Shown here piece by piece: positions 1 through 64,000 of a stretch of 64,000 bases of DNA (its first letter is position 1; each line of letters starts with the position of its first letter). The notes below the pieces were generated by a model. The model worked only from the letters and a program-made list of their open reading frames with translations, was not told the DNA's origin and made no database searches. The position numbers and the translations under genes are program-made. The stretch lies in NCBI GenBank assembly GCA_029974035.1, contig JARKQG010000122.1, positions 1 to 64,000 of the forward strand. The letters run 5' to 3'. Source of the DNA: Eubacteriales bacterium (lineage in GTDB: Bacteria > Bacillota_A > Clostridia > Christensenellales > Aristaeellaceae).

Positions 1-170
1 CGCCCGTCTTTTCCATCTCTTTCAGCGCGTCCTCGTGCTTTTTGATCCGCGCCTTGAAACAGCCGGATGAACCGGATCGGGTTCTCCGGCGATATAAGCT
101 CGTCCAGGCACTCCGGCAGATACGTCGCCTGCTCCGGTGCCCGCCCCTCGATGTACGGATGCGCCCGCAT
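1..170 (-). pseudogene. IS1182-type transposase remnant, internally deleted
   Basis: Reading leftward from an ATG at 170-168, the translation begins MRAHPYIEGRAPEQ and continues YLPECLDELISPENPIRFI. This matches the N-terminal pattern of IS1182-family transposases as I know them (YIEG..R.Q..LFPE.LDD.I.E.NPVR.ID). After about residue 36 the frame turns to nonsense. The neighbouring frame from about 58 downward reads KARIKKHEDALKEMEKTG, which resembles the middle of the same family (the lysine/glutamate helix before the TGE..TDP block). A large internal deletion has therefore joined N-terminal and central parts out of frame. The rest runs off the left edge. It is non-functional. Family recognition is from memory of the pattern. 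Confidence 0.6.
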
Positions 171-185
171 TGCTTCTCATCTCGC

Positions 186-214
186 TTGCGTTTTCCGGAT
201 GAAACCATTATACT
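186..214 (+). promoter_or_regulatory. Sigma70-type promoter for the 258-848 gene
   Basis: TTGCGT (186-191), a 17-base spacer and TATACT (209-214) lie about 44 bases before the start codon at 258. It sits in the DNA just upstream of the transposase remnant, so the gene has its own promoter. Confidence 0.55.
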
Positions 215-257
215 ACACTCTGTCGGGAATGCCTGTCGACGACACAGGGGGGGCAAT

Positions 258-848
258 ATGAAAGAGCGGCTGCTCACCAAGACTTTCTTCAAACGCAACC
301 CGATGCGTGAAATCTCATCGGCGCGGTTCCAGTATTCTTTCTTGCTGAACCCTGGTTTTGAAAACGCCGCCCGCAATCTCATGCGGGAAAAGGGACTGGA
401 AACCGACGCCATGCGCAGGGCGTACGACCTGATCAAAAATGAAGCCGATCCCGGAGTATTGCTTCGGCTGATGCGCAGCAATATTCCCGGAGCAAACAAG
501 TCGCTTTTGATCCGCAGGCTGCTGAAAATCGAGGATGCGGTCCTGCCGGAGATTCAGCGCCGAATCCTCACCTCCGACGTGGATGTCTTCATAGAAAACG
601 CGCTCCACTTCTTCGTCCGCGCCGAAACGGACTGCTCTGCATGGCTCCAAAGTCACTTCGACCAAATTCGGAATCCCTATGCCCAGTCCATGATCTGCCT
701 CGCGCTGGGGTTTCGCGCTGGCCCCGACATCGTCCCCTGGATGATGTCGCAGTATGCATCCATGAAAGAGCGCTTCCCTTCCGAAACGCTCTCCGAAGGC
801 CCTCTTCTTGCGCTTTATGAGCTTCATGCCCGTTTTGAGACGGTCTGA
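258..848 (+). CDS. Hypothetical protein, 196 aa
   Basis: A soluble, mostly alpha-helical protein of 196 residues that I do not recognise. No signal peptide or membrane segment is visible. Repeating helix pairs rich in Leu, Arg and Ala (roughly residues 35-190) give it a HEAT-like look, but no family motif is clear. An in-frame ATG exists at 42, but that region lies opposite the transposase remnant. The ATG at 258 follows a G-rich ribosome site and a promoter at 186-214, so I use it. The gene is monocistronic, with a terminator 8 bases after the stop. Confidence 0.6.
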   Translation: MKERLLTKTFFKRNPMREISSARFQYSFLLNPGFENAARNLMREKGLETDAMRRAYDLIKNEADPGVLLRLMRSNIPGANKSLLIRRLLKIEDAVLPEIQRRILTSDVDVFIENALHFFVRAETDCSAWLQSHFDQIRNPYAQSMICLALGFRAGPDIVPWMMSQYASMKERFPSETLSEGPLLALYELHARFETV

Positions 849-855
849 CCAAGCG

Positions 856-896
856 AAAACCCCTGAAAGCTCAATGTTTTCAGGGGTTTTCTTTTT
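856..896 (+). terminator. Rho-independent terminator
   Basis: AAAACCCCTGAAA (856-868) pairs with TTTCAGGGGTTTT (878-890) around a short loop and is followed by CTTTTT. It ends the 258-848 transcript. Confidence 0.85.
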
Positions 897-982
897 GCAG
901 GCGCCGCGCTTGTGGCGATGATTTTTCCGCCCGTGCGCTTTGCCCTGTTCATGCGCGATCCACCGACAGAGTTATTCATGGT

Positions 983-1011
983 TGACAACGCATAAAGCAA
1001 TGGATATAATA
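983..1011 (+). promoter_or_regulatory. Consensus promoter of the LacI-family regulator
   Basis: TTGACA (983-988), 17 bases and TATAAT (1006-1011) form a perfect sigma70-type promoter. The palindromic operator at 1024-1039 lies just downstream, over the early transcribed region, so the strong promoter is expected to be held down by its own product. Confidence 0.85.
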
Positions 1012-1023
1012 ACAATTGAAAAA

Positions 1024-1039
1024 CAGCAATCGATTGCAG
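1024..1039. promoter_or_regulatory. LacI-type operator, copy 1
   Basis: CAGCAATCGATTGCAG contains the perfect palindrome GCAATCGATTGC with a central CG, typical of LacI-family operators. It matches the copy at 2135-2150 in 15 of 16 positions. Its position between the -10 box and the regulator start codon suggests autorepression. Confidence 0.8.
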
Positions 1040-1055
1040 TTGCGAGGGTGGCCGC

Positions 1056-2060
1056 ATGTCGACGATTTATGATATTTCCAGAAGACTCAATATCAGCCCC
1101 AGCACGGTGTCCCGGGCACTTCGCCCGAATACGCAGGTGAGCGCCAAAGTGCGCGAGCGCGTGAAAGACGAGGCCGAACGGATCGGATACCGGCCGAATC
1201 TGATCGCGAAGCAATTGAAGGTTCAGAAATCCAACCTTCTGGGGCTCCTGGTGGATGAAAAGTGGAACTGGTTTTCCTCATCGATCGCGGACGGGGTGCA
1301 GGCGGCCGCCCGCCGGCTGGGGTACAGCATTCTCGTATGGAATTCCGTGGGGAGCACCGACGAGCGCGCGGCGATGGAGCTGTTTTGCGCGATGCGCGCG
1401 GCGGGCGTTATCGTCGCAAGCACTGAAATGCTGGATGACCCCAAACCCCTTCTGGGGCAGGAGATTCCTTCCGTGTACATTTGCCGTGTGGCGGAAGAAT
1501 GCGATACGGTGGTTCCGGACGACTATCACGCGGCGACATGCCTCGCGGAGTATTTGCTGGATCTGGGACACAGGGATATCGCGGTGATTCTTGGACCGCC
1601 CAATTCTTTTCATACGAGGGCCAGGGCGCAGGCTGTGCGGGATGTGATGCGGGCTTGGGGTGTATCGCTTCGGGATGACTGGGTGATTCAGCGGCAGAGC
1701 TGGCGCGTTGAGAACGGCTATGAGGTCGGCATGAAGCTGTTTGGGTGTTCGGAGCGTCCCACGGCGGTTTTGTCGCTCAACGACGCAATGGCCTACGGTG
1801 TGAACGACGCAGCCAGGGAACTTGGCTTGCGCGTGCCGGGGGATGTATCCATCGTTGGGCATGATGATCATGACATGGCCTTCCTGATGCGCCCACGTTT
1901 GACAACGTTTTCGCTGCCGCTCAACCGCATGGGCGAGCGGGCCGTCGAACTGCTGGTGGAGCGCATCGGCGACCCGGACCGCACGGTTCGGCACGATACG
2001 ATTCTGGGCGAGATGCTCGTGCGCGATTCCTGCGCGCACGTGGGCGGCAGGTCTGTTTGA
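1056..2060 (+). CDS. LacI-family transcriptional repressor
   Basis: A 334-residue LacI/GalR-type regulator. The N-terminal helix-turn-helix (about residues 3-25) contains the usual SPSTVSRAL recognition segment and is followed by the hinge helix (GYRPN..A..L). A periplasmic-binding-protein-like sensor domain follows (about 60-330), with the family motifs DDYHAA and the C-terminal GHDDHDMA segment. It starts at ATG 1056 behind GAGGGTGG. Two matching palindromes, one at its own promoter and one before the binding-protein gene at 2202, show it most likely controls itself and the downstream sugar operon. The inducer is not evident. Given the GH127 enzyme it may be an arabinose-related sugar (inference). 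Confidence 0.9.
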   Translation: MSTIYDISRRLNISPSTVSRALRPNTQVSAKVRERVKDEAERIGYRPNLIAKQLKVQKSNLLGLLVDEKWNWFSSSIADGVQAAARRLGYSILVWNSVGSTDERAAMELFCAMRAAGVIVASTEMLDDPKPLLGQEIPSVYICRVAEECDTVVPDDYHAATCLAEYLLDLGHRDIAVILGPPNSFHTRARAQAVRDVMRAWGVSLRDDWVIQRQSWRVENGYEVGMKLFGCSERPTAVLSLNDAMAYGVNDAARELGLRVPGDVSIVGHDDHDMAFLMRPRLTTFSLPLNRMGERAVELLVERIGDPDRTVRHDTILGEMLVRDSCAHVGGRSV

Positions 2061-2134
2061 TGCAAAGGAGGTCTCTCGTGCACACGCGCCGTTTTGGAGG
2101 GGTGTTTTGAAAGGGGGTATTGTTTTCCCAAAAA

Positions 2135-2175
2135 CTGCAATCGATTGCAGCGGCGCGGGGCCCTTCAGGTACAAT
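2135..2175 (+). promoter_or_regulatory. Operator copy 2 and promoter of the sugar-uptake operon
   Basis: CTGCAATCGATTGCAG (2135-2150) is a perfect 16-base palindrome. A -10 candidate TACAAT lies at 2170-2175, with the right arm of the palindrome (TTGCAG, 2145-2150) acting as a weak -35 at 19 bases. A repressor bound here would block RNA polymerase directly. Confidence 0.75.
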
Positions 2176-2201
2176 CTGGAATGGAAAAGGAGCGGTGGAG
2201 A

Positions 2202-3479
2202 ATGAGAAAACTGTTTGCTCTGGTTCTGGCGTTGGCGATGGTGCTCTCCGCGGGGATTTGCGCGCAGGCGGAGAGCGGCGGGGCGGTAAAAGTCTGGGTT
2301 GGGAAAGAAGAGGGAACGTACGGCGGATACCTGTACAAGATGCGGGAGGACTTTACCGCCAAGACCGGTCTGACGGCAGAGTTCTACGAAATAACCGGCG
2401 ACATGCATGAAACCCTCTTGCAGGAAATCATCGCCAACACCGGAGAGATCGACGTCTACGATACGGATCAACCCTGGATTCCCGAGTTCGCCACCTACGG
2501 CTTCTACACGCCGATCACGAAGTATGTCACCGAAGAGCAGCTTGCGGACTTCTACGATTCCGCCGTTCAGTCGGTCACATACAACGGTGAAATCTACGGT
2601 CTGCCCTACCAGATGCATGGTCCGCTGGTGTTCTACCGCAAGGACCTGATGGAAAAGGCCGACCAGCAGGTGCCCACCACCAACGAGGCGTACAGGAGCG
2701 TCGCGAAGGCGCTGACCGATACCGCCGCCGGCATCTACGGCACCGCGGTGGAAGGCAAGCAAAGCGCCGAGCCGGTCTCCCAGTTTACGGACCTCATCCT
2801 GCAGTTTGGCGGTAAGATTGTGGACGAGGACTGGAACATCCTGTTTGACAGCCAGCCGGTCCGGGATGCCTTCCAATACATGCTCGATATCATGGCGGAC
2901 GGCTCCAGCCCCGCCGCGGCGGTTTCCTGGGACAACGAGGACGTACACAACATGTTCCTGCAGGGCAAACTGGCGATGGTGCGCAACTGGCCCTACATGT
3001 ACGGAATGTCCAGGGACGCTTCCCTCTCGAACGTCGTGGACCTCGTTGGCGCCACCACCCAGCCGGTCACCAGCGCGGTCTGGAGCTGGAGCCTGGGCAT
3101 TCCTTCCACCTCGAAAAATCCGGAGAACGCCTATAAGTTCATCGAGTGGGCCACCAGCTCCGACATTCTCGCCGGATACGCGGAGGAACAGTTCCAGTCC
3201 ACCACCCGCGTCTCCGCCGTTGAAAAAGTGCTGGCGAGCGACAATCTGACCGACGCGGACAAGGAAGTCATCCGCGCGATGGGCAACAGCCTTGAAATCG
3301 GCATCGCGGTGGTGACCACCCCCAATTACGAAACGCTGCGCACGCTGATGGCGGAGTGCCTCTCCGGCATCATGAGCGGCCAGAAGACCATCGACGAGGC
3401 GGTGACCAAGTGCGCCGAAGACATGAACGCGGCCATGGATGAGCTCTATTCCGAAATGGAGGAGCTGGGCCTGCGCTAA
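2202..3479 (+). CDS. Extracellular solute-binding protein of a sugar ABC transporter (family 1)
   Basis: A 425-residue secreted binding protein of the MalE/UgpB type that delivers a carbohydrate to the permeases at 3596 and 4507. The signal peptide is residues 1 to about 22, with a likely type I cut after AQA. The Cys before it sits in AGIC, which is not a lipobox. The mature part has the family-1 pattern: DVYDTDQPWIPEFA near the N-terminal lobe, YQMHGPLVFYRKDL, and KLAMVRNWPY in the second lobe. I start at ATG 2202, behind GGTGGAG, because it gives a normal signal peptide. The gene is first in the operon and is followed by a stem-loop. No ATPase gene is present here, so a shared MsmK-type ATPase encoded elsewhere is likely. 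Confidence 0.88.
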   Translation: MRKLFALVLALAMVLSAGICAQAESGGAVKVWVGKEEGTYGGYLYKMREDFTAKTGLTAEFYEITGDMHETLLQEIIANTGEIDVYDTDQPWIPEFATYGFYTPITKYVTEEQLADFYDSAVQSVTYNGEIYGLPYQMHGPLVFYRKDLMEKADQQVPTTNEAYRSVAKALTDTAAGIYGTAVEGKQSAEPVSQFTDLILQFGGKIVDEDWNILFDSQPVRDAFQYMLDIMADGSSPAAAVSWDNEDVHNMFLQGKLAMVRNWPYMYGMSRDASLSNVVDLVGATTQPVTSAVWSWSLGIPSTSKNPENAYKFIEWATSSDILAGYAEEQFQSTTRVSAVEKVLASDNLTDADKEVIRAMGNSLEIGIAVVTTPNYETLRTLMAECLSGIMSGQKTIDEAVTKCAEDMNAAMDELYSEMEELGLR

Positions 3480-3489
3480 AACCGGCACC

Positions 3490-3531
3490 AACGGGCGGGG
3501 GACGAAACACGGGGCCGTGCCCCCGCCCGTT
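3490..3531 (+). other. Intercistronic stem-loop after the binding-protein gene
   Basis: AACGGGCGGGGG (3490-3501) pairs with CCCCCGCCCGTT (3520-3531). A short T-run follows only after eight bases, so it is not a standard terminator. It probably protects or partly terminates the binding-protein mRNA before the permease genes. Confidence 0.6.
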
Positions 3532-3595
3532 GTGCGCTTTTTGCGGGCGCGCTTGGCCGCTGTTCAGGGAATCGACCGTAAGGAAGGGAACGCAT

Positions 3596-4510
3596 ATGTT
3601 CGAATCCAGAAACGCCCGATTGCGCAAAAGAACCCCGAAATGGCTGACGGGGCTTTTGCTGATCACCCCCGCGGCCGTCGCCATCGGGGTCACCATCCTC
3701 TATCCGATTGGCTGGTCGCTCGAGCTGAGCTTTATGTCAAACAAGAGCATCACCAGCGGCAGGATGGTGTTTGTCGGATTCAAAAACTACCTGTCCGTAT
3801 TGCAGTCCAGCCAGTTCCACTCCGCGCTGATCAACACCTGCGGATTTGCGGCGACGACGGTCGTCATTGAGCTTGTGCTGGGCATGCTGGTGGCGGTACA
3901 GCTCAATAAGCGCCTGCCCGGCACCCAGTTGTTCCGCACGTCCTACATGCTGCCAATGATGATTGCCCCGATGGTGGCCTCTCTGATATGGCGGTGGATG
4001 TTTGTCGGCGAATACGGCATTCTCAACCACGCGCTCGCCGCGATCGGCATTGCCGGGCCGGAATGGCTTGCTCAGCCCATGTCCGCAAAGTGGGCGGTCA
4101 TCATCACCGGCCTGTGGGGATCGCTGCCCTTCTCGATACTGGTTCTGTTGGCGGCGCTGACCGCGATTTCCGACGACTACATCGAGGCCGCCAGAATAGA
4201 CGGCGCGAACAACTTCCAGATTTTCTGGCGCATCACAATCCATCTGGTGAAGCCCGCCATCCTGCAGGTGCTGGTCATCCGGATTGCGGACTCCTTCAAG
4301 CTGTACGACGCCGTCAAGGTGCTGACCGACGGCGGCCCGGCCAATGCAACCAATGTGATCACAACCTATCTCTATTCGCGAACCTTCGGGGACCTGCGAT
4401 TCGGGGAAGGGACCGCGGGCTCCTTCCTTCTGACCATCTTTATCGCTCTCATCTCGCTGACGACGTTCAGGATGATGAGGCCCGGCAGCAAGGAGCGTGC
4501 GGCCCAGTGA
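3596..4510 (+). CDS. Sugar ABC transporter permease, MalF/UgpA type
   Basis: A 304-residue inner-membrane subunit with about six transmembrane helices (first about residues 17-40). The cytoplasmic EAA loop reads EAARIDGANNFQIF (about residue 198) and docks on the ATPase. The ATG at 3596 follows AAGGAAGGG, and upstream in-frame codons lie within the stem-loop region. The gene overlaps the next permease by four bases (GTGA), so the two are translationally coupled. Confidence 0.9.
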   Translation: MFESRNARLRKRTPKWLTGLLLITPAAVAIGVTILYPIGWSLELSFMSNKSITSGRMVFVGFKNYLSVLQSSQFHSALINTCGFAATTVVIELVLGMLVAVQLNKRLPGTQLFRTSYMLPMMIAPMVASLIWRWMFVGEYGILNHALAAIGIAGPEWLAQPMSAKWAVIITGLWGSLPFSILVLLAALTAISDDYIEAARIDGANNFQIFWRITIHLVKPAILQVLVIRIADSFKLYDAVKVLTDGGPANATNVITTYLYSRTFGDLRFGEGTAGSFLLTIFIALISLTTFRMMRPGSKERAAQ

Positions 4511-5346
4511 AAAAGCGAGTCGGCTTCGGCACGGTGTTTTCCTACGGAATTCTGATCATTGTCTTTGTCTTTATGATCTTTCCGTTTTTCTGGTCCATCC
4601 TGACCAGCTTCAAAACGGAATCCCAGCTGTTCACCATACCGCCGCGGGTACTTCCCGATCCATGGGTGATCGACAATTACAGGGAAGTGTTCACAAGCCC
4701 GGATGTGAGCCTACCCCTTTACATGATCAACAGCCTGATCGTGTCGTCTGTCAGCACGCTGTGCGCGCTGGTGCTGAGCATCCCCGCGGCGTACGGCCTG
4801 GCCAAGTACGCCTCCAGGGCGAGCGGCGCCTTTCTGATCGTCATCATGCTGATCCGCATGATTCCGGGCATCGCCTTCAGCATTCCGTACTTCCTGATGA
4901 TCCGGCAGATGGGCCTTTTTGACACCCGGGCGGCGCTGATTCTGACGGCCATTCCCGGCCAGCTGCTCATGGCCATTTGGCTGATGGAGGGGTCGTTCCG
5001 GGAGATTCCGCAGGAGCTGGAGGAGGCGGCGGAATTGGATGGCGTCGGCGTGATCCGGAAGATCGTGTCCATCGTCGTGCCCATTTCGCTGCCGATCATC
5101 GTCACGGTGGTTCTGTTCAACTTCATCGGCGTCTGGAACGAATTCATGCTCGCGTCCACGCTCGTCAGGACGGCCAGCAAGCGCACGCTGTCCGTGGGGA
5201 TGTACGTATACCAGAATCAGTGGCGTACCTTCTGGGGGCAGGTGATGGCCTATGGCGTCATCTTTTCCGTTCCCGGAATTATCATCACGTATTTTTGTCA
5301 GAAAGGCCTTGTGTCCGGATTGACGTCCGGCGCGGTAAAGGCATAA
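4507..5346 (+). CDS. Sugar ABC transporter permease, MalG/UgpE type
   Basis: A 279-residue permease with six predicted transmembrane helices (first about 8-28, FSYGILIIVFVFMIFPFFWS). The EAA motif is EEAAELDGVGVIRK. The start is GTG at 4507, inside the stop of the preceding gene. The opening KKRVGFGTVF, a typical positively charged lead before helix 1, supports it. It pairs with the 3596 permease to form the channel. The pathway enzyme gene at 5365 follows 18 bases later. Confidence 0.9.
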   Translation: MKKRVGFGTVFSYGILIIVFVFMIFPFFWSILTSFKTESQLFTIPPRVLPDPWVIDNYREVFTSPDVSLPLYMINSLIVSSVSTLCALVLSIPAAYGLAKYASRASGAFLIVIMLIRMIPGIAFSIPYFLMIRQMGLFDTRAALILTAIPGQLLMAIWLMEGSFREIPQELEEAAELDGVGVIRKIVSIVVPISLPIIVTVVLFNFIGVWNEFMLASTLVRTASKRTLSVGMYVYQNQWRTFWGQVMAYGVIFSVPGIIITYFCQKGLVSGLTSGAVKA

Positions 5347-5364
5347 ACCGAGAGGAGACACAAA

Positions 5365-7275
5365 ATGTCCGATTGCGCTGTAACACCCGGGAATGTGCGA
5401 TTTGAAGGCGGGTTCTGGGGGGACAGAATTGACCTGGTGCTGGATAAGGCGCTGCCCTACCAGTGGGAAATCCTGAATGACCGCGTGGAGGGCGCGGTGC
5501 CCAGCCATGCCATTGAAAATTTCCGGATTGCCGCGGGGCTCAGCCGGGGGGAATACCACGGCATGGTTTTTCAGGACAGCGACGTTGGCAAATGGCTGGA
5601 GGCGGTTGGGTATGCGCTGATGATTCGCCCCAACCCCGAGCTCCAGCGCCTGGCGGACGAAACCATCGATCTCATCGAAAAAGCGCAGCAGCCGGATGGG
5701 TACCTGAACACCTATTACACCATCAAAGAACCGGGAAAGCGCTGGACGAACATCCGGGAAAGCCATGAAATGTACTGCGCGGGCCACATGATGGAGGCCG
5801 CGGTGGCGTACTTTCAGGCCACCGGAAAGCGCCGGCTGCTGGATGTGATGCTGCGCATGGCGCGCCATATCGACAGTGTGATCGGCCCGGAAGAAGGCAA
5901 GATGCATGCATTCCCCGGTCATCAGGAGATCGAGCTCGCCCTCGTCAAGATGTATGGCGTCACCGGGGAGAGGTTTCTGCTGAAGCTCGCCGATTACTTT
6001 CTTCGCCAGCGTGGAACCGAGCCCAACTACTTTGTGGAGGAGCGCGCGGGCCGGGAGGAAACCGCCTTCAAGGGGCTCGATCGGCGCTACTGGCAGAACC
6101 ATAAGCCCATCCTGGAGCAGGAGGCGCTTGTCGGCCACGCGGTGCGTGCGCTGTACATGGCCACGGGCATGGCGATGGTGGCACGTGAAACCGGCGACGA
6201 TCAGATGATCGCCGCGTGCGGCAGGCTCTTTGACAACCTGGTGCAAAAGCGCATGTACATCACCGGCGGGGCGGGGTCCAGCGACGTTGGCGAGGCATTT
6301 ACGACCGATTACGACCTGCCCAACGACCGCGCCTACGCGGAAACCTGTGCCGCCATCGCGCTGTGCTTTTTTGCCCGCGCCATGCTGGGCATACGCCCGG
6401 ACAGCCGGTACGCAGACGCTTTGGAGCGCGCCCTTTACAACGGCGCGCTGGCGGGTATTTCCCTTGACGGGCTGCATTTCTTCTACGTCAATCCGCTGGA
6501 AGTCGTCCCCGAACTGTGCGAGGAACGCGCGGACACGGCGCACGTGCTCCCGGTGCGGCCCAGCTGGTTCAGCTGTGCCTGCTGCCCGACAAACGTGGTG
6601 CGGCTGATGCTGTCGCTGGGGCAATACCTGTTCCAAGCGGAGGCCGGCCGCATATATGTCCACACCTACGCCGCCTGCTCGGCCGAGGTGCCGATGGGGG
6701 ACGGGACCGTGCGCCTGAAGGTGAGCGGCAGCTATCCCTGGGACGGCGCGGTGCGGCTTTACCCCGGCGAAGGTGCCTATGCGCTGATGCTGCGCATCCC
6801 CGGTTGGGCCGAGGGCTACACCGTCCGCGTCGGCGGGGAAGCGGTCGGGGGCACGCTGGAGGACGGGTATTTCCGCCTGGAGAGGGCGTGGAAGGGCGTC
6901 GAATGCGTGGAGCTGGATCTGCCCATGCGCCCCCGGCGCGTCTACGCCAATCCGCTTCTACGCGCGGACAACGGACAGGTGGCGGTCACATGCGGACCGC
7001 TCGTATACTGCCTGGAGGGCGCCGACAACGGCGCGGCGCTCGGTGCGCTGATTTTGCCGGAAGGCGCGGAGCTGGTCCGCCGGGAGCGCCCCGACAAGCT
7101 GGGCGGGATTGTGGAAATCTGCGCCCGCGGAGCGCGGGAGCGGGCCGACGCGGACATGCCGCTCTACGCATATGATCGGCCCGGCCGCGACCCGGCCGAG
7201 CTCGTATGGATTCCTTACTTTGCCTGGGCGAACCGGGGGATCAACGAAATGCGCGTATGGATCCGGAACAGGTAG
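5365..7275 (+). CDS. Glycoside hydrolase family 127 (beta-L-arabinofuranosidase-like)
   Basis: A 636-residue cytoplasmic enzyme of the GH127 (DUF1680) family, whose characterised member HypBA1 releases beta-L-arabinofuranose. The family is zinc-dependent with a cysteine nucleophile. Here the ligand set is visible as E326-x-C328 in AETCAAIAL and the block C404-A-C406-C407 in CACCPTN. The spacing matches the HypBA1 pattern. An (alpha/alpha)-barrel of about 430 residues precedes C-terminal beta-sandwich domains. No signal peptide, so it acts on imported oligosaccharides. ATG 5365 follows GAGAGGAGA. The operon context (importer plus LacI) fits uptake of arabinofuranosyl glycans. GH127 also holds other specificities, so the exact substrate is open. 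Confidence 0.88.
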   Translation: MSDCAVTPGNVRFEGGFWGDRIDLVLDKALPYQWEILNDRVEGAVPSHAIENFRIAAGLSRGEYHGMVFQDSDVGKWLEAVGYALMIRPNPELQRLADETIDLIEKAQQPDGYLNTYYTIKEPGKRWTNIRESHEMYCAGHMMEAAVAYFQATGKRRLLDVMLRMARHIDSVIGPEEGKMHAFPGHQEIELALVKMYGVTGERFLLKLADYFLRQRGTEPNYFVEERAGREETAFKGLDRRYWQNHKPILEQEALVGHAVRALYMATGMAMVARETGDDQMIAACGRLFDNLVQKRMYITGGAGSSDVGEAFTTDYDLPNDRAYAETCAAIALCFFARAMLGIRPDSRYADALERALYNGALAGISLDGLHFFYVNPLEVVPELCEERADTAHVLPVRPSWFSCACCPTNVVRLMLSLGQYLFQAEAGRIYVHTYAACSAEVPMGDGTVRLKVSGSYPWDGAVRLYPGEGAYALMLRIPGWAEGYTVRVGGEAVGGTLEDGYFRLERAWKGVECVELDLPMRPRRVYANPLLRADNGQVAVTCGPLVYCLEGADNGAALGALILPEGAELVRRERPDKLGGIVEICARGARERADADMPLYAYDRPGRDPAELVWIPYFAWANRGINEMRVWIRNR

Positions 7276-7295
7276 ACTGCGAGAGGGATGAAAAA

Positions 7296-9794
7296 ATGCG
7301 CGTTCTGAAAAACGGCGCGTTCTGCGCGGGTTTTGACGAAGAAACGGGTTGCCTGACCTCTCTGAAGCTGGTAAACGATCCGCTTTCGACCGAGTACTGC
7401 GCCAACGAGGGCAATCTGACGTACCCGTCGTTTGCCGCCCGGGGCGAGCGGCTGGGGGATGCGCGGCTGCGCGTCTTTGAAAACGGCGGCTTTACGCTGA
7501 TGAATACCAGCCTGTCCGCGGACAACCGCCGGGTTTTCTTTGGCGAAAGGCGCGTGGAAACGCATTTTTCAGGCCCCTCCGCCCGCCCGGGTGGCATATG
7601 CGGCTTCGGGCTGACCCGCGTCGCCGAAATGGAGGAGGATGCGCTGCGGCTCGATTATACGCTGACAAATCCGGGGCCGGAGGCCGTGGAAATCGGTGAA
7701 TTCTCGCTTTCGCTGATGACAAACACCGAGTTCGAGGGAATTTTTACGCGCCTGTATCCCGACGCGGAGGCGGATTGGCATGGCGTTCGCCAGCGCGTAT
7801 GGCACGAACAGCGGCTTTTGCAGCATTTGAGCCTGTCCGGGCACAATTCCTATGTGCTGTTACGGCGGCCCAAGGGGGACTATCCGGCCGTATTGCTGCT
7901 GCCCGCCGGCGATACCGCCATCGAAACGGCCTATCAGATGGACCCCTCGATTGCCTCCCAATGGTCGTGCACGTTTGAGGGGCCGTACTATTTGAGCGCG
8001 TATGCCGCCGGCGCGCGGCGCGCCGAGGGCTGGGGCGCTCAGCGCGAAAAGCAGCGGTACTGGTTTGGCGGGATGACCTCCCTGATGCTGGCGCCCGGCG
8101 AGGAGCGCACCCTTTCCTTCCGCCTGATCGCGCTCCCGGGCGAGGAGGCGATGGAAAGGGAGATGCTGGCGGCCGACAAGATGTGCCTTCGCGCCGTGCC
8201 CGGAATGGCCGCGCCGGAAAACGTTCCCATCTGGCTGGCGGTCCGATGCGCGCGGCCGGTCCGGCTGACCAGCCTGGACGGGGATCTGCGCATCGATGTC
8301 CTTCCCGAAAAAAACGGCGCGCAGCGCTTCCGGCTCAGGGCCGGCTGTCCGGGGCAAAAGCGGGTTCTTGCGCGCTTTGGCGGCCTGGAGAGCGTGCTTG
8401 CGTTTTATTTTACGCACGATCCGGCCCGGATGCTCGACCGCCGCGCGCGGTTCATCGCCCGACGGCAGATTCTCCGGAATTCCGATGATCCCTTTGGGCG
8501 GGACGGGCTGTTCTTTTCCTATGACAACACGTTTGACGCGCTCTTTCTCGCCGGAGATGAAAGCTGGCAGGTGGGCGGCGCGGATGAGCTTTGCCTTCCG
8601 CCGGCCATGTTTCTGGCGGAGAAAAATGTGCTGCGCCCCTGCCGCGATCAGATTGACGCGCTGGAGCGGTTTGTCCGGCGGGGCCTCTGGGGGAGCGGGC
8701 TTCAAAACCCGGAAACGTATGAGATCCGGCGCGGGCTGTATTGGGAGGCAAAGACGCCGTCGGACGCCGCCTACGGCGGAAAATGGGATGAGCGGACGAG
8801 TCGGACGACGACGCGGGCCTTCAACTACACGCTGCTCACCTGTTTTTTCAGCGCCATGCACCGCATTGCCAGGGTGTCCGATACGGAGCTCGGCGCGGAA
8901 AAATACCTTGAATGCGCCTACCGCACCTGTATGAAGGGATTTGAGGTGGGCGCGCTGAACGGGAACGGCGCGCCCGCCGGATCGGCGGTGGTGGATTTTG
9001 CCGGGGACCTGCGCCGCGCCGCCCCGGAATGGGGGCGGGCGCTCGACGCGCGCCTCAGGCGCATGGCGGATTTCAACGCGACGGTGGCCTACCCATACGG
9101 TTCCGAACTGTATACCGATCAGACGGCTCATGACAACGTGTACGCGCTGTTTCGGGCGTATGGGCACGCGGACCTTCTGCCCGCGCTTGTCGATGCCGTG
9201 CTGGCGCTCCGGGGCCGCCAGCCGGCGTGGTACCAGTACGGCAACGACAAGCGCGGCAACGTCTGCTGCTGGTACGCCACCCCGATGAACAGCCGCTTGC
9301 TGATGGACTGCTTTTTTGAGACGGGAAACCGCCGGGCGATGGAACTGGCCATGGGCGGCCTGTCCAGCTTTATGACGGTGGTGCAGGAAAACGGCGCGGC
9401 CCGGGGGTGGTTTACCTGGTGGCCGGACAGAACGGGCTTTGACGGCAGATCGCTTGACAGCGATATGGGCTTATTCGCGTATCTGCGCGCGGCGGCGGCG
9501 GTGGTATGCGAGGACCCGGACTTCGGCACGGTCGGCTATGGCTGCAGCGTGAAAAGGAACCGGAACGGATGGGCCGCCCGCATTCGCGACGGCGTGGGCC
9601 GCCGCCTGTGGGTGGAACGCCCCGGCGGCATGGTGCGGGTTTCCGGCGGAAGCATCCGCTGCGCGCGCTGGGATGAAAAGGCCGGAACGCTGACCATCGC
9701 GCTTTCAAACGCCCGGGCGGACGCCCGGGCGGAAGGCTTCGCGGACGCGCGCGTTTTGTTTACGGTAGAACCGCAGAGCCCGGCGGCGCGCTGA
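7296..9794 (+). CDS. Large unrecognised protein, likely carbohydrate-active (DUF5695-like?)
   Basis: An 832-residue cytoplasmic protein with no signal peptide. Residues 1 to about 330 look like beta-sandwich domains, opening with GCLTSLKLVNDPL. Residues about 400-800 look like an all-helical toroid, including TRAFNYTLLTCFF, an aromatic and glycine-rich stretch (QPAWYQYGNDKRGN) and GWFTWWPD. This two-part plan is shared by several glycoside hydrolase and lyase families and recalls DUF5695, but I cannot assign a reaction. ATG 7296 is preceded by GAGAGGG. It starts 20 bases after the GH127 gene and is last in the operon, so it probably acts on the same imported glycan. Confidence 0.7.
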   Translation: MRVLKNGAFCAGFDEETGCLTSLKLVNDPLSTEYCANEGNLTYPSFAARGERLGDARLRVFENGGFTLMNTSLSADNRRVFFGERRVETHFSGPSARPGGICGFGLTRVAEMEEDALRLDYTLTNPGPEAVEIGEFSLSLMTNTEFEGIFTRLYPDAEADWHGVRQRVWHEQRLLQHLSLSGHNSYVLLRRPKGDYPAVLLLPAGDTAIETAYQMDPSIASQWSCTFEGPYYLSAYAAGARRAEGWGAQREKQRYWFGGMTSLMLAPGEERTLSFRLIALPGEEAMEREMLAADKMCLRAVPGMAAPENVPIWLAVRCARPVRLTSLDGDLRIDVLPEKNGAQRFRLRAGCPGQKRVLARFGGLESVLAFYFTHDPARMLDRRARFIARRQILRNSDDPFGRDGLFFSYDNTFDALFLAGDESWQVGGADELCLPPAMFLAEKNVLRPCRDQIDALERFVRRGLWGSGLQNPETYEIRRGLYWEAKTPSDAAYGGKWDERTSRTTTRAFNYTLLTCFFSAMHRIARVSDTELGAEKYLECAYRTCMKGFEVGALNGNGAPAGSAVVDFAGDLRRAAPEWGRALDARLRRMADFNATVAYPYGSELYTDQTAHDNVYALFRAYGHADLLPALVDAVLALRGRQPAWYQYGNDKRGNVCCWYATPMNSRLLMDCFFETGNRRAMELAMGGLSSFMTVVQENGAARGWFTWWPDRTGFDGRSLDSDMGLFAYLRAAAAVVCEDPDFGTVGYGCSVKRNRNGWAARIRDGVGRRLWVERPGGMVRVSGGSIRCARWDEKAGTLTIALSNARADARAEGFADARVLFTVEPQSPAAR

Positions 9795-9832
9795 GGAAGA
9801 ATCCTGCGCCGTTTGCGGCCCGCCGAAAGGTT

Positions 9833-9868
9833 CTGGCCCCGGGCGCGTCACGCGCCGTCCGGGGCCAG
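9833..9868. other. Stem-loop at the convergent gene ends
   Basis: CTGGCCCCGG (9833-9842) plus GCGCG pairs with CGCGC and CCGGGGCCAG (9859-9868). The structure spans the stop codon of the leftward phosphodiesterase gene and lies between two convergent genes. No T-tract follows on either side, so it may act as a 3'-end stabiliser or a weak terminator. Confidence 0.5.
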
Positions 9869-11122
9869 CTCATCGCGCACGCTTCGGTCGAAGATCTCGC
9901 CGAACCGGACGTGGTTTTTCATGAAGAGGGAGACCAGCGTGGGATCAAAGTGCGAACCGCTCCCTTCGGCGATGATTTCCACGCAGCGCTCGTGGGGGTA
10001 CGCCGGCTTGTAGACGCGCTTTGACCGGAGCGCGTCGTATACGTCGGCGACGGCCATGATCCGCGCCGAGAGCGGAATGGCCTCGCCGGACAGGCCGTGC
10101 AGGTATCCGCTTCCGTTCCATTTCTCGTGGTGGTACCGGGCGATGTCCGTGCCCATGCGGATGAAGGCGTTGTTCGGGTAGTGCTTTTCGACGCTCATAA
10201 GCGTCTGGTAGCCGATTTCCACGTGGGTCTTCATGATCTCGAATTCCTCGGGCGTGAGCCGGGCGGGTTTGAGCAAAATGGAGTCCGGAATGCCGACCTT
10301 GCCGATGTCGTGCAGCGGGCTCGCCTTCACGATGTTTTCGGCAAAGTCGTCGTCTACCTCGCCCCGGTGGAGGGGGTGGGCCCGCAGCTTTTCGGCCAGC
10401 AGCCCGCAGTACTGGCCGGTGCGCTCGATGTGGGCGCCGGTGTCGTCGTCGCGGGACTCCGCGAGGCTGACCAGCGCGTAGATGGTGGCGAGCTGCACGG
10501 CGCTGATCTCCGACACCTTCTGGGACACCAGGAGCTCCAGCCCCTCGCTGTACTCCTTGAGCCGCCGCTCGGCGTCCTTTTCGGCGGTGATGTCCTGAAT
10601 GGTGCCGTGGATGGAAACGGGCTCGCCGTGCTCGTCGCGCAGCAGGCGATAGCGCGTGTTGATCCACTTGATCCGCCCGTCGTCCAGCAGGATGCGGTAC
10701 TGGTTTTCCCTCGGCACCACGCCGCGAAAGAGCGCCGCCGTGGTCTCGCGGACCGCGTTGAGATCGTCCGGATGGACCATTTTCATGTACCGTTCGACGC
10801 TCGATTCCTCGTCCGGGCGCACCTCGAGGATCTTGCGCATCGTATCCGACCAGGCGATCCTCTGGGTGCGGATGTCCAGGTCAAAGCTCCCAATCTTCGC
10901 GATTTCCTGGGCCTCCCGGCGGTTCATGTCGCTCTGGAACAGCTGCCGGTTCCGCGCCTCGATCTCCCGGGACACCTCGGCGTACCGGTTCATCATTTCG
11001 GAAACGAGGACCGTCTGGATGTGGTTGTCCACCTGTTTTGCGGCGCTTTCGAGCATCTCCCACACGTGGGCGTCCGACTGGCAGACGGCGAGATCCGGAT
11101 TTAAGCCGTTATTCCGGAACAT
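9848..11122 (-). CDS. PAS domain and HD-GYP cyclic-di-GMP phosphodiesterase
   Basis: A 424-residue soluble signalling protein. The N-terminal segment is helical (1-70). A PAS/PAC domain follows (about 75-200), with IAKIGSFDLDI at its start and IHGTIQDITAEKDAE at its end. A coiled linker leads to an HD-GYP domain (about 225-420). The metal site shows HDIGK (about 269), and YHHEKWNGSGY lies near 339. The defining GYP tripeptide here reads GYL, a variant. HD-GYP enzymes hydrolyse cyclic-di-GMP, and the PAS may sense redox, oxygen or a ligand. It begins one base after the stop of the ODP-like gene, so the two form a coupled pair in which the upstream protein could be the sensor. Confidence 0.85.
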   Translation of the reverse strand: MFRNNGLNPDLAVCQSDAHVWEMLESAAKQVDNHIQTVLVSEMMNRYAEVSREIEARNRQLFQSDMNRREAQEIAKIGSFDLDIRTQRIAWSDTMRKILEVRPDEESSVERYMKMVHPDDLNAVRETTAALFRGVVPRENQYRILLDDGRIKWINTRYRLLRDEHGEPVSIHGTIQDITAEKDAERRLKEYSEGLELLVSQKVSEISAVQLATIYALVSLAESRDDDTGAHIERTGQYCGLLAEKLRAHPLHRGEVDDDFAENIVKASPLHDIGKVGIPDSILLKPARLTPEEFEIMKTHVEIGYQTLMSVEKHYPNNAFIRMGTDIARYHHEKWNGSGYLHGLSGEAIPLSARIMAVADVYDALRSKRVYKPAYPHERCVEIIAEGSGSHFDPTLVSLFMKNHVRFGEIFDRSVRDELAPDGA

Positions 11123-11123
11123 T

Positions 11124-11939
11124 TTACTTCCCCCCGATAAAGAAGCTGAACCCCACCCGCTGCAGCGAACGCAGGCGGCGGATGATCGCGCGGCGCGCCT
11201 CCTCGGTGTGGATTAGGCTCCCGTGCTGCGGCGCGATGAGCGAAACATCCAGCCGCTCGATGGTGTCCAGCGCGTAGTGCAGCGATTCGACGGAGTTCAT
11301 GATGTTCTGGTGGAAGTCCACGATGCCGGTCATCGGGCACTTCAGGCCGCTGCGTTTGCAGATCTGCTGCGGCTCACAGTCCTCGCATTCGCCGGTGACG
11401 CGGGTGTAGAGACTCCAGCCCGAATCGTAGCTTCCGAAGATATCGCTGCTGAAGAGCACCTTTGACTGGGTGTCGTAGGTGATGAAGCTCCCCGGGGAAT
11501 GGGCGTAGGGCGTGCGGTAGAAGCGAAGCTGCCGTCCGCTGGCAAAGGTGTACTGCATGCCGATCCGTTCGATGCACGTCAGCTGGGAGCGCACGGAATA
11601 GTAGTGGATGAAGTGGTTGTTCTGGCTGTGCGAGATGATTTCGAGGCCGGGGTTTCGGATCAGGGATTCAAAGTGGGGGATGCTCCCGCACAGGTCCGGG
11701 TCATAGTGCTGATAGATCAGCCGGCGGATGTGGTCGGGCTTTGTGCCGGTGCGCAGGATCTTCAGCATGACCGTGCTGAAGTCGTTGCGGCTGCCACCGT
11801 CGATGAGGACCGCCTCGTCTCCTTCTGTGACGAGGTAGGGATTGCAGTGCAGACCATACTCGTTGTCCGCATAACCCACCCAGTATACGCCATGCGCGAT
11901 CCGGATGTACTCTTTGAGGTCCAGGCTTTCGGTCGCCAC
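11124..11939 (-). CDS. ODP-like metallo-beta-lactamase-fold di-iron protein
   Basis: A 271-residue protein of the metallo-beta-lactamase fold. The usual HxHxDH motif is replaced by YQHYDPDLCGS (about residue 77). Later ligand candidates are TPYAHSPGS, FSSDIFGS and APQHGSL. This pattern resembles flavodiiron-type and ODP (oxygen-binding di-iron) domains, which bind O2 and can feed signalling proteins. A cysteine cluster (GECEDCEPQQIC...C, about residues 180-200) is extra. GTG 11939 follows AAGGGG. It is coupled to the PAS-HD-GYP gene downstream, suggesting oxygen or redox control of cyclic-di-GMP (inference). Alternatively it could be a simple hydrolase. Confidence 0.7.
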   Translation of the reverse strand: MATESLDLKEYIRIAHGVYWVGYADNEYGLHCNPYLVTEGDEAVLIDGGSRNDFSTVMLKILRTGTKPDHIRRLIYQHYDPDLCGSIPHFESLIRNPGLEIISHSQNNHFIHYYSVRSQLTCIERIGMQYTFASGRQLRFYRTPYAHSPGSFITYDTQSKVLFSSDIFGSYDSGWSLYTRVTGECEDCEPQQICKRSGLKCPMTGIVDFHQNIMNSVESLHYALDTIERLDVSLIAPQHGSLIHTEEARRAIIRRLRSLQRVGFSFFIGGK

Positions 11940-11990
11940 CTCAGCAGCCCCTTTCGTAAGCGCGGGATTCCGCCTGACGCTTTATGCTCC

Positions 11991-12018
11991 ATTATAGCAC
12001 GTTTCCGCCCCTTTGCCA
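11991..12018 (-). promoter_or_regulatory. Promoter of the ODP/HD-GYP pair
   Basis: On the minus strand TATAAT (11996-11991) is clear. The best -35, TGGCAA (12018-12013) at 16 bases, is weak. Confidence 0.5.
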
Positions 12019-12133
12019 CCGGCATTGGGGCGCGCGAACGCGCACCCCAAAAAGTCCCGAAATCGGAACGGGGTGTCTGGAAAAAGCGTCCAATGCGCAA
12101 AAGGCCGATATGGGTGAGAAGGAGCGGTATGCA

Positions 12134-12712
12134 ATGAAAAGAGCGGTTTCGACGTTTGGGATGGCGCTGGTGGTTTTTCTCGCGGTCGCGATGACGGGGG
12201 CGGCGCTGGCGGAGGCCGTGCCCGCCCCGGACGCGGCGGTTTCCGGGCTGGTGCTGGTGGGGGATTTGCCAAAGGACGCGATCCTTGAGGAGAACACCGT
12301 CGACGCGGCGGGCAACTACCGCGAGGTGCTGCTGACGACAGACGGCGCGATCTTTATCCTGACCGCCCGTCAGGCCGTGGGCGGGGACTATCCCATGGAG
12401 ATGCCGGTGGAGGACTTCATCCGGGCGTACTTCGCGCTGAATTCCGCACCGGCGCTGGAGGCGGTCGAGGCCGAGCCGGTGGCGGCCTATCCCACCCAGC
12501 GGGTGCGCTTTGAGACGGGGGAGAACGAGGACTCCGCGGTCCACGACGTCGTGCTGATCCGCACGGACGCCTGGTACTTCGTCTTTGAGGCGCGCACCGG
12601 CGTCGATATCTACGGGGGCTACTCCGACGGCTACGCGGAGGGGGACGTGGCGGATCTGGTGGACGGATGGGTCGAGTCGCTGGACCTGTTTGACGCGGAG
12701 GCCGGCGCGTAG
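12134..12712 (+). CDS. Secreted hypothetical protein, 192 aa
   Basis: A small exported protein I do not recognise. A signal peptide covers residues 1-26 (MKRAV, then a hydrophobic core ending in ALAEA). The mature part is very acidic and appears beta-rich, with the segments DAILEENTVD, DGAIFILTAR, AWYFVFEART and IYGGYSDGYAEG. No cysteines or catalytic motif are evident. ATG 12134 follows GAAGGAGCG. It stands alone, divergent from the ODP gene and closed by a strong terminator. A cell-surface or sensing role would be speculation. Confidence 0.7.
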   Translation: MKRAVSTFGMALVVFLAVAMTGAALAEAVPAPDAAVSGLVLVGDLPKDAILEENTVDAAGNYREVLLTTDGAIFILTARQAVGGDYPMEMPVEDFIRAYFALNSAPALEAVEAEPVAAYPTQRVRFETGENEDSAVHDVVLIRTDAWYFVFEARTGVDIYGGYSDGYAEGDVADLVDGWVESLDLFDAEAGA

Positions 12713-12725
12713 GGCGCCTCCCGAG

Positions 12726-12767
12726 CGTAAAAGCCGCCCCCGGCATGCGCCGGGGGCGGCTTTTACG
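12726..12767. terminator. Bidirectional terminator
   Basis: CGTAAAAGCCGCCCCCGGC (12726-12744) and its 19-base complement (12749-12767) flank a four-base loop. The A/T-rich ends give a T-run in both directions, serving the convergent genes ending at 12712 and 12790. Confidence 0.9.
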
Positions 12768-12789
12768 GGCGCGGCGGGCGGCCGCGGGT

Positions 12790-13836
12790 TCAGTCCACCA
12801 GCGGATGCACCCGATGGGGGGGAATCTCGATCGCGCCGCGCTCCGGGTTTTCGAGGCGGGCATAGGCTTCGGCGGACAGTTCCCAGCGGATGGGCACCCT
12901 GGCGCCGGGGCAGCGGATCATCAGGATGTGGCTGAAGGGGCCCTCAATGTGGTCCAGCAGCGTCCAGCTCAGCCGGTTGACGCCGCGGCCCTCCGGCGCG
13001 GCCACAATCTGCTTTGCCCGGACGCCCGCCCAGGCCGCGCCCTCCGGCACCGGGTCCAGCGTGTCAAGGGCGCAGCCCCAGTCCGGCACAGTCAGGCGGT
13101 TCGGCCCCGCCTTCTCCGCCCGCGCCACGTTCTTGCAGCCGGTCATCACCGCGGCGGCGCGGGTGACGGGGTGGTCGAACAGCGCCCGCCGCGGCCCGGC
13201 GGCACTGACGCGGCCATCCTCCATGACGGCGATCCGGTCGCACATGCGGAAGGCTTCGTCCCGGTTGTGCGATACCATCAGCGCCGTGCCGGGAAAGTCC
13301 CGCAGCGCCTCCAGCACCTCGCGCTCCAGCTGCCAGCGCAGGTGGCTGTCCAGCGCGGAGAAGGGCTCGTCCATCAGCACGAGGCGCGGCTCCGACGCCA
13401 GCATCCGCGCCAGCGCCACCCGCTGGCGCTGCCCGCCCGAGAGCTGCGCCGGATACAACCCCCGCTGCTCCGTCAGGTGCATCCGCGCGATCCAGTCCAG
13501 CGCGCGGCCGCGCCTGAGGGGCCGGGGGGCGCGGCTCAGCGCGCACAGCACGTTTTCCTCCACCGTCATGTTGGGAAACAGCGCGTAGTGCTGGAACATC
13601 AGCCCCACGCGGCGATCCCGGGGCGAGCGGTTGATCTTCCGGCCGGAATCAAACAGCACCTCGCCATCCACCTCGATGCGCCCCTCGTCCGGGGTGACGA
13701 TGCCTGCGATGGCCTTCAGCGCCATGCTCTTGCCGGAGCCCGACGCGCCCAGAAGCGCACACCGCTCGTCGCCGGCCTCGAGCGAGAGATTCAGCGTAAA
13801 GCGCCCCAGCGCCTTGCGGATCCGTACGGAAAGCAT
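12790..13836 (-). CDS. modC: Molybdate ABC transporter ATP-binding protein
   Basis: A 348-residue ATPase that drives molybdate (or tungstate) import with ModB. Walker A is GASGSGKS (about 31-38), the Q-loop is MFQHYALFP, the signature is LSGGQRQR, Walker B is LVLMDEP and the switch is SHNRDE. The 130-residue C-terminal extension (from about residue 220) contains GVRAKQIVAAPEG and matches the regulatory/MOP-like tail of ModC proteins. It follows modB by 18 bases. No modA or accessory molybdenum gene is found nearby. Confidence 0.87.
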   Translation of the reverse strand: MLSVRIRKALGRFTLNLSLEAGDERCALLGASGSGKSMALKAIAGIVTPDEGRIEVDGEVLFDSGRKINRSPRDRRVGLMFQHYALFPNMTVEENVLCALSRAPRPLRRGRALDWIARMHLTEQRGLYPAQLSGGQRQRVALARMLASEPRLVLMDEPFSALDSHLRWQLEREVLEALRDFPGTALMVSHNRDEAFRMCDRIAVMEDGRVSAAGPRRALFDHPVTRAAAVMTGCKNVARAEKAGPNRLTVPDWGCALDTLDPVPEGAAWAGVRAKQIVAAPEGRGVNRLSWTLLDHIEGPFSHILMIRCPGARVPIRWELSAEAYARLENPERGAIEIPPHRVHPLVD

Positions 13837-13854
13837 GCCCTTCCCCCTTGCGCG

Positions 13855-14514
13855 TCAGGCGACGCGGCGCTTTTCCAGCAGGTTGACCGCCACCATCACC
13901 GTCAGCGAGATGACGAGGTTGACCCCCACCCAGAAAAAAGCCTCCGCGTCCTGCCCGATCTGCCAGAAATAGGCCACCGACGTGGAGATGGTGGCGGTGC
14001 GCCCCGCGATGTAGCCCGACACCATGCTGGTGGCGCCGTATTCTCCCAGCCCCCGGGCGAAGGACAGTACCGCCCCCGCCAGCAGCGCGTCGCGGCAGTT
14101 GGGCAGCAGGACGCGCCAGAAGAGGTAGCCGTCGCCAAGGCCCAGCGTTTGTCCGGCGTAGAGCATGTCGCGGTCAAAGGCGTCGAAGGCGGCGCGCACC
14201 GTGCGGTACATCAGCGGAAAGGTGACGATGCTTACCGCGATCACCGAGGCCTGCCAGCGCATGGTGATCGTCCAGTCAAACCAGGCCTTGGCCAGCGCGC
14301 CCACGGGGCCCTTCGGCCCCAGGGTGACCAGGATGAAAAAACCGATCACCGTGGGCGGCAGCACCAGCGGCAGCGTGAGGATCGTATCCAGCACGCCCTT
14401 TAAAAGCCGCGGCGCGCGGGCGATGCGGTGGGCCGCCCAGATGCCGCCGAAAAACGTCAGAAGGGTGGAGATCGCCGAGATCCGGAGCGAATTCCACAGC
14501 GGAAACCAGTTCAT
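13855..14514 (-). CDS. modB: Molybdate ABC transporter permease
   Basis: A 219-residue membrane protein with about five transmembrane helices. The cytoplasmic loop GLGEYGATSMVSGYI (about 155-170) is diagnostic of ModB (GEFGAT...). LPLVLPPTVIGFF is another family hallmark. ATG 14514 follows GGGAGGG. It is the first gene of a modBC transcript. The usual first gene modA is missing, so the binding protein must be encoded elsewhere. Confidence 0.88.
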   Translation of the reverse strand: MNWFPLWNSLRISAISTLLTFFGGIWAAHRIARAPRLLKGVLDTILTLPLVLPPTVIGFFILVTLGPKGPVGALAKAWFDWTITMRWQASVIAVSIVTFPLMYRTVRAAFDAFDRDMLYAGQTLGLGDGYLFWRVLLPNCRDALLAGAVLSFARGLGEYGATSMVSGYIAGRTATISTSVAYFWQIGQDAEAFFWVGVNLVISLTVMVAVNLLEKRRVA

Positions 14515-14536
14515 GCCCAGCCCTCCCTTTTGGTTG

Positions 14537-14565
14537 ATTGTAGCGCATTCGGAGGGCCGTGTCAA
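14537..14565 (-). promoter_or_regulatory. modBC promoter
   Basis: On the minus strand TTGACA (14565-14560), 17 bases and TACAAT (14542-14537), 22 bases upstream of modB. No clear ModE-type palindrome was seen. Confidence 0.75.
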
Positions 14566-14601
14566 ACCACCGCGTCCCCGGGCAAATTTTGACCGCCCGG
14601 G

Positions 14602-14631
14602 TGGACAATCCCCACTTGCCGGGCGTATAAT
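14602..14631 (+). promoter_or_regulatory. Promoter of the diguanylate cyclase gene
   Basis: TGGACA (14602-14607), 18 bases and TATAAT (14626-14631). It is back-to-back with the modBC promoter. Confidence 0.7.
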
Positions 14632-14698
14632 GAACGATAATTGCAGTTTCCGCGGTGCTTTTTGGATGGGAAGGCGGCCCGCGGGCGGAGGAAGATGC

Positions 14699-15127
14699 AT
14701 GGGCCAATCGGATTTGCGGGGAAGGCTGTTCCGGGGCGTATTGGTGGCGGGCGCCGCGCTGGCGGTGGCGTGCATCGTGGGCAACGCCGTCGCGGGCTTT
14801 CCCTTTGAGACGGACCTGAAGTGGATCGCGCTCTTTGTCATCGCCGTGACCGCCTTCTTTCTGACAAAAAACGCGCGCCTCGCGGAGAACGTCAAGTTTT
14901 GCGTGTTCCTGTTTCTGATTTTTGCGTTTGTTCCCTTCGCGTTTATCGATTCCGGCGGCAGCGACAACAACGCCGTCGGCTATTCGCTCCTGCTGCTGAT
15001 CGTGCAGATCTACCTCTTTGACGGCTGGAAGCGCATATTTCTGTCGGTTTCGCTGATCGTCATGTTCACGGCGATGCGCGTGGTGGAGCACCGCTTTCCG
15101 CAGGTCATCACCCGGTATCCGGCCTAG
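14699..15127 (+). CDS. Diguanylate cyclase, N-terminal membrane part (ends at in-frame amber codon)
   Basis: A 142-residue hydrophobic protein with about five transmembrane helices (near residues 12-30, 40-56, 62-83, 94-107 and 111-126). ATG 14699 follows GGAGGA. It ends at TAG (15125-15127). The next codon continues in the same frame into a sixth helix and a GGDEF domain (15128-15697). The two were evidently one gene of about 332 codons. TAG ends other genes here (for example 7275, 12712, 19382 and 62896), so amber is a real stop. Possibilities are a nonsense mutation, a sequencing error, or low-level readthrough. Confidence 0.65.
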   Translation: MGQSDLRGRLFRGVLVAGAALAVACIVGNAVAGFPFETDLKWIALFVIAVTAFFLTKNARLAENVKFCVFLFLIFAFVPFAFIDSGGSDNNAVGYSLLLLIVQIYLFDGWKRIFLSVSLIVMFTAMRVVEHRFPQVITRYPA

Positions 15128-15697
15128 GTGCAGTACGTCGACCGGATGATTCAGATCCCGCTTCTGATGGTCGCGCTCTTTCTCATTGTGCTGCGGTTCA
15201 CCCGGGCGTATGAGCAGGCCAACCGCAAGCTGGATATCCTGGCGAAGTACGACGAATTGACGGGCCTTTACAACCGCCGGATGTTTGACAGCACGGTCAA
15301 CGAGGCCTTCCGGAAGGGCGCGGAAGGCACCTATCTGGCGCTGATCGATCTCAACAACTTCAAAAAGGTCAACGACAACTGCGGCCACCTGGTGGGGGAC
15401 CGCCTGCTCAAGGCGCTGGCCGATCTGCTGCGCAGGCACTTTGACATGGAACACCACGCCGTCAGCCGCTGGGGCGGCGACGAGTTTGCCGTCGTCTTTC
15501 ACGGTGACCGGGCGGATTTGACCGGGCGGATCGAGCGCATCCGGACAGAATTCAGGGCGCTGGCCGTCACCTGCGAAAGGAGCGCCGGCGTCACCATCGG
15601 CATCGTGTCCTTTGCGGACTATGACACCGTCGGGCAAATGTTCGCGGCCGCGGACAGCAGGCTCTACGAGCTCAAGCGCGGCGAAAAGCCGGCGTAA
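15128..15697 (+). CDS. Diguanylate cyclase, GGDEF part
   Basis: The continuation of the 14699 frame beyond an in-frame TAG. One transmembrane helix (IPLLMVALFLIVL) is followed by a complete GGDEF domain. The domain carries DELTGLYNRR at its start, the metal-binding LIDLNNFKKVND segment, and the intact active-site loop RWGGDEF at about residue 116 counted from 15128. No RxxD inhibitory site precedes it. Such domains make cyclic-di-GMP from two GTP. If translated separately it could start at GTG 15128 or ATG 15146, but neither has a good ribosome site. Function therefore depends on readthrough or repair of the amber codon. Confidence 0.65.
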   Translation: MQYVDRMIQIPLLMVALFLIVLRFTRAYEQANRKLDILAKYDELTGLYNRRMFDSTVNEAFRKGAEGTYLALIDLNNFKKVNDNCGHLVGDRLLKALADLLRRHFDMEHHAVSRWGGDEFAVVFHGDRADLTGRIERIRTEFRALAVTCERSAGVTIGIVSFADYDTVGQMFAAADSRLYELKRGEKPA

Positions 15698-15698
15698 C

Positions 15699-15774
15699 GC
15701 CCCGCATGTTGTGGATGTCATAGGGTTGAGACACCATATGTTGTTGTTTCACCGGGCCTGAAAGCTGGTATATA
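15699..15774 (+). promoter_or_regulatory. Putative nrdAB promoter with tandem NrdR-like boxes
   Basis: ACACCATATGTTGTTG (15731-15746) resembles the NrdR box (ACACwATATATwGTGT). A weaker copy sharing ATGTTGTgG lies at about 15699-15714, exactly 32 bases upstream, the usual spacing of paired NrdR boxes. A -10 candidate TATATA lies at 15769-15774, with TTGTTT (15744-15749) upstream. The match is partial. Confidence 0.4.
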
Positions 15775-15812
15775 GCTGGAGTATCCCATTACCGGTGAAA
15801 GCAGGTCCAGGC

Positions 15813-18326
15813 ATGTTCATCACAAAACGCGACGGCGCCCGGGAGCACTACGATCCGAACAAGATTACCGCGGCCATGGAAAAAGCGTTCATCAGCGTGG
15901 GGCAGGCGCCCGAAGGGGCGCTTGCTCTTTTGCTTTCGGACGTGGAGGAGAGCCTCCGGGGAATCGCCCCGGTGACGGTGGAGGCCATCCAGGACGCGGT
16001 GGAGCGCGCGCTGATGGCGCGGGGCTACTACCCTGTGGCCAAGGGCTACATTCTCTACCGCGAGGAGCGGTCCAAAAACCGCGCCGCAGGGCGCGCGCTG
16101 GCCTCCGCCGTGGGCGCGGAGGGGCTGGACGGGGTGCTCGCCCGCGTCGCCAAGGACTTTCGCGGCGAGGAATACGCGCTGGGGCGGCTTTTTTCCAAGT
16201 ACCAGTCCTTTGAAAAGGGGGACATGGGCGCGGAGGCGCGGCTGGCGGCGCTGATCCGGGCCGCGGCGGAGCTGACCACCCAGGAGGCGCCCCGGTGGGA
16301 GTTCGTCGCGGGCCGCCTGCGCGCGTTCCAGTTCCACCGCGCGCTGCGGGAGGAGACGCGCCGCCGGAATATTTCCGGGCTCTACGAAAAGCTGCGCTAC
16401 CTGACGGACGAGGGCCTTTACGGCCCCTACATCCTGGAAAATTACAGCCGCCGGGAGATCGAGGCGTGCGAAGCGTTCCTCGATCCGTCCCGGGATGATC
16501 TTTTTACCTTTTCGGGGCTGGATCTGCTGCTGGGCCGCTACGTGATCCGCACCCGGGGACACGTGCCGCTGGAATCGCCCCAGGAGATGTTCCTGGGCAT
16601 CGCGCTGCACCTGGCGATGGAAGAAAAGAAGGACCGCCTAAGCTGGGTCAAGCGGTTTTACGATCTTCTGAGCCAGCTGCAGCTGACCATGGCCACCCCC
16701 ACCCTCTCCAACGCCCGCAAGCCCTTTCACCAGCTTTCTAGCTGCTTTATCGACGCGGTGCCCGACAGCCTCGAGGGCATCTACCATTCCATCGACAGCT
16801 TCGCCAAGGTGTCGAAGTTCAGCGGCGGCATGGGGCTGTACTTCGGCAAGGTGCGCGCCACCGGCAGCGCCATCCGGGGCTTTGAGGGCGCGGCGGGCGG
16901 CGTGATCCGCTGGATCAAGCTGGTGAACGACACCTGCGTGGCGGTGGACCAGCTGGGGGTGCGCCAGGGCGCGGTGGCGGTGTACCTGGACGCCTGGCAT
17001 CGGGACCTGCCGGAGTTTTTGCAGCTGCGCACCAACAACGGCGACGACCGCATGAAGGCCCACGACGTGTTCCCCGGCGTGTGCTACCCGGATCTGTTCT
17101 GGAAGATGGCCCGGGAGAACCTGGACCAGAGCTGGTATCTGATGTGCCCCCACGATATCCTGACGGTGAAGGGCTATTCCCTGGAGGACGCTTACGGCGA
17201 GGAATGGGAGGCGCGCTACCGCGACTGCGTGCGGGACGAGCGCATCAAGAAGCGGGAGATCCCCCTCAAGGAGCTGGTGCGGCTGATCCTGAAATCCGCG
17301 GTGGAGACAGGCACCCCCTTCGCCTTCAACCGGGACACCGTCAACCGCCTGAACCCCAACCCCCACGCGGGCATGATCTACTGCTCGAACCTGTGCACCG
17401 AGATCGCCCAGAGCATGCGGGGCGCGGAATTCGTCAGCCGGGAGATTCGCGAGGAGAACGGCGAAACGGTGGTGGTCACCACCACGCGGCCGGGGGACTT
17501 TGTGGTGTGCAACCTGGCCAGCCTGTCGCTGGGCACGCTGCCGGTGGAGGATGAGGATGCCCTGAGCGCGGTGATTTCCACCGCCGTCCGCGCCCTCGAC
17601 AACGTCATCGACCTCAATTTCTACCCGGTGGCCTACGCGCGCCTCACCAACCGGCGCTACCGCGCCATTGGCCTCGGGGTGCACGGCTACCACCACATGC
17701 TGGCCCGGCGCGGCATCCCCTGGGAGAGCGAAAAGCACCTGGCCTTTGCCGACGGGGTGTTTGAGCGGATCAACTGGCTGACCATCGCCGCCAGCCGCCG
17801 CCTGGCGGCGGAGAAGGGCGCTTACCCGCTCTTTGCCGGCAGCGACTGGCAGACGGGCGCCTACTTTGAAAAGCGGGGCTACGATTCCGAAGCGTGGCGC
17901 GCGCTGGCCCGGGATGTGGCGCGGGACGGCCTTCGCAACGCCTACCTGCTGGCCGTCGCGCCCACCAGTTCCACCAGCATCCTGGCGGGCACCACCGCCG
18001 GCATCGACCCGGTCATGAGCCGCTTCTACCTGGAGGAGAAAAAGGGCACGATCCTGCCCCGGGTCGCGCCGGAACTGTCCATGGAAACCTACTGGTACTA
18101 TAAGGGCGCCCACACCATCGACCAGAGCTGGTCGGTCCGGGCCGCGGGCGTCCGGCAGCGCCACATCGACCAGGCCCAGAGCCTGAACCTCTACGTCACC
18201 AGCGAGCACACCTTCCGGCAGGTGCTGGAGCTGTACATCGCCGCCTGGGCGGCGGGGGTCAAGACGGTCTACTACATCCGCGGCAAGGCTTTGGAAGTGG
18301 AAGCCTGCGACAGCTGCGCATCCTGA
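15813..18326 (+). CDS. nrdA: Ribonucleoside-diphosphate reductase, class I alpha subunit
   Basis: An 837-residue catalytic subunit that reduces ribonucleotides to deoxyribonucleotides. An N-terminal ATP-cone (about 1-90) opens FITKRDGAREHYD and implies dATP feedback control. Active-site elements are visible. SSCFIDAVPDS holds the first redox cysteine. SNLCTEIAQS holds the radical cysteine and glutamate. The tyrosine pair in VYYIRG receives the radical. The C-terminal CDSC pair accepts electrons from thioredoxin. I choose ATG 15813 because it gives the usual short lead into the ATP-cone, although a GTG exists at 15795. nrdB follows 12 bases later. Confidence 0.92.
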   Translation: MFITKRDGAREHYDPNKITAAMEKAFISVGQAPEGALALLLSDVEESLRGIAPVTVEAIQDAVERALMARGYYPVAKGYILYREERSKNRAAGRALASAVGAEGLDGVLARVAKDFRGEEYALGRLFSKYQSFEKGDMGAEARLAALIRAAAELTTQEAPRWEFVAGRLRAFQFHRALREETRRRNISGLYEKLRYLTDEGLYGPYILENYSRREIEACEAFLDPSRDDLFTFSGLDLLLGRYVIRTRGHVPLESPQEMFLGIALHLAMEEKKDRLSWVKRFYDLLSQLQLTMATPTLSNARKPFHQLSSCFIDAVPDSLEGIYHSIDSFAKVSKFSGGMGLYFGKVRATGSAIRGFEGAAGGVIRWIKLVNDTCVAVDQLGVRQGAVAVYLDAWHRDLPEFLQLRTNNGDDRMKAHDVFPGVCYPDLFWKMARENLDQSWYLMCPHDILTVKGYSLEDAYGEEWEARYRDCVRDERIKKREIPLKELVRLILKSAVETGTPFAFNRDTVNRLNPNPHAGMIYCSNLCTEIAQSMRGAEFVSREIREENGETVVVTTTRPGDFVVCNLASLSLGTLPVEDEDALSAVISTAVRALDNVIDLNFYPVAYARLTNRRYRAIGLGVHGYHHMLARRGIPWESEKHLAFADGVFERINWLTIAASRRLAAEKGAYPLFAGSDWQTGAYFEKRGYDSEAWRALARDVARDGLRNAYLLAVAPTSSTSILAGTTAGIDPVMSRFYLEEKKGTILPRVAPELSMETYWYYKGAHTIDQSWSVRAAGVRQRHIDQAQSLNLYVTSEHTFRQVLELYIAAWAAGVKTVYYIRGKALEVEACDSCAS

Positions 18327-18338
18327 GGAGGCAACGGC

Positions 18339-19382
18339 ATGGCGACGCTCACGAAAAAACCCCTGTTCAACCCCGAGGGCGACCCTTCGGTGGTGGCCCG
18401 CCGCATGATCGGCGGCAACACCACCAATCTCAACGACTTCAACAACCTCCGCTATCCCTGGGTCAGCGACTGGTACCGCCAGGCGATGAACAACTTCTGG
18501 ATCCCCGAGGAGATCAACCTGAACCCGGACGTCAAGGACTACCCCAAGCTGCCCCCGGCGGAGCGCCAGGCCTACGACAAGATTCTGAGCTTCCTGGTGT
18601 TCCTCGATTCCATTCAGACCGCCAACCTGCCCGCCGTGGGCGAATACGTGACCGCCAACGAGGTCAACCTGTGCCTCACCATCCAGAGCTTTCAGGAGTG
18701 CGTGCACAGCCAGAGCTACAGCTACATGCTGGACACCATCTGCAGCCCCGAGGAGCGGGACCAAATCCTCTACCAGTGGAAGACCGACGGGCACCTCCTC
18801 AAGCGCAACACCTTCATCGGGGATCTGTACAACGCCTTCCAGCGGGATCGGGATGAATTCACCTTCCTCAAAGTGCTGGTGGCCAACTACATCCTGGAGG
18901 GCATTTACTTCTACAGCGGGTTCATGTTCTTTTACAACCTGGGCCGCAACGGCAAAATGCCCGGCAGCGTGCAGGAGATCCGCTACATCAACCGGGATGA
19001 GAATACCCACCTGTGGCTGTTCCGCAACATCCTCAAGGAGCTGCAGCGGGAAAGGCCGGAGCTCTTCACCCCGGAGCGGGTGGAGATCCTCCGGGAGATG
19101 ATCGCCGAGGGCGTGCGCCAGGAGATCGCCTGGGGCGAGTATGTGATCGGCGACCGCATCCAGGGGCTGACGGGGGGCATGGTGAGCGACTACATCAAGT
19201 ACCTGGGCAACCTGCGCTGCCAGGGGCTGGGCTTTGAACCCCTCTTTGAAGGCTACGACCGGGAGCCGGAGAGCATGGCCTGGGTCAGCCAGTACGCCAA
19301 CGCCAACCTGGTCAAGACCGACTTTTTCGAGGCCCGCAGCAGCGCCTACGCCAAGAGCACCGCAATGGTGGACGACCTGTAG
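18339..19382 (+). CDS. nrdB: Ribonucleoside-diphosphate reductase, class I beta subunit
   Basis: A 347-residue ferritin-like radical subunit. Metal ligands are visible in order: Asp in FLDSIQTANL, Glu and His in QECVHSQSY, Glu in ILEGIYFYSG, and Glu and His in RDENTHLWLF. The tyrosine of HSQSY sits where the radical tyrosine is expected. An excellent ribosome site (GAGGAGG) precedes ATG 18339. It is cotranscribed with nrdA. The enzyme needs oxygen to form its cofactor, notable in an otherwise anaerobe-like gene set. Confidence 0.92.
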   Translation: MATLTKKPLFNPEGDPSVVARRMIGGNTTNLNDFNNLRYPWVSDWYRQAMNNFWIPEEINLNPDVKDYPKLPPAERQAYDKILSFLVFLDSIQTANLPAVGEYVTANEVNLCLTIQSFQECVHSQSYSYMLDTICSPEERDQILYQWKTDGHLLKRNTFIGDLYNAFQRDRDEFTFLKVLVANYILEGIYFYSGFMFFYNLGRNGKMPGSVQEIRYINRDENTHLWLFRNILKELQRERPELFTPERVEILREMIAEGVRQEIAWGEYVIGDRIQGLTGGMVSDYIKYLGNLRCQGLGFEPLFEGYDREPESMAWVSQYANANLVKTDFFEARSSAYAKSTAMVDDL

Positions 19383-19401
19383 GCCGCCGCGAAGCCCCGC
19401 C

Positions 19402-20283
19402 TCATCGGCTGATGTGCAGAAAGTTGCCCAGCGTCTTCGTCACGTCGGACACGCAGGCGAAGGTGTCGGGGAACCCGGAGAGGATCTCGGTCATGCGGGT
19501 GATCTGGTGCTTGTTGACCACGCAGATCAGAAGCGCCTTCTTCTGGTGGGAATAGCCGCCCTCGGCGCTGACGATGGTCACGCTGTGCTTCAGTTTTTCG
19601 ATCAGCACCCGCGCGATCTCCTCCGGGTGGGCGGTGACGATCTCCACCCTCAGCGCCGCCTCGCCGCCCTTCAAGATGCTGTCGCTGACCCTGGAGGTGA
19701 TGAAGCTGTACAGGATTGACAGGATGACCGCCTCAATGTTGAAATTGTACACGAAGTAGGAGATCAGCGCCACGGCGGTATTCAGCACAAAGATGATGCG
19801 CACCATGGAATACTCCGGCCGCTTCTTGTGCACGTAGGCGGCGACAAAGTCCGTGCCGCCGGTGGAGCCGCCCCGGCGGATGGCCGCGCCGTAGATCAGG
19901 CCGTTCACCGCGCCGGAGGCGACGGGGGCCAGCAGCGTGCTGCGGCCGTCGCCGGTGAAGTAGATGAACCGGGATACGTCCACCACCGTCTGAAGCGCGA
20001 GCATCGCGCCGGAGAACACCACCACGAACACCAGCGTCTTCAGCGTGAAGCGGCGGCCGACCGCGAAAAAGCAGAACACCGCCAGCGGCAGGTTGATGAT
20101 CAGCGACATGTAGCCGATGCTGAAGTGGAAAAGGTACTGCACCATCGTCGCCAGGCCGTTGATGCCCGCGGGCGCGAAGGCATTGTGCAGGATAAAAACC
20201 TGATAGTTCAGCGCCATCAGCGCCGCCAGGACCGCGAGGATCAGATAATCGGCCGCGAGGCGGCGCGTGCCGGGCTTTGGCAT
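19402..20283 (-). CDS. YitT-family membrane protein (DUF161/DUF2179)
   Basis: A 293-residue integral membrane protein of the YitT family, whose function is not established. Five or six transmembrane helices occupy about residues 15-205. The family segments APAGINGLATM and GGSTGGTDFVA are visible. A cytoplasmic DUF2179 domain fills the last 80 residues (RVEIVTAHPEEIARVLIE). I prefer ATG 20283 over 20289, since AAAGGAAG is well spaced only for the former. It is monocistronic, with its own promoter. Confidence 0.82.
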   Translation of the reverse strand: MPKPGTRRLAADYLILAVLAALMALNYQVFILHNAFAPAGINGLATMVQYLFHFSIGYMSLIINLPLAVFCFFAVGRRFTLKTLVFVVVFSGAMLALQTVVDVSRFIYFTGDGRSTLLAPVASGAVNGLIYGAAIRRGGSTGGTDFVAAYVHKKRPEYSMVRIIFVLNTAVALISYFVYNFNIEAVILSILYSFITSRVSDSILKGGEAALRVEIVTAHPEEIARVLIEKLKHSVTIVSAEGGYSHQKKALLICVVNKHQITRMTEILSGFPDTFACVSDVTKTLGNFLHISR

Positions 20284-20313
20284 GGACATCTTCCTTTCGC
20301 TGGGGCCAGGTGC

Positions 20314-20343
20314 ATTATAGCACCCGCCGGCCGCAGATGACAA
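20314..20343 (-). promoter_or_regulatory. Promoter of the YitT-family gene
   Basis: On the minus strand TTGTCA (20343-20338), 18 bases and TATAAT (20319-20314). Confidence 0.65.
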
Positions 20344-20421
20344 TAGCCGGCGCCGGAGGCCGTTGACAGATGCCGTATAATGAGATCGGAACGGTGTATA
20401 CAACGGCGGGAGGATGGCAGG

Positions 20422-20889
20422 ATGGATCATTCGGAAGCGGCCCGCGCCCTTTTCGGGCAGGGCTACAACTGCGCCCAGGCGGTGTTCGCCGCCTTCTGCG
20501 ACGAGACCGGCATGGATATGGAGACGGCGCTGCGCCTTTCCTCCTCCTTTGGCGGCGGCATGGGCCGGCTGCGGGAGGTGTGCGGCGCGGTGAGCGCCAT
20601 GTTCATGGTGGCGGGGCTGGCCTGCGGCTACGCCGACCCGGAGGACGGCGAGGCCAAGGCGGAGCACTACCGGCTGATCCAGTCGCTGGGGAAGGCCTTT
20701 GCGGAGAAAAACGGCTCGATCATCTGCCGGGAGCTTCTGGATCTTCCGGCTGGGGCGGACGACCCCGTCCCCGCGGCGCGCACGCCGGGCTATTACGCGG
20801 CGCGGCCCTGCGCGGACCTGGTGGCCTCCGCGGCGGAGATGACGGACGAACTGCTCCGGGCGCGGGACGCCCGGATTCCGCCCGCGTAG
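20422..20889 (+). CDS. C_GCAxxG_C_C family protein
   Basis: A 155-residue soluble protein of the small cysteine-motif family named C_GCAxxG_C_C, whose function is uncertain but probably redox- or metal-related. The pattern is visible: YNCAQAVF near the N-terminus, REVCGAVSAMFMVAGLACGY (CGAVSAM-type core), ICRELL and RPCADLV near the C-terminus. ATG 20422 follows GGAGGATGGCAGG. A -10 box TATAAT lies at 20376-20381. It is monocistronic and ends in a strong terminator. Confidence 0.78.
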   Translation: MDHSEAARALFGQGYNCAQAVFAAFCDETGMDMETALRLSSSFGGGMGRLREVCGAVSAMFMVAGLACGYADPEDGEAKAEHYRLIQSLGKAFAEKNGSIICRELLDLPAGADDPVPAARTPGYYAARPCADLVASAAEMTDELLRARDARIPPA

Positions 20890-20890
20890 G

Positions 20891-20938
20891 GCGAAAAGGC
20901 GCCGCCCGGATCGGGCGATCCGGGCGGCGCCTTTTCGC
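20891..20938. terminator. Bidirectional terminator
   Basis: A 23-base stem (20891-20913 with 20916-20938) has GAAAA and TTTTC near the base, serving the convergent genes ending at 20889 and 20950. Confidence 0.88.
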
Positions 20939-20949
20939 GGGGGGAGGCG

Positions 20950-21951
20950 TCACAGCCGCTGGACGGCGCCCTCCTCCAGGGATTTCAAAATGGCCAGGGT
21001 GATCCGCAGTACATCGCGGCTCTCCTGGGGCGTGACCGGGGCGCTCGCGCCGGTGCGGATGGCTTCGAGGAAGCCCTCGATCTCCCCGGCGAACATGTCC
21101 TTCTGCTCCGCCGAGAGGGGCTCGACCGCCTCGCTGCCGGCGGGGTAGAAGTTGAAGTCAAAGCCCCGCTCGCCGTCCTTGATGTTGTGGCCCGCGGTCA
21201 GCTGATAGCTGAGCGTGCCCTTGTCGCCGGAGCCGCGGAACTCGATGGAGAAGGGGAAGTTGCCGCTCATGGCGACGGAGGTTTCCACCACCGCCTTCTG
21301 GCCGGAGGCCCATGTGAGGCAGGTAGCCACGTGGTCCCAGCAGCCGGAGGGGCTCTTCCAGCCGGTGGCGTACACCGTTTCGGGCATGCCGAAGAGGGTG
21401 TAGAGAAAATCGATGTCGTGGATGTTCATATCGTACAGGCCGCCGCCGCTGACGGCGGGATCGTCGCGCCAGGCGGACCAGCCCGGCGCCTGGGCCAGGC
21501 GCTTTTCGTAGATCATGCGCACGGGGCCCAACTTGCCCGCGTCCACCATTTTCTTGATTTCCATGAACTCCGGCCACCAGCGCGCCACCTGGGCCACCAT
21601 GAAGCGCACGCCGCCTTTCTCCGCCGCGGCCAGCATGCGCTCCAGCGAGGGAAGGTCAAAGGTGACCGGCTTTTCGCACAGCACGTGGCAGCCGGCTTCC
21701 GCCGCCTCGATGGCAAAGGCCTCGTGGGTGTCGGTGGGCGTGCACACGTCCACCACGTCGATCTTCTCATGGGCCAACGCGTCCTTGAGCGTGGTGTAGG
21801 CGCGGCAGCCCTCGCCCGCGGCCGCGAGACCCTTTTCGTTCGAGGCAACGCTGCGGTTGATCACCGCCACCACCTTCGCGTCCTTGAGGCCTTTGATGGC
21901 CGCGATGTGCGCAAGGCCGATGTAGCCGGATCCGACGACGGCAATGTTCAT
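20950..21951 (-). CDS. Gfo/Idh/MocA-family oxidoreductase
   Basis: A 333-residue NAD(P)-dependent sugar dehydrogenase. The Rossmann motif is at the start (GSGYIGLAHIAAI, residues 7-19). CEKPVTFDL (about 92) carries the family EKP lysine. The putative active site GGGLYDMNIHDIDFLY (about 165-180) holds the Asp and His used for hydride transfer in inositol- and glucose-type dehydrogenases. ATG 21951 follows GGAGG. It is the last gene of the leftward ribose-type ABC operon, so it most likely oxidises the imported sugar or cyclitol before isomerisation. Confidence 0.85.
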   Translation of the reverse strand: MNIAVVGSGYIGLAHIAAIKGLKDAKVVAVINRSVASNEKGLAAAGEGCRAYTTLKDALAHEKIDVVDVCTPTDTHEAFAIEAAEAGCHVLCEKPVTFDLPSLERMLAAAEKGGVRFMVAQVARWWPEFMEIKKMVDAGKLGPVRMIYEKRLAQAPGWSAWRDDPAVSGGGLYDMNIHDIDFLYTLFGMPETVYATGWKSPSGCWDHVATCLTWASGQKAVVETSVAMSGNFPFSIEFRGSGDKGTLSYQLTAGHNIKDGERGFDFNFYPAGSEAVEPLSAEQKDMFAGEIEGFLEAIRTGASAPVTPQESRDVLRITLAILKSLEEGAVQRL

Positions 21952-21975
21952 CTTGCAACCTCCTTAGCTGACTCC

Positions 21976-22812
21976 TTATTGGATGGATAGAATCGTGTCG
22001 AGGGACAGCCGGGCGTTTGTGATCGACTGGTAGGGGAACGCCCGGTAGTTGGGCAGAAATTCCACGGTCACGTAGTCGTCATAGCCGACGGAGCCGAGGG
22101 CCCCCATCACGGCGCGGTAGTCCACGTCGCCGGCCAAGAGGTCCACAAAGGCGCCAAGACCCGCCTGGTCGGCCCGGTAGTCGCAGAAGTGTACTTTTTT
22201 GATGCGCGGACCGAGGATCTCGATCCACTGGTCCGGGTAGCCGATGTAGACGATGTTGCCCACGTCAAAGTAGGCGCCCACGGCGGGAGAGCCGATCTCG
22301 TCCAGGAAGCGGCGCATCTCGAGGGGCGACAGCAGGAACTTGTTCCACACGTTCTCCACCGCGATGGCCACGCCCGCGGCCCGGGCCAGGGGCGCCAGCG
22401 CCGAAAGGGCGCGCTGGGCGTTTTCGTAGGCGCGGTCATAGCGCACCACGCCCTGGGCAAAGGGCGCGCCCACCCAGCCGGGCACCACCAAAATGGTGTC
22501 CGCGCCCAGGGCGGCGGCGCAGTCAATCTGCTTTTTGACGATGTCCATGGCGGATCGGGTCTCCGCCGGGTCGTCCCCGGCCAGGTTGTGGCTCCACAGG
22601 TTCCAGGCGCCTACGGAGGGGATTTCGAGGCCCAGGTCCTCCGCGGTGCGGCGGATTTCGGCCAGATCCCGGTCGGTGGACGCCATGGAAAGGGAGCCCG
22701 CGTCGGTCAGCACCGGCTCGATGCCGTCGTAGCCGGCCTTTTTGGCCTGTGACGCGGCCTGGCGGATGTCCACGTCCTGCGCGAAGCTGAAGAAGCTGAC
22801 GCCCGTCTTCAT
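21976..22812 (-). CDS. Sugar phosphate isomerase/epimerase family TIM barrel
   Basis: A 278-residue xylose-isomerase-like (AP endonuclease 2 fold) protein. Metal-site candidates are VVPGW, AVENVWNKFL (Glu), YFDVGN (Asp) and VEFLPNY (Glu). The fold covers inosose dehydratases, ketose epimerases and hydroxypyruvate isomerases, so the reaction is not fixed. ATG 22812 follows GGGAGGG. It lies between the permease and the dehydrogenase, and a second member of the family opens the operon at 27246. Confidence 0.8.
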   Translation of the reverse strand: MKTGVSFFSFAQDVDIRQAASQAKKAGYDGIEPVLTDAGSLSMASTDRDLAEIRRTAEDLGLEIPSVGAWNLWSHNLAGDDPAETRSAMDIVKKQIDCAAALGADTILVVPGWVGAPFAQGVVRYDRAYENAQRALSALAPLARAAGVAIAVENVWNKFLLSPLEMRRFLDEIGSPAVGAYFDVGNIVYIGYPDQWIEILGPRIKKVHFCDYRADQAGLGAFVDLLAGDVDYRAVMGALGSVGYDDYVTVEFLPNYRAFPYQSITNARLSLDTILSIQ

Positions 22813-22829
22813 GGATGTACCCTCCCGTC

Positions 22830-23771
22830 TTACTTGCGCCGGGTCAGATTCTGAATGTTGCTGAGCACCACCGCCACCACGATGATAAGGCCCGTGATGA
22901 CGATCTTGATGTAGGCGTCCACGCCCAGAATGTCCAGCGCGTTGGAGATAATGCCGATCAAAAGGCAGCCGAGGAACGCGCCCAGCACCGTGCCGCGCCC
23001 GCCCTCGAAGGTGACGCCGCCGATGACCGCCGCCACCAGCGCGTTCAGCTCGTAGCCCGATCCGGCGTTGGCGGTGATGGCGTTGAGCCGCGCCGCGAAG
23101 ATCAGCCCCGCGATGGATACAATCGCGCCGGAGATGCCGTAGGTGACGACCTTGTAAAGGTCCACGTTGATGCCCGACAGGTAGGCGTTTTTCTCGTTGC
23201 CGCCGATGGCGACGATCCTGCGGCCGAACCGGGTGCGCTCCAGCAGGAAGTACACCATGAAGCAAACGATGATCATGAAGATGACCATCAGCGGCAGAAA
23301 GCCGCCCAGCTTGATGGTGCGCATGAAATCCAGCCGGTTCTGGAACTGGAGGAACGACCCGCCCGCGATCAGAAGCGATATGCCGTAGAACACCTGGCTG
23401 GTGCCCAGGGTGATGATCAGCGGCATGCAGCGGGATTTGGCGATGATGATGCCGTTAAACAGGCCGCAGGCCACGGCGATGCCTACGCCCGCCAGAAGCG
23501 CCGTAAGCATGTTGCCGCCCTTCATCAGAACCGTGGCCACCACCACGGCGGAGAGGGTCATCATGCTGCCGATGGACAGGTCAATGCCGCCGCTGATGAG
23601 CAGCATGGACATGGCCATGGTCAATACGCCCAGCACCGCGATCTGCTGAAAGATGGCGATGACGTTGTTCAGCGTGATGAATTTTGGGTTGATGATGCCC
23701 ACCACCGCCACCAGCAGGATGATGACGATGCCCAGCAGAAGCCGTTGGTCCAGTTTCCACGCCTTACTCAT
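22830..23771 (-). CDS. Ribose-type sugar ABC transporter permease
   Basis: A 313-residue RbsC-family permease with 8-10 transmembrane helices. The family motif MLLISGGIDLSIGSMM (about 58-73) and the cytoplasmic IAIGGNEKNAYLSGIN segment (about 190) are present. It overlaps the ATPase gene by 8 bases. It forms the channel for the sugar bound by the 25368-26348 protein. Confidence 0.9.
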   Translation of the reverse strand: MSKAWKLDQRLLLGIVIILLVAVVGIINPKFITLNNVIAIFQQIAVLGVLTMAMSMLLISGGIDLSIGSMMTLSAVVVATVLMKGGNMLTALLAGVGIAVACGLFNGIIIAKSRCMPLIITLGTSQVFYGISLLIAGGSFLQFQNRLDFMRTIKLGGFLPLMVIFMIIVCFMVYFLLERTRFGRRIVAIGGNEKNAYLSGINVDLYKVVTYGISGAIVSIAGLIFAARLNAITANAGSGYELNALVAAVIGGVTFEGGRGTVLGAFLGCLLIGIISNALDILGVDAYIKIVITGLIIVVAVVLSNIQNLTRRK

Positions 23772-25293
23772 TGCCCTTTACCCCCAGCGCCTCTTTGATG
23801 ATGGTTTGCTCGTTGATGTCCGCGCCCGAAAGCTCCCGCTTGATCGCCCCGTCCCGCACCACCAGCACCCGGTCGCTCATGGAGATGAGCTCCGGCAGGT
23901 CCGACGAGATCATCAGAATCGCGTTGCCCGCCTTGGCCAGCTCGGTCATCTGCTTGTAGAACTCGGCCTTGGCGTTGACGTCGATGCCCCGGGTGGGCTC
24001 GTCGAAGATGTAGAAGGACTGCCGGGCGTAGAGCCATTTGCCCAGCACCACCTTCTGCTGGTTGCCGCCGGAGAGGTTCACCGCCGCCTGCATCAGCGAG
24101 GGCGTCTTGATCCGGAGGCTTTCCACCACGGGCTTCACCTGGGGCGCCAGGGTCCGGAAGTTGTAGTAGGGGCGGGGCCGCATGGCCCCCAGGCCCACCA
24201 TCAGCGTATTTTCCAGCACGCTGGCGTTCAGGTTCAGCCCCAGGCGCTGCCGGTCCTCGGTGATGTGGGCAAAGCCCGCCCGGATGCCGTCCTTGGGGGA
24301 GCGCAGGCGCAGGGGCCGGCCCTCGGCCGCAACCCGGCCGGAATGGAAGCCGTCCGCCCCGGAGATCGCCCGGGCGATCTCGGTGCGCCCGGAGCCCACC
24401 ATGCCAAACATGCCCAGGATCTCGCCGCGGCGCACGTCGAAGCTGACCGGATGGGCGTCCTTTGTCAGTTTCAGATCCCGGACCTCGATCATCGCCTCGC
24501 CGATGGGGCATCTCTCCCGCTGGTAGAACATGTCCACCGGGCGTCCCACCATGTCGGAGGTAATGTCGTCCAGCGAGCAGTCGCGCGCGGCGTTGGCGTA
24601 GGTGCGGATCACCGAGCCGTCCCGGATGACGGTGATCCGGTCCGCGATGCGCACGACCTCCTTCAGGAAATGGGATATGTAGATGATGCTGATGCCCCGG
24701 CGGCTCATGGCGCCCACCAGGTCCAGCACCTTGCCCGCGTCCTCGACGTTAAACATCGAGGTGGGCTCGTCCATGATCAGGATGCGGGAGCGGTTCATCA
24801 GCGCCTTCAGGATCTTGACAAACTGCTGGTTGGAAACGGACATGTTTTCGATGGTTTCCAGCGGGTCGATGTCGATGTGGTACTGGTCCATCAGACTGCG
24901 CACCTCGCGCAGCATGCCCGAAAAGTCGGACACGAAGCCAAAGCGGGTGCGCTCCTTGCCGACGAAGATGTTCTCCACCGCGTTCATTGTGGGCACCAGG
25001 TCGTTTTCCTGGTAGACGATCTCGATCCCCAGTCGGCTGGAGAGCGCCGGCGTCAGGGCCTTGTACTCCCGTCCGTCGATCAGGATCGAGCCGGAAGTGG
25101 GCGCGTGGGCGCCGGAGAGGATCTTCATCAGCGTGGACTTGCCCGCGCCGTTTTCGCCGACCAGGCAATGCACCTCGCCCTCGAACACGTCAAAACTCAT
25201 GCTGTTCAGCGCGCGCACGCCGGGGAATTCCTTCACGATGCCCCGCATCTCAATGACCGGCCTGTCGCCGCGGGCAGGCGCCTCAATGCTCAT
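23764..25293 (-). CDS. Ribose-type sugar ABC transporter ATPase (two ABC domains)
   Basis: A 509-residue RbsA/MglA-type protein with tandem ABC cassettes. Domain 1 has GENGAGKST (about 50), a degenerate signature MSVSNQQ and ILIMDEPTS. Domain 2 has a degenerate P-loop GMVGSGRTE, the signature LSGGNQQKV and IFDEPTRGIDV. This asymmetry is normal for the family. ATG 25293 is preceded by GGGG at good spacing. It energises the permease at 22830. Confidence 0.9.
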   Translation of the reverse strand: MSIEAPARGDRPVIEMRGIVKEFPGVRALNSMSFDVFEGEVHCLVGENGAGKSTLMKILSGAHAPTSGSILIDGREYKALTPALSSRLGIEIVYQENDLVPTMNAVENIFVGKERTRFGFVSDFSGMLREVRSLMDQYHIDIDPLETIENMSVSNQQFVKILKALMNRSRILIMDEPTSMFNVEDAGKVLDLVGAMSRRGISIIYISHFLKEVVRIADRITVIRDGSVIRTYANAARDCSLDDITSDMVGRPVDMFYQRERCPIGEAMIEVRDLKLTKDAHPVSFDVRRGEILGMFGMVGSGRTEIARAISGADGFHSGRVAAEGRPLRLRSPKDGIRAGFAHITEDRQRLGLNLNASVLENTLMVGLGAMRPRPYYNFRTLAPQVKPVVESLRIKTPSLMQAAVNLSGGNQQKVVLGKWLYARQSFYIFDEPTRGIDVNAKAEFYKQMTELAKAGNAILMISSDLPELISMSDRVLVVRDGAIKRELSGADINEQTIIKEALGVKGNE

Positions 25294-25326
25294 CGCACAT
25301 ACCCCATTCATCTCGAGATAGAAACC

Positions 25327-25354
25327 GCCGTGCCCCGCCCGAGCGGGGCCCGGC
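25327..25354 (-). other. Intercistronic stem-loop after the binding-protein gene
   Basis: GCCGTGCCCCGC (25327-25338) pairs with GCGGGGCCCGGC (25343-25354) with one mismatch. It lies 13 bases beyond the binding-protein stop codon, with no T-tract. Confidence 0.6.
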
Positions 25355-25367
25355 AGGCGAATGGCGC

Positions 25368-26348
25368 TTACGCGCCGTAGACGTATTCGTAGGCGCCCGC
25401 AAAGTCGGACCAGTCGATCCACTTGGAGAGATCGTTGCCCGCCACGGGGATGATCGGCAGGCTCTGGAACTTGGGATCCGGGGTCTTGCCGTCCACCACG
25501 TACTCGTAGAGGTTCTTGAAGGTCTGGATGCCCTGGATGGACACGGGCGCCGTCATGTTGGCGGCCTCAATGCCGTCCTCCAGGAACTTGTAGGCGTCCG
25601 GCGAGCCGCCGGTGGACACGACGGGGATGTCCGTCAGCCCGGCCATCTGCAGCGCCTGGTAGCAGCCCTGGGCAATCTGGTCGTTGTTGGCGAAGATGCA
25701 GTTGAACTCGGTGCCCGAGTTGATGAAGTTCTGGGTCAGGTTCAGGCCGTCCTCGGTGGACCAGGCGTCGGAGTTGGAAAGGCCCACCATCTCGATCTTG
25801 CCCGCAAAGTCCTCGAGGGCCTTGTCCACGCCCACCTTGTAGGCTTCAAACACGCCGCCGCCCACGGCGCCCGCGCAGTAGAACACCTTGGGGTTCTCCA
25901 CGTTGCTCGACAGCCACTCGATGGCTGCGTAGCCGATGTCGCCGTACAGGCAGCCCACGGAGGCCACGTACTGCTCCGGCTGGCAGACGCCGGCCACATC
26001 GATGTTCTCCACGGTGATGGGAATGCCCGCCTCGTTGGCCATGGTGACCAGTTGCGCGCCCTGCTCCGGCGAAATGGGGAAGATGGAGATGCCGTCCACG
26101 CCCTGCTGGATCAGCGATTCCATTGCGGAGACGGACTTGGCGATGTCGTTCTGGGAGTCCAGCACCACCACGTCCACGCCGAACTGCTGGGCCGCGTACT
26201 CAAAGGACTTGGAGGAATACTCGTTCCAGATGTCGCTCATCTGATAGGCGATGTAGCCGAAGGTGAGCTGCTTCTCGGCGGACGCGACGGTGAATGCCGC
26301 CAAAATGAGCATCAGCGCGATCAGGATGGACAGAAACTTCTTGGCCAT
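25368..26348 (-). CDS. Sugar-binding protein of a ribose-type ABC transporter
   Basis: A 326-residue exported protein of the RbsB/periplasmic-binding-protein-4 family. The signal peptide is about residues 1-24, with a likely type I cut in ASAEKQ and no lipobox cysteine. The two-lobed fold shows VVLDSQNDIAKSVSAME, ISPEQGAQ and the ligand-side FANNDQIAQG motif. ATG 26348 follows GAGGAGGGG. It is second in the operon, after the 27246 isomerase-like gene. A stem-loop follows it. Confidence 0.88.
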   Translation of the reverse strand: MAKKFLSILIALMLILAAFTVASAEKQLTFGYIAYQMSDIWNEYSSKSFEYAAQQFGVDVVVLDSQNDIAKSVSAMESLIQQGVDGISIFPISPEQGAQLVTMANEAGIPITVENIDVAGVCQPEQYVASVGCLYGDIGYAAIEWLSSNVENPKVFYCAGAVGGGVFEAYKVGVDKALEDFAGKIEMVGLSNSDAWSTEDGLNLTQNFINSGTEFNCIFANNDQIAQGCYQALQMAGLTDIPVVSTGGSPDAYKFLEDGIEAANMTAPVSIQGIQTFKNLYEYVVDGKTPDPKFQSLPIIPVAGNDLSKWIDWSDFAGAYEYVYGA

Positions 26349-26418
26349 GGAATCCCCTCCTCATTTTTATGGACCGTGCGGGTCCGGGCCCACGCCCGGG
26401 GAGAAACCTTCGCGCGCC

Positions 26419-27246
26419 TCAGACGATGCCCTTGGCGTGCAGAAAATCAAAGGAATCCTTGACCGCCTGGTTCGCGGTGGCCAGGTCGCCCGGCTTCTTG
26501 GGGTTCATGGTGTAGTCCGCGGTAAACTCGACCTCGATGGAGAAGGGGCCGAAAAAGCCGCTGTCGTTCATGTAGCCGATGAAGCCGGTCAGGTCCAGAT
26601 CGCCGGAGCCGACGGCGGGGAAGTTCCATTTGTCGTCCAGGCCCACCTTGTCCTTCAGGTGCACGTAGTTGACGCCCGAAAGGCAGGTCTTGATCTCGTC
26701 GTTGGGCACCTTGCCGCCGTAGAACACCACGTTGGCGGTGTCGTAGTTGATGCCCACCCGGTCGGAACCCACGCCCTTCACGACGGCCAGCAGCTTCTCC
26801 CCGGTGCCGTATTCGCCGTGCACCTCTATGCCCAGCTTCAGATCGTACTTTTCGAGGTCCGGCACCAGCGCCCGGATGTTTGCGATCAGCACGTCGTCGG
26901 TAAACTTCTCGTCCTTGCCGAAGTGGGCCTCGCCCGTGGAGGAGATGATCCACTTCGCGCCGAAGCGGTGCGCCAGCGCCATGTTGGCGCGGAAGTCGTT
27001 CAGCCGTTCGGCGTCCGTCAGGTTGCAGTGGCCGCTGACCGCGATGCAGGTCAGGCCCAGCGCCTTCAGCTTGTCCTCGACGCGCCGGAGCTGCGCTTCG
27101 TCGTGATCGGGCATGATGTGCTCCGTCCAGCCGCGGACGGCCGTCAGTTCCACGTACCGGAAGCCCGCCCCGGCAATGCCCTCGAGCGCCTCGTCCACCG
27201 AAAAGCCGTGATAGGTGTTGGTGCTGACCGCGACGATGTTCTTCAT
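26419..27246 (-). CDS. Sugar phosphate isomerase/epimerase family TIM barrel
   Basis: A 275-residue xylose-isomerase-like TIM barrel and the first gene of the operon. Candidate metal ligands are the Glu in GIEVHGEYGT, the Asp/Asn in INYDTANV, the His in YVHLKDK and the Glu in SIEVEF. These fit epimerase and inosose-dehydratase-like members. The reaction is unknown. Together with the 20950 dehydrogenase it suggests an oxidation plus epimerisation/dehydration route for the imported sugar or cyclitol. Confidence 0.82.
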   Translation of the reverse strand: MKNIVAVSTNTYHGFSVDEALEGIAGAGFRYVELTAVRGWTEHIMPDHDEAQLRRVEDKLKALGLTCIAVSGHCNLTDAERLNDFRANMALAHRFGAKWIISSTGEAHFGKDEKFTDDVLIANIRALVPDLEKYDLKLGIEVHGEYGTGEKLLAVVKGVGSDRVGINYDTANVVFYGGKVPNDEIKTCLSGVNYVHLKDKVGLDDKWNFPAVGSGDLDLTGFIGYMNDSGFFGPFSIEVEFTADYTMNPKKPGDLATANQAVKDSFDFLHAKGIV

Positions 27247-27329
27247 AATGCCCTCCCCGTTTGATGATGTGATTCGGACAAAACCAGGTGGAAGGAGTTT
27301 GTTAACCCGACGAATTTATTCTACGTCAA

Positions 27330-27358
27330 ATTATATCAAAACGGATTTTGCTTGTCAA
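27330..27358 (-). promoter_or_regulatory. Promoter of the leftward ribose-type operon
   Basis: On the minus strand TTGACA (27358-27353), 17 bases and TATAAT (27335-27330), a perfect sigma70-type promoter about 84 bases before the start at 27246. The leader is A/T-rich, with no operator that I can name. Confidence 0.85.
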
Positions 27359-27544
27359 TCAAGGTTGTCGCCCCGCACAGTCAAAAATATGCGGCGGCAC
27401 ACGCCCCTTCGGATGTGTCGGCGGGGGGCCTTTTTTGCGGCGCGCTTGGGATTTGGCGTCCGGCGGTGCGTGAGGGAGGCGAAAGGTGTTTATACTAATA
27501 AACTGTAGGGAAATCATGAAAGCCATGGGGACGGAGGCGCGCGC

Positions 27545-29524
27545 ATGAGCGAGACGGATACGAAGGACAAGCGGCCTGAGGACAACATCACCGAAGTGAA
27601 TACCGGCGAGCGCCGAAGCGGCCCGCCGCCCAAACCCGCCCCGGGCGGCGCGCCCGCAAACGGCAGGCCCGACAGCAGCTGGCGCTGGATCGCGGCGTTT
27701 TTTGTGCTGACGTTTCTTTTTAACGTGCTGACGACGTTTCTGATGTCCGGCAACAAGGTGCAGATCGAGTACAGCCAGTTCGTGGAGCTGGTGAAGAGCG
27801 GCAGCGTCAAGACCGTGCAGATCGACGACGATCAGCTGCTGTTGACGCTCAAGGACGGCGTGGACATGAGCGAGGTCCGAAAGATCCTGGATACCGGGGC
27901 CGAAGGAAGCGCCGTCGCCTCCGGGGATCAGCCGGACAGCGTCTATTATGCGGGGCTGGTGGACGATCCGTCCCTCACGCAGCTGCTGCTGGACAACGGC
28001 GTGTCCTTCTACAAGCCCATCGACCGCTCCACGCCCATCGTGGACTTCATCGGCACCTGGGTGATGCCGGTGGTGCTTCTGTACTTTCTGTTCCATTTCC
28101 TGGGCAAGGGCATGGCGGGGCGCGCGGGGGGCGGCATCCTGGGCGTGGGCAAATCCCGGGCCAAGATGTACGACATGCAGACCGCCACGGGCGTCACCTT
28201 TGCCGACGTGGCGGGGCAGGACGAGGCCAAGGAGAGCCTGATGGAGATCGTGGACTTTTTGCACGATCCGCAGAAGTACCAGCGCATCGGCGCCAAGCAG
28301 CCCCGGGGCGCGCTGCTGGTGGGCCCGCCGGGCACCGGCAAGACGCTTCTGGCCAAGGCTGTGGCCGGCGAGGCGAAGGTGCCGTTTTTCTCCCTCAGCG
28401 GCTCGGAATTCGTGGAAATGTTCGTGGGCGTCGGCGCCAGCCGCGTGCGCGATCTGTTCGACCAGGCGAAGAAGGCGGCGCCGGCCATCATCTTCATCGA
28501 TGAAATCGACGCCATCGGCAAGTCCCGCGACAATCAGGTGGGCGGAAACGACGAGCGCGAGCAGACCCTGAACCAGCTCCTGGCCGAGATGGACGGTTTT
28601 GACGGCTCCAAGGGCGTGGTGGTGCTGGCGGCCACCAACCGCCCGGAAACGCTGGATAAGGCGCTTCTGCGCCCCGGCCGCTTTGACCGCCGGGTGATCG
28701 TGGAGAAGCCCGACCTGATTGGCCGGGAGGCGATTCTCAAGGTGCACGCCGCGAAGGTCCAGATGGGGCCGAACGTCGACCTGCACGAGATCGCGCTGGC
28801 CACCAGTGGCGCCACCGGCGCGGACCTGGCCAACATGATCAACGAGGGCGCGCTCCGCGCGGTGCGCATGGGCCGCGACGCCGTGGCCCAGGAGGACCTG
28901 ATGGAGGCCGTGGAGGTTGTGATCGCGGGCAAGGAAAAGAAGGACCGCATCATGAACGCCAAGGAAAAGCGCATGGTGGCCTTCCACGAGGTGGGCCACG
29001 CGCTGACCAGCGCGCTGCAAAAGGACAGCCAGCCGGTGCAGAAGATCACCATCGTACCCCGCACCATGGGCTCTTTGGGCTACACCATGCAGATGCCCGA
29101 GGAGGAGCGCTATCTGCTGACCAGGAGCGAGCTGCTGGCGCAGATCACCACCATGCTGGGCGGCCGCGCCGCCGAGATCGTGGTGTTCGGCGAGGCGTCT
29201 ACCGGCGCCTCCAACGACATCGAGCGCGCCACGCGCCTGGCCCGCAGCATGGTGACCCAGTACGGCATGTCGGAAAAGTTCGGCATGATGGGGCTGGAGA
29301 GCGTCGAAAACCGCTACCTGGACGGGCGCAACGTGCCCACCTGCTCCGAGGCCACCGGCGCCGCCATCGACGAGGAGGTGCGCGGCATCATCGGGGCGTG
29401 CTTCGAAAGCGCCGAGGCGCTGCTCAAGGCCAACCGCGATGCGCTGGACCGCATCGCCGGGTACCTGATCGAAAAGGAAACCATCTCCGGCGAGACCTTC
29501 ATGAAGATGCTGAAGGCGGCGTAA
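27545..29524 (+). CDS. ftsH: ATP-dependent zinc metalloprotease FtsH
   Basis: A 659-residue membrane-anchored AAA+ protease that degrades misfolded and short-lived proteins. A proline-rich N-terminal tail of about 45 residues precedes the first transmembrane helix (about 46-66). A short external domain and a second helix (about 160-185) follow. The AAA domain has GPPGTGKT (about 260), IIFIDEIDA and the second region of homology ending RPGRFDRR. The zinc protease motif is HEVGH (about 481). ATG 27545 follows GGAGG. It is a single-gene unit with a terminator. A -10-like TATACT lies at 27491-27496. Confidence 0.96.
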
Positions 29525-29543
29525 GCGGGGAACGGATTTGTGG

Positions 29544-29570
29544 GGCGCCTGCGAAAGCGGGCGCCTTTTT
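29544..29570 (+). terminator. ftsH terminator
   Basis: GGCGCC-TGC, loop GAAA, GCG-GGCGCC (29544-29565), then TTTTT. Its T-run touches the stop codon of the convergent cbiB gene. Confidence 0.85.
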
Positions 29571-30510
29571 ACAGCGCCGCCGCAAGGGCCAGTACCGCGG
29601 CCAGCGCCAGAAACGCGGCGACGTACATCATCCGCACCGTCCGGGCAATATCGCGCCTTTCGGGCGAACGGAGGTCGTCGCCGATGGCAGGCTTTTCCAC
29701 CGGTGTGCCAAAGTACAGGTGGGTGCCCCCCAATCGGATGCCCAGCGCGCCCGCCGCCGCGGCCTCGCTCCAGGCGCAGTTGGGGCTCAAGTGGTTTTTG
29801 TGGTCGCGCCGGACGGTCTTCAGCGCGCGCCGGCCGTCAAGCCCGGTCAGAAGCGCCGCCGCCGAGAGCAGAAGCGCCGTCAGCCGCGCGGGAACGTAGT
29901 TCAGAAGATCATCCAGCCTCGCGCCGGCCCAGCCGATGTCCCGGTACTTTTCGTTCAGGTAGCCCACCATCGAGTCCAGCGTGGAGGCGGCCTTGAAGCC
30001 CATCAGGAGCACCGGCCCGCCCAGCGCCGCGTAGACAATGGGCGAAATCACGCCGTCGGTGGTGTTCTCCGCCACGGTTTCCACCGCGGCGCGGATGATA
30101 TCGGGCTCGGAAAGCTCCGCCGTATCCCGCCCGACGATGCGTGAAACGCGCCTTCGCCCGGCCTCAAGCCCCTTTTCCAGCGCCCTTTCCACGCCCCGGG
30201 CTTCGTCCGCCAGGTTCCGCGCCGAAAGGCCCAGCCAGTCGATCACCGCCATGCCGCAGAAAAGGGGCCACCGCCCCAGCCGGGAGAGCCCCCAGAGGGC
30301 AAAGGCCGTGACCGCCATCGTCAGCAGCACCGTGGCGGCGGCGAGGACCACCGCCGAGGCGCGCAGGTTGCCGCCCCGGGCGCGAAGCCGATCTTCCAGC
30401 CATGCGATAAACCGCCCGATGAGGCGCACCGGGTGGGGGAACCACTCCGGGTCGCCGATCAGAAGGTCCAGAAAGAAGCCCGCCGCCAGCGCCAGCAGGT
30501 GATCCGGCAT
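29569..30510 (-). CDS. cbiB: Adenosylcobinamide-phosphate synthase CbiB
   Basis: A 313-residue membrane protein that joins aminopropanol phosphate (made by CobD) to adenosylcobyric acid. DLLIGDPEWFPHPVR near the N-terminus and ENTTDGVISP (about 155) are family hallmarks. Four or five hydrophobic segments are present. The start is ATG 30510, overlapping the cbiP stop as TGATG. A GTG at 30513 would serve equally. It is the last gene of the cobalamin operon. Confidence 0.92.
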   Translation of the reverse strand: MPDHLLALAAGFFLDLLIGDPEWFPHPVRLIGRFIAWLEDRLRARGGNLRASAVVLAAATVLLTMAVTAFALWGLSRLGRWPLFCGMAVIDWLGLSARNLADEARGVERALEKGLEAGRRRVSRIVGRDTAELSEPDIIRAAVETVAENTTDGVISPIVYAALGGPVLLMGFKAASTLDSMVGYLNEKYRDIGWAGARLDDLLNYVPARLTALLLSAAALLTGLDGRRALKTVRRDHKNHLSPNCAWSEAAAAGALGIRLGGTHLYFGTPVEKPAIGDDLRSPERRDIARTVRMMYVAAFLALAAVLALAAAL

Positions 30511-32018
30511 CACGCATCCCCCCGCAGGATTTTGTGGATGAGGTCCATGTCGAGGCCGGCGCGCACCACGGCGGCCAGCCGGTCAAGCTCCCGCTCGCGG
30601 AATTCGTCCATCGTCAGCGCCGGGCCGCCGGAAGCGGCGAGGCCCTTTTGCCGCCGGACATGGTCCACCAGCGCCCGGGTGAGGTGGCCGTTGTCAAACA
30701 GCCCGTGCAGGTAGCTGCCCAGCACGTTGCCTCCGGGGTTGCGCAGGCCGTCGACGCCCGGCCGGGTGGTCAGGCGCAGCCAGGGCACCGCCTCCGGACC
30801 CGGCGCGTTGATGCCGGCGTGAATCTCGTAGCCGTCCACCGCCGCGCCGTCGACGGCGTCCAGCCAGCACCCGCCGCCCGCCACCGCGCCCGACGCCTGC
30901 ACCGTGGTCTTTTCCGGGAGGAAGGTGACGTCCATATCCAGAAGGCCCAGCCCCGCGGCTTCCCGCACCCGGGATTCCACGCCCGTCGGGTCGCGCAGCG
31001 CGCCCGCCAGCATCTGGTAGCCGCCGCACACCCCCACCACCAGCCCGCCCGTCCGGGCGTGGCGCACGATGGCCCCGTCGATGCCCCGGGCCTTGAGCGC
31101 CATCAGGTCCTCGATGGTGTTTTTGGTGCCCGGAAGGATGATGATGTCCGCGCCCGCAAGCTCGCCCGCGCGCCCAGCGTAGCGCACCCGCACGCCCTCC
31201 TGCAGCGACAGCGCCTGAAAGTCGGTGAAATTGGAAATGTGGGGCAGACGCACCACCGCCACGTCCACCTCGCCCGCACCGGACACCCTGCCGAACCGTT
31301 CGGTGACGCTGTCCTCATCCTCCAGGTCCAGGTCCACCCAGGGCACGACGCCCGCCACCGGCACGCCGGTCAGGTCCTCCAGCATCCGAAGCCCCGGCGC
31401 GAGGATCTCGCGGTCGCCGCGGAACTTGTTGATGATGGTGCCCTTCACCCGGGCGCGCTCGGCGTCCGTCAAAAGCAGAATCGTCCCGTAGAGCGACGCG
31501 AACACGCCCCCCAGGTTGATGTCCCCCACCAGCAATACCGGCGCGTCCGCCGCCTCGGCCATCGCCATGTTGACGATGTCGCCCGCCCGGAGGTTGATCT
31601 CCGCCGGGCTGCCCGCGCCCTCGAGGATGACAAAGTCCACCGAGGCCTCCAGCGCCGCGTAGTGCTCGCGCACCAATCGCGCGAGCTTCGGCTTAAAGTG
31701 GTGGTACTCCATCGCCGTCATGTTGCCCGCGGGGCGGCCGCCCACAATCACCTGGCTTCGGCGGTCGGAGGTGGGCTTTAAAAGCACGGGGTTCATCAGC
31801 ACGCTGGGCTCGATGCCCGCCGCCTGGGCCTGCAGCACCTGCGCCCGGCCCATCTCCAGCCCCTCCCGGGTGGCAAAGGAGTTGAGCGCCATGTTCTGGG
31901 CCTTGAAGGGCGCGACGCGGTACCCGTCCTGCCGGAGGATGCGCAGCAGCGCCGCGCAGATAAGGCTCTTGCCCACTGAGGAGCCGGTTCCCTGGATCAT
32001 CAGACACTTGCCGCGCAT
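30510..32018 (-). CDS. cbiP: Cobyric acid synthase CbiP
   Basis: A 502-residue glutamine-dependent amidotransferase that amidates the b, d, e and g side chains of adenosylcobyrinic acid a,c-diamide. The N-terminal dethiobiotin-synthase-like domain has GTGSSVGKS (about 10-18). The class I glutaminase domain (about 250-440) has the nucleophile in GVCGGYQML (about 330) and a catalytic His in SYLHGLFDN. ATG 32018 follows GAAGGAG. It lies between cbiJ and cbiB. Confidence 0.94.
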   Translation of the reverse strand: MRGKCLMIQGTGSSVGKSLICAALLRILRQDGYRVAPFKAQNMALNSFATREGLEMGRAQVLQAQAAGIEPSVLMNPVLLKPTSDRRSQVIVGGRPAGNMTAMEYHHFKPKLARLVREHYAALEASVDFVILEGAGSPAEINLRAGDIVNMAMAEAADAPVLLVGDINLGGVFASLYGTILLLTDAERARVKGTIINKFRGDREILAPGLRMLEDLTGVPVAGVVPWVDLDLEDEDSVTERFGRVSGAGEVDVAVVRLPHISNFTDFQALSLQEGVRVRYAGRAGELAGADIIILPGTKNTIEDLMALKARGIDGAIVRHARTGGLVVGVCGGYQMLAGALRDPTGVESRVREAAGLGLLDMDVTFLPEKTTVQASGAVAGGGCWLDAVDGAAVDGYEIHAGINAPGPEAVPWLRLTTRPGVDGLRNPGGNVLGSYLHGLFDNGHLTRALVDHVRRQKGLAASGGPALTMDEFRERELDRLAAVVRAGLDMDLIHKILRGDA

Positions 32019-32022
32019 GCCG

Positions 32023-32721
32023 TCACTCCTTCGGTCTTTGGATCATGATCACGCGGATGCCCCGCTCGAGGGCGGGGATCACCTTGTCGGCCACGCCGCC
32101 TGCCGCGCCGGAATCCTTGGACACCAGGGCGCGAATGGCCCAGGCGTCGTACAGCGCCGCGTTCAGCGCCCGGGGAAACGGCCCCTGCATGGCGATCACA
32201 TGGCCCGGCGGCAGCCCCAGCGCCTGACATTGGGCGACGACCGCCGCGTCGGGCAGCACCCGCGCGTAGAGCCGTTCGGCGGGCAGCGCCGAACAGTATG
32301 CCCCCAGCGTGTGGCTGCCGGTGGTCAAAAGGATGTTGCCCGCCGTTTCCCGGAGCGCTCCGGCCGCCTCGGCCGGGCCGGACACCCATTCCACGGCATC
32401 CGCCCAGTCCGCGCCGCCGTCGCCGGGGCGGGTGTGGCGGACGAGGCGCGCGCCTGCCGCCCGGCAGGCGTCGCGGATGTTCTCCGTCGCCCGGATTGCG
32501 AAGGGGTGGGTGGCGTCGATCACCAGGTCCGGCGCTTCGCGTCGGAGCATTTCGCCCATTTCCGCCGCGTCCATCGGCCGGGCGTACGCCCGGGCGCCGG
32601 GGGGCAGAAGCCGCAGGGCGTACTCGCCGGTCACGCAGACGGCCACGTCGTCCCCCGCGGCGAGGCGCGCCTCGGCCAGCGCGCGCCCCTCCGCCGTGCC
32701 GCCGAAGATCACAACCTTCAT
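32023..32721 (-). CDS. cbiJ: Cobalt-precorrin-6A reductase CbiJ
   Basis: A 232-residue NADPH-dependent reductase of the corrin ring. VVIFGGTAEGRALA at the start and DATHPFA (about 70) are signature segments. GSHTLG and VSKDSG also match the family. The start ATG 32721 overlaps the cobD stop (ATGA), so translation is coupled. Confidence 0.92.
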   Translation of the reverse strand: MKVVIFGGTAEGRALAEARLAAGDDVAVCVTGEYALRLLPPGARAYARPMDAAEMGEMLRREAPDLVIDATHPFAIRATENIRDACRAAGARLVRHTRPGDGGADWADAVEWVSGPAEAAGALRETAGNILLTTGSHTLGAYCSALPAERLYARVLPDAAVVAQCQALGLPPGHVIAMQGPFPRALNAALYDAWAIRALVSKDSGAAGGVADKVIPALERGIRVIMIQRPKE

Positions 32722-33710
32722 GACATCGCCCTTTCCAGCGCCCGAAGAAGCCGCGCGTTTTCCGCTTCCGTCCGCACGGCCAGCCGCAAAAAGCGGTCCG
32801 GCAGCCCAAAGGAGGCGCACCGGCGCACCAGGATGCCCTCGCCCTCGAGCGCCGCCGCGATGCTGTCCGCGGGCCGGCCGAAGTCGCATAAAAGAAAGTT
32901 GGCCCGGGAGGGTGCAACCTTTGCGCCCAGCGCCGCAAGGCGCGCGGTGAGGGCCCGGCGCCGCCCGTCGTTTGTGCGCCGGTCCTGACGGATCGCCTCC
33001 AGGTGCTCCGGCAGCACCCGGGCTACGGCCGCGGCGAAGGCGTTCAGCGACCAAGGCGCGGCCAGGGTGGCAAGGCGCGCCACTTCCTCGGGCGGGGCGA
33101 TCAGGTAGCCCAGCCGCACGCCGGGAACGGCCAGCGCCTTGGTGAGGGAGCCCAGCGCCATCAGCCCGGGCATTTCGGCCGCCCGGTCCCGCACGCTCTC
33201 CTCGGGGCAGAAGTCGATGAATGCCTCGTCCACCGCCAGAACGCCGCCCGCGTCCGCCACGGCCGCCGCCAGCGAAAGCACCCGGCCCCGGGGCAGCGCC
33301 TCTCCGGTGGGGTTGTTGGGGTTTCCGAGGAAGGCCAGATCGCCCGGGCGCACGGCCTCCGGCGCATCAAAGGGCGCCGCTTCCCGGCCCGCGGCCCGCG
33401 CCCGGCGCGCGTATTCGCCAAAGGCGGGCGAGCGCGTCAGCACCCGGCCGGACCCGGCGCGGCAGGCGATGTCGATGGCCTCGATGCCCCCCGCGGTGGG
33501 CAAAAGGCACTCCGGCGGCACCCCGGCGTAGGCCGCCAGCCCCGCCCGGGCGGCGCGCATATCGGGGTCCGGATAAAAGCGCGCCTCGTCCAGCGCCCCG
33601 GCCATCGCCCGCCTTACCCAGTCCGGCGGGCCTTCGGGCCGGAGGTTGGCGGAAAAGTCCAGCCACGCCTCCGGTGGCCCGCTCCGCCACACGTTGCCGC
33701 CGTGGATCAT
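32718..33710 (-). CDS. cobD: L-threonine-O-3-phosphate decarboxylase CobD
   Basis: A 330-residue PLP enzyme of aminotransferase class I/II fold that supplies (R)-1-aminopropan-2-ol phosphate for the nucleotide loop. It begins MIHGGN, typical of CobD. FLGNPNNPTGE and the PLP-lysine segment LGSLTKALAVPGVRLGY (about 205-220) are present. ATG 33710 follows GGGAGG. Longer in-frame extensions run through cbiA and are not real. It overlaps cbiA by four bases. Confidence 0.9.
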   Translation of the reverse strand: MIHGGNVWRSGPPEAWLDFSANLRPEGPPDWVRRAMAGALDEARFYPDPDMRAARAGLAAYAGVPPECLLPTAGGIEAIDIACRAGSGRVLTRSPAFGEYARRARAAGREAAPFDAPEAVRPGDLAFLGNPNNPTGEALPRGRVLSLAAAVADAGGVLAVDEAFIDFCPEESVRDRAAEMPGLMALGSLTKALAVPGVRLGYLIAPPEEVARLATLAAPWSLNAFAAAVARVLPEHLEAIRQDRRTNDGRRRALTARLAALGAKVAPSRANFLLCDFGRPADSIAAALEGEGILVRRCASFGLPDRFLRLAVRTEAENARLLRALERAMS

Positions 33711-35011
33711 GGCCACAGCCTCCCGATCAACTCCGGATGGGACGCGAAGTGCAGGTGCGGAAACCCGGCAAGGGTGTTCTCCCGCTCGTACCCGCAGGAC
33801 CAGACCCGGTCCGGCGCGCCCGCCTTGACCACCCGGAAGGCGCAGGGGACCTCGGCAAGGGGCTGGGCCACCGCGTGGTGAAACTCGTGGGCGGGGAAGG
33901 TGAGCCCCGTCCGGTCGGTGACGTTGACGTAGCCGAAGCGCTGGAGCCGGTCGGTCATGCGGCAGGCGATGGGGAAAAAGCCCGCCATCGCCCGGCCGTC
34001 GATATTCCGGCACAGGTACATCAGCCCGCCGCACTCGGCGTAGCAGCGAAGGCCGCCCTCGAGCGCCCGGCGGACGCTCCCGCGCATGGTGCGGTTGGCC
34101 TCGAGCCCCTCGGAAAACACCTCCGGAAAGCCGCCGCCCAGGTACAGGCCGTCCAGCCCCTCCGGCAGGCGCTCGTCGTGAAGGGGCGAAAAGTACACAA
34201 GGTCCATGCCCGCTTTTGCCAGCATCCGGAGGTTCTCCTCGTAGTAGAAGCTGAAGGCCTCGTCCCGCGCCACACCCAGCCGGTAGCCCCTCCGGTCGGG
34301 GATGCCCTTGCGGCGGCCGGAAACGGGCGGCGCGGCGGCCGCGAGGCGCGTCAGCGCGTCCAGGTCCACCGTCTCCCGCGCCAGGCGCGCGGCGCGCTCG
34401 ATCTGGCCCTCAATTTCGGGCGTTTCTCCGGCGGGCACCAGCCCAAGGTGCCGGCTGGCGAGGGCGAGGGCCGCGTCCTTTTGCAGATAGCCCAGGCAGG
34501 GAAGCAGCGCGTACCGCTCCACCGCCGCGCGCACCAGGTCGTAGTGCGCGCGGGAGGACACCCGGTTGACCAGCACCCCGGCGATGCGGCTGTTCCGCCG
34601 AAAGCGCCGGAACCCCAGCGCCGTGGCCGCCGCGCTGGCCGCGCCGCCCGACGCGTCCACCACGAGGACCGCGCTCGTTTGGGTGTCCGCCGCCATGCGC
34701 CAGGTGGAGCAGGCAAAATCGGCGGAATTCATGCCGTCGTAGTAGCCCATCACGCCCTCGATCACGGCGATGTCCGAGCGCTCCTCGCCGGCGCAGAGCA
34801 TCGCCCGGAACGTGGCGGCATCCGTAAGGTGGGCGTCCAGGTTGTCCGACGGATGGCCGCAGGCGAGGCGGTGAAAGCCGGGGTCGATGTAGTCCGGCCC
34901 CACCTTGAAGGGGGCGACCGAAAGCCCCCGCTGCCGGAGCGCCGCCATCACCGCCAGCGTCACGGTGGTCTTGCCGCAGCCGCTCATCGTACCCGCGATC
35001 AGAATCCTCAA
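33707..35011 (-). CDS. cbiA: Cobyrinate a,c-diamide synthase CbiA
   Basis: A 434-residue ATP- and glutamine-dependent amidotransferase that makes the a,c-diamide. The P-loop region is AGTMSGCGKTTV (residues 6-17), and KVGPDYIDPGFH follows. The glutaminase cysteine lies in YAECGGLMYL (about 328). I choose the TTG at 35011, because it follows AAGGGGG by seven bases, overlaps the cbiC stop as TTGA, and gives the conserved RILIAGTMSG opening. No ATG is suitably placed. Confidence 0.9.
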   Translation of the reverse strand: MRILIAGTMSGCGKTTVTLAVMAALRQRGLSVAPFKVGPDYIDPGFHRLACGHPSDNLDAHLTDAATFRAMLCAGEERSDIAVIEGVMGYYDGMNSADFACSTWRMAADTQTSAVLVVDASGGAASAAATALGFRRFRRNSRIAGVLVNRVSSRAHYDLVRAAVERYALLPCLGYLQKDAALALASRHLGLVPAGETPEIEGQIERAARLARETVDLDALTRLAAAAPPVSGRRKGIPDRRGYRLGVARDEAFSFYYEENLRMLAKAGMDLVYFSPLHDERLPEGLDGLYLGGGFPEVFSEGLEANRTMRGSVRRALEGGLRCYAECGGLMYLCRNIDGRAMAGFFPIACRMTDRLQRFGYVNVTDRTGLTFPAHEFHHAVAQPLAEVPCAFRVVKAGAPDRVWSCGYERENTLAGFPHLHFASHPELIGRLWP

Positions 35012-35616
35012 GGGCGTGCCCCCTTTATGCCGTACATCAGCGCGTTGACGATGGCCGCGGCCACCGGGCTTCCGCCCCGCCGCCCCGCCGCGACGATGGC
35101 GGGAATGCCGCTTTTCATCAGCGCCTCCTTGGCCTCCACCACGTTTACAAACCCCACCGGCACGCCGACGGCGGCCACGTCCGGCCGCGGGCCGGTGGCC
35201 ACCAGCGGCGCGAGAAACGTGGGCGCGTTGCCGCATACGAAGAGCCGGGGCCCCGTCAGCGCCAGCGCCCGCTCCATCGAAACCGTCGCCCGGGTGACGC
35301 GGCGCGCGGCGGCCTCCGCCGCCACGTCCGCCTCCGCCATAAAGCACACGGCCTTTATGCCAAGGCGCGCCGCGGCGGCCTTGTTGATCCCCGCCAGCGC
35401 CATGTTGGTGTCGGTCACCACCAGTGCGCCCCGCCGGAGCATGTCCCGCATCTGCAAAACCACCCCCGGGGTGAACCGAAGGCTTTCGGCAAAGGAGAAG
35501 TCCGCCGTGGCGTGGATCACCCGCTTGACGATGGGAGCGGTCTCCTCCGGCAGCGGAAAGGGAAGTTCCGCCTCGATGATCTCCATGCTCCGCCGCTCAA
35601 TCTCCATCGGCTCCAT
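35008..35616 (-). CDS. cbiC: Cobalt-precorrin-8 methylmutase CbiC
   Basis: A 202-residue enzyme that moves the C-11 methyl group to C-12. The catalytic histidine lies in RVIHATADFSF (about residue 35). VTDTNMALAGIN and VGVPVGFVNV...K are further signatures. ATG 35616 follows AAGGAGG at eight bases. It overlaps the end of cbiD by 20 bases. Confidence 0.94.
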   Translation of the reverse strand: MEPMEIERRSMEIIEAELPFPLPEETAPIVKRVIHATADFSFAESLRFTPGVVLQMRDMLRRGALVVTDTNMALAGINKAAAARLGIKAVCFMAEADVAAEAAARRVTRATVSMERALALTGPRLFVCGNAPTFLAPLVATGPRPDVAAVGVPVGFVNVVEAKEALMKSGIPAIVAAGRRGGSPVAAAIVNALMYGIKGARP

Positions 35617-36688
35617 GGGCTGCGCCTCCTTTTTGCCACCGTCGCTTGTCGCCGCGGAGCCGGCGGCTCGCGCCCGCCGTTCCGGCCTCGCTCAGAAATA
35701 CCGTGTCGATCTCCACCGCGCCGAAAACCCGCGCCTCGCAGTAGTCCGCCGCCGCGTCGGCCAGCAGGTCCCACACCGCGGCGTACCCCGCCGAGCGGAT
35801 CGCAAGATCCATCGCGTCGGTGGTGGGGCCGGCATATACCTTTTCGACCAGACCGCGGGGCGCGCCCATCCGCGCCAGCGCGCAGATCACCGCCTCCCGC
35901 CGGGCGTCGGCGCAGCGGTTGTGGGTCTGCATCACCCCTGCCGCCACCTTCACCAGCTTGCCGGGATGCCCGGCCACCAGCAGCCGGGAAAACCCGAGGC
36001 GCGCGGCCTCGTCCAGCGCGAAGCCCACAAAATTGCTCATCTGCGCGGTGGGCACCCCCGGGAAAAAGCGGCCGAGCGCCGCCTCCCCCTGGCTGCCGAA
36101 GGCGAGCGCCAGCGCCGAAATGCCCCGGCCCCGGCGGACGGACAGCTCCAGCGCCACCGTTTCCTTCAGCGCTTCCTCGCTCATGGGGCGCACCACCCCC
36201 GTGGTGCCCAGAACGGAAAGACCGCCCGTTATGCCGAGCCGGGGGTTGAAGGTCTTTTCCGCCAGCAATCCGCCTCCGGGGATCGATACGGTGACCCGCG
36301 CGGCCCGCGCGCCGATGGCGCCGCGCACCGCGCGCTCGATCATCGCCCGGGGCCCCGGGTTGATCGCCGCCTCGCCGGGCGGCAGCTTCAGCCCCGGCCC
36401 GGAAATGGTGCCCACGCCCTCGCCGGCCAGAAAGCGGATCGGCCCGTCGGCGGGGCCGGGCTCCACCCGCGCGCGCACCTCGCAGCCGTCGGTGATGTCC
36501 GGGTCGTCCCCCGCGTCCTTGATGACGCCGCACCAGAAGTCGCCGCGGGGCCAAACCTCCGGCCGGAAGGCGCGCCCGTCCGGCAGCAGGATCTCCACCC
36601 GGGGCGGGCATTCGCCTTCCTGCCGCCACACACAGCTGGCCAGCGCCGCGGCGGCCGCGCAGGCGCCGGTGGTGAAACCCTCTCTCAC
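35597..36688 (-). CDS. cbiD: Cobalt-precorrin-5B C1-methyltransferase CbiD
   Basis: A 363-residue SAM-dependent methyltransferase specific to the anaerobic route. The hallmark REGFTTGACAAAAA is at the N-terminus, and GTTGVVRPMSEEA lies near 190. GTG 36688 overlaps the cbiH stop (GTGA) and places the conserved opening at residue 2, so I use it. Its presence, with cbiG, marks the early-cobalt (anaerobic) pathway. Confidence 0.93.
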   Translation of the reverse strand: MREGFTTGACAAAAALASCVWRQEGECPPRVEILLPDGRAFRPEVWPRGDFWCGVIKDAGDDPDITDGCEVRARVEPGPADGPIRFLAGEGVGTISGPGLKLPPGEAAINPGPRAMIERAVRGAIGARAARVTVSIPGGGLLAEKTFNPRLGITGGLSVLGTTGVVRPMSEEALKETVALELSVRRGRGISALALAFGSQGEAALGRFFPGVPTAQMSNFVGFALDEAARLGFSRLLVAGHPGKLVKVAAGVMQTHNRCADARREAVICALARMGAPRGLVEKVYAGPTTDAMDLAIRSAGYAAVWDLLADAAADYCEARVFGAVEIDTVFLSEAGTAGASRRLRGDKRRWQKGGAAHGADGD

Positions 36689-37401
36689 AGATGGTACCCC
36701 CGAGGGGTGACGAGCCGTCCGTCCCGGAGGACGGTCTGGCTGCTGCCGACGATCACGGTGGTGAACATGTCCACCCGCTCGTCCGGAAGCGCCGCCAGGG
36801 TCAAAATCTTCCGCGTCTCGCCGGCCCGCGCGATGTTTCGCACCCAGCCGCAGGGGGTGTCCCCGGAGCGGTGGCGAAGCAGGATGTGCGCCGCCCGCGC
36901 AAGGTGGTCCGTCCGGGCGCGGCTGGCGGGGTTGTAGATGGCCAGCGGAAAGTCCCCCGCCGCCGCCGCGGTGAGCCGCCGCTCGATGACGTCCCAGGGA
37001 GTCAGAAGGTCCGACAGGCTGACGACGGCCAGATCGCCCGCGAGCGGCGCGCCCAGCGCCGCCGAGGCCGCCAGCGCCGCCGTGACCCCCGGCACGATTT
37101 CCACTTTGTCCTCCGCGCCGGCCAGTTCCAGAACCAGGCTGGCCATGCCGTAGACCGATGCGTCCCCCGAGCACACCAGCGCGACGGTCTTGCCCGCCCG
37201 GGCGAGGCGGACCGCCTCGCGGCAGCGCTCGACCTCGCCCGTCATGCCGTTTTCAAAGACCGGCGTATTTGGAAACTCCGCCCGGATCAGGTCGACGTAG
37301 GCCGAATAGCCCACCAGCGCGTCGGCCCGGGCAATCGCCTCCGTCGCGGCGGCGGTGCGGTGCGCGCATCCGCCGGGGCCCAGCCCCACCACGTAAATCA
37401 T
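36685..37401 (-). CDS. cbiH: Cobalt-precorrin-3B C17-methyltransferase CbiH
   Basis: A 238-residue SAM-dependent tetrapyrrole methylase that contracts the ring by methylation at C-17. The SAM site starts YVVGLGPGG (residues 3-11). ALVCSGDASVYGMA (about 75-88) and VPGVTAALA (about 100) are standard for the family. ATG 37401 follows GAGGAGG. It overlaps cbiG and cbiD. Confidence 0.92.
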   Translation of the reverse strand: MIYVVGLGPGGCAHRTAAATEAIARADALVGYSAYVDLIRAEFPNTPVFENGMTGEVERCREAVRLARAGKTVALVCSGDASVYGMASLVLELAGAEDKVEIVPGVTAALAASAALGAPLAGDLAVVSLSDLLTPWDVIERRLTAAAAGDFPLAIYNPASRARTDHLARAAHILLRHRSGDTPCGWVRNIARAGETRKILTLAALPDERVDMFTTVIVGSSQTVLRDGRLVTPRGYHL

Positions 37402-38285
37402 GTGTCCTCCTCGCCGGCCAGCGCCAGCGCAATGCCCTCGTATTTCGTCTTGCCCACCAGGAGCCGCCCGCGGGCGGCGAGGATTGCCGCGCGCTCGCAC
37501 ACGTTGTCCACGCCCACGGTCTCCGCCACGAATTCGGACCGGGCGAAGCGGCCCGGCGCGCCCCAAAGCGCCTCCGCCGGATAGGTCAGAAGCGGCAGGC
37601 GGTATTTTTCACAAAATTCCAGAAACGCCGGCTCCGCCGCCTTGCGGTCAATGGTGGCCAGCGCGCGCACCGAGAGAAGCGAAACCCCCGCGGTCCGCAG
37701 AAACTCCAGCGCCCGCGCTTCAAAAAGGGCGCTGTCCACACCCCTTCGGCAGCCCGCGCCCAGGATCAGCGTCCGGGGGCGGAGGGTGAGGGTCACCGGA
37801 AAGGGCGGCTTGAGCAGGCGCTCGGTGATCATCACGCCCACTTCCCGCCCGGCGAGGGCCGCGGCGGACACCGCCCGGATCGCCTCCGGGTTCTCGATGG
37901 CGCAGTCGTTTGCCACCGCCCAGCTGTCGATGGCGGGAAGGCCGCGGGCGTCCGTCGCGGTGGTGATCACCGCTTCCGCGCCGGTCTTCTCCGCGATGGC
38001 GCGGGCCAGGGCGTTGGCGCCGCCGATGTGGCCGGAGAGGAGGGGGATCACGTGGCGGCCCAGATCGTCCATCACGAGCACGGCAGGGTCGGTGATTTTG
38101 GACTTGACATGGGGGGCCACGGCGCGCACCGCGATGCCCGCCGCACCGATGAAGAGCAGCGCGTCGCTTTCGTGAAAAGCCGCCGCCGCCCAGTCCATCA
38201 CCCGCGCCGGCCGCTCCACAGGCACGCCCAGCGCCCCGCTCCAGGCCGCGCCCCGGTCGGTGAAGGCCGCCGCCCGCAGCCTCAC
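37398..38285 (-). CDS. cbiG: Cobalt-precorrin-5A hydrolase CbiG
   Basis: A 295-residue enzyme that opens the delta-lactone and removes the two-carbon fragment as acetaldehyde in the anaerobic route. The N-terminal half has IGAAGIAVRAVAPHV (about 60) and PLLSGHIGGANALA (about 100). The C-terminal domain has LGAGCRRGVD (about 175). GTG 38285 overlaps the cbiF stop. Confidence 0.92.
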   Translation of the reverse strand: MRLRAAAFTDRGAAWSGALGVPVERPARVMDWAAAAFHESDALLFIGAAGIAVRAVAPHVKSKITDPAVLVMDDLGRHVIPLLSGHIGGANALARAIAEKTGAEAVITTATDARGLPAIDSWAVANDCAIENPEAIRAVSAAALAGREVGVMITERLLKPPFPVTLTLRPRTLILGAGCRRGVDSALFEARALEFLRTAGVSLLSVRALATIDRKAAEPAFLEFCEKYRLPLLTYPAEALWGAPGRFARSEFVAETVGVDNVCERAAILAARGRLLVGKTKYEGIALALAGEEDT

Positions 38286-39031
38286 GGGCGCGCCTTTCGA
38301 CAGCCGTGGGCAAAGGACGGGTCGTAGAGCTTTGAAAGGGCGTATTCGCTCCCCAGGAAATCCCCCACCAGCACCAGCGCGGTCTTTGTAATCCCCCGGC
38401 CGATTTCCGGCAGGTTCGCCAGCGTGCCGCGCAACACCGCCTGGTCCGGCCAGCTGGCCCGGTACACGAGGGCGGCGGGGGTTTCGGGCGGATAGCCGCC
38501 CCGGATCAGCTCGGACGCGAGATCCGGCAGCATGCCGGCGCTGAGGAAGAGCACCATCGTAGCCCGGTGGACGGCCAGCGCGCGGAGGCTCTCCCGCTCC
38601 GGTACCGGCGTCCGCCCTGCCATGCGGGTGAGGATCACCGTCTGGGACACCTCCGGCAGCGTGTACTCCGCCGGAATGGCCGCCGCCGCCGCGGCAAAGG
38701 AGCTGACGCCCGGCACCACCTGGTAGGCAAGGCCCAGTTCGTCCAGCGCGTCCATCTGCTCCCGGATCGCGCCGTAGAGGGACGGATCGCCCGTGTGCAG
38801 CCGCACCACCGCCCGATCGGCCCCGTCTCGCCGGGCCATCGCGCGGATCACCTCCGGAAGGGTCATGGAGGCGCTGTTCAGAATTTCGCAGCCTTCGGGG
38901 CAGCTTTTGAGCAGCGCGGGGTTCACCAGCGAGCCGGCGTAGACCACCAGGTCGGCCCGCTGAAGGAGCGCCTGGCCCCGGACGGTGATCAGATCCTCCG
39001 CCCCCGGCCCGGCCCCGACAAAGTAGATCAT
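38282..39031 (-). CDS. cbiF: Cobalt-precorrin-4 C11-methyltransferase CbiF
   Basis: A 249-residue SAM-dependent tetrapyrrole methylase. It opens IYFVGAGPGAEDLITVRG, typical of CbiF/CobM. VRLHTGDPSLYGAI (about 78) and VPGVSSFAAAAA (about 107) complete the SAM site. ATG 39031 follows GGGAGGG and overlaps the cbiET stop. Confidence 0.94.
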   Translation of the reverse strand: MIYFVGAGPGAEDLITVRGQALLQRADLVVYAGSLVNPALLKSCPEGCEILNSASMTLPEVIRAMARRDGADRAVVRLHTGDPSLYGAIREQMDALDELGLAYQVVPGVSSFAAAAAAIPAEYTLPEVSQTVILTRMAGRTPVPERESLRALAVHRATMVLFLSAGMLPDLASELIRGGYPPETPAALVYRASWPDQAVLRGTLANLPEIGRGITKTALVLVGDFLGSEYALSKLYDPSFAHGCRKARP

Positions 39032-40236
39032 GGCGTTCCCTCCCAGTCGGCGGAAAAGAGGATCACGGGGTTCTGGGCGCGGAACAGGTGGTACGCCCCC
39101 GCGCGCGTGAGGTTGCTGACCGCCACCTGCGCCGCCTCCGGGTTCTTCCAGCCGGAGAGGCGCCGCGTCAGGCGCTCCGCGCTCTCCAGCGTCACCGCGG
39201 CGGCCACCAGCCTCAGCGGCGGGCCCAGGCCCTCCAGATGGGCGATGATGTCCTCCATCGCCCCGCCGCTGCCGCCCAGGAACACGTGGGTGGGGGCGGG
39301 AAGGCCCGAGAGCGCCTCTGGCGCCTCCCCGGAGACGGGCGTCAGGTTGGTGGCAAAGAACCTGGCCGCGTTTTCGCGGATGAGCCCGAGGGCCGCCGCT
39401 TCCCGCTCGACGGCGTAGACCGCGCCCTCCGGGCACTGGCGGGCGCACTCCACCGACACGCTGCCGGTGCCCGCGCCCACGTCCCACACCACCGAATCCG
39501 GCCGGAGCGCCAGGGCGGCCACGGCGAGCCGGCGGATCTCCCGCTTGGTCATGGGCGTTTTGCCGCGGATGAATTCGTCATCCGGGATGCCCACCGGCGG
39601 CAGGCCGGGGGCGGGGCGGGGGTTTCGCACCCGCGCCACGCACAGCGGATCGAAGGATCCCCCCTCGATCTGCTCCGGTGTCCCCGAAACGAGCCGCGCT
39701 TCCGGGTAGCCGAGGCGTTCGCCCACCGCCACCGTCACGTCCGCGATGCCGCTCTCCCGGAGCACGGCGCTCAGCCAGGCGGGGCCGCGCAGCGCGTCGC
39801 AGAACAGGAAGGTGCGCTCATGGGTGCGCACGGCGTGGGCCAGGCGGCTGGGGGAGAGGTCCCGCCCGTGGGCGCTCAAAACCGCCGCGCCCTGAAAGCT
39901 CTCCTTCAGCGCGGCGCAGAAGGCCCCGAGGGCCCCCACGCCCGGCACCACCTCGAGGGCCTCCCGGCCGAAGGCCGCCTCCAGGGCGGGCAGGAGGCTG
40001 AACAGCGCCGGATCGCCCGACACCAGCACGGCCACCCTGGCCCCCGCGCCCCGCCGGGCGCGCATGTCCGCAAGCGCCGCGGAAAGGGGCGTGAGCGGCG
40101 CCCGCTTTTCCCCCGCCAGCGCGGCGTGCCGGTCCGCCGCATAGACGACGTCCGCCCGGGCGATCGCACGGACCGCCTCGCCGGTCAGCCCCTCCGGCGC
40201 GCCCGGCCCCGCGCCCACCACCGCGATCCTTTCCAT
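39028..40236 (-). CDS. cbiET: Fused precorrin-6B C5,15-methyltransferase/decarboxylase CbiET
   Basis: A 402-residue fusion and the first gene of the cobalamin operon. Residues 1 to about 200 are the CbiE tetrapyrrole methylase (VVGAGPGAPEGLT, VSGDPALFSLL, VPGVGALGAF). Residues about 215-402 are the CbiT Rossmann methyltransferase and decarboxylase (MTKREIR, VWDVGAGTGSVSVE). ATG 40236 follows GGAGGG just after the leader terminator, so ribosome access and transcription both depend on the riboswitch. Confidence 0.93.
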   Translation of the reverse strand: MERIAVVGAGPGAPEGLTGEAVRAIARADVVYAADRHAALAGEKRAPLTPLSAALADMRARRGAGARVAVLVSGDPALFSLLPALEAAFGREALEVVPGVGALGAFCAALKESFQGAAVLSAHGRDLSPSRLAHAVRTHERTFLFCDALRGPAWLSAVLRESGIADVTVAVGERLGYPEARLVSGTPEQIEGGSFDPLCVARVRNPRPAPGLPPVGIPDDEFIRGKTPMTKREIRRLAVAALALRPDSVVWDVGAGTGSVSVECARQCPEGAVYAVEREAAALGLIRENAARFFATNLTPVSGEAPEALSGLPAPTHVFLGGSGGAMEDIIAHLEGLGPPLRLVAAAVTLESAERLTRRLSGWKNPEAAQVAVSNLTRAGAYHLFRAQNPVILFSADWEGTP

Positions 40237-40249
40237 ATGGCCCTCCGAC

Positions 40250-40283
40250 AAAAAAACGCCTCCCTGCGCGCGCAAGGAGGCCC
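40250..40283 (-). terminator. Riboswitch-controlled terminator in the cobalamin operon leader
   Basis: On the minus strand GGGCCTCCTTGCGCG folds on CGCAGGGAGGC and is followed by seven T residues, ending 14 bases before the cbiET start codon. This is the expected expression platform of the riboswitch. Confidence 0.88.
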
Positions 40284-40371
40284 ATCGATTCACATTCTTC
40301 CACTCTACGCCAAAGAGCGTAGCCGCTGATGCGACTTCGGCATGGCGTTCTCCGTTGCCCGAGAACTATCC

Positions 40372-40573
40372 GACTTGAGAGCAGGCAGGTCTCCTGACTG
40401 ATGACCGGCGGCGCGCCGCCCCGGGGGACGCCTTCTCGGGCGCATCGCCCAATGGCATCCGTCCCCGCGCTTGTCAAACACAGTAATGGCCGTTGTACCG
40501 GATTCGGACCGGTTTCCCTCTTCGCCCGCCGGGGCAGCCCCGGCGAAAGCCATGCTCCGTCTATTCGGTTGTC
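40372..40573 (-). ncRNA. Cobalamin (adenosylcobalamin) riboswitch
   Basis: A leader element of about 200 bases upstream of cbiET. The B12 box AGTCAGGAGACCTGCC is nearly perfect (complement at 40384-40399). Upstream of it lie the conserved GGGAA, CCGGTCCGAATCCGG and ACTGT core elements in the usual order. A GC-rich stem (GCCCGCCGGGGC region, 40527-40550) fits the 5' half. When cobalamin binds, the downstream terminator (40250-40283) should form and stop the operon. Between the B12 box and the terminator is a CTACGC...GCGTAG hairpin that may be part of the switching region. End points are approximate. Confidence 0.93.
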
Positions 40574-40579
40574 CCTCGC

Positions 40580-40608
40580 ATTATCGCACATGCGCGGGGC
40601 AAAGTCAA
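40580..40608 (-). promoter_or_regulatory. Promoter of the cobalamin operon
   Basis: On the minus strand TTGACT (40608-40603), 17 bases and GATAAT (40585-40580). Transcription would start near 40573, just ahead of the riboswitch. Confidence 0.75.
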
Positions 40609-40628
40609 TGCGCCCGGAAAAAACCGGA

Positions 40629-41453
40629 TCAGCCCTCGAAGGCGCCTTTGCCGCCCGGATCCGGATACGCCTCCAGCTTCACGGGGTTGGAAAGGGTGCC
40701 GATGCCCTCGATCTCCACCTCCACCGCGTCGCCCGGCGCGATGCGGCCCACCCCGGAGGGGGTGCCGGTGAGGATCACGTCGCCGGGCAGCAGGGTCATG
40801 ACGGCGCTCAGGTATTCGATCAGGTACTCCACGCCAAAGAGCAGGTTCCGGGTGTTGGAGCGCTGCCGCACCCGGCCGTTGAGCCGCGTTTCGATGGCGA
40901 GGGCACCGGGGTGCAGGCCGGTTTCGATCCAGGGCCCCAGCGGCAGAAAGGTGTCAAAGCCCTTGCCGATGGTCCACTGCCCGTCAGGCGGCTGATGGTC
41001 CCGCGCGGACACGTCGTTGGCGCAGCACAGGCCCGCCACGTGCCGGAGCGCCTGGTTCCGGGGCACGTGCCGGGCGGGCAGGCCGATGACGACGGCCAGC
41101 TCCCCTTCATACTCCACGTGCCGGGAGATCAGCGGGCAGGCGATCGGCGCGCCGTGGGCGACGAGAGCCGTGGGCGGCTTCATGAAGATCACCGGGGATT
41201 CCGGCGTCCGGGCGTTTGATTCGCGGATGTGGTCCACGTAGTTCAGCCCGGCGCACAATATCTTGCCCGGGCTGACCGGCGGCACGAGGACGGCGGGATC
41301 GAAGCCGAGCTGTTCGCCGGTGGTCCGGGCCATGCCTGCGAGGGCGCCGTCCGGATGGAGAAACGGGTCGCCCGGCAGGACATTCAGCACGCCCCCGCGG
41401 GACAGGATTGCGTGGACGATGCGGCCGCCGTCCCGCACGCGAACATAGCGCAT
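40629..41453 (-). CDS. Fumarylacetoacetate hydrolase family protein
   Basis: A 274-residue FAH-fold enzyme. The family cleaves or decarboxylates acylpyruvate-like and 2-oxo acids with a divalent metal. Metal ligands are visible as Glu in EYEGELAVVIG (about 113-123) and Asp in NDVSARDHQ (about 145). The N-terminal half has CAGLNYVDHIRE (about 67), the active-site lid His. ILTGTPSGVG near the end is a classic signature. ATG 41453 follows AGGAGG. It is the last gene of the leftward hydroxy-acid operon, suggesting it acts on a late 2-oxo-acid intermediate. Confidence 0.87.
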   Translation of the reverse strand: MRYVRVRDGGRIVHAILSRGGVLNVLPGDPFLHPDGALAGMARTTGEQLGFDPAVLVPPVSPGKILCAGLNYVDHIRESNARTPESPVIFMKPPTALVAHGAPIACPLISRHVEYEGELAVVIGLPARHVPRNQALRHVAGLCCANDVSARDHQPPDGQWTIGKGFDTFLPLGPWIETGLHPGALAIETRLNGRVRQRSNTRNLLFGVEYLIEYLSAVMTLLPGDVILTGTPSGVGRIAPGDAVEVEIEGIGTLSNPVKLEAYPDPGGKGAFEG

Positions 41454-41489
41454 GGTAAACCTCCTGTTCTTTTGAAAAAACGCGGACCG

Positions 41490-42788
41490 CTAGCGGAAGT
41501 ACCGCTCAAGGCCCGGGGCCACGTCGCCCCGGTCGTCAAAGGCGACCTGGATGCCCCGCGCTTCGACGGTGAGGCCGGGGATGCGCTCCGCCTGGCCGAT
41601 CAGGTTTTCCGAGATCAGAAAGCCGCCCATGCACAGGGTGTTCTTCAGCCACACGGCGCGGATGCCCAGCGAGGGATCGCCCTCGACGATGGTGTGGATG
41701 GCCATGCGCAGCGCGCTGCGGTCGTCGGGCAGCACCGGCGGAATCTTCATGCTGGCCACCTCGTGGCTGGTGATGCCGTTGGGGTAGGTGTCCTCAAAGC
41801 GCATCTTGTCAAAGAGCCTGCGGGTGGTGATGTCGGCGTTGCCCACGCCGGTGGCGTTGTGGTGGGAGGCGTCGGTCAGATCCAGTGCCACGATGCGCTC
41901 GGCAAAGGGGCGCGAGGCCCCCATCACCGCGGAGCGGCCGGTGACATTGGGGTCCATACTGGCGCCGGAAATGTCCTTGCCGATCTCGCTGAGCACCAAA
42001 AGGTCGATCTTTTCAAAGGGGATGCGGGGGACGAGGGCCTTGGCTTCCTCCAGGAGCAGCGCGTCCTCCTCGTCAAAGTGCTCGCCGGGTACCGCCGTCA
42101 GGCTCCAGGTGCCGTGGGAGGCGTCCTCGAGGATCGCGAGGCCAAAGAGCACCTTGCCGGTGGCCAGCACCGCCTCCGCGATTTCCCAGATGTTGCGGGC
42201 CATGTGGGGAAAACCCTGCATATGGCAGATGTTGGCGCCGTACTGTTTGCCGCAGCCGATGGCCAGCATTTTGATAAGGCCGCTCTCGTGCCGCCCGCGA
42301 AAGTCCGTGTGGGGCTTGACGCGCCCCACCGGCACGATCCAGTCGGCCGCGGCGGCGTGGGCGTCGATGCGCACCGGCAGGCCGTGGGGCGTGACGCCCA
42401 CCTGCACCGTTTCCATCGAGGAGACGACGGGCACGCCCATCGCCTCCTCGGTGATGCCGTAGCCGGCCAGGAGGTCCCGCTGGCCTTCGGCGGTGGCGCC
42501 GCCATGGCTGCCCATGGCGGGGAAGATAAAGGGTTTTGCGCCGCGGGCCAGCAATTCCCGTGCCACCGAGCGCACAATTTCATCGTGGTTGGAAATGCCG
42601 CGGCTGCCCGCCGCGATGGCCACCACGTCGCCCGGACGCACCCGGTCCGCCGCGCGGCGGCGGGCGATGGTATCCGCCACGGCGTCCGGCACGTCCGTCC
42701 GCGTGATTTTGCCCCGCCGGATCGCATAGCGCACGCTGGCGAAGACCGGGATTTCCACATCCCGAAGGAGCGTGTCAAAGATGCTCAT
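41490..42788 (-). CDS. LarA-like nickel-pincer racemase family protein (DUF2088)
   Basis: A 432-residue protein of the LarA family, whose founder interconverts L- and D-lactate with a nickel-pincer nucleotide. Relatives epimerise other 2-hydroxy acids. The DUF2088 domain includes AIAAGSRGI (about 55), MGSHGGATAEGQ (about 90, a likely catalytic His), GRVKPHTDFRGRHE (about 155, His) and a Lys in SGLIKML that may carry the cofactor. ICHMQGFPH follows. ATG 42788 follows GGAGGG. The cofactor genes larBCE are not in the window. Context suggests a racemase or epimerase step on an imported hydroxy acid. Confidence 0.75.
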   Translation of the reverse strand: MSIFDTLLRDVEIPVFASVRYAIRRGKITRTDVPDAVADTIARRRAADRVRPGDVVAIAAGSRGISNHDEIVRSVARELLARGAKPFIFPAMGSHGGATAEGQRDLLAGYGITEEAMGVPVVSSMETVQVGVTPHGLPVRIDAHAAAADWIVPVGRVKPHTDFRGRHESGLIKMLAIGCGKQYGANICHMQGFPHMARNIWEIAEAVLATGKVLFGLAILEDASHGTWSLTAVPGEHFDEEDALLLEEAKALVPRIPFEKIDLLVLSEIGKDISGASMDPNVTGRSAVMGASRPFAERIVALDLTDASHHNATGVGNADITTRRLFDKMRFEDTYPNGITSHEVASMKIPPVLPDDRSALRMAIHTIVEGDPSLGIRAVWLKNTLCMGGFLISENLIGQAERIPGLTVEARGIQVAFDDRGDVAPGLERYFR

Positions 42789-42824
42789 GGATGCCCTCCG
42801 GATCATAAAATGGCTGGGTCGGGC

Positions 42825-43919
42825 TCAGGCCTCGATCAGGTATTCGTCGGCGTTCATGCCGCGCTCCCGGCACACGCGCCGGATCTCCGCGAGGGTGGCC
42901 TCGCCGATGGGGATGCCCTCCCGGAGGGCGCGCGCCATGTGTTCGGCTTCCTTTTCGCCGTGGGTGTAGATGCGCATCTGGCCGTCCTGCCTTTGCGAGG
43001 CGCGCAGCGTTTCCAGGTATTCGGAGAAGCGCTTCTCCAGCGCGGCCTTGTCGTCGGTCAGCATGCCGTAGTCCACGGCGGTGAACACGTGGCAGCAATC
43101 CTCCACGTCGTTTTTCGCGCGCACGAAGTTGCTGGTCACGCCGCCGGACAGGATGCCCGTCATCAGCTCCACCAGCACGGAAAGCCCGTAGCCCTTGTGC
43201 CCGCTCATCTTCTCGCCCGCGCCGCCCAGCGGCAAAAGCCCGCCCCGGCCCGTGCCCCGGTTTTTCACGAATCCCTGGGCGCTGGTGTTGACGTTGCCGT
43301 TTTCGTCCACCGCCCAGCCGGGGGGAAGGGGCTCGCCGTTCTTGGCGTAGACCTCCATCTTGCCGGCGGTGACTACGCTGGTGGACATGTCCAGGTGGAA
43401 GAAGGTGGGGCTGGCCGGCATGGTGACGGCGATGGGGTTGGTGCCCAGCAGGGGCTGCCGGCCGAAGGTGGGCACCACCAGCGCCTGGGTGTTGGTCATG
43501 GACATGCCCAGAAGGCCCTGCTTCGCGGCCATCATCGAATAGTAGCCCGCGATGCCGTAGTGGTTGGAATTGCGCACCAGTGCCATGCCGTACCCGGTTT
43601 TTTTGGCCTTTTCGATGGCGGCGGTCATCGCACGGTAGGCGGCAATCTGGCCCATGCCGGCGCCCGCGTCCATCACCACGCTCAGCGGGGTTTCCTTGAC
43701 CACGGTGAGGGGCGCCTTTAGTTTAATGCGTCCGATGCTGATGCCGTAGGGGTACAATACCAGCCGCTGCACGCCGTGGGATTCGATGCCCATCAGGTCG
43801 CTGGTGAGCAGCACGTCCGCGATGATCCAGCTCTCCTCGTCGGTATAGCCGAAGCGGCGGAAGACCTCCTCGGTCATCCGGCGCACCGGCTCGTAGCGGT
43901 AACGCCTGTGTTCGGTCAT
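42825..43919 (-). CDS. Malate/L-lactate dehydrogenase family protein (Ldh2 type)
   Basis: A 364-residue NAD(P)-dependent 2-hydroxyacid or ureidoglycolate-type dehydrogenase of the Ldh2/MDH2 superfamily. IESHGVQRL (about 45) holds the catalytic histidine. NSNHYGIAGYYSM (about 117) and GTNPIAV (about 160) shape the cofactor and substrate site. GHKGYGLSVLVEL (about 240) is another signature. The start ATG is 43919. It sits between the DapA-like and LarA-like genes and probably oxidises the hydroxy acid to its 2-oxo form. Confidence 0.87.
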   Translation of the reverse strand: MTEHRRYRYEPVRRMTEEVFRRFGYTDEESWIIADVLLTSDLMGIESHGVQRLVLYPYGISIGRIKLKAPLTVVKETPLSVVMDAGAGMGQIAAYRAMTAAIEKAKKTGYGMALVRNSNHYGIAGYYSMMAAKQGLLGMSMTNTQALVVPTFGRQPLLGTNPIAVTMPASPTFFHLDMSTSVVTAGKMEVYAKNGEPLPPGWAVDENGNVNTSAQGFVKNRGTGRGGLLPLGGAGEKMSGHKGYGLSVLVELMTGILSGGVTSNFVRAKNDVEDCCHVFTAVDYGMLTDDKAALEKRFSEYLETLRASQRQDGQMRIYTHGEKEAEHMARALREGIPIGEATLAEIRRVCRERGMNADEYLIEA

Positions 43920-43946
43920 GTCGCATTCCTCCTTTGGGAAGGTGGA

Positions 43947-44837
43947 TCAGTTAATGAAGCCGCCCTCGGCCAGCGCCATGCGGATGCGCTCCTTTTCGGG
44001 CTCCGAGATGTGGCAGATGGGGTTTCTCGGGTAGCCGCCGTCGCGGCCCAGCAGCTTCAGCGCGTACTTGATGCGGATGGGGAACTGGGGCCCGCCGATG
44101 GCCTGCCACGTCTTGTACATCCGGTTTTGCAGCACGAGGGCGCGGGTATTGTCGCCCGATCGGACGGCCTGCCACATGTCCACGCAGATTTCCGGGAACA
44201 CGGTGAGGATGGCGGAGATCGCGCCGTCGGCGCCCAGCTCGTAGGTGGAGTACAGCATGTCGTCGGTGGCGCTGAAGATAAGGCCCTCCCGGCCGCACTC
44301 CATCTTCATGGCGTAGAAGGCCGCGATGCCGCCGCAGCTCTGCTTGATGCCCACCACGCCCGGGATCTCCGCCAGCATCCGCTTGAAGAGGGCGGGGGTG
44401 ATGGTGTTCTGCGGCACCACGTTGTAGATCACAATGGGCAGATCCACCGCGTTTGCGATGGTGCGGTAGTAGTTCAGGTTGCCCTCGTCGTCGGGCACCA
44501 GCACATTATAGGAAACGGGGGTCACCATCAGCGCGTCGGCGCCCGCCGCCCGCGCCCTTTGGGCCGCGGAAACCGCCGCCAGGCCGCTGTTGCGGATGAC
44601 GCCGGCCACCACCGCCACGCCGGGCGCGTGCTTTTTCACCAGTTCCACCGCGCGGCCCAGCTCGTCGTCGGTCAGCGCGGCGCCCTCGCCGGTGCTGCCG
44701 CCGGGGCTGATGCCGTCCACGCCCGCCCTCGCGAGCAGTTTGATCTCCCGGATCAGAAGCGCCTCGTCCATCTGGTCATCCTGGGTAAACGGCGTGATCA
44801 GCGGCGCGATGATGCCGCCGAGCGTACACTTCGCCAT
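43947..44837 (-). CDS. DapA-family aldolase (dihydrodipicolinate synthase-like)
   Basis: A 296-residue class I aldolase-fold protein and the first gene of the leftward operon. PGGSTGEGAAL (about 45) binds the 2-oxo acid carboxylate. IYNVVPQNT (about 137) gives the proton-relay tyrosine. GIKQSCGG (about 165) holds the Schiff-base lysine. Members of this family make or cleave pyruvate-containing products (dihydrodipicolinate, sialic acid, 2-keto-3-deoxy sugar acids). It is too separate from lysine genes to be the biosynthetic DapA, so a catabolic 2-oxo-acid aldolase or dehydratase is likely. The second homologue is encoded divergently at 45122. Confidence 0.84.
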   Translation of the reverse strand: MAKCTLGGIIAPLITPFTQDDQMDEALLIREIKLLARAGVDGISPGGSTGEGAALTDDELGRAVELVKKHAPGVAVVAGVIRNSGLAAVSAAQRARAAGADALMVTPVSYNVLVPDDEGNLNYYRTIANAVDLPIVIYNVVPQNTITPALFKRMLAEIPGVVGIKQSCGGIAAFYAMKMECGREGLIFSATDDMLYSTYELGADGAISAILTVFPEICVDMWQAVRSGDNTRALVLQNRMYKTWQAIGGPQFPIRIKYALKLLGRDGGYPRNPICHISEPEKERIRMALAEGGFIN

Positions 44838-44885
44838 AATGAATCCCTCCTGAATTGATCGGACATGGCCGGAAACGATTGTAGG

Positions 44886-44930
44886 GCGTCAGACAATTTA
44901 TATGATATGCCAATCCTTCGGCCTTGTCAA
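44886..44930 (-). promoter_or_regulatory. Leftward promoter with GntR-type operator, site 1
   Basis: On the minus strand TTGACA (44930-44925), 17 bases and TATCAT (44907-44902). The sequence GCGTCAGACAATT (44886-44898, plus orientation) lies just after the -10, over the start point. Its core GT-CAG-AC matches the GT-N3-AC pattern of FadR-subfamily GntR operators. Confidence 0.7.
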
Positions 44931-45051
44931 TAGCGCGCCGATCAACATTTTATATTCAATCAGGGGGCGAAAAGCATAAATATATACGTATGAATTGCAG
45001 CGATAAGCGGACAATGCGCGTTTTAAGACGTTGATAAATTGTTTATTTCGG

Positions 45052-45103
45052 TTGACAGGCGGAATTGAGTATGATATATTCACTATGACGTCAGACAATT
45101 ATG
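45052..45103 (+). promoter_or_regulatory. Rightward promoter with GntR-type operator, site 2
   Basis: TTGACA (45052-45057), 17 bases and TATATT (45075-45080). TATGACGTCAGACAATTATG (45084-45103) follows directly, overlapping the transcription start. It shares GTCAGACAATT with site 1, in the mirror arrangement, so one repressor should control both directions. The rest of 44838-45121 is A/T-rich and carries no gene. Confidence 0.75.
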
Positions 45104-45121
45104 CTTGGGAGGCTGAATTCC

Positions 45122-46039
45122 ATGACGAAAAAGGAAAAATTCGGACGCATCCTTTTGCCGCTGGTGACGCCCTACAAGGCGAACGAGGAAGTGGACTACG
45201 ACCGCTACGCGGAGCTGATTGAGTACCTGATCGAAAAGGACCTTTGCGACACCTTCATCGTGACCGGCACCACCGGCGAGGCATCGCTTCTGACGTTTGA
45301 GGAGCGCGCGAAGCTGTATGAAACGGCGGTCAGGGCGGTGGCCGGCCGAAAGCCCGTCATCGCGGGCACGGGCTGCGCCTCCACCAAGGAGACCATCGCG
45401 CTGACAAAGCGCGCGGCGGACGCGGGCATCGACACGATGCTGATCGTGGTGCCCTTCTACAATAAGCCCACCCAGGAGGGCATCTTCAACCACTACAAGG
45501 CTGTGGCCGAGTCCACGGACGCGGACATCATCCTGTACAACATTCCCATCTTCGTGGGCGTCAACCTGGAGCCGGAAACGGTGGGGCGGCTGGCCCCGAT
45601 CCGGAATATCATCGGCATCAAGGACGAGGCCGGCGTCAATCCCACCCAGGTCACCGACTACTGTCTGGCCGCCCAGGCGGCCGATCCGGACTTTTTGATC
45701 TACAACGGCGACGACGTGATGCTGCTGCCCACCATCGTGCAGGGCGCCATCGGCATCGTCAGCGGCGGCGCCCACGTGTTCGGCCACGAGATCCGCGCGA
45801 TCTTTGACGCCTTCGCCGCCGGCGAAAACGAAAGGGCCCGGGATCTGTTCATCCCGCTGTACAGGTTTTGCAAGGCCTGCGGCCAGAACGGCCGCCTGCT
45901 GCCCAACTCCATCATGCGTCCCGCGATCGAGCTGGTCACCGGCGTCAAGGTGGGCCCGGCCCGCGGGCCGCTGGCTCCGATCACCCCCGAGGAGACGGAG
46001 GTGCTCAAGGCGGTGCTCAAGGATATCGGCAAGCTGTAA
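45122..46039 (+). CDS. DapA-family aldolase (4-hydroxy-tetrahydrodipicolinate synthase-like)
   Basis: A 305-residue DapA-type class I aldolase. TGTTGEASLLT (about 47), LYNIPIFVGV (about 138) and GIKDEAGVNP (about 166, Schiff-base lysine) are all intact. It is closer to true DapA than the 43947 protein, but its position as the first gene of a GntR-controlled TRAP operon argues for a catabolic sugar-acid or hydroxy-acid role. ATG 45122 follows GGGAGGC. Two DapA paralogues in divergent arrangement suggest two steps, or two related substrates, in one pathway. Confidence 0.86.
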   Translation: MTKKEKFGRILLPLVTPYKANEEVDYDRYAELIEYLIEKDLCDTFIVTGTTGEASLLTFEERAKLYETAVRAVAGRKPVIAGTGCASTKETIALTKRAADAGIDTMLIVVPFYNKPTQEGIFNHYKAVAESTDADIILYNIPIFVGVNLEPETVGRLAPIRNIIGIKDEAGVNPTQVTDYCLAAQAADPDFLIYNGDDVMLLPTIVQGAIGIVSGGAHVFGHEIRAIFDAFAAGENERARDLFIPLYRFCKACGQNGRLLPNSIMRPAIELVTGVKVGPARGPLAPITPEETEVLKAVLKDIGKL

Positions 46040-46112
46040 TCTGCCATCATGCCGCAGGTTTTCTGCGCGCAGTGCGCGCTGGGAGAGTTGACAGTCAAAA
46101 GGAGGTACCCCC

Positions 46113-47168
46113 ATGAAGCGAATTGCGTCCATCGCCCTGGCCATCGTCCTCGCGCTCGCGCTCACGTTCGGCGCGTCGGCGCAGGAAGTCGTCAAGATTG
46201 CCTTCACGGATGCCCCGACGCTTTCCATCGGCGACATGACCATCTACCATCCCTCGTACGCCGCGATGCTGGCCTTTAAGGGCAGCTTCGAGAAGTACAC
46301 CGCCGGGCGCTACGCCGTGGAGCTGTACCCCTTCGGCACGCTGGGCGACGCGGCGTCCAACCTGGAGCAGATGCTCACCGGCACCCTCGAGGGCGCGACG
46401 CCCGCCGACGGCGCGCTGGCGCCCTTCTACGGCAACATTCAGGTGTTCTCCATCCCGTACCTGTTTGACAGCGCGCTGACCGCCTACGACGTGCTGGACG
46501 GCGCCTTCGGTCAGAAGCTCTTTGACGACATGGCCGAGGTTTCCGGCCTGCGCGTCATCGGCTCCTACGACAACGGCGGCTACCGCAACTTCTCCAACAG
46601 CGTGCGCACGGTCAAGACCGCCGCGGACATGGCAGGCCTCAAGATCCGCACGATGGACATCCCCGTGCACATGGAAATTGTCAAGGCGCTGGGCGCCACG
46701 CCCACGCCGGTGGCGTTTCTGGAGCTGTACAGCGCGCTGCAGACCAAGGTGGTGGACGGCCAGGAGAATTCGGCCATCACGATGTTGGGCGCGTCGCTGG
46801 ACGAAGTGCAAAAGTACGTGACGCTGGACGGCCACCTGCTGGGCATGGCGTTCCTCACGGTCAGCGAGGCATGGTACCAGGGCCTCAGCGACGAGGATAA
46901 GGAAGCCTGCCTGAAGGCCGGGCGCGAGGCCTCCATCGCGGCGCGGGGCACCGTGCGCTTTGCCGAATCCACCGCCATCGCCAAGCTGGTCGAGGAGGGT
47001 GTGGAAGTCTACACCCCCACCGCCGAGGAGCTTGAAACCTTCAAGATCGCGCAGGAGCCCGCCATCGCCTGGCTGAAGGCCAATATCGACGCCGGCCTGG
47101 TGGACGAGCTGCTGGAACTGGTCGCCTCCGGCAGCGTCGGCACCGGCGTGCCGCCCGCCGCCAAGTAA
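46113..47168 (+). CDS. TRAP transporter solute-binding protein (DctP family)
   Basis: A 351-residue exported binding protein. The signal peptide is residues 1-23, cut near ASAQE (type I, no lipobox). LTGTLEGATP, IPYLFDSA and GLKIRTMDIPVHMEIVKALG (about 178-197) follow the DctP pattern. The Arg in KIRTMD is the residue that binds the carboxylate of organic acid ligands in the family. ATG 46113 follows AGGAGG. It feeds the DctQ/DctM pair downstream, with a stem-loop between. Confidence 0.92.
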   Translation: MKRIASIALAIVLALALTFGASAQEVVKIAFTDAPTLSIGDMTIYHPSYAAMLAFKGSFEKYTAGRYAVELYPFGTLGDAASNLEQMLTGTLEGATPADGALAPFYGNIQVFSIPYLFDSALTAYDVLDGAFGQKLFDDMAEVSGLRVIGSYDNGGYRNFSNSVRTVKTAADMAGLKIRTMDIPVHMEIVKALGATPTPVAFLELYSALQTKVVDGQENSAITMLGASLDEVQKYVTLDGHLLGMAFLTVSEAWYQGLSDEDKEACLKAGREASIAARGTVRFAESTAIAKLVEEGVEVYTPTAEELETFKIAQEPAIAWLKANIDAGLVDELLELVASGSVGTGVPPAAK

Positions 47169-47174
47169 CCGCAG

Positions 47175-47215
47175 GGCGGGACGTTCCCCGCACAGGCCGC
47201 GGGGAACGTCCCGCC
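47175..47215 (+). other. Intercistronic stem-loop between dctP and dctQ
   Basis: GGCGGGACGTTCCCCGC (47175-47191) and its 17-base complement (47199-47215) form a near-perfect GC-rich hairpin without a T-tract. It should stabilise the binding-protein mRNA or reduce readthrough to the membrane subunits. Confidence 0.75.
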
Positions 47216-47249
47216 TTCCATGCGGCGAATCGAGTAGGAGGGATACGCG

Positions 47250-47756
47250 TTGAATTCCATCGCCAAGGGCTATCTCAAGCTGATGGGCGCGCTGGACCGC
47301 GTCGTCAAATGGTTTTCCATCCTCATGGCGTTTGCGATGGCCGCGGTCGTCGTGCTTCAGGTGGCCTCCCGGATGATGCCCTGGTTTCCCACCCCGCCCT
47401 GGACGGAGGAACTGGCCCGCTACCTGATGCTGTACATGGCTTTTGTCGCCGCCAGCGCAGGCATCAAGCGCTGGAACAACATCGGCGTGGATTTTTTTCT
47501 CAACCGCATGCCGCCCCGCGTGAAGCACTTTGTGGAAGTGGCCATTGAGGTGCTGGTGCTGGTGTTTTTGGTGTACCTGACCTACCTGAGCGCCACGGTG
47601 TTCCCCAAGGTCAGCATGCGGCAGAAGAGCGCTACCATGGGGTTTCCGATGTTTGTGCCGCAGTTTGCCATCATTTTGGGCAGCGCGCTGATGAGCCTGC
47701 AGATGATCGGCGTCATCCTGCGCAGATTTCTGAAGGAGGGGACGCAGGATGTTTGA
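47250..47756 (+). CDS. TRAP transporter small permease (DctQ family)
   Basis: A 168-residue membrane protein with four transmembrane helices. SRMMPWFPTPPWTEELARYL (about 40-60) is the typical DctQ segment between helices 1 and 2. The start is TTG 47250 behind AGGAGGG at eight bases. No ATG is available upstream of helix 1. It overlaps dctM by eight bases. Confidence 0.9.
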   Translation: MNSIAKGYLKLMGALDRVVKWFSILMAFAMAAVVVLQVASRMMPWFPTPPWTEELARYLMLYMAFVAASAGIKRWNNIGVDFFLNRMPPRVKHFVEVAIEVLVLVFLVYLTYLSATVFPKVSMRQKSATMGFPMFVPQFAIILGSALMSLQMIGVILRRFLKEGTQDV

Positions 47757-49038
47757 GTTTCTGATCGCCACCGCCCTTTTGATCTTTCTGATCCTGGTGG
47801 GCATGCCCATCGCCTTTTCGATCGGCGGCACCACGCTGCTCTATATCCTGATGACAAACCCCATCAACGTGGCCGCGATCCCGCTCAGGATGTTCTCCGG
47901 CGTCAACTCGTTCACGCTGATGGCGCTGCCGCTTTTCATGCTGGCGGCGGAGATCATGATCGCCTCCAAGATTTCCACAAAGCTGTTTGACTTCGTGCGG
48001 CTGGGCGTGGGCAAGTACCGGGGCGGCCTGGCCTACGTAAACATCCTGGCCAGCACCATCATGGGCAGCCTGTCCGGCGCGGCGCTTTCCGACATCGCGG
48101 GCATGGGCCAGGTGGAGATCGAGGCCATGAAGGAGGACGGCTATGAATCGTCCTTCGCCTGCGCGGTCACCGCGGGGTCGTCCATCCAGAGCCCGCTGAT
48201 CCCGCCCAGCAACATCGCCATCCTCTACGCCGGCGTCATGTCCCTGTCGGTGGGCGCGGTGCTGTACGCGGGCTTTGTGCCCGGCATCCTGATCGCGCTG
48301 GCGCAGATGACCTACATCAAGCTCAACGCCAAGAAGCTCAACCTGCCCAAGCACGAGAAGATCTACACCAAGGCGGAGCGGCGCGACTACATCACCAACG
48401 GCCTCATCGCCATGATCATGCCGGTCATCATCCTGCTGAGCATCACCCTGGGGCTGAGCACACCCACCGAGGCGGCGGGGCTGGCGGTGCTTTACGCGCT
48501 GGTCATCGGCCTGGTGGTGTTCCGCAACATCGACTTCGCGAAGCTGACCCGCGCGCTTTGGACCACCGCGCAGAACGCGGGAAACCTGTTTCTGATCATC
48601 GCGCTGTCCTCGGTATTCGCCTGGGCCATCGGCATCGAAAAGATTCCCGACCACCTGTCGGCCATGCTGATGAACGTCACCGACAACCCCTACGTGCTGC
48701 TTCTGATCGTCAACTTCATCCTCATCATCGTGGGCATGTGGATGGAAACGGGCGCGGCCATCATGCTCTTTGCGCCGATCCTGGCGCCCATCGCCTACAA
48801 GATGGGCATCGAACCGGTGCACTTCGCCGTGGTCATGCTGGTCAACCTGACCGTGGGGCTCATCACCCCGCCGGTGGGCGTGGTGCTCTACGCCACCGCC
48901 GCCGTGGGCAAGGAGAAGTTTGAAAACGTGGTGAAGGCCACCATGCCCTTTATCGTCATCGGCTTTGTGGTGGTGGCCGTCGTCACCTTTATTCCGGAAC
49001 TGGTGCTGTTCATACCGCGGCTGCTGGGCTTTGTCTGA
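47749..49038 (+). CDS. TRAP transporter large permease (DctM family)
   Basis: A 429-residue ion-transporter-superfamily permease with about 12 transmembrane helices that couples sodium or proton flow to substrate entry. GSLSGAALSDIAGMGQVEI (about 105) and SIQSPLIPPSNIAILYA (about 145) are the conserved re-entrant loop regions. The C-terminal NLTVGLITPPVGVVLY is also diagnostic. ATG 47749 overlaps dctQ. A terminator follows. Confidence 0.94.
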   Translation: MFEFLIATALLIFLILVGMPIAFSIGGTTLLYILMTNPINVAAIPLRMFSGVNSFTLMALPLFMLAAEIMIASKISTKLFDFVRLGVGKYRGGLAYVNILASTIMGSLSGAALSDIAGMGQVEIEAMKEDGYESSFACAVTAGSSIQSPLIPPSNIAILYAGVMSLSVGAVLYAGFVPGILIALAQMTYIKLNAKKLNLPKHEKIYTKAERRDYITNGLIAMIMPVIILLSITLGLSTPTEAAGLAVLYALVIGLVVFRNIDFAKLTRALWTTAQNAGNLFLIIALSSVFAWAIGIEKIPDHLSAMLMNVTDNPYVLLLIVNFILIIVGMWMETGAAIMLFAPILAPIAYKMGIEPVHFAVVMLVNLTVGLITPPVGVVLYATAAVGKEKFENVVKATMPFIVIGFVVVAVVTFIPELVLFIPRLLGFV

Positions 49039-49063
49039 CGGCGCGGGCGATCCGAAAAAAATG

Positions 49064-49100
49064 GCCGGGCGCTTCCGATGTTCGGAAGCGCCCGGCTTTG
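49064..49100. terminator. Bidirectional terminator after the TRAP operon
   Basis: GCCGGGCGCTTCCGA (49064-49078), loop TGT, the exact complement (49082-49096), then TTT. An A-run (49055-49061) lies before the stem, giving a T-run for the opposite strand. The 167 bases from 49101 to the GntR gene hold nothing that I recognise. Confidence 0.75.
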
Positions 49101-49267
49101 CCGCGGGACGGCCTGGTAGTCCACGAAGCCTGAGAACCGATGATAGGGCGCAGAGATTTTTCTGCCCGGCACGGAGCCGGAGCGCAGGCGCAGGAGCGCT
49201 GCGTCAAGCGGAGAGCGCCCCAGCCTGTCAGGGAAAGATCCAGCCATGGCGCGGAAATCAGGTTTCG

Positions 49268-49975
49268 CTAGTCCCGCTTCATGGTGAGCTCGGCCATGTC
49301 GTTGCTGGCGGTGCGCAGGTGGTCGCGCATGGTGCGGGCGGCCGCCCGGACGTCGTGGGCGCGCAGCTGCCGGAGGATCTCCTGGTGGGGCCCGTAGGTG
49401 TTTTTGTGCAGCGAAGGCAGCCGCATGATGGCGTAGCGAAAGACCATCATCTGCTTTTGGATGTAGTCGTTGATCTCGATCATGAAGCGGTTGTGGGTTT
49501 CCGCAAAGAGCACATGGTGAAATTCCTGATCCAGCTCGGCCAGGCGGCGGAAGTTTTCGGCGTTGCCCATCAGGGAGGCGAATTCCTCGATGTTGCGCGC
49601 GAGGACGGCCAGCGCGCGGTCGCTGATGGTGGCCGCGATGGACTCGACGGCGTGGACCTCGAGGCACGCGCGCACGTCCACCAGGTCCATGTAGCGCACC
49701 TTCTGCTCGTCAAACCAGCGCATGCCCATATCGCCGTCGCCGGCGACGAGGGGGCTGGAGACGAAGGCGCCGCGCCCGGGCTTGATGGTGACGTAGCCGC
49801 GCGCCTGCAAAACCCGGTAGGCCTCGCGCAGCGACGAGCGGGCCACGCCCAACCGGTTGCAAAGCTCGTACTCGGTGGGGAGCTTGCTGTCAAAGCCCAG
49901 CCCCTCCGTGCGGATCAAATCGAGGATGCGCTCGACGATCTGGTTTACCACCGACGCGTGCTTGATTGGTTCCAT
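49268..49975 (-). CDS. GntR-family regulator with FCD ligand domain
   Basis: A 235-residue FadR-subfamily repressor. The winged helix is at the N-terminus (LPTEYELCNRLGVARSSLREA, then YVTIKPGRGAFV). An all-helical FCD domain follows (about 90-225). Its metal and ligand residues are suggested by ELDQEFHH, GPHQEIL and MRDHLR. FCD regulators usually sense organic or sugar acids. ATG 49975 follows AGAGGA. A site like those at the divergent dapA promoters lies at its own promoter, so it probably regulates itself and the hydroxy-acid/TRAP operons. Confidence 0.9.
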   Translation of the reverse strand: MEPIKHASVVNQIVERILDLIRTEGLGFDSKLPTEYELCNRLGVARSSLREAYRVLQARGYVTIKPGRGAFVSSPLVAGDGDMGMRWFDEQKVRYMDLVDVRACLEVHAVESIAATISDRALAVLARNIEEFASLMGNAENFRRLAELDQEFHHVLFAETHNRFMIEINDYIQKQMMVFRYAIMRLPSLHKNTYGPHQEILRQLRAHDVRAAARTMRDHLRTASNDMAELTMKRD

Positions 49976-50000
49976 CGCTCATCCTCTGCTTCCCGACGGT

Positions 50001-50055
50001 CATTTGGTCTGATGTCATACTTATAAAATTATACCATACCCGAAAAAACGTGCAA
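50001..50055 (-). promoter_or_regulatory. GntR gene promoter with operator, site 3
   Basis: On the minus strand TTGCAC (50055-50050), 16 bases and TATAAT (50033-50028). Downstream, TATGACATCAGACCAAATG (50019-50001) matches sites 1 and 2 in the TATGACrTCAGAC core. Confidence 0.65.
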
Positions 50056-50151
50056 AGGAAAGGATGTTAATTTTCTTCCCTGTCAGACCGCACGCCCGGT
50101 TGCCGGGTGCCGGGGAAGTGGGAACGCGCAAACGGACGCCCGGCCGCCGCG

Positions 50152-51402
50152 CTAGGCGACGATGGTGAACACCTTGTCCAGAAAGTAGTTGGCGATGCCC
50201 ATGGCGTCGCCGGAGGGGCCGGAGCGCGTAAAGTCGATGGTGACGTTGCGCATCAGCATGCGGCCGCCGTTTTCCTCGGGGAAGGAGCGCAGCTTGCGGA
50301 GGAACGCGCTGCCCAGGCATTCGATGCCGCCGCCGATCACGATGCGCTTGATGCCGGTGAGGCAGATGGCGCTGTAGATGCCGCGGAACAGCTTTTCGGC
50401 GATATCGTCCAGCACGGCGGAGACGGCCGGGTGGCCTTTTTCGTAGGCGTTGCCGATCCACTCCAGCGTCAGCGGTTCGGTACGCTCGCCCTCGGGCAGG
50501 ACGCCGCGCACCTCGCCGATGATGGTGTCCACGTTGACGTACTGCTCCAGGCAGCCCCGGTTGCCGCACACGCAGCGCCGGCCCCGGGCGTTGATGGTCA
50601 CGTGGCCGATCTCGCCCGCGGTTTCCTCCGCGCCCAGAAACAGGTCCCCGCCGCAGAGGATGCCCGCGCCGACGCCGTCCCGGACGTAGATGTACATCAG
50701 GTCCGCCACATCCGCGCCCAGCGCGTCCAGCGCCTTTTTTTCCGCGTAGGCGTGGGCCATGGAGGAATTGCCAAAGAACATGGGCACGTTGATTTCGCGC
50801 TCCAGCTGCGCCATCACCGCGCGGGAGAACGATACGTGCAGCGCCGACAGCGAGTAGGCGTCCTTCTCCTGCACGAAGATGCCGGGCGAGACCACGCAAA
50901 GGGCGATCGCCCGGGCCGGGTCAAACAGGCGGGACTGGGAAAGGGCGTTGCGGATCAGCGCCGCGTAATCGCCTCCGGTGTCCGGGTTTCCGTCGGATTC
51001 GGTGTCCTCAAACCCGCCGTACTGGTCGGAGGCGTGGGGGACAAAAAGCTCCTCCATCGGCCGGATGTCCAGGTCGTACAGCGAAAGGCGCGCGCCCCAG
51101 CGGTTCAGCGAAATCACCGGAAGCTGGCGGCTCTCCGGGCGGACGCGCAGGTTGATGGGCTTGCGGCCGATGCTGTCCGTCTTGGCGGGCCCGGTTTCGA
51201 CGATCAGGCCCATCCGCACCAGCTCGTCCACCAGCGCTGAAACCGTCGCGGTGCTCAGCCCGGTCGAGCGGGAGAGCTGCACCCGGGTCATCTCGCGTCT
51301 GCGGTGCAGATCCAGAAAGATGCGCTTCATATTTTCTTCCTTGATCGCCAACTGGGCCGGCGGCTTTTCGCCGCTCATCAGACCGCCCGGTAGATACTTC
51401 AT
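50152..51402 (-). CDS. ROK-family transcriptional repressor
   Basis: A 416-residue NagC/XylR-like repressor. A winged helix lies at about 25-75 (MTRVQLSRSTGLSTATVSALVDEL). The sugar-kinase-fold ROK domain follows, with the signature GAEETAGEIGHVTI (about 240) and the zinc motif CVCGNRGCLEQY (about 265). ATG 51402 gives the normal N-terminal lead, though the GAGAGGA ribosome site is 13 bases away. It is divergent from the NagB-like gene at 51654 and very likely represses that operon in the absence of its sugar inducer. Confidence 0.88.
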   Translation of the reverse strand: MKYLPGGLMSGEKPPAQLAIKEENMKRIFLDLHRRREMTRVQLSRSTGLSTATVSALVDELVRMGLIVETGPAKTDSIGRKPINLRVRPESRQLPVISLNRWGARLSLYDLDIRPMEELFVPHASDQYGGFEDTESDGNPDTGGDYAALIRNALSQSRLFDPARAIALCVVSPGIFVQEKDAYSLSALHVSFSRAVMAQLEREINVPMFFGNSSMAHAYAEKKALDALGADVADLMYIYVRDGVGAGILCGGDLFLGAEETAGEIGHVTINARGRRCVCGNRGCLEQYVNVDTIIGEVRGVLPEGERTEPLTLEWIGNAYEKGHPAVSAVLDDIAEKLFRGIYSAICLTGIKRIVIGGGIECLGSAFLRKLRSFPEENGGRMLMRNVTIDFTRSGPSGDAMGIANYFLDKVFTIVA

Positions 51403-51468
51403 GGGTGTCGTCAATCCTCTCTCGGATCGGTGCAACCGCACAGATCTGTTCGGCAGGGAATCAAAGAC

Positions 51469-51497
51469 ATTATAGTACACGGCGCCCAAGAATGCCA
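51469..51497 (-). promoter_or_regulatory. Promoter of the ROK repressor gene
   Basis: On the minus strand TGGCAT (51497-51492), 17 bases and TATAAT (51474-51469). Confidence 0.6.
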
Positions 51498-51508
51498 TAG
51501 ACTTTGCA

Positions 51509-51526
51509 GAGAAACAATTTTTTCTC
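51509..51526. promoter_or_regulatory. Candidate ROK operator
   Basis: GAGAAACAATTTTTTCTC has perfect six-base arms and an A/T-rich centre. It lies between the divergent promoters of the ROK gene and the catabolic operon, the expected place for a ROK operator. I saw no second copy. Confidence 0.4.
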
Positions 51527-51554
51527 AACGGCCGCGTTTTTTTTGCACGCCCGA

Positions 51555-51583
51555 TTGACAAGCGCGCCGGATGGTGCCATAAT
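51555..51583 (+). promoter_or_regulatory. Promoter of the NagB-like/dual-ABC operon
   Basis: TTGACA (51555-51560), 17 bases and CATAAT (51578-51583), about 70 bases before the NagB-like start. Confidence 0.75.
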
Positions 51584-51653
51584 ATACCCGTATTCGTTCG
51601 ACGGTCGTATTAATATGCACAATTCCCGAAAATGCGATGTGGGGGGATCGATT

Positions 51654-52604
51654 ATGGACATGGTATCCACGCTCAGGGGCTCCTATTTTGAAGAGGTGTT
51701 CCCGAAGGGATGGGACATCGAGCGCATCAAGTCCTGCGTCTCCAATCCGCCGGAGCGCTATGCCGAGGCGCAGCCCTTCTGGAACGAGGGTTTTAAGCCC
51801 GTCGTGTGCGAAAGCGCGGAGGCGTTTGGCGCGTATATGGGCCACGAGATGGCGATGCAGATCCGGCTGACGAAGGAGGCGGGGCGCAAGCTCATCATGA
51901 TCCTCCCGGTGGGGCCGATGGGCATGTATAAGTGGACGGTATATTTCCTTCGGGAATGGAATGTCGATTGCGCCCACGTACATACCTTTAATATGGATGA
52001 ATGGAGCGACGAAACCGGCAGCACGCTGCCGGCGCAGGACCCGGCCGCGTTCCAGAACGCGATGATCGAGGCATTTTTCAAGCCCCTGGGCGCGCTGACG
52101 GTGCCGGAGAGCCAGCGCAACTTCGCCACAAAGGACAACCTGCCCACCTACGCCGGCAAGATCGCCGCGCTCAAGGCCGAGGGCGCCCGGCAGGTATTGG
52201 TCTACGGCATCGGCCGCATGTGCCACATCGCGTTCTGGGAACCCCACTTCGCGCTGGAGTACGCCTCCGACGAGGAATGGAAAAAGGCCACCCACCGCCT
52301 GGGCGCGCGGCTGCACCCCTTCACCATCGAACAGAACGCCATCACCAGCTTCCGCAGCGCGTGGCCGCTGATCCCGTGTTACGCCAACACCGTGGGCCCG
52401 GCGCTTCTGTTTTCATCGGATTACGCCATCGGCGGCGCCGACGGCGTGTTTGACCGCGGCATGCAGTGGCAGGGCATGAGCTTCTGGATGACGCTGCGCT
52501 ACGGCCCGACCCGCTTCGTGACCTCCAGCTACATCCCCACGCTGCCCGGAAAGCTCTTCTTCCTCCGGGCGCTGGCCGGCCCCCTCTGCGCCGACACCAA
52601 CTGA
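51654..52604 (+). CDS. NagB-like sugar-phosphate deaminase/isomerase homologue with altered active site
   Basis: A 316-residue protein of the NagB/RpiA fold. HTFNMDEWSDE (about 111-121) corresponds to the FNMDEY loop of glucosamine-6-phosphate deaminase. YGIGRMCHIAFWEP (about 183-196) aligns with the NagB catalytic loop GxGxDGHIAFNEP. The catalytic Asp is replaced by Met and the following Gly by Cys, while His and Glu are kept. It is longer than NagB (about 266) and may carry out a different isomerase, deaminase or hydrolase reaction. ATG 51654 lies behind GGGGGG. It is the first gene of the operon divergent from the ROK repressor. Confidence 0.72.
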   Translation: MDMVSTLRGSYFEEVFPKGWDIERIKSCVSNPPERYAEAQPFWNEGFKPVVCESAEAFGAYMGHEMAMQIRLTKEAGRKLIMILPVGPMGMYKWTVYFLREWNVDCAHVHTFNMDEWSDETGSTLPAQDPAAFQNAMIEAFFKPLGALTVPESQRNFATKDNLPTYAGKIAALKAEGARQVLVYGIGRMCHIAFWEPHFALEYASDEEWKKATHRLGARLHPFTIEQNAITSFRSAWPLIPCYANTVGPALLFSSDYAIGGADGVFDRGMQWQGMSFWMTLRYGPTRFVTSSYIPTLPGKLFFLRALAGPLCADTN

Positions 52605-52638
52605 CATTTCAACCGCCTGTGGAAAGGATGAGGCGTCC

Positions 52639-54132
52639 GTGAGTGAACAGCGTCCCGCCCTTTTGGAAATGAGAGGCATCACCAAGGCGTTCCCGGGCGT
52701 ACTGGCGCTCAACAAAGTCGATCTCGCCATCCGCGCGGGCACCGTGCTCGCGCTGGTGGGGGAGAACGGCGCGGGAAAGTCCACGCTGATGAAGGTCCTC
52801 TCCGGTGTGTACCGGATGGACGAGGGGCAGATCTTCCTGGACGGCAAGCCCGTCGAGGTCGAAAGCCCCCTCGCCTCTCAGCACCTGGGCATCTCCATTA
52901 TCTATCAGGAATTCAACCTTCTCAACAATATGTCCGTGGCTGAAAACATCTTTGTGGGCCGCGAGCCGAAAACCCGCGCCGGGTTTGTGGACAAGCGCGC
53001 CCAGCGCGCCGAGGCGCGCAGGCTGCTCGAAGAAGTGGGCCTTGCCATTGACCCGGACACCCGGGTGCAAAGGCTGTCCACCGCCCAAAAGCAGATGATC
53101 GAGGTGGCCAAGGCGCTCTCCTTCAACGCGCGCATCATCATCATGGACGAGCCCACCTCCTCGCTGACCGACCGCGAGACGGACACGCTTCTGGGCATCA
53201 TCCGCAAGCTGCGGGACAGGGGCGTGGCGATCGTATTCATCTCCCACAGAATGAACGAAATCTTCGAGATCTCCGATGAGATCGCCGTCATGCGCGACGG
53301 GGAAATGATGGAAAAGATGGCCACCGGCCAGGTCACCGAGCAGGATGTGATCGCCGCCATGGTGGGCCGGGAGGTCAGGAACCTCTTCGTGAAGGAGACC
53401 GTGCCCATCGGCCCCGTGGCGCTGGAAGTCAAGAACCTTTCCACCCGGAACTTCCTGTCGGACATCTCCTTTTCCGTGCATTCCGGCGAGATCCTGGGGT
53501 TTGCGGGCCTGGTGGGCGCGGGGCGCAGCGAGGTCATGCGGGCGCTCGTGGGCATTGACCCGCGGGAGGCGGGCGAGATCCTTGTGGACGGCCGCAGGGT
53601 GGCCATCCGCTCCACGGTGGACGCGCTTCGGTGCGGCATCGGCTTTGTGCCGGAGGACCGCAAGGAGCAGGGCCTGGTGCTGGGCATGTCCGTCAAGCGC
53701 AACGTGACGCTGGCGGCGCTGAAAAAGGTGGCCCGGGGCTGGCTGATCGACCGCGGCTCGGAGGACCGCCTGACGGACCGGTACATTGAATCGCTGCGCG
53801 TCAAGACCCCTTCCCGCGAGCAGCGGGTGGTCAACCTGTCGGGCGGCAACCAGCAAAAGGTGGTCATCGCCAAATGGATGGCGACGAACCCCAAGATTCT
53901 GATTCTGGACGAGCCCACCCGCGGCATCGACGTGGGCGCGAAGAAGGAAATCCACGCGCTGATGAGCGAACTGGCGGGGCAGGGTGTCGCCATCATTATG
54001 ATCTCTTCGGAACTGCCCGAGATCCTGGGCATGAGCGACCGCATCGTCGTGATGCATGAGGGCAGGATCAAGGGCGTGCTCGACCGCGGGGACGCGAGTC
54101 AGACAGCCATCATGAAGATGGCGGTATCCTAA
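52639..54132 (+). CDS. Ribose-type sugar ABC transporter ATPase, transporter A
   Basis: A 497-residue RbsA-type tandem ABC protein. Domain 1 has GENGAGKST (about 41), LSTAQKQM and IIMDEPTSSL. Domain 2 has the degenerate P-loop GLVGAGRSEV, LSGGNQQKVV and ILDEPTRGIDVG. The start is GTG 52639, with AAGGATGAGG upstream. It follows the NagB-like gene by 34 bases and precedes its permease by 17. Confidence 0.92.
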   Translation: MSEQRPALLEMRGITKAFPGVLALNKVDLAIRAGTVLALVGENGAGKSTLMKVLSGVYRMDEGQIFLDGKPVEVESPLASQHLGISIIYQEFNLLNNMSVAENIFVGREPKTRAGFVDKRAQRAEARRLLEEVGLAIDPDTRVQRLSTAQKQMIEVAKALSFNARIIIMDEPTSSLTDRETDTLLGIIRKLRDRGVAIVFISHRMNEIFEISDEIAVMRDGEMMEKMATGQVTEQDVIAAMVGREVRNLFVKETVPIGPVALEVKNLSTRNFLSDISFSVHSGEILGFAGLVGAGRSEVMRALVGIDPREAGEILVDGRRVAIRSTVDALRCGIGFVPEDRKEQGLVLGMSVKRNVTLAALKKVARGWLIDRGSEDRLTDRYIESLRVKTPSREQRVVNLSGGNQQKVVIAKWMATNPKILILDEPTRGIDVGAKKEIHALMSELAGQGVAIIMISSELPEILGMSDRIVVMHEGRIKGVLDRGDASQTAIMKMAVS

Positions 54133-54149
54133 CGGGAGGGTGGAAGGAC

Positions 54150-55112
54150 ATGACGCAAAAGGCGAGTCTTAATCCGGGCAAAAAGCTGGTCAAGCAGTCC
54201 TCGACGGTCTCGATTTTTCTGATTCTGGTGGTGATGTGCGCGATCATGGCGGCCGTGTCGCCCGCGTTCATCAAGATCACCAACATCCTCTCCACCGCGC
54301 GCTCGTTTTCCGCCATTGCCGTCGCCGGCATCGGCGTCAGCATGATCATCATCACCGGCGGCATCGACCTTTCCATCGGCTCGGCCTACGGCCTGGCGGG
54401 CGTGATCGCGGCCATGATGGTGGTGTCCGGCGCGCCGCTGCCGCTGGGCATCGCCGGGGGCGTCCTGATGGGCGCCGTGGTGGGCCTGGTCAACGGCCTG
54501 ATGGTGGTGTACCTCAAGCTGCCGCCCTTTATCGCCACCATGGGCACCATGCAGATTGCCCGCGGCGTCTGCTACATTCTCACCCAGGGGTATCCCGTGA
54601 CCGGCCTGCCGACGGAGTTCACCGTGCTGGGCCAGGGCTACATTCTGGGCATCCCGGTGCCGATCTGGATCATGGTGCTGATGGCGGCGGTGTTCGCGGT
54701 GTTTCTCAACATGACCACCACCGGCCGCAGGATCTTCGCGCTGGGCGGCAACGAGGAGGCCACCCGCATTTCGGGCATCAACACGCGGCGGCTGAAGGTG
54801 CTGGTGTACACGCTGGGCGCGGCGCTGGCCGGCGTGGCGGGCATCATCACCGCCTCTAAGCTGGGCGTGGGGCAGCCCACCGCCGGCATCGGCTTTGAGA
54901 TGGACGCCATCGCGGCGGTGGTCATCGGCGGCGCGTCGCTCTCCGGCGGCGAGGGCACCGTCACCGGCACCATCATCGGCGCGGCGATCATCGGCGTACT
55001 GCGAAACGCGCTGGTGCTGCTCTCCGTCGATTCCTACTGGCAGACGCTGATCATCGGCTGCGTGATCATCCTGGCCGTCACCATCGATCAGCTGCGCAAA
55101 GGGAGGAAGTGA
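54150..55112 (+). CDS. Ribose-type sugar ABC transporter permease, transporter A
   Basis: A 320-residue RbsC-type permease with 8-10 transmembrane helices. MIIITGGIDLSIGSAYG (about 65-81) and FALGGNEEATRISGINTR (about 200) are the family motifs. It works with the ATPase at 52639 and the binding protein at 55166. Confidence 0.92.
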   Translation: MTQKASLNPGKKLVKQSSTVSIFLILVVMCAIMAAVSPAFIKITNILSTARSFSAIAVAGIGVSMIIITGGIDLSIGSAYGLAGVIAAMMVVSGAPLPLGIAGGVLMGAVVGLVNGLMVVYLKLPPFIATMGTMQIARGVCYILTQGYPVTGLPTEFTVLGQGYILGIPVPIWIMVLMAAVFAVFLNMTTTGRRIFALGGNEEATRISGINTRRLKVLVYTLGAALAGVAGIITASKLGVGQPTAGIGFEMDAIAAVVIGGASLSGGEGTVTGTIIGAAIIGVLRNALVLLSVDSYWQTLIIGCVIILAVTIDQLRKGRK

Positions 55113-55165
55113 CCCCGAAACCCCTTCCGGTCAAGGCCGGAGGAGAAGATAAGGAGGATGCAACC

Positions 55166-56143
55166 ATGAGGAGGACCCTATCCATTCTGCTCGCGCTGCT
55201 ACTTGCACTGACCGTGCTTCCCGCCCTGGCCGACGAGGACATCACGATCGTAGGCATCGGCCAACAGCTTGGCAACGTGGTATTCCTCGATGCCGAAAAG
55301 GGCATCAAGGCCGCCGGCGAGGAGCTGGGCATTACCACCCAGTGGCAGTCCCCGCTGCGTGCCGAAGCCGAACTCCAGAACGAGATCATGAACAACCTGA
55401 TCGATCTGGGCGTGGACGGCATCGCCATCTCCTGCACCACCGGCGACGCCCTCAAAGACGTCATCGACCGCGCCATCGCCGCGGGCATCAAGGTGTCCTG
55501 CTACGATGTGGACTCCCCCAACTCTGATCGCCTGTTCTACGCCGGCACCGAAAACTACAAGGCCGGCTACACCTGCGGCGAGTATATCATTGACCTGTTC
55601 AAGGATTCCGGGCTTGAAAAGGTGCGCGTGGCGCAGCTGGAGGGCATCCCCGGCGCCAACGACATCGAGGCCCGCAAGCAGGGCTTTGCCGATGCCATCG
55701 CGGGCACCAACATCGAAGTGGTCTACTCCTACGCCTGCGACGACAACGTGGACCAGGCCATCGAGGGCGTGGAGGCCTACACCCGCGCCGAGGGCGACAA
55801 CATCAACGCCTGGTTCATGGCCGGCGGCTGGCCCTACACCGTGTCGCCCAGCGCCATGCCGGAGACCAACGCCTGGAAGCTGGCGGACCCGGCCCGCAAG
55901 ATCGTGACCGTGGACATCTTTGCCGAAACCACCCCCGCCTTCTTCGAAATGGGCGTTCTGGATGTCGCGGTGGGCCAGAGCTTCTACGAGATGGGCTATC
56001 AGTCCGTCATGAATCTCTACAAGCTGATCAAGGGCGAAACCATCGACGCGCCCTACGACGAGGCCATCGGCGGCCCCTTCATCAACACGGGCGTGCAGGT
56101 TGCCACCATCGACAACTGGAAGGATGTCATTTCCCAGGGCTAA
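55166..56143 (+). CDS. Sugar-binding protein, transporter A
   Basis: A 325-residue RbsB-type binding protein. The signal peptide is residues 1-22, cut at ALADE (type I, no lipobox). The mature protein begins ITIVGIGQQLGN. GVDGIAISCTTGDALKDVI (about 90) and FMAGGWPYTVSP (about 215) line the ligand cleft. ATG 55166 follows AAGGAGG. A stem-loop follows the gene before the enzyme block. Confidence 0.9.
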   Translation: MRRTLSILLALLLALTVLPALADEDITIVGIGQQLGNVVFLDAEKGIKAAGEELGITTQWQSPLRAEAELQNEIMNNLIDLGVDGIAISCTTGDALKDVIDRAIAAGIKVSCYDVDSPNSDRLFYAGTENYKAGYTCGEYIIDLFKDSGLEKVRVAQLEGIPGANDIEARKQGFADAIAGTNIEVVYSYACDDNVDQAIEGVEAYTRAEGDNINAWFMAGGWPYTVSPSAMPETNAWKLADPARKIVTVDIFAETTPAFFEMGVLDVAVGQSFYEMGYQSVMNLYKLIKGETIDAPYDEAIGGPFINTGVQVATIDNWKDVISQG

Positions 56144-56153
56144 CGCGCCGCGC

Positions 56154-56187
56154 CGGCCGCTCTCGCCCTGGGATGGGGGCGGCCGGT
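56154..56187 (+). other. Intercistronic stem-loop after the binding-protein gene
   Basis: CCGGCCGC (56154-56161) pairs with GCGGCCGG (56180-56187), and the loop is partly self-complementary. TTCATTATCTT follows, not a true T-run. Confidence 0.5.
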
Positions 56188-56214
56188 TCATTATCTTAGG
56201 GCGGAGGAAGCGCC

Positions 56215-57219
56215 ATGAAGAGCCTGATCGGCAAAGCCTTTTTCGATACCCGGCTCCAGGACGTGCCGGATCGCCCGGTTTCCGGTCATAGGGTGCGTGT
56301 GCGCGTTCACGCCTGCGGCGTGTGCGGCACGGACCTGCACTTTCTCCGGGACAGCGCCGACTGGATCGCGCTGGGCCACGAGATTGCCGCCGAGGTGGCG
56401 GAGGTCGGCCCGGAGGTCACCCGCGTCCGTCCGGGCGACCGGGTGATCGTTGAGGATGTGACCATGTGCGGCGCCTGCGAGGCCTGCAAAACCGGCCGCT
56501 ACGACCTGTGCCGCAACCCCTACCGGCTGGACGGGCAGGGCGGCATGGCGGACCAGATGGTCGTCCACGAAAACATGCTGAACCGCTTTGAGGGCATCGA
56601 TTGGGTGACCGCGTCCATGACGGAGCCGCTGGCCGTGGCGATCAGCTGTGTGGAAAAGCTGAACCTGCCGCCCATGGGCTCGCTTTTGATCTACGGCATG
56701 GGGGCCATTGGCCTTCTCAGCGCCGCCTACGCCAAGGTGCGCGGCGCGGCGCGGGTGGACATGGTGGCCCGGGACCCGTCGAGCCTGCGCAACGCACGCG
56801 CGGCCGAGGCGGCCCGTGCGCTGGGCGCGGACGGGATCTTCTACACCCAAGGCGGCGGTCCGATGCCCGGCGAAGGGATCTACGACGCCGCCCTGGTGGC
56901 CGCGTCGCCCGCCCTGGCGGCCGACGCGCTGGCGCGCGTGCGGTACGGCGCGAGCGCGCTGGTGGCAGGCATTACCCTTTCCGGGGGCGCCCTTTCCAGC
57001 ATTGATGTCAACCACATGGTCATGAACAAGAAATCGCTGATCACCTCCCTCGCGGAGCCGGCGGTCAACTTTCCGCTGTCGCTCCGGCTGATCGGGCAGG
57101 GCAGGATCGACGTCGCGGCCATCATCACCCACCGGCTGGCGCTTCACGAGGCCGGGCGGCTCGAGGCGCTCTACGGCCGGGACGCGGGCGCGATCAAGAC
57201 GGTCATGCTCTGCGGCTGA
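56215..57219 (+). CDS. Zinc-dependent alcohol dehydrogenase (sorbitol dehydrogenase-like)
   Basis: A 334-residue medium-chain dehydrogenase. The catalytic zinc site is HACGVCGTDLHF (about 32) with GHEIAAEV (about 60). The structural zinc cysteines are CGACEACKTGRYDLC (about 83-97). The NAD domain starts IYGMGAIGLLSA (about 160). ATG 56215 follows GGCGGAGGAAG. It opens the enzyme block between the two ABC transporters and presumably oxidises a hydroxyl of the imported sugar derivative. Confidence 0.9.
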   Translation: MKSLIGKAFFDTRLQDVPDRPVSGHRVRVRVHACGVCGTDLHFLRDSADWIALGHEIAAEVAEVGPEVTRVRPGDRVIVEDVTMCGACEACKTGRYDLCRNPYRLDGQGGMADQMVVHENMLNRFEGIDWVTASMTEPLAVAISCVEKLNLPPMGSLLIYGMGAIGLLSAAYAKVRGAARVDMVARDPSSLRNARAAEAARALGADGIFYTQGGGPMPGEGIYDAALVAASPALAADALARVRYGASALVAGITLSGGALSSIDVNHMVMNKKSLITSLAEPAVNFPLSLRLIGQGRIDVAAIITHRLALHEAGRLEALYGRDAGAIKTVMLCG

Positions 57220-57267
57220 GCCCGGAAAACACTTCTTTGTTTGAATTCATCCGCGAGGTGAATGTGC

Positions 57268-58281
57268 ATGGACAAAAAGCGTCGGCCCGACTTTTCCAAT
57301 CTGGCGGCGGTGCTGGAGCGCCGCGCGCCCGGCCGCCCCACGCTGTTCGAGTACTTTCTGAACGAGCGGCTCTACACCCGCTTCAGCGGCATCGAGGAGC
57401 GCGCCGCCTCCGGCCACTACGCCGCCTCCGCGCGGCTGGCCAGAGCCTTCATGGCCGCGGGCTACGATTACGTGACGCTCTCCTGCCCCTGGGTCTTTCC
57501 CTCGTCCCAGCCGGACGAACTGCTCTCGTCGCGCTCGCTCAATCACCCGGCGGTGATCGCGGACCGCGCGTCCTTTGACCGCTACCCGTGGCCGGATCTC
57601 GCCGGCATGGACTTTTCCTACGTGGACCGCCTGGCGGAGGAATTGCCCGGCGGCATGGGCATCGTGATGGCCGCGCCCGACGGCATTCTGGAAACGGCCA
57701 CCGCCCTCATCGGATATGACAACCTGTGTTTGATGTTCTACGATGATGAAGAACTCATAGGGGATATCTTTGCGCGCATCGGGGACATCATTCTTTCTTT
57801 CTATAAAAAAGCGCTGACGCTGAAGGGCGTGCGGGCGATTCTGTGCAACGACGACTGGGGCTTCCATTCGCAGACGCTGATCGCGCCCGCGCAGCTGAGG
57901 ACGTACGTATTCCCCTGGTACAAAGAATGCTGCCGCCTGGCCCACGCCGGCGGGCAGTACGCCATTCTCCATTCCTGCGGCGCGTACCGGGAGATTCTCG
58001 AGGACATCGTCGGCATGGGCTTTGACGCGCGCCACTCCTACGAGGACAAGATCGTGCCGGTGGAGGAGGCGTACCGCGAGTACGCCGGGCGCATCGCGGT
58101 GCTGGGCGGCATCGACGTGGACTATCTTTGCCGGAAAACCCCGGAGGAAATCCGGGCCCGGGCGGAGAATCTCTTATCACTCACGGGAAGCAGGGGCTAC
58201 GCGCTGGGTTCCGGAAACTCGATCCCCGCCTATGTGCCGGACGAGAACTACCTGGCGATGACCGGCGCCGCCCTGGGCTAA
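57268..58281 (+). CDS. Uroporphyrinogen decarboxylase-fold protein (UroD/MtaA-like)
   Basis: A 337-residue TIM-barrel protein of the URO-D superfamily, which includes corrinoid methyltransferases such as MtaA. It is not a haem-pathway enzyme by context. LHSCGAYREIL (about 230) keeps the HxCG zinc pair of the methyltransferase branch. Near the C-terminus, LGSGNSIPAYVPDENYLAM lacks the third zinc cysteine found in MtaA (PGCxL). ATG 57268 is better spaced from GAGGTG than the in-frame ATG at 57262. Its substrate is unknown. The cobalamin operon in the same window makes a methyl-transfer role conceivable. Confidence 0.78.
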   Translation: MDKKRRPDFSNLAAVLERRAPGRPTLFEYFLNERLYTRFSGIEERAASGHYAASARLARAFMAAGYDYVTLSCPWVFPSSQPDELLSSRSLNHPAVIADRASFDRYPWPDLAGMDFSYVDRLAEELPGGMGIVMAAPDGILETATALIGYDNLCLMFYDDEELIGDIFARIGDIILSFYKKALTLKGVRAILCNDDWGFHSQTLIAPAQLRTYVFPWYKECCRLAHAGGQYAILHSCGAYREILEDIVGMGFDARHSYEDKIVPVEEAYREYAGRIAVLGGIDVDYLCRKTPEEIRARAENLLSLTGSRGYALGSGNSIPAYVPDENYLAMTGAALG

Positions 58282-58303
58282 CACACGCAACGGAGGGATG
58301 CAC

Positions 58304-59647
58304 ATGGAATCCTTTATGACCAAGGCGGCCAAGGTGGACACAATCCTCGCCCGCGCGCCCAAGATGGACAAGGCGCTGCGCGTCGAGAAGGCGGAATTTC
58401 TCGCCCGGCAGAAGACCGTGATGGACGGCCTCGCGAAGCTGGGCGCGGACTGCGGCATCGTCTATTCCGACGAACACTACTGCGGCGATGTGCCCTACCT
58501 GGGGGGCTGCACCAACCTTTCCATCGAACCCATTGCCGGCATTTTGGGGCCCGGGGGCTTCCACATTCTGGCGGGGCTCGAGGGCGGCTATGTGGCGGAG
58601 CAGCTGGGCTACCGCTCCGGCGCGGCCATCCACAAGGTGGAGATGCTCAAGCTGGCGGACGAGGAGTACCCCATCGACGCCGAGCGCGTGGAGGATGTGC
58701 TCGTCCAGGCGGTGGGGCGCATGCCCAAAACCATCGGCCTTCTCACCCCGCGGGAGGTGCTGCCCGTCAGCGTGTACGAGTACTTCTGCGGCCTGGTGGG
58801 CGAGGAGAACGTGGTGGACTGCCAGGAGGTCTACTTCAAGGCCAAGTACGAAAAGTCCGACCGGGAGATCGAGCTCACCCGGCAGGCCGCCTGGATCGCC
58901 GACGCGATGATCGAGGGCATGCTGGCGGTGCTGGAACCCGGCATGCTGGAAACGCAGGTGTCCCAGTGGGGCTACCTGATCGGCCAGGCGCTGGGGTCCG
59001 AGGGCTTTGGCTTTGACGTGATGGTGACCAGCGGCGAGGCCAACCGCACGCTGATCGGCAAGGCGCTCAACCGGGTCATTCAGGAGGGCGACTACGTGCA
59101 CCTGGGCGTCGCGCCCAAGTGCGACGGGCTGACCGCCTGCGAGCGCTGCACCGTGGTCGCCACGCTGGACCCGGCCCGGATCACGGAGGATCAGAAGTAC
59201 TGGATTGACTTTGTGGAGGGCGCCTACCACGTGGGGCTCGAGGCCTACCGCCGCGTCGCCTGGGAAAACCTGCCCGCCCGGTTCCAGGAGCAGGCGCTGG
59301 TGAGCTACTTCAAAAACCGCGAGGAGGCCGTGTGCCAGCGGCTGGGCAAAAAGATTGACCTCACGCGCCAGAAGCCCTACACCGGCACCCACAACGGCGG
59401 CTACACCGAGTGCCAGGAGTTTTACGGCGCCATTACGCTGGCGAGCGACGAGCCGCTGGGCGTCCAGATCGTCACCATGCTGGACGTGGCCATCCGCGGC
59501 ATCGGCAACCATTGGAACGACGTGGTCATCCCGGGGCTGGACTACGTGCTGGTGGAAAAGACGCTGGCCAAGATGGGCGCGGAAGTGGAAGTGCTCAACC
59601 GCCTGCCGGTCAACCTGCAGCACATGGTGGGCCGCGTGGTCTACTGA
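58304..59647 (+). CDS. M24-fold (creatinase/Xaa-Pro peptidase-like) protein without metal ligands
   Basis: A 447-residue pita-bread-fold protein. The N-terminal domain (1 to about 190) resembles creatinase/prolidase N-domains. The C-terminal domain should carry five metal ligands in a peptidase. Here the first Asp position reads HLGV instead of DLG, and the second lies in TACERC, very like the TALER of creatinase. The usual active-site His region reads SGEANRTLIGKA, without His. It is thus closer to the metal-free creatinase type, which hydrolyses a C-N bond, but lacks some of that enzyme's residues. ATG 58304 follows GGAGGG. A non-peptidase C-N hydrolase is plausible. Confidence 0.75.
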   Translation: MESFMTKAAKVDTILARAPKMDKALRVEKAEFLARQKTVMDGLAKLGADCGIVYSDEHYCGDVPYLGGCTNLSIEPIAGILGPGGFHILAGLEGGYVAEQLGYRSGAAIHKVEMLKLADEEYPIDAERVEDVLVQAVGRMPKTIGLLTPREVLPVSVYEYFCGLVGEENVVDCQEVYFKAKYEKSDREIELTRQAAWIADAMIEGMLAVLEPGMLETQVSQWGYLIGQALGSEGFGFDVMVTSGEANRTLIGKALNRVIQEGDYVHLGVAPKCDGLTACERCTVVATLDPARITEDQKYWIDFVEGAYHVGLEAYRRVAWENLPARFQEQALVSYFKNREEAVCQRLGKKIDLTRQKPYTGTHNGGYTECQEFYGAITLASDEPLGVQIVTMLDVAIRGIGNHWNDVVIPGLDYVLVEKTLAKMGAEVEVLNRLPVNLQHMVGRVVY

Positions 59648-59676
59648 CAACACCAAGGAAGGAGATCGTTTGGGAC

Positions 59677-60384
59677 ATGAAGGTATTGGGAATTGGATGT
59701 CATCCGGATGATTTGGAGATCGCGTGCTACGGCACCCTGGCGAAGTACGTGAAGCTGGGCCATGAGGTCGCGGTATGCCACATCGCCAACGGGAATCTGG
59801 GCCATGTCCAGATCATGCCGGAAGAGCTCAGGGAGATCCGCTGGAAGGAGGCGGACGACGCGGCCAGGGTGATCGGCGCCGCGCACTACGCCATCGACAT
59901 TCCCGACCTCTATGTCACGGCCGAGAATGATGAACTGGTCCGGAAACTGGCCGGGGTGATCCGGGACGTGCAGCCGGATCTGATCATCACCCACAACGAC
60001 CATGACTACATGAACGACCACATGCAGGCCTATCAGGCGACGCTGCGCGCCTCCTTCGGCGCCAGCATTCCCCACTACGACATGGCGTCCGGCAAGGCGG
60101 TCGCGGGCGTGACCCCGATCTACCACATGGACACCGTGGCGGGCACCGGCTTTATCCCCACCGAGTACGTGGACATCTCCGACGTCATTGACCTCAAGCT
60201 GGAGGCGCTTTCCTGCCACGAGAGCCAGATCCGCTGGATGCTGGAGCACGACCACATCGACTTTCTGGAGTTCACCCGCACCTGCTCCCGCGTGCGGGGC
60301 TTCCAATCCGGCGTGGACTATGCGGAGGGCTTCCGTCCCAACCACAACTACCTGCGCATGACCACGAAACGGCTTTTGCCCTGA
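59677..60384 (+). CDS. PIG-L family deacetylase
   Basis: A 235-residue LmbE/PIG-L-type zinc deacetylase. GCHPDDLEIACYGT (residues 7-20) holds the His-Pro-Asp-Asp zinc and catalytic residues. THNDHDYMNDH (about 108-118) provides the third zinc His. The family removes N-acetyl groups from GlcNAc-containing sugars and similar molecules. ATG 59677 gives a normal N-terminus, with GGAG 12 bases upstream. Placed next to a NagB-like gene and sugar importers, it suggests that the imported compound is N-acetylated. Confidence 0.88.
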   Translation: MKVLGIGCHPDDLEIACYGTLAKYVKLGHEVAVCHIANGNLGHVQIMPEELREIRWKEADDAARVIGAAHYAIDIPDLYVTAENDELVRKLAGVIRDVQPDLIITHNDHDYMNDHMQAYQATLRASFGASIPHYDMASGKAVAGVTPIYHMDTVAGTGFIPTEYVDISDVIDLKLEALSCHESQIRWMLEHDHIDFLEFTRTCSRVRGFQSGVDYAEGFRPNHNYLRMTTKRLLP

Positions 60385-60409
60385 TGAAATCCGGGAAGGA
60401 GAAACGAGT

Positions 60410-61396
60410 ATGAACGACATTGCCCTTGAGCGGAACGATTCCATCGGCGCGAAGCTCTCCAGATTCACCAAGGAATACGCCATCGTGGTCGCGATCGTGC
60501 TTCTGATGATCATCTTCACGCTGACGTCGCCCTACTTTCTCACCTACAGCAACCTGCGCAACATCCTGGCGCAGACGGTGCCCATCGCCGTGGTGTGCAT
60601 CGGCCAGGCGCTGATCGTCACCACCGGGGAATTTGACCTGTCGCTGGGCCAGAACGTGTGCCTTACCTCCTGCGTGATGGCGTACCTGATCAAGTTCGCG
60701 GGCTTCAACCCGTGGATCGCGATCTTCTGCGCGATTTTGGTGGGCACGGCGGTGGGCATGTCAAACGGCGTACTGATCGCCTACGCGCGCATCCCCTGCT
60801 TCATCGTGACGCTGGGCTTCCAGATGATCGCCAAGGGCCTTTCCAAGATCATCACCAACGCCTCGCCGATTCCCGGCATGCCCAAGGAGATCCAGTTCAT
60901 CGGCCGCGGCTTCATCGGCGGCACGGCCTGGGGCGTGCCTGTCAGCGTGGTAATCATGCTGGCGCTGTACCTGCTGTTCATGTTCCTCACCCAGAAGACC
61001 AAGTTCGGTCGCAGCCTCTACGCGATGGGCGGCAGCCAGGAAGCCGCCTACTTCGCGGGCATCGACGTGAAGATGTACCGCATGCTGGTATACACCATTG
61101 CGGGGCTTCTGTGCGGCGTCAGCAGCGTGATTCTGGTCACCCGGCTGGACAGCGCGGCCCTCACCAACGGCAACCTCTACGAGTTCGACGCGATGATCTC
61201 CTGCATCCTGGGCGGCATCAGCCTGGCCGGCGGCCGCGGCAAGATTATCCAGGCGCTGTTCGGCGCGATCTTCCTGATGCTGTTCTTCAACGGCATGACC
61301 ATGCTCAACGTCAACCCCTTCGTGCAGGACGTGCTCAAGGGCGTGGTCATGATCGGCGCGGTGGCGCTGGACGTGATCCGCAACCGGACCAAATAG
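60410..61396 (+). CDS. Ribose-type sugar ABC transporter permease, transporter B
   Basis: A 328-residue RbsC-type permease with 8-10 transmembrane helices. LIVTTGEFDLSLGQNVCL (about 67-84) replaces the commoner GGIDLSIG motif. YAMGGSQEAAYFAGIDVK lies near 205. It precedes its ATPase, the reverse of the order in transporter A. Confidence 0.92.
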   Translation: MNDIALERNDSIGAKLSRFTKEYAIVVAIVLLMIIFTLTSPYFLTYSNLRNILAQTVPIAVVCIGQALIVTTGEFDLSLGQNVCLTSCVMAYLIKFAGFNPWIAIFCAILVGTAVGMSNGVLIAYARIPCFIVTLGFQMIAKGLSKIITNASPIPGMPKEIQFIGRGFIGGTAWGVPVSVVIMLALYLLFMFLTQKTKFGRSLYAMGGSQEAAYFAGIDVKMYRMLVYTIAGLLCGVSSVILVTRLDSAALTNGNLYEFDAMISCILGGISLAGGRGKIIQALFGAIFLMLFFNGMTMLNVNPFVQDVLKGVVMIGAVALDVIRNRTK

Positions 61397-61417
61397 GCGC
61401 GTAGGGAGGCGTTATCC

Positions 61418-62896
61418 TTGGGCGATATCATTCTGGAACTGAAAAACATCTCCAAGAGCTTCCCGGGCGTCAAGGCGCTGGACGACGTGTCCTTCGCCAT
61501 TGAGCGCGGCACCGTGCACGCGCTGGTGGGCGAAAACGGCGCGGGCAAGTCCACGCTGATCAAGATTCTGGCGGGCATCTACCACCCGGAGGCGGGCGAG
61601 GTGCTGCTGGACGGAAAGCTCGAAACGTTCAAGGCCCCCATCGATTCCCAGATGAAGGGCATCAGCGTCGTCCACCAGGAGCTGAAGCTCTCCGAAACGC
61701 TGACGGTGGCCGAAAACGTGTTCCTGGGGAACCTCTTGTACAAAAACCACCTGGTGGATTGGAAGGGCATGCGCCTGCGCGCGGCGGAGCTATTGCGCAA
61801 GCTGGGCATTCCGCTGGACGTCAACGCGCCGGTTTCCGCCCTGTCCGTGGCGCAAAAACAGATGGTGGAGATCTGCAAGGCCATCAACCGCAACTGCAAA
61901 GTGCTGATCATGGACGAGCCCTCCGCCACGCTGACCGACAAGGAGCAGACCATCATGTTCCAGACGGTCCGGCAGCTGCGCAGCCAGGGCGTGACCATCA
62001 TCTACATCTCCCACCGGATGGAGGAGATCTTTGACCTGGCCGACAACGTGACCGTGCTCCGGGACGGGCACCACATCGCGACGGTGCCGGTATCCACCGT
62101 GGACCGCACGAAGCTGGTGTCCATGATGGTGGGCCGCGAGGTCAAGACGGAATACCCGCGCTCGGGCGTCGAGCCGGGGCCGGTGGTACTGGAGGCCCGG
62201 GACATCCGGCGCAAGAACGTGCTCAAGGGCATCAGCTTCACGCTGCGCCGGGGCGAAATTCTGGGCATCGCGGGGCTGGTGGGCGCCGGGCGCACCGAGC
62301 TGGTGCGGGCCGTGCTGGGCATTGACAGGCCCGATTCCGGCGAGGTGCTGCTGGAGGGCAAGCCCGTCAAAATCCAGAGCTTCCGCCAGGCCATCGCCAA
62401 GGGGCTGGGCCTGGTGCCGGAGGACCGCAAAAAGCAGGGCCTGGTGCAGATTGCCACCGTGCAGAACAACATCTGCATGGTCAACATGGACTCGGTGTCC
62501 CGCCGGGGCGTGATGGACAGAAAGCTCGAGCGGCGCTTCAGCCGCGAGTACGTGGAAAAGCTCAAAATCTCCACGCCTTCCATTACCACCGAAACCCAGT
62601 ACCTCTCCGGCGGCAACCAGCAGAAGGTGGTCATCGCCAAGTGGCTTCTGGCCAACAGTCAGATCATCGTGCTGGACGAGCCCACCCGGGGCATTGACGT
62701 GGGCGCCAAGAGCGAAATCTACAACCTCATCACCCGTCTGGTGCGCGAGGGCAAGTCGGTGATCATGATCTCGTCGGAGCTGCCCGAGGTGGTGGGCATG
62801 AGCGACCGAATTCTCGTCATCCACGAGGGCCGCGAAGTTGGCATGATGAACCGCGAGGAAGCCTCCCAGGAGGCCATCATGGCGCTTTGCGTGTAG
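61418..62896 (+). CDS. Ribose-type sugar ABC transporter ATPase, transporter B
   Basis: A 492-residue tandem ABC protein. Domain 1 has GENGAGKST (about 36), LSVAQKQM and IMDEPSATL. Domain 2 has GLVGAGRTEL, LSGGNQQKVV and VLDEPTRGIDVG. The start is TTG 61418, eight bases after GGGAGG. It closely parallels the 52639 protein, as expected for paralogous importers. Confidence 0.92.
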   Translation: MGDIILELKNISKSFPGVKALDDVSFAIERGTVHALVGENGAGKSTLIKILAGIYHPEAGEVLLDGKLETFKAPIDSQMKGISVVHQELKLSETLTVAENVFLGNLLYKNHLVDWKGMRLRAAELLRKLGIPLDVNAPVSALSVAQKQMVEICKAINRNCKVLIMDEPSATLTDKEQTIMFQTVRQLRSQGVTIIYISHRMEEIFDLADNVTVLRDGHHIATVPVSTVDRTKLVSMMVGREVKTEYPRSGVEPGPVVLEARDIRRKNVLKGISFTLRRGEILGIAGLVGAGRTELVRAVLGIDRPDSGEVLLEGKPVKIQSFRQAIAKGLGLVPEDRKKQGLVQIATVQNNICMVNMDSVSRRGVMDRKLERRFSREYVEKLKISTPSITTETQYLSGGNQQKVVIAKWLLANSQIIVLDEPTRGIDVGAKSEIYNLITRLVREGKSVIMISSELPEVVGMSDRILVIHEGREVGMMNREEASQEAIMALCV

Positions 62897-62955
62897 CCCC
62901 CCCACACGCGACCCCGCCGCGCGGACGCGGCAAACTATATTGGGAGGTAGGATCC

Positions 62956-63927
62956 ATGAAGCTCAGGAAACTGGTATCCCTCTTTCTGGTGCTGATCCTG
63001 GCGCTGGGCGTCTTCTCCGTCGCCCTGGCCGACTCCGGCGACAAGCCCTGGGCGGGCAAGAAGCTGGGTGTGGCGCACATCACCATGTACGACGAGTGGT
63101 GCAAGGCCGTCTACGACGAGTTCATGGCGCAGGCCCCCGAGATGGGCTTTGGCGAGATCAACATCCAGGACGGCAACCTGAACGCCGAAACCCAGCAAAA
63201 GCAGGTGGAGGACTTCATCACCCAGGGCTACGACGCCATCCTGATCGATCCGGTCAACTCCGACGGCATCGTGCCCGCCCTGGAGCAGGCCGGCGCCGCC
63301 AACATCCCGGTGTTTGCCTTTGACAGCGGCTCCAGCTACGACAAGCTGGTCACCCACGTCGCCTGGGACCATGCCCAGACCGGCGTGCTGACGGCCGAGT
63401 GGATCGCCGACTACGCCAAGGAAAACCTGGACGGCAAAGTCCGGATCGGCGTGCTGGCGATGCTCAACGCCGTGCACACCAAGGTTCGCTCCGAGGCGTT
63501 TGTGGCCAAGCTGGAGGAGCTCATGGGCGCCGAGAACATCGAGTGGGTGTTCAACCAGGACTTCGGCGAAACCCGTGAATCCGCCGCCAACATCGTCACC
63601 AACAACATCGCCAAGCCCATCGACGTGATCTGGGGCGCGGTGGACAACGCCGCCCAGGGCGCCGTGACCGCGCTGGAGCTGGCCGGCAACACCGGCACCA
63701 TCGTGGTGTCCGCGGGCGCGTGGGGCGCCGAGCCGTTCAACATGATCAACGAGGGCAACCCCTACTACAAGATGTGCGTGGGCGTGTCTCCCGCCAACAT
63801 CGTCAAGCTGTCGCTGGAATCCGTGCAGGCCTACTTCGAGGGCAAGGAAGTGCCCAAGACCCAGAATATCGAGCTGTCCGTCATCGACGGCAGCAACATT
63901 GCGGACTACATGAAGTACGTCGGCTAA
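62956..63927 (+). CDS. Sugar-binding protein, transporter B
   Basis: A 323-residue RbsB-type binding protein. The signal peptide is residues 1-26, cut at ALADS (type I, no lipobox). The mature part has VAHITMYDEWCKAVYDEF, DPVNSDGIVPAL (about 100) and DSGSSYDKLVTHV in the ligand cleft. ATG 62956 follows GGGAGG. It has diverged from the 55166 protein, so the two transporters probably take different but related ligands. Confidence 0.9.
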   Translation: MKLRKLVSLFLVLILALGVFSVALADSGDKPWAGKKLGVAHITMYDEWCKAVYDEFMAQAPEMGFGEINIQDGNLNAETQQKQVEDFITQGYDAILIDPVNSDGIVPALEQAGAANIPVFAFDSGSSYDKLVTHVAWDHAQTGVLTAEWIADYAKENLDGKVRIGVLAMLNAVHTKVRSEAFVAKLEELMGAENIEWVFNQDFGETRESAANIVTNNIAKPIDVIWGAVDNAAQGAVTALELAGNTGTIVVSAGAWGAEPFNMINEGNPYYKMCVGVSPANIVKLSLESVQAYFEGKEVPKTQNIELSVIDGSNIADYMKYVG

Positions 63928-63939
63928 TGACTTTCGCAG

Positions 63940-63966
63940 GGGGCGGCGGCCGGGTGCCGCCGCCCC
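63940..63966 (+). other. Stem-loop after the last binding-protein gene
   Basis: GGGGCGGCGGC (63940-63950), loop CGGGT, GCCGCCGCCCC (63956-63966). It is a perfect 11-base stem with no T-tract, 12 bases after the stop codon and before a further start codon. Confidence 0.7.
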
Positions 63967-63995
63967 ATTGCGCGTGAAAACGGAGGTATGCGATC

Positions 63996-64000
63996 ATGAG
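63996..64000 (+). CDS. Start of a further gene, cut by the window edge
   Basis: ATG at 63996 follows GGAGG (63982-63986) at normal spacing. Only two codons are visible, so the product is unknown. It suggests the operon continues past the window. Confidence 0.45.

Follow-up and report, generated by a model that had tools for sequence, protein, structure and literature searches.

A NagB-like protein without a phosphate site and a PIG-L N-deacetylase in a ROK-flanked gene run suggest an undescribed route of acetylated amino-sugar utilisation

Eleven genes lying on one strand and divergent from a ROK repressor gene were identified in the window, i.e. the whole 64,000-nt stretch of DNA that was analysed. 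They include genes for a NagB-like enzyme and an N-deacetylase, a combination that suggests an undescribed route for the utilisation of acetylated amino sugars. We rate the chances as evenly balanced that the run is a ROK-regulated operon that serves to import and degrade an N-acetylated amino-sugar compound, with M24, PIG-L, dehydrogenase and phosphate-free NagB-like steps followed by a later kinase. In the literature searched (titles and abstract openings, subscription journals falling mostly outside), no description of this gene set was found.

Gene organization and transcription signals

The eleven genes are long plus-strand open reading frames (ORFs) between positions 51654 and 63927, in the order NagB-like protein, CUT2 importer 1, zinc dehydrogenase, UroD-like protein, M24 protein of the creatinase fold, PIG-L protein and CUT2 importer 2 (Table 1). 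These ORFs and their domain or cluster assignments agree with the divergent ROK gene and same-strand gene set named in an earlier, sequence-only reading of this DNA. The two complete ribose-type (CUT2) importers that it had claimed were also recovered, each with a double-ATPase, a BPD_transp_2 permease and a Peripla_BP_4 binding protein, by Pfam for importer 1 and by Pfam (SBP2) and clustering for importer 2. Of the 12 proteins, 10 were scanned against Pfam and NCBIfam; permease 2 and ATPase 2 were assigned from their clustering with the importer 1 counterparts in BLASTP.

Table 1. Features of the ROK-flanked gene run and its surroundings in the window.
Feature	Position	Strand	Evidence or remark
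ROK-family repressor	50152..51399	-	Pfam ROK 109.6 bits, helix-turn-helix; upstream start would give 51561
Promoter-like site	51555..51583	+	TTGACA-17-CATAAT, 11/12 consensus bases
NagB-like enzyme without phosphate loop, 316 aa	51654..52604	+	NagB fold, weak NCBIfam nagB match
Importer 1 ATPase, two ABC domains	52639..54132	+	Pfam ABC_tran 194.2 bits, two stretches
Importer 1 permease	54150..55112	+	Pfam BPD_transp_2 162.2 bits
Importer 1 binding protein (SBP1)	55166..56143	+	Pfam Peripla_BP_4 165.1 bits
Terminator-like hairpin, possible partial stop	56152..56187	+	14 pairs; between importer 1 and dehydrogenase
Zinc-dependent dehydrogenase	56215..57219	+	Pfam ADH_N 86.7 bits
UroD-like protein, accessory	57262..58281	+	Pfam URO-D 79.7 bits
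M24a, creatinase/prolidase-fold protein, altered metal site	58298..59647	+	Pfam Peptidase_M24 38.9 bits (gathering score 23)
PIG-L de-N-acetylase	59674..60384 (start 59674 or 59677)	+	Pfam PIG-L 93.6 bits (gathering score 28.2); HPDD and DH motifs, reading CHPDD and NDH
Importer 2 permease	60410..61396	+	BLASTP cluster with permease 1
Importer 2 ATPase	61418..62896	+	BLASTP cluster with ATPase 1
Importer 2 binding protein (SBP2)	62956..63927	+	Pfam Peripla_BP_4 125.9 bits
Ribosome-binding-site-like GGAGG and ATG AG	63981..64000	+	Last 20 bases of window

The ROK protein scored 116.4 bits against the 650 of the NagC equivalog cut-off, and the top NCBIfam matches of the dehydrogenase and SBP1 were scyllo-inosose 3-dehydrogenase IolM (116.9 bits; cut-off 450) and the rhizopine binding protein (60.4 bits; cut-off 420), respectively. 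That several partners best match cyclitol enzymes, all below cut-off, speaks against the pathway proposed below.

Six promoter-like sites occur in the window (shuffle mean 2.6), and TTGACAA is present in all five ROK-divergent regions compared. No ROK operator was found in these five regions, the words shared among them being at most seven bases long and all inside the promoter box. The hairpin after importer 1 implies that the gene run may comprise more than one transcript; it is weak evidence, because the number of terminator-like sites in the window (11) is near the shuffle mean (8.9). The sequence at the window edge indicates that another gene probably starts there. The run thus probably extends beyond the window, with a second M24 gene, M24b, as the next gene; M24b comes after SBP2 in loci L001, L002, L003 and L005, where the permease and ATPase of importer 2 show 73–80 and 72–75% identity, respectively. 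Genes in these and other loci were called with a home-made ORF picker, and many loci end at contig ends.

The NagB-like enzyme

The NagB-like protein has the NagB fold and no Pfam match in the domain scan; with NCBIfam nagB, for which the cut-off is 236.9 bits, it scores 44.6 bits (likewise 44.6 bits for the L041 copy). Among 34 aligned NagB-like proteins, the catalytic Asp, His and Glu are kept in 34, 34 and 33, respectively, whereas the phosphate loop PTG[S/G]TP, the Arg and the Lys occur in none of the 34 and in all three true NagB proteins aligned, the Arg/Lys region of the alignment being gappy; the catalytic and phosphate-binding roles are those that we take the corresponding NagB positions to have. 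The sequence-only reading had called this protein NagB-like and had named NagB among the proteins of N-acetylglucosamine (GlcNAc) catabolism; with its phosphate site missing, it is not an ordinary NagB. Judged from its residues, the enzyme seems to be adapted to sugars without phosphate.

The family is large and has no Pfam name: the best 120 matches, the window's own excepted, form clusters that are 72–90% identical, with a Pfam domain in none. Few of these 120 have been given a name by their source, the names being glucosamine-6-phosphate deaminase or isomerase, 6-phosphogluconolactonase or hypothetical protein; such names are wrong if the enzyme does not need phosphate on its substrate.

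The PIG-L and M24 proteins

The PIG-L protein lies below the BshB1 cut-off (118.7 vs 182.5 bits), and its deacetylase activity is uncertain because its family relative 5cgz, among the matches, is named as a hydratase.

The M24 proteins have lost the canonical metal ligands. In all 77 M24a proteins, the first metal Asp is replaced by Gly270 and the usual catalytic His by Ile or Val, and the position of the second metal Asp holds Cys281 or, in another alignment, the non-conserved Glu282. Cys281, His365, Cys372, Asp396 and Glu420 are invariant. The ectoine hydrolase (DoeA/EutD) equivalog, the nearest match of M24b, scored 92 bits with the M24b of L003 and 28.5 bits with M24a (cut-off 575). Cleavage of an amide-like bond by the M24 proteins is a weakly supported assignment. 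M24a has an invariant active site and a distribution that extends to Asgard archaea.

Co-occurrence in other genomes

Since other genomes also hold parts of this gene set, the grouping is not due to chance. In a clostridial order (297 genomes), the NagB-like gene was found in 15 genomes, the PIG-L gene in 13 and both in 12, usually as neighbours; in a Chloroflexi class (199 genomes), the respective numbers were 12, 12 and 9, mostly on separate contigs. The genomes are related, so the p-values of the co-occurrence tests overstate their independence, and the NagB-like/PIG-L tests were repeated without G001 and G006, which had been chosen for holding M24a. M24a–PIG-L is the widest pair: the two genes adjoin in 24 of 78 loci, with a spread that reaches from clostridia to Lokiarchaeota (L023 and L036, without an M24a ORF, were left out of these counts). 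M24a is linked to the NagB-like gene as well. Some loci overlap (L041 with L125, and L081–L105 with L106–L124), and the 20 regions represent fewer than 20 independent events.

The UroD-like gene behaves differently. A UroD match at 1e-8 was found in only one of 80 M24 loci, at 22% identity, and matches in 9 of the 297 clostridial genomes reached at best 47% identity, two of the nine genomes also having a NagB-like gene. In close relatives, the gene lies on the same contigs as M24a or NagB-like genes, as judged only from equal contig sizes (13633, 7976, 45233 and 18931). A core role for the UroD-like protein was rejected for want of linkage outside these relatives. The sequence-only reading had proposed that the UroD-like, creatinase-like, PIG-L and NagB-like proteins belong together; co-occurrence bears this out for the last three, and in the 80 loci and 297 genomes the UroD-like gene drops out.

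Proposed pathway and alternative explanations

The run is best read as serving the catabolism of N-acetyl amino sugars, because PIG-L and NagB-like genes co-occur in two phyla and because the sister operon L117 carries, beside its NagB-like gene, a true NagB above the curated cut-off and an N-acetylglucosamine-kinase-like gene that matches weakly. The undescribed N-acyl amino-sugar system of the sequence-only reading is thereby retained in part, without a role for the UroD-like protein and with a NagB-like protein that is no ordinary NagB. The pathway is extrapolated, in its reactions, step order and substrate, from the observed gene content, linkage, missing phosphate site and kept catalytic residues. 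The substrate is probably a conjugate held together by an amide-type bond. The two importers would take up the compound or its pieces, M24a (with M24b past the edge) would cleave an amide- or amidine-type bond, PIG-L would remove the N-acetyl group, and the zinc dehydrogenase would oxidise a hydroxyl group; the NagB-like enzyme could then isomerise or deaminate the unphosphorylated amino sugar with NagB chemistry, and a kinase, of PfkB type in some sister operons, would phosphorylate last. Several observations weigh against this pathway: no kinase or true NagB was found in the window, M24a is rare in the order of G001 (3 of 297 genomes, one strong), and the Chloroflexi contigs, the hairpin and the gappy Arg/Lys alignment described above count here as well. 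A bolder version, which we hold only tentatively, is that unphosphorylated amino sugars, directly after their de-N-acetylation by PIG-L, are deaminated or isomerised by an ancient branch of the NagB superfamily that has no name. Clostridia and Chloroflexi would then have a phosphate-last route for amino sugars, and coupled to it would be M24 proteins whose new Cys/His/Asp/Glu site releases the amino sugar from its amide conjugate. If the NagB-like enzyme does act without phosphate, an amino-sugar route of uncultured bacteria becomes testable by a single enzyme assay.

An N-acetylated aminocyclitol or cyclitol glycoside of inosamine or rhizopine type, degraded by a pathway that resembles inositol breakdown and has a deacetylase added, would fit the best matches of the dehydrogenase and SBP1, as well as those of neighbouring genes elsewhere (Gfo/Idh of L117 and L111 to IolG, PfkB of L123 to IolC, all below cut-off). 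NagB-type enzymes, however, open aldose rings, which cyclitols lack; the cyclitol-type scores are all far under the cut-offs and L117 has a true NagB, so that we consider such a substrate unlikely. The hairpin, the unlinked UroD-like gene, the pairing in L110 of importer 1 with just the NagB-like gene and the placing of the NagB-like gene and M24a–PIG-L on different contigs in L001 could instead mean that at least two unrelated cassettes adjoin, one comprising the NagB-like gene and importer 1 and the other reaching from the dehydrogenase to importer 2. This is rather improbable given that genomes of two phyla have the NagB-like gene together with PIG-L and M24a, in part on different contigs, and that L109 unites the dehydrogenase, NagB-like, PIG-L, M24b and importer 2 genes.

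It is quite improbable that the sugar-like features are secondary and that M24a and PIG-L form a hydrolase–deacetylase pair of the kind known from ectoine degradation (DoeA/EutD with DoeB/EutE), in which a cyclic amidine would be opened before the acetyl group is removed. PIG-L and EutE belong to different families, the NagB-like gene would be left without a role, and both the scores far under the ectoine hydrolase cut-off and the loss of the usual His tell against it. The nearest matches of both M24 proteins and the breadth of the M24a–PIG-L pair argue for it, as does the same order of chemistry, EutD hydrolysing before EutE deacetylates (PMC13188858). Ordinary GlcNAc catabolism, in which the glucosamine-6-phosphate deaminase is normal though divergent, would explain a ROK regulator, a deacetylase and a NagB fold together, but is highly improbable in view of the phosphate site missing throughout, the low nagB score and the true NagB adjoining the NagB-like gene in L117.

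Comparison with known systems

With GlcNAc (nag) operons, the amino-sugar operon proposed here shares a ROK regulator, a deacetylase and a NagB-type enzyme, but its enzyme has no phosphate site; PIG-L stands where nag operons have NagA, and ABC import where they have PTS import. Relative to the glucosamine-6-phosphate deaminase NagB, the NagB-like protein has an N-terminal extension of about 45 residues, a phosphate loop two residues shorter, Ser for Arg, and no Lys. The PIG-L protein has the Pfam family and the HPDD and DH motifs of PIG-L/LmbE de-N-acetylases (BshB1, diacetylchitobiose deacetylase) and differs in its sub-BshB1 score and catabolic context. The MtaA/CmuA methyltransferases of the UroD superfamily have three zinc ligands (H, C and C); the UroD-like protein shares the HxC pair (HSCG aligned to HICG) but has Asn for the third Cys of 4ay7, and a corrinoid partner is absent among the operon's genes. 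Unlike creatinase, EutD/DoeA, prolidase and the DMSP lyase DddP, which share the M24 fold, M24a lacks the first metal Asp and the usual His.

Gene organization and signals of the operon

In the window, the ROK gene is divergent from eleven forward-strand genes, i.e. those for the NagB-like protein, importer 1 (ATPase 1, permease 1, and the binding protein SBP1), a zinc dehydrogenase, a UroD-like protein, the creatinase/prolidase-fold protein M24a, a PIG-L deacetylase, and importer 2 (permease 2, ATPase 2, and SBP2). The family names proposed in the sequence-only reading were borne out by Pfam and NCBIfam scans covering 10 of the 12 proteins, except for the NagB-like protein, for which the Pfam scan gave no match; ATPase 2 and permease 2 were assigned by BLASTP clustering. 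TTGACAA is present in all five ROK-divergent regions compared, the divergent gene being that for the dehydrogenase in loci L001 and L002. Read-through may be weakened by the hairpin.

Features of the window
Feature	Position	Strand	Description
Sugar-type cluster	20950-27246	-	Gfo/Idh (IolG closest, score under the cut-off), two TIM barrels resembling xylose isomerase, CUT2 components (permease, ATPase, binding protein)
G+C-rich segment	32001-40000		72% G+C versus 58-68% in the remaining 4-kb blocks
Aldolase/TRAP cluster	45101-49975		DapA-family aldolase (exceeds dapA cut-off), TRAP transporter (DctP and DctM by Pfam; intervening ORF DctQ-sized, by size only), divergent GntR/FCD regulator
ROK gene	50152-51399	-	
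Promoter-like sequence	51555-51583		TTGACA-17-CATAAT, ROK-to-NagB intergenic region
Eleven-gene run	51654-63927	+	
Hairpin	56152-56187		
M24a gene	58298-59647	+	
GGAGG and ATG AG	final 20 bases		

Related loci and linkage of M24a to its partners

An M24a alignment, run against a single genome for each species, yielded 138 relatives; 80 loci were retained, and an M24a ORF was obtained from 78. The order M24a, PIG-L, permease 2, ATPase 2, SBP2 is the same in L001, L002, L003, and L005, where a second M24 gene, M24b (Pfam M24, 147.7 bits in L003), follows SBP2, and the window therefore probably ends just ahead of M24b. PIG-L is a same-strand neighbour of M24a within 200 bases in 24 of the 78 loci; these include, going by record titles, Clostridia, Chloroflexi, Kiritimatiellae, Acidobacteria, Lentisphaerae, and Lokiarchaeota. 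When the whole retrieved locus is considered, PIG-L is present in 27. The M24a-linked PIG-L proteins form two size groups, 235-248 aa (including the window copy) and 279-302 aa. NagB-like genes occur in 6 of the 80 loci (L003, L004, L005, L010, L020, and L041); in L010, a contig labelled Chloroflexi, NagB-like, IolE-like, M24a, and PIG-L genes are consecutive.

Other neighbours recur: MttB-type methyltransferase genes of one cluster near M24a in L006, L049, and L059 (Pfam MTTB in L059), and one protein cluster downstream of M24a or the M24a-PIG-L pair in L010, L021, and L065 (DUF4838 in the scanned L021 copy).

Of 297 genomes from the order that includes G001 (labelled Candidatus Pullichristensenella and carrying L001), 15 have NagB-like and 13 PIG-L genes, and 12 have both; for 12 of the 17 PIG-L copies, a NagB-like gene is no more than 5 kb away. 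M24a was present in three of these genomes (78, 46, and 32% identity) and the UroD-like gene in nine, two of which also have a NagB-like gene. The UroD-like protein retains the HxC pair of MtaA, but Asn replaces the third Cys; it probably serves close relatives as an accessory enzyme.

Of 199 genomes from the class that includes G006 (carrying L010), 12 contain NagB-like and 12 long PIG-L genes, nine having both; NagB-like genes at 60% identity or more and M24a are each present in five, and together in four. M24a and NagB-like genes lie on separate contigs in three of these four genomes (G311, G347, and G399). NagB-like and long PIG-L genes do so in seven of their nine shared genomes (all except G006 and G424). 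On draft contigs the partners may lie near or far from each other, but their joint presence in this class holds irrespective of neighbourhood.

Active sites of the M24 proteins

M24a adopts a pita-bread fold. In all 77 sequences, Gly270 occupies the first metal Asp position and Ile or Val that of the His that is the usual catalytic residue of this fold; Cys281, His365, Cys372, Asp396, and Glu420 are invariant. The alignments disagree on the second Asp, one placing Cys281 there and another the non-conserved Glu282. Judging from the sequences, a single metal could be bound by Cys281, His365, Asp396, and Glu420. Six copies of M24b have Ser, Thr, or Gln in place of the first Asp and Asn or Thr in place of the second, with the His retained; the L003 copy is closest to ectoine hydrolase, at a score far below its cut-off.

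Sister operons around NagB-like genes

Within 6 kb of the NagB-like genes in 20 fetched regions, we found PIG-L in 10, Gfo/Idh in 9, PfkB and ROK in 4 each, M24b in 2, and the zinc dehydrogenase in 1. ATPases were closest to ATPase 1 in nine regions and to ATPase 2 in three, a few of them (approximately 30% identity) possibly belonging to other transporters. The same order is seen in L117 and L118, with importer, PIG-L, NagB-like, and Gfo/Idh followed by 337-, 279-, and 237-aa genes, whose L117 products were scanned as a NagK-like kinase (53.3 bits, below the cut-off of 370), an epimerase-type protein (66.3, below 200), and a true NagB (248.7, above 236.9). By eye, the true NagB loop is also present in genes of L113 and L120. 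L120 (genome G039) contains a tandem pair of near-identical NagB-like/PIG-L blocks, approximately 11.7 kb apart.

A single run in L109 comprises the dehydrogenase, NagB-like, PIG-L, an M20 gene that resembles ArgE/DapE but scores under its cut-offs, M24b, and importer 2. Among Chloroflexi regions, PIG-L adjoins NagB-like in L137, with PfkB nearby; L140 and L142 each combine two NagB-like genes with Gfo/Idh and ROK, M20 and M24b being encoded on the opposite strand; and in L143 NagB-like occurs with a shorter PIG-L.

Proposed pathway and comparison with known systems

The gene content of these sister operons fits an amide-bearing N-acetyl amino-sugar compound. The chief alternative is a cyclitol-type substrate, which is favoured by several partners matching inositol enzymes best, but those matches all fall below cut-off. 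From the gene set, linkage, and residue changes observed, we infer the reactions, their order, and an amino-sugar substrate: the compound would be taken up via the CUT2 systems, the amino sugar would be freed by M24a/M24b, and PIG-L would perform de-N-acetylation; after oxidation by the dehydrogenase where needed, the NagB-like enzyme would deaminate or isomerise the product without phosphate, with phosphorylation coming last.

In titles and the opening parts of abstracts, a literature search found neither this gene combination nor phosphate-site loss in a deacetylase-linked NagB branch. Every fold in the operon is already known, and we class the operon as a variant of amino-sugar catabolic operons.
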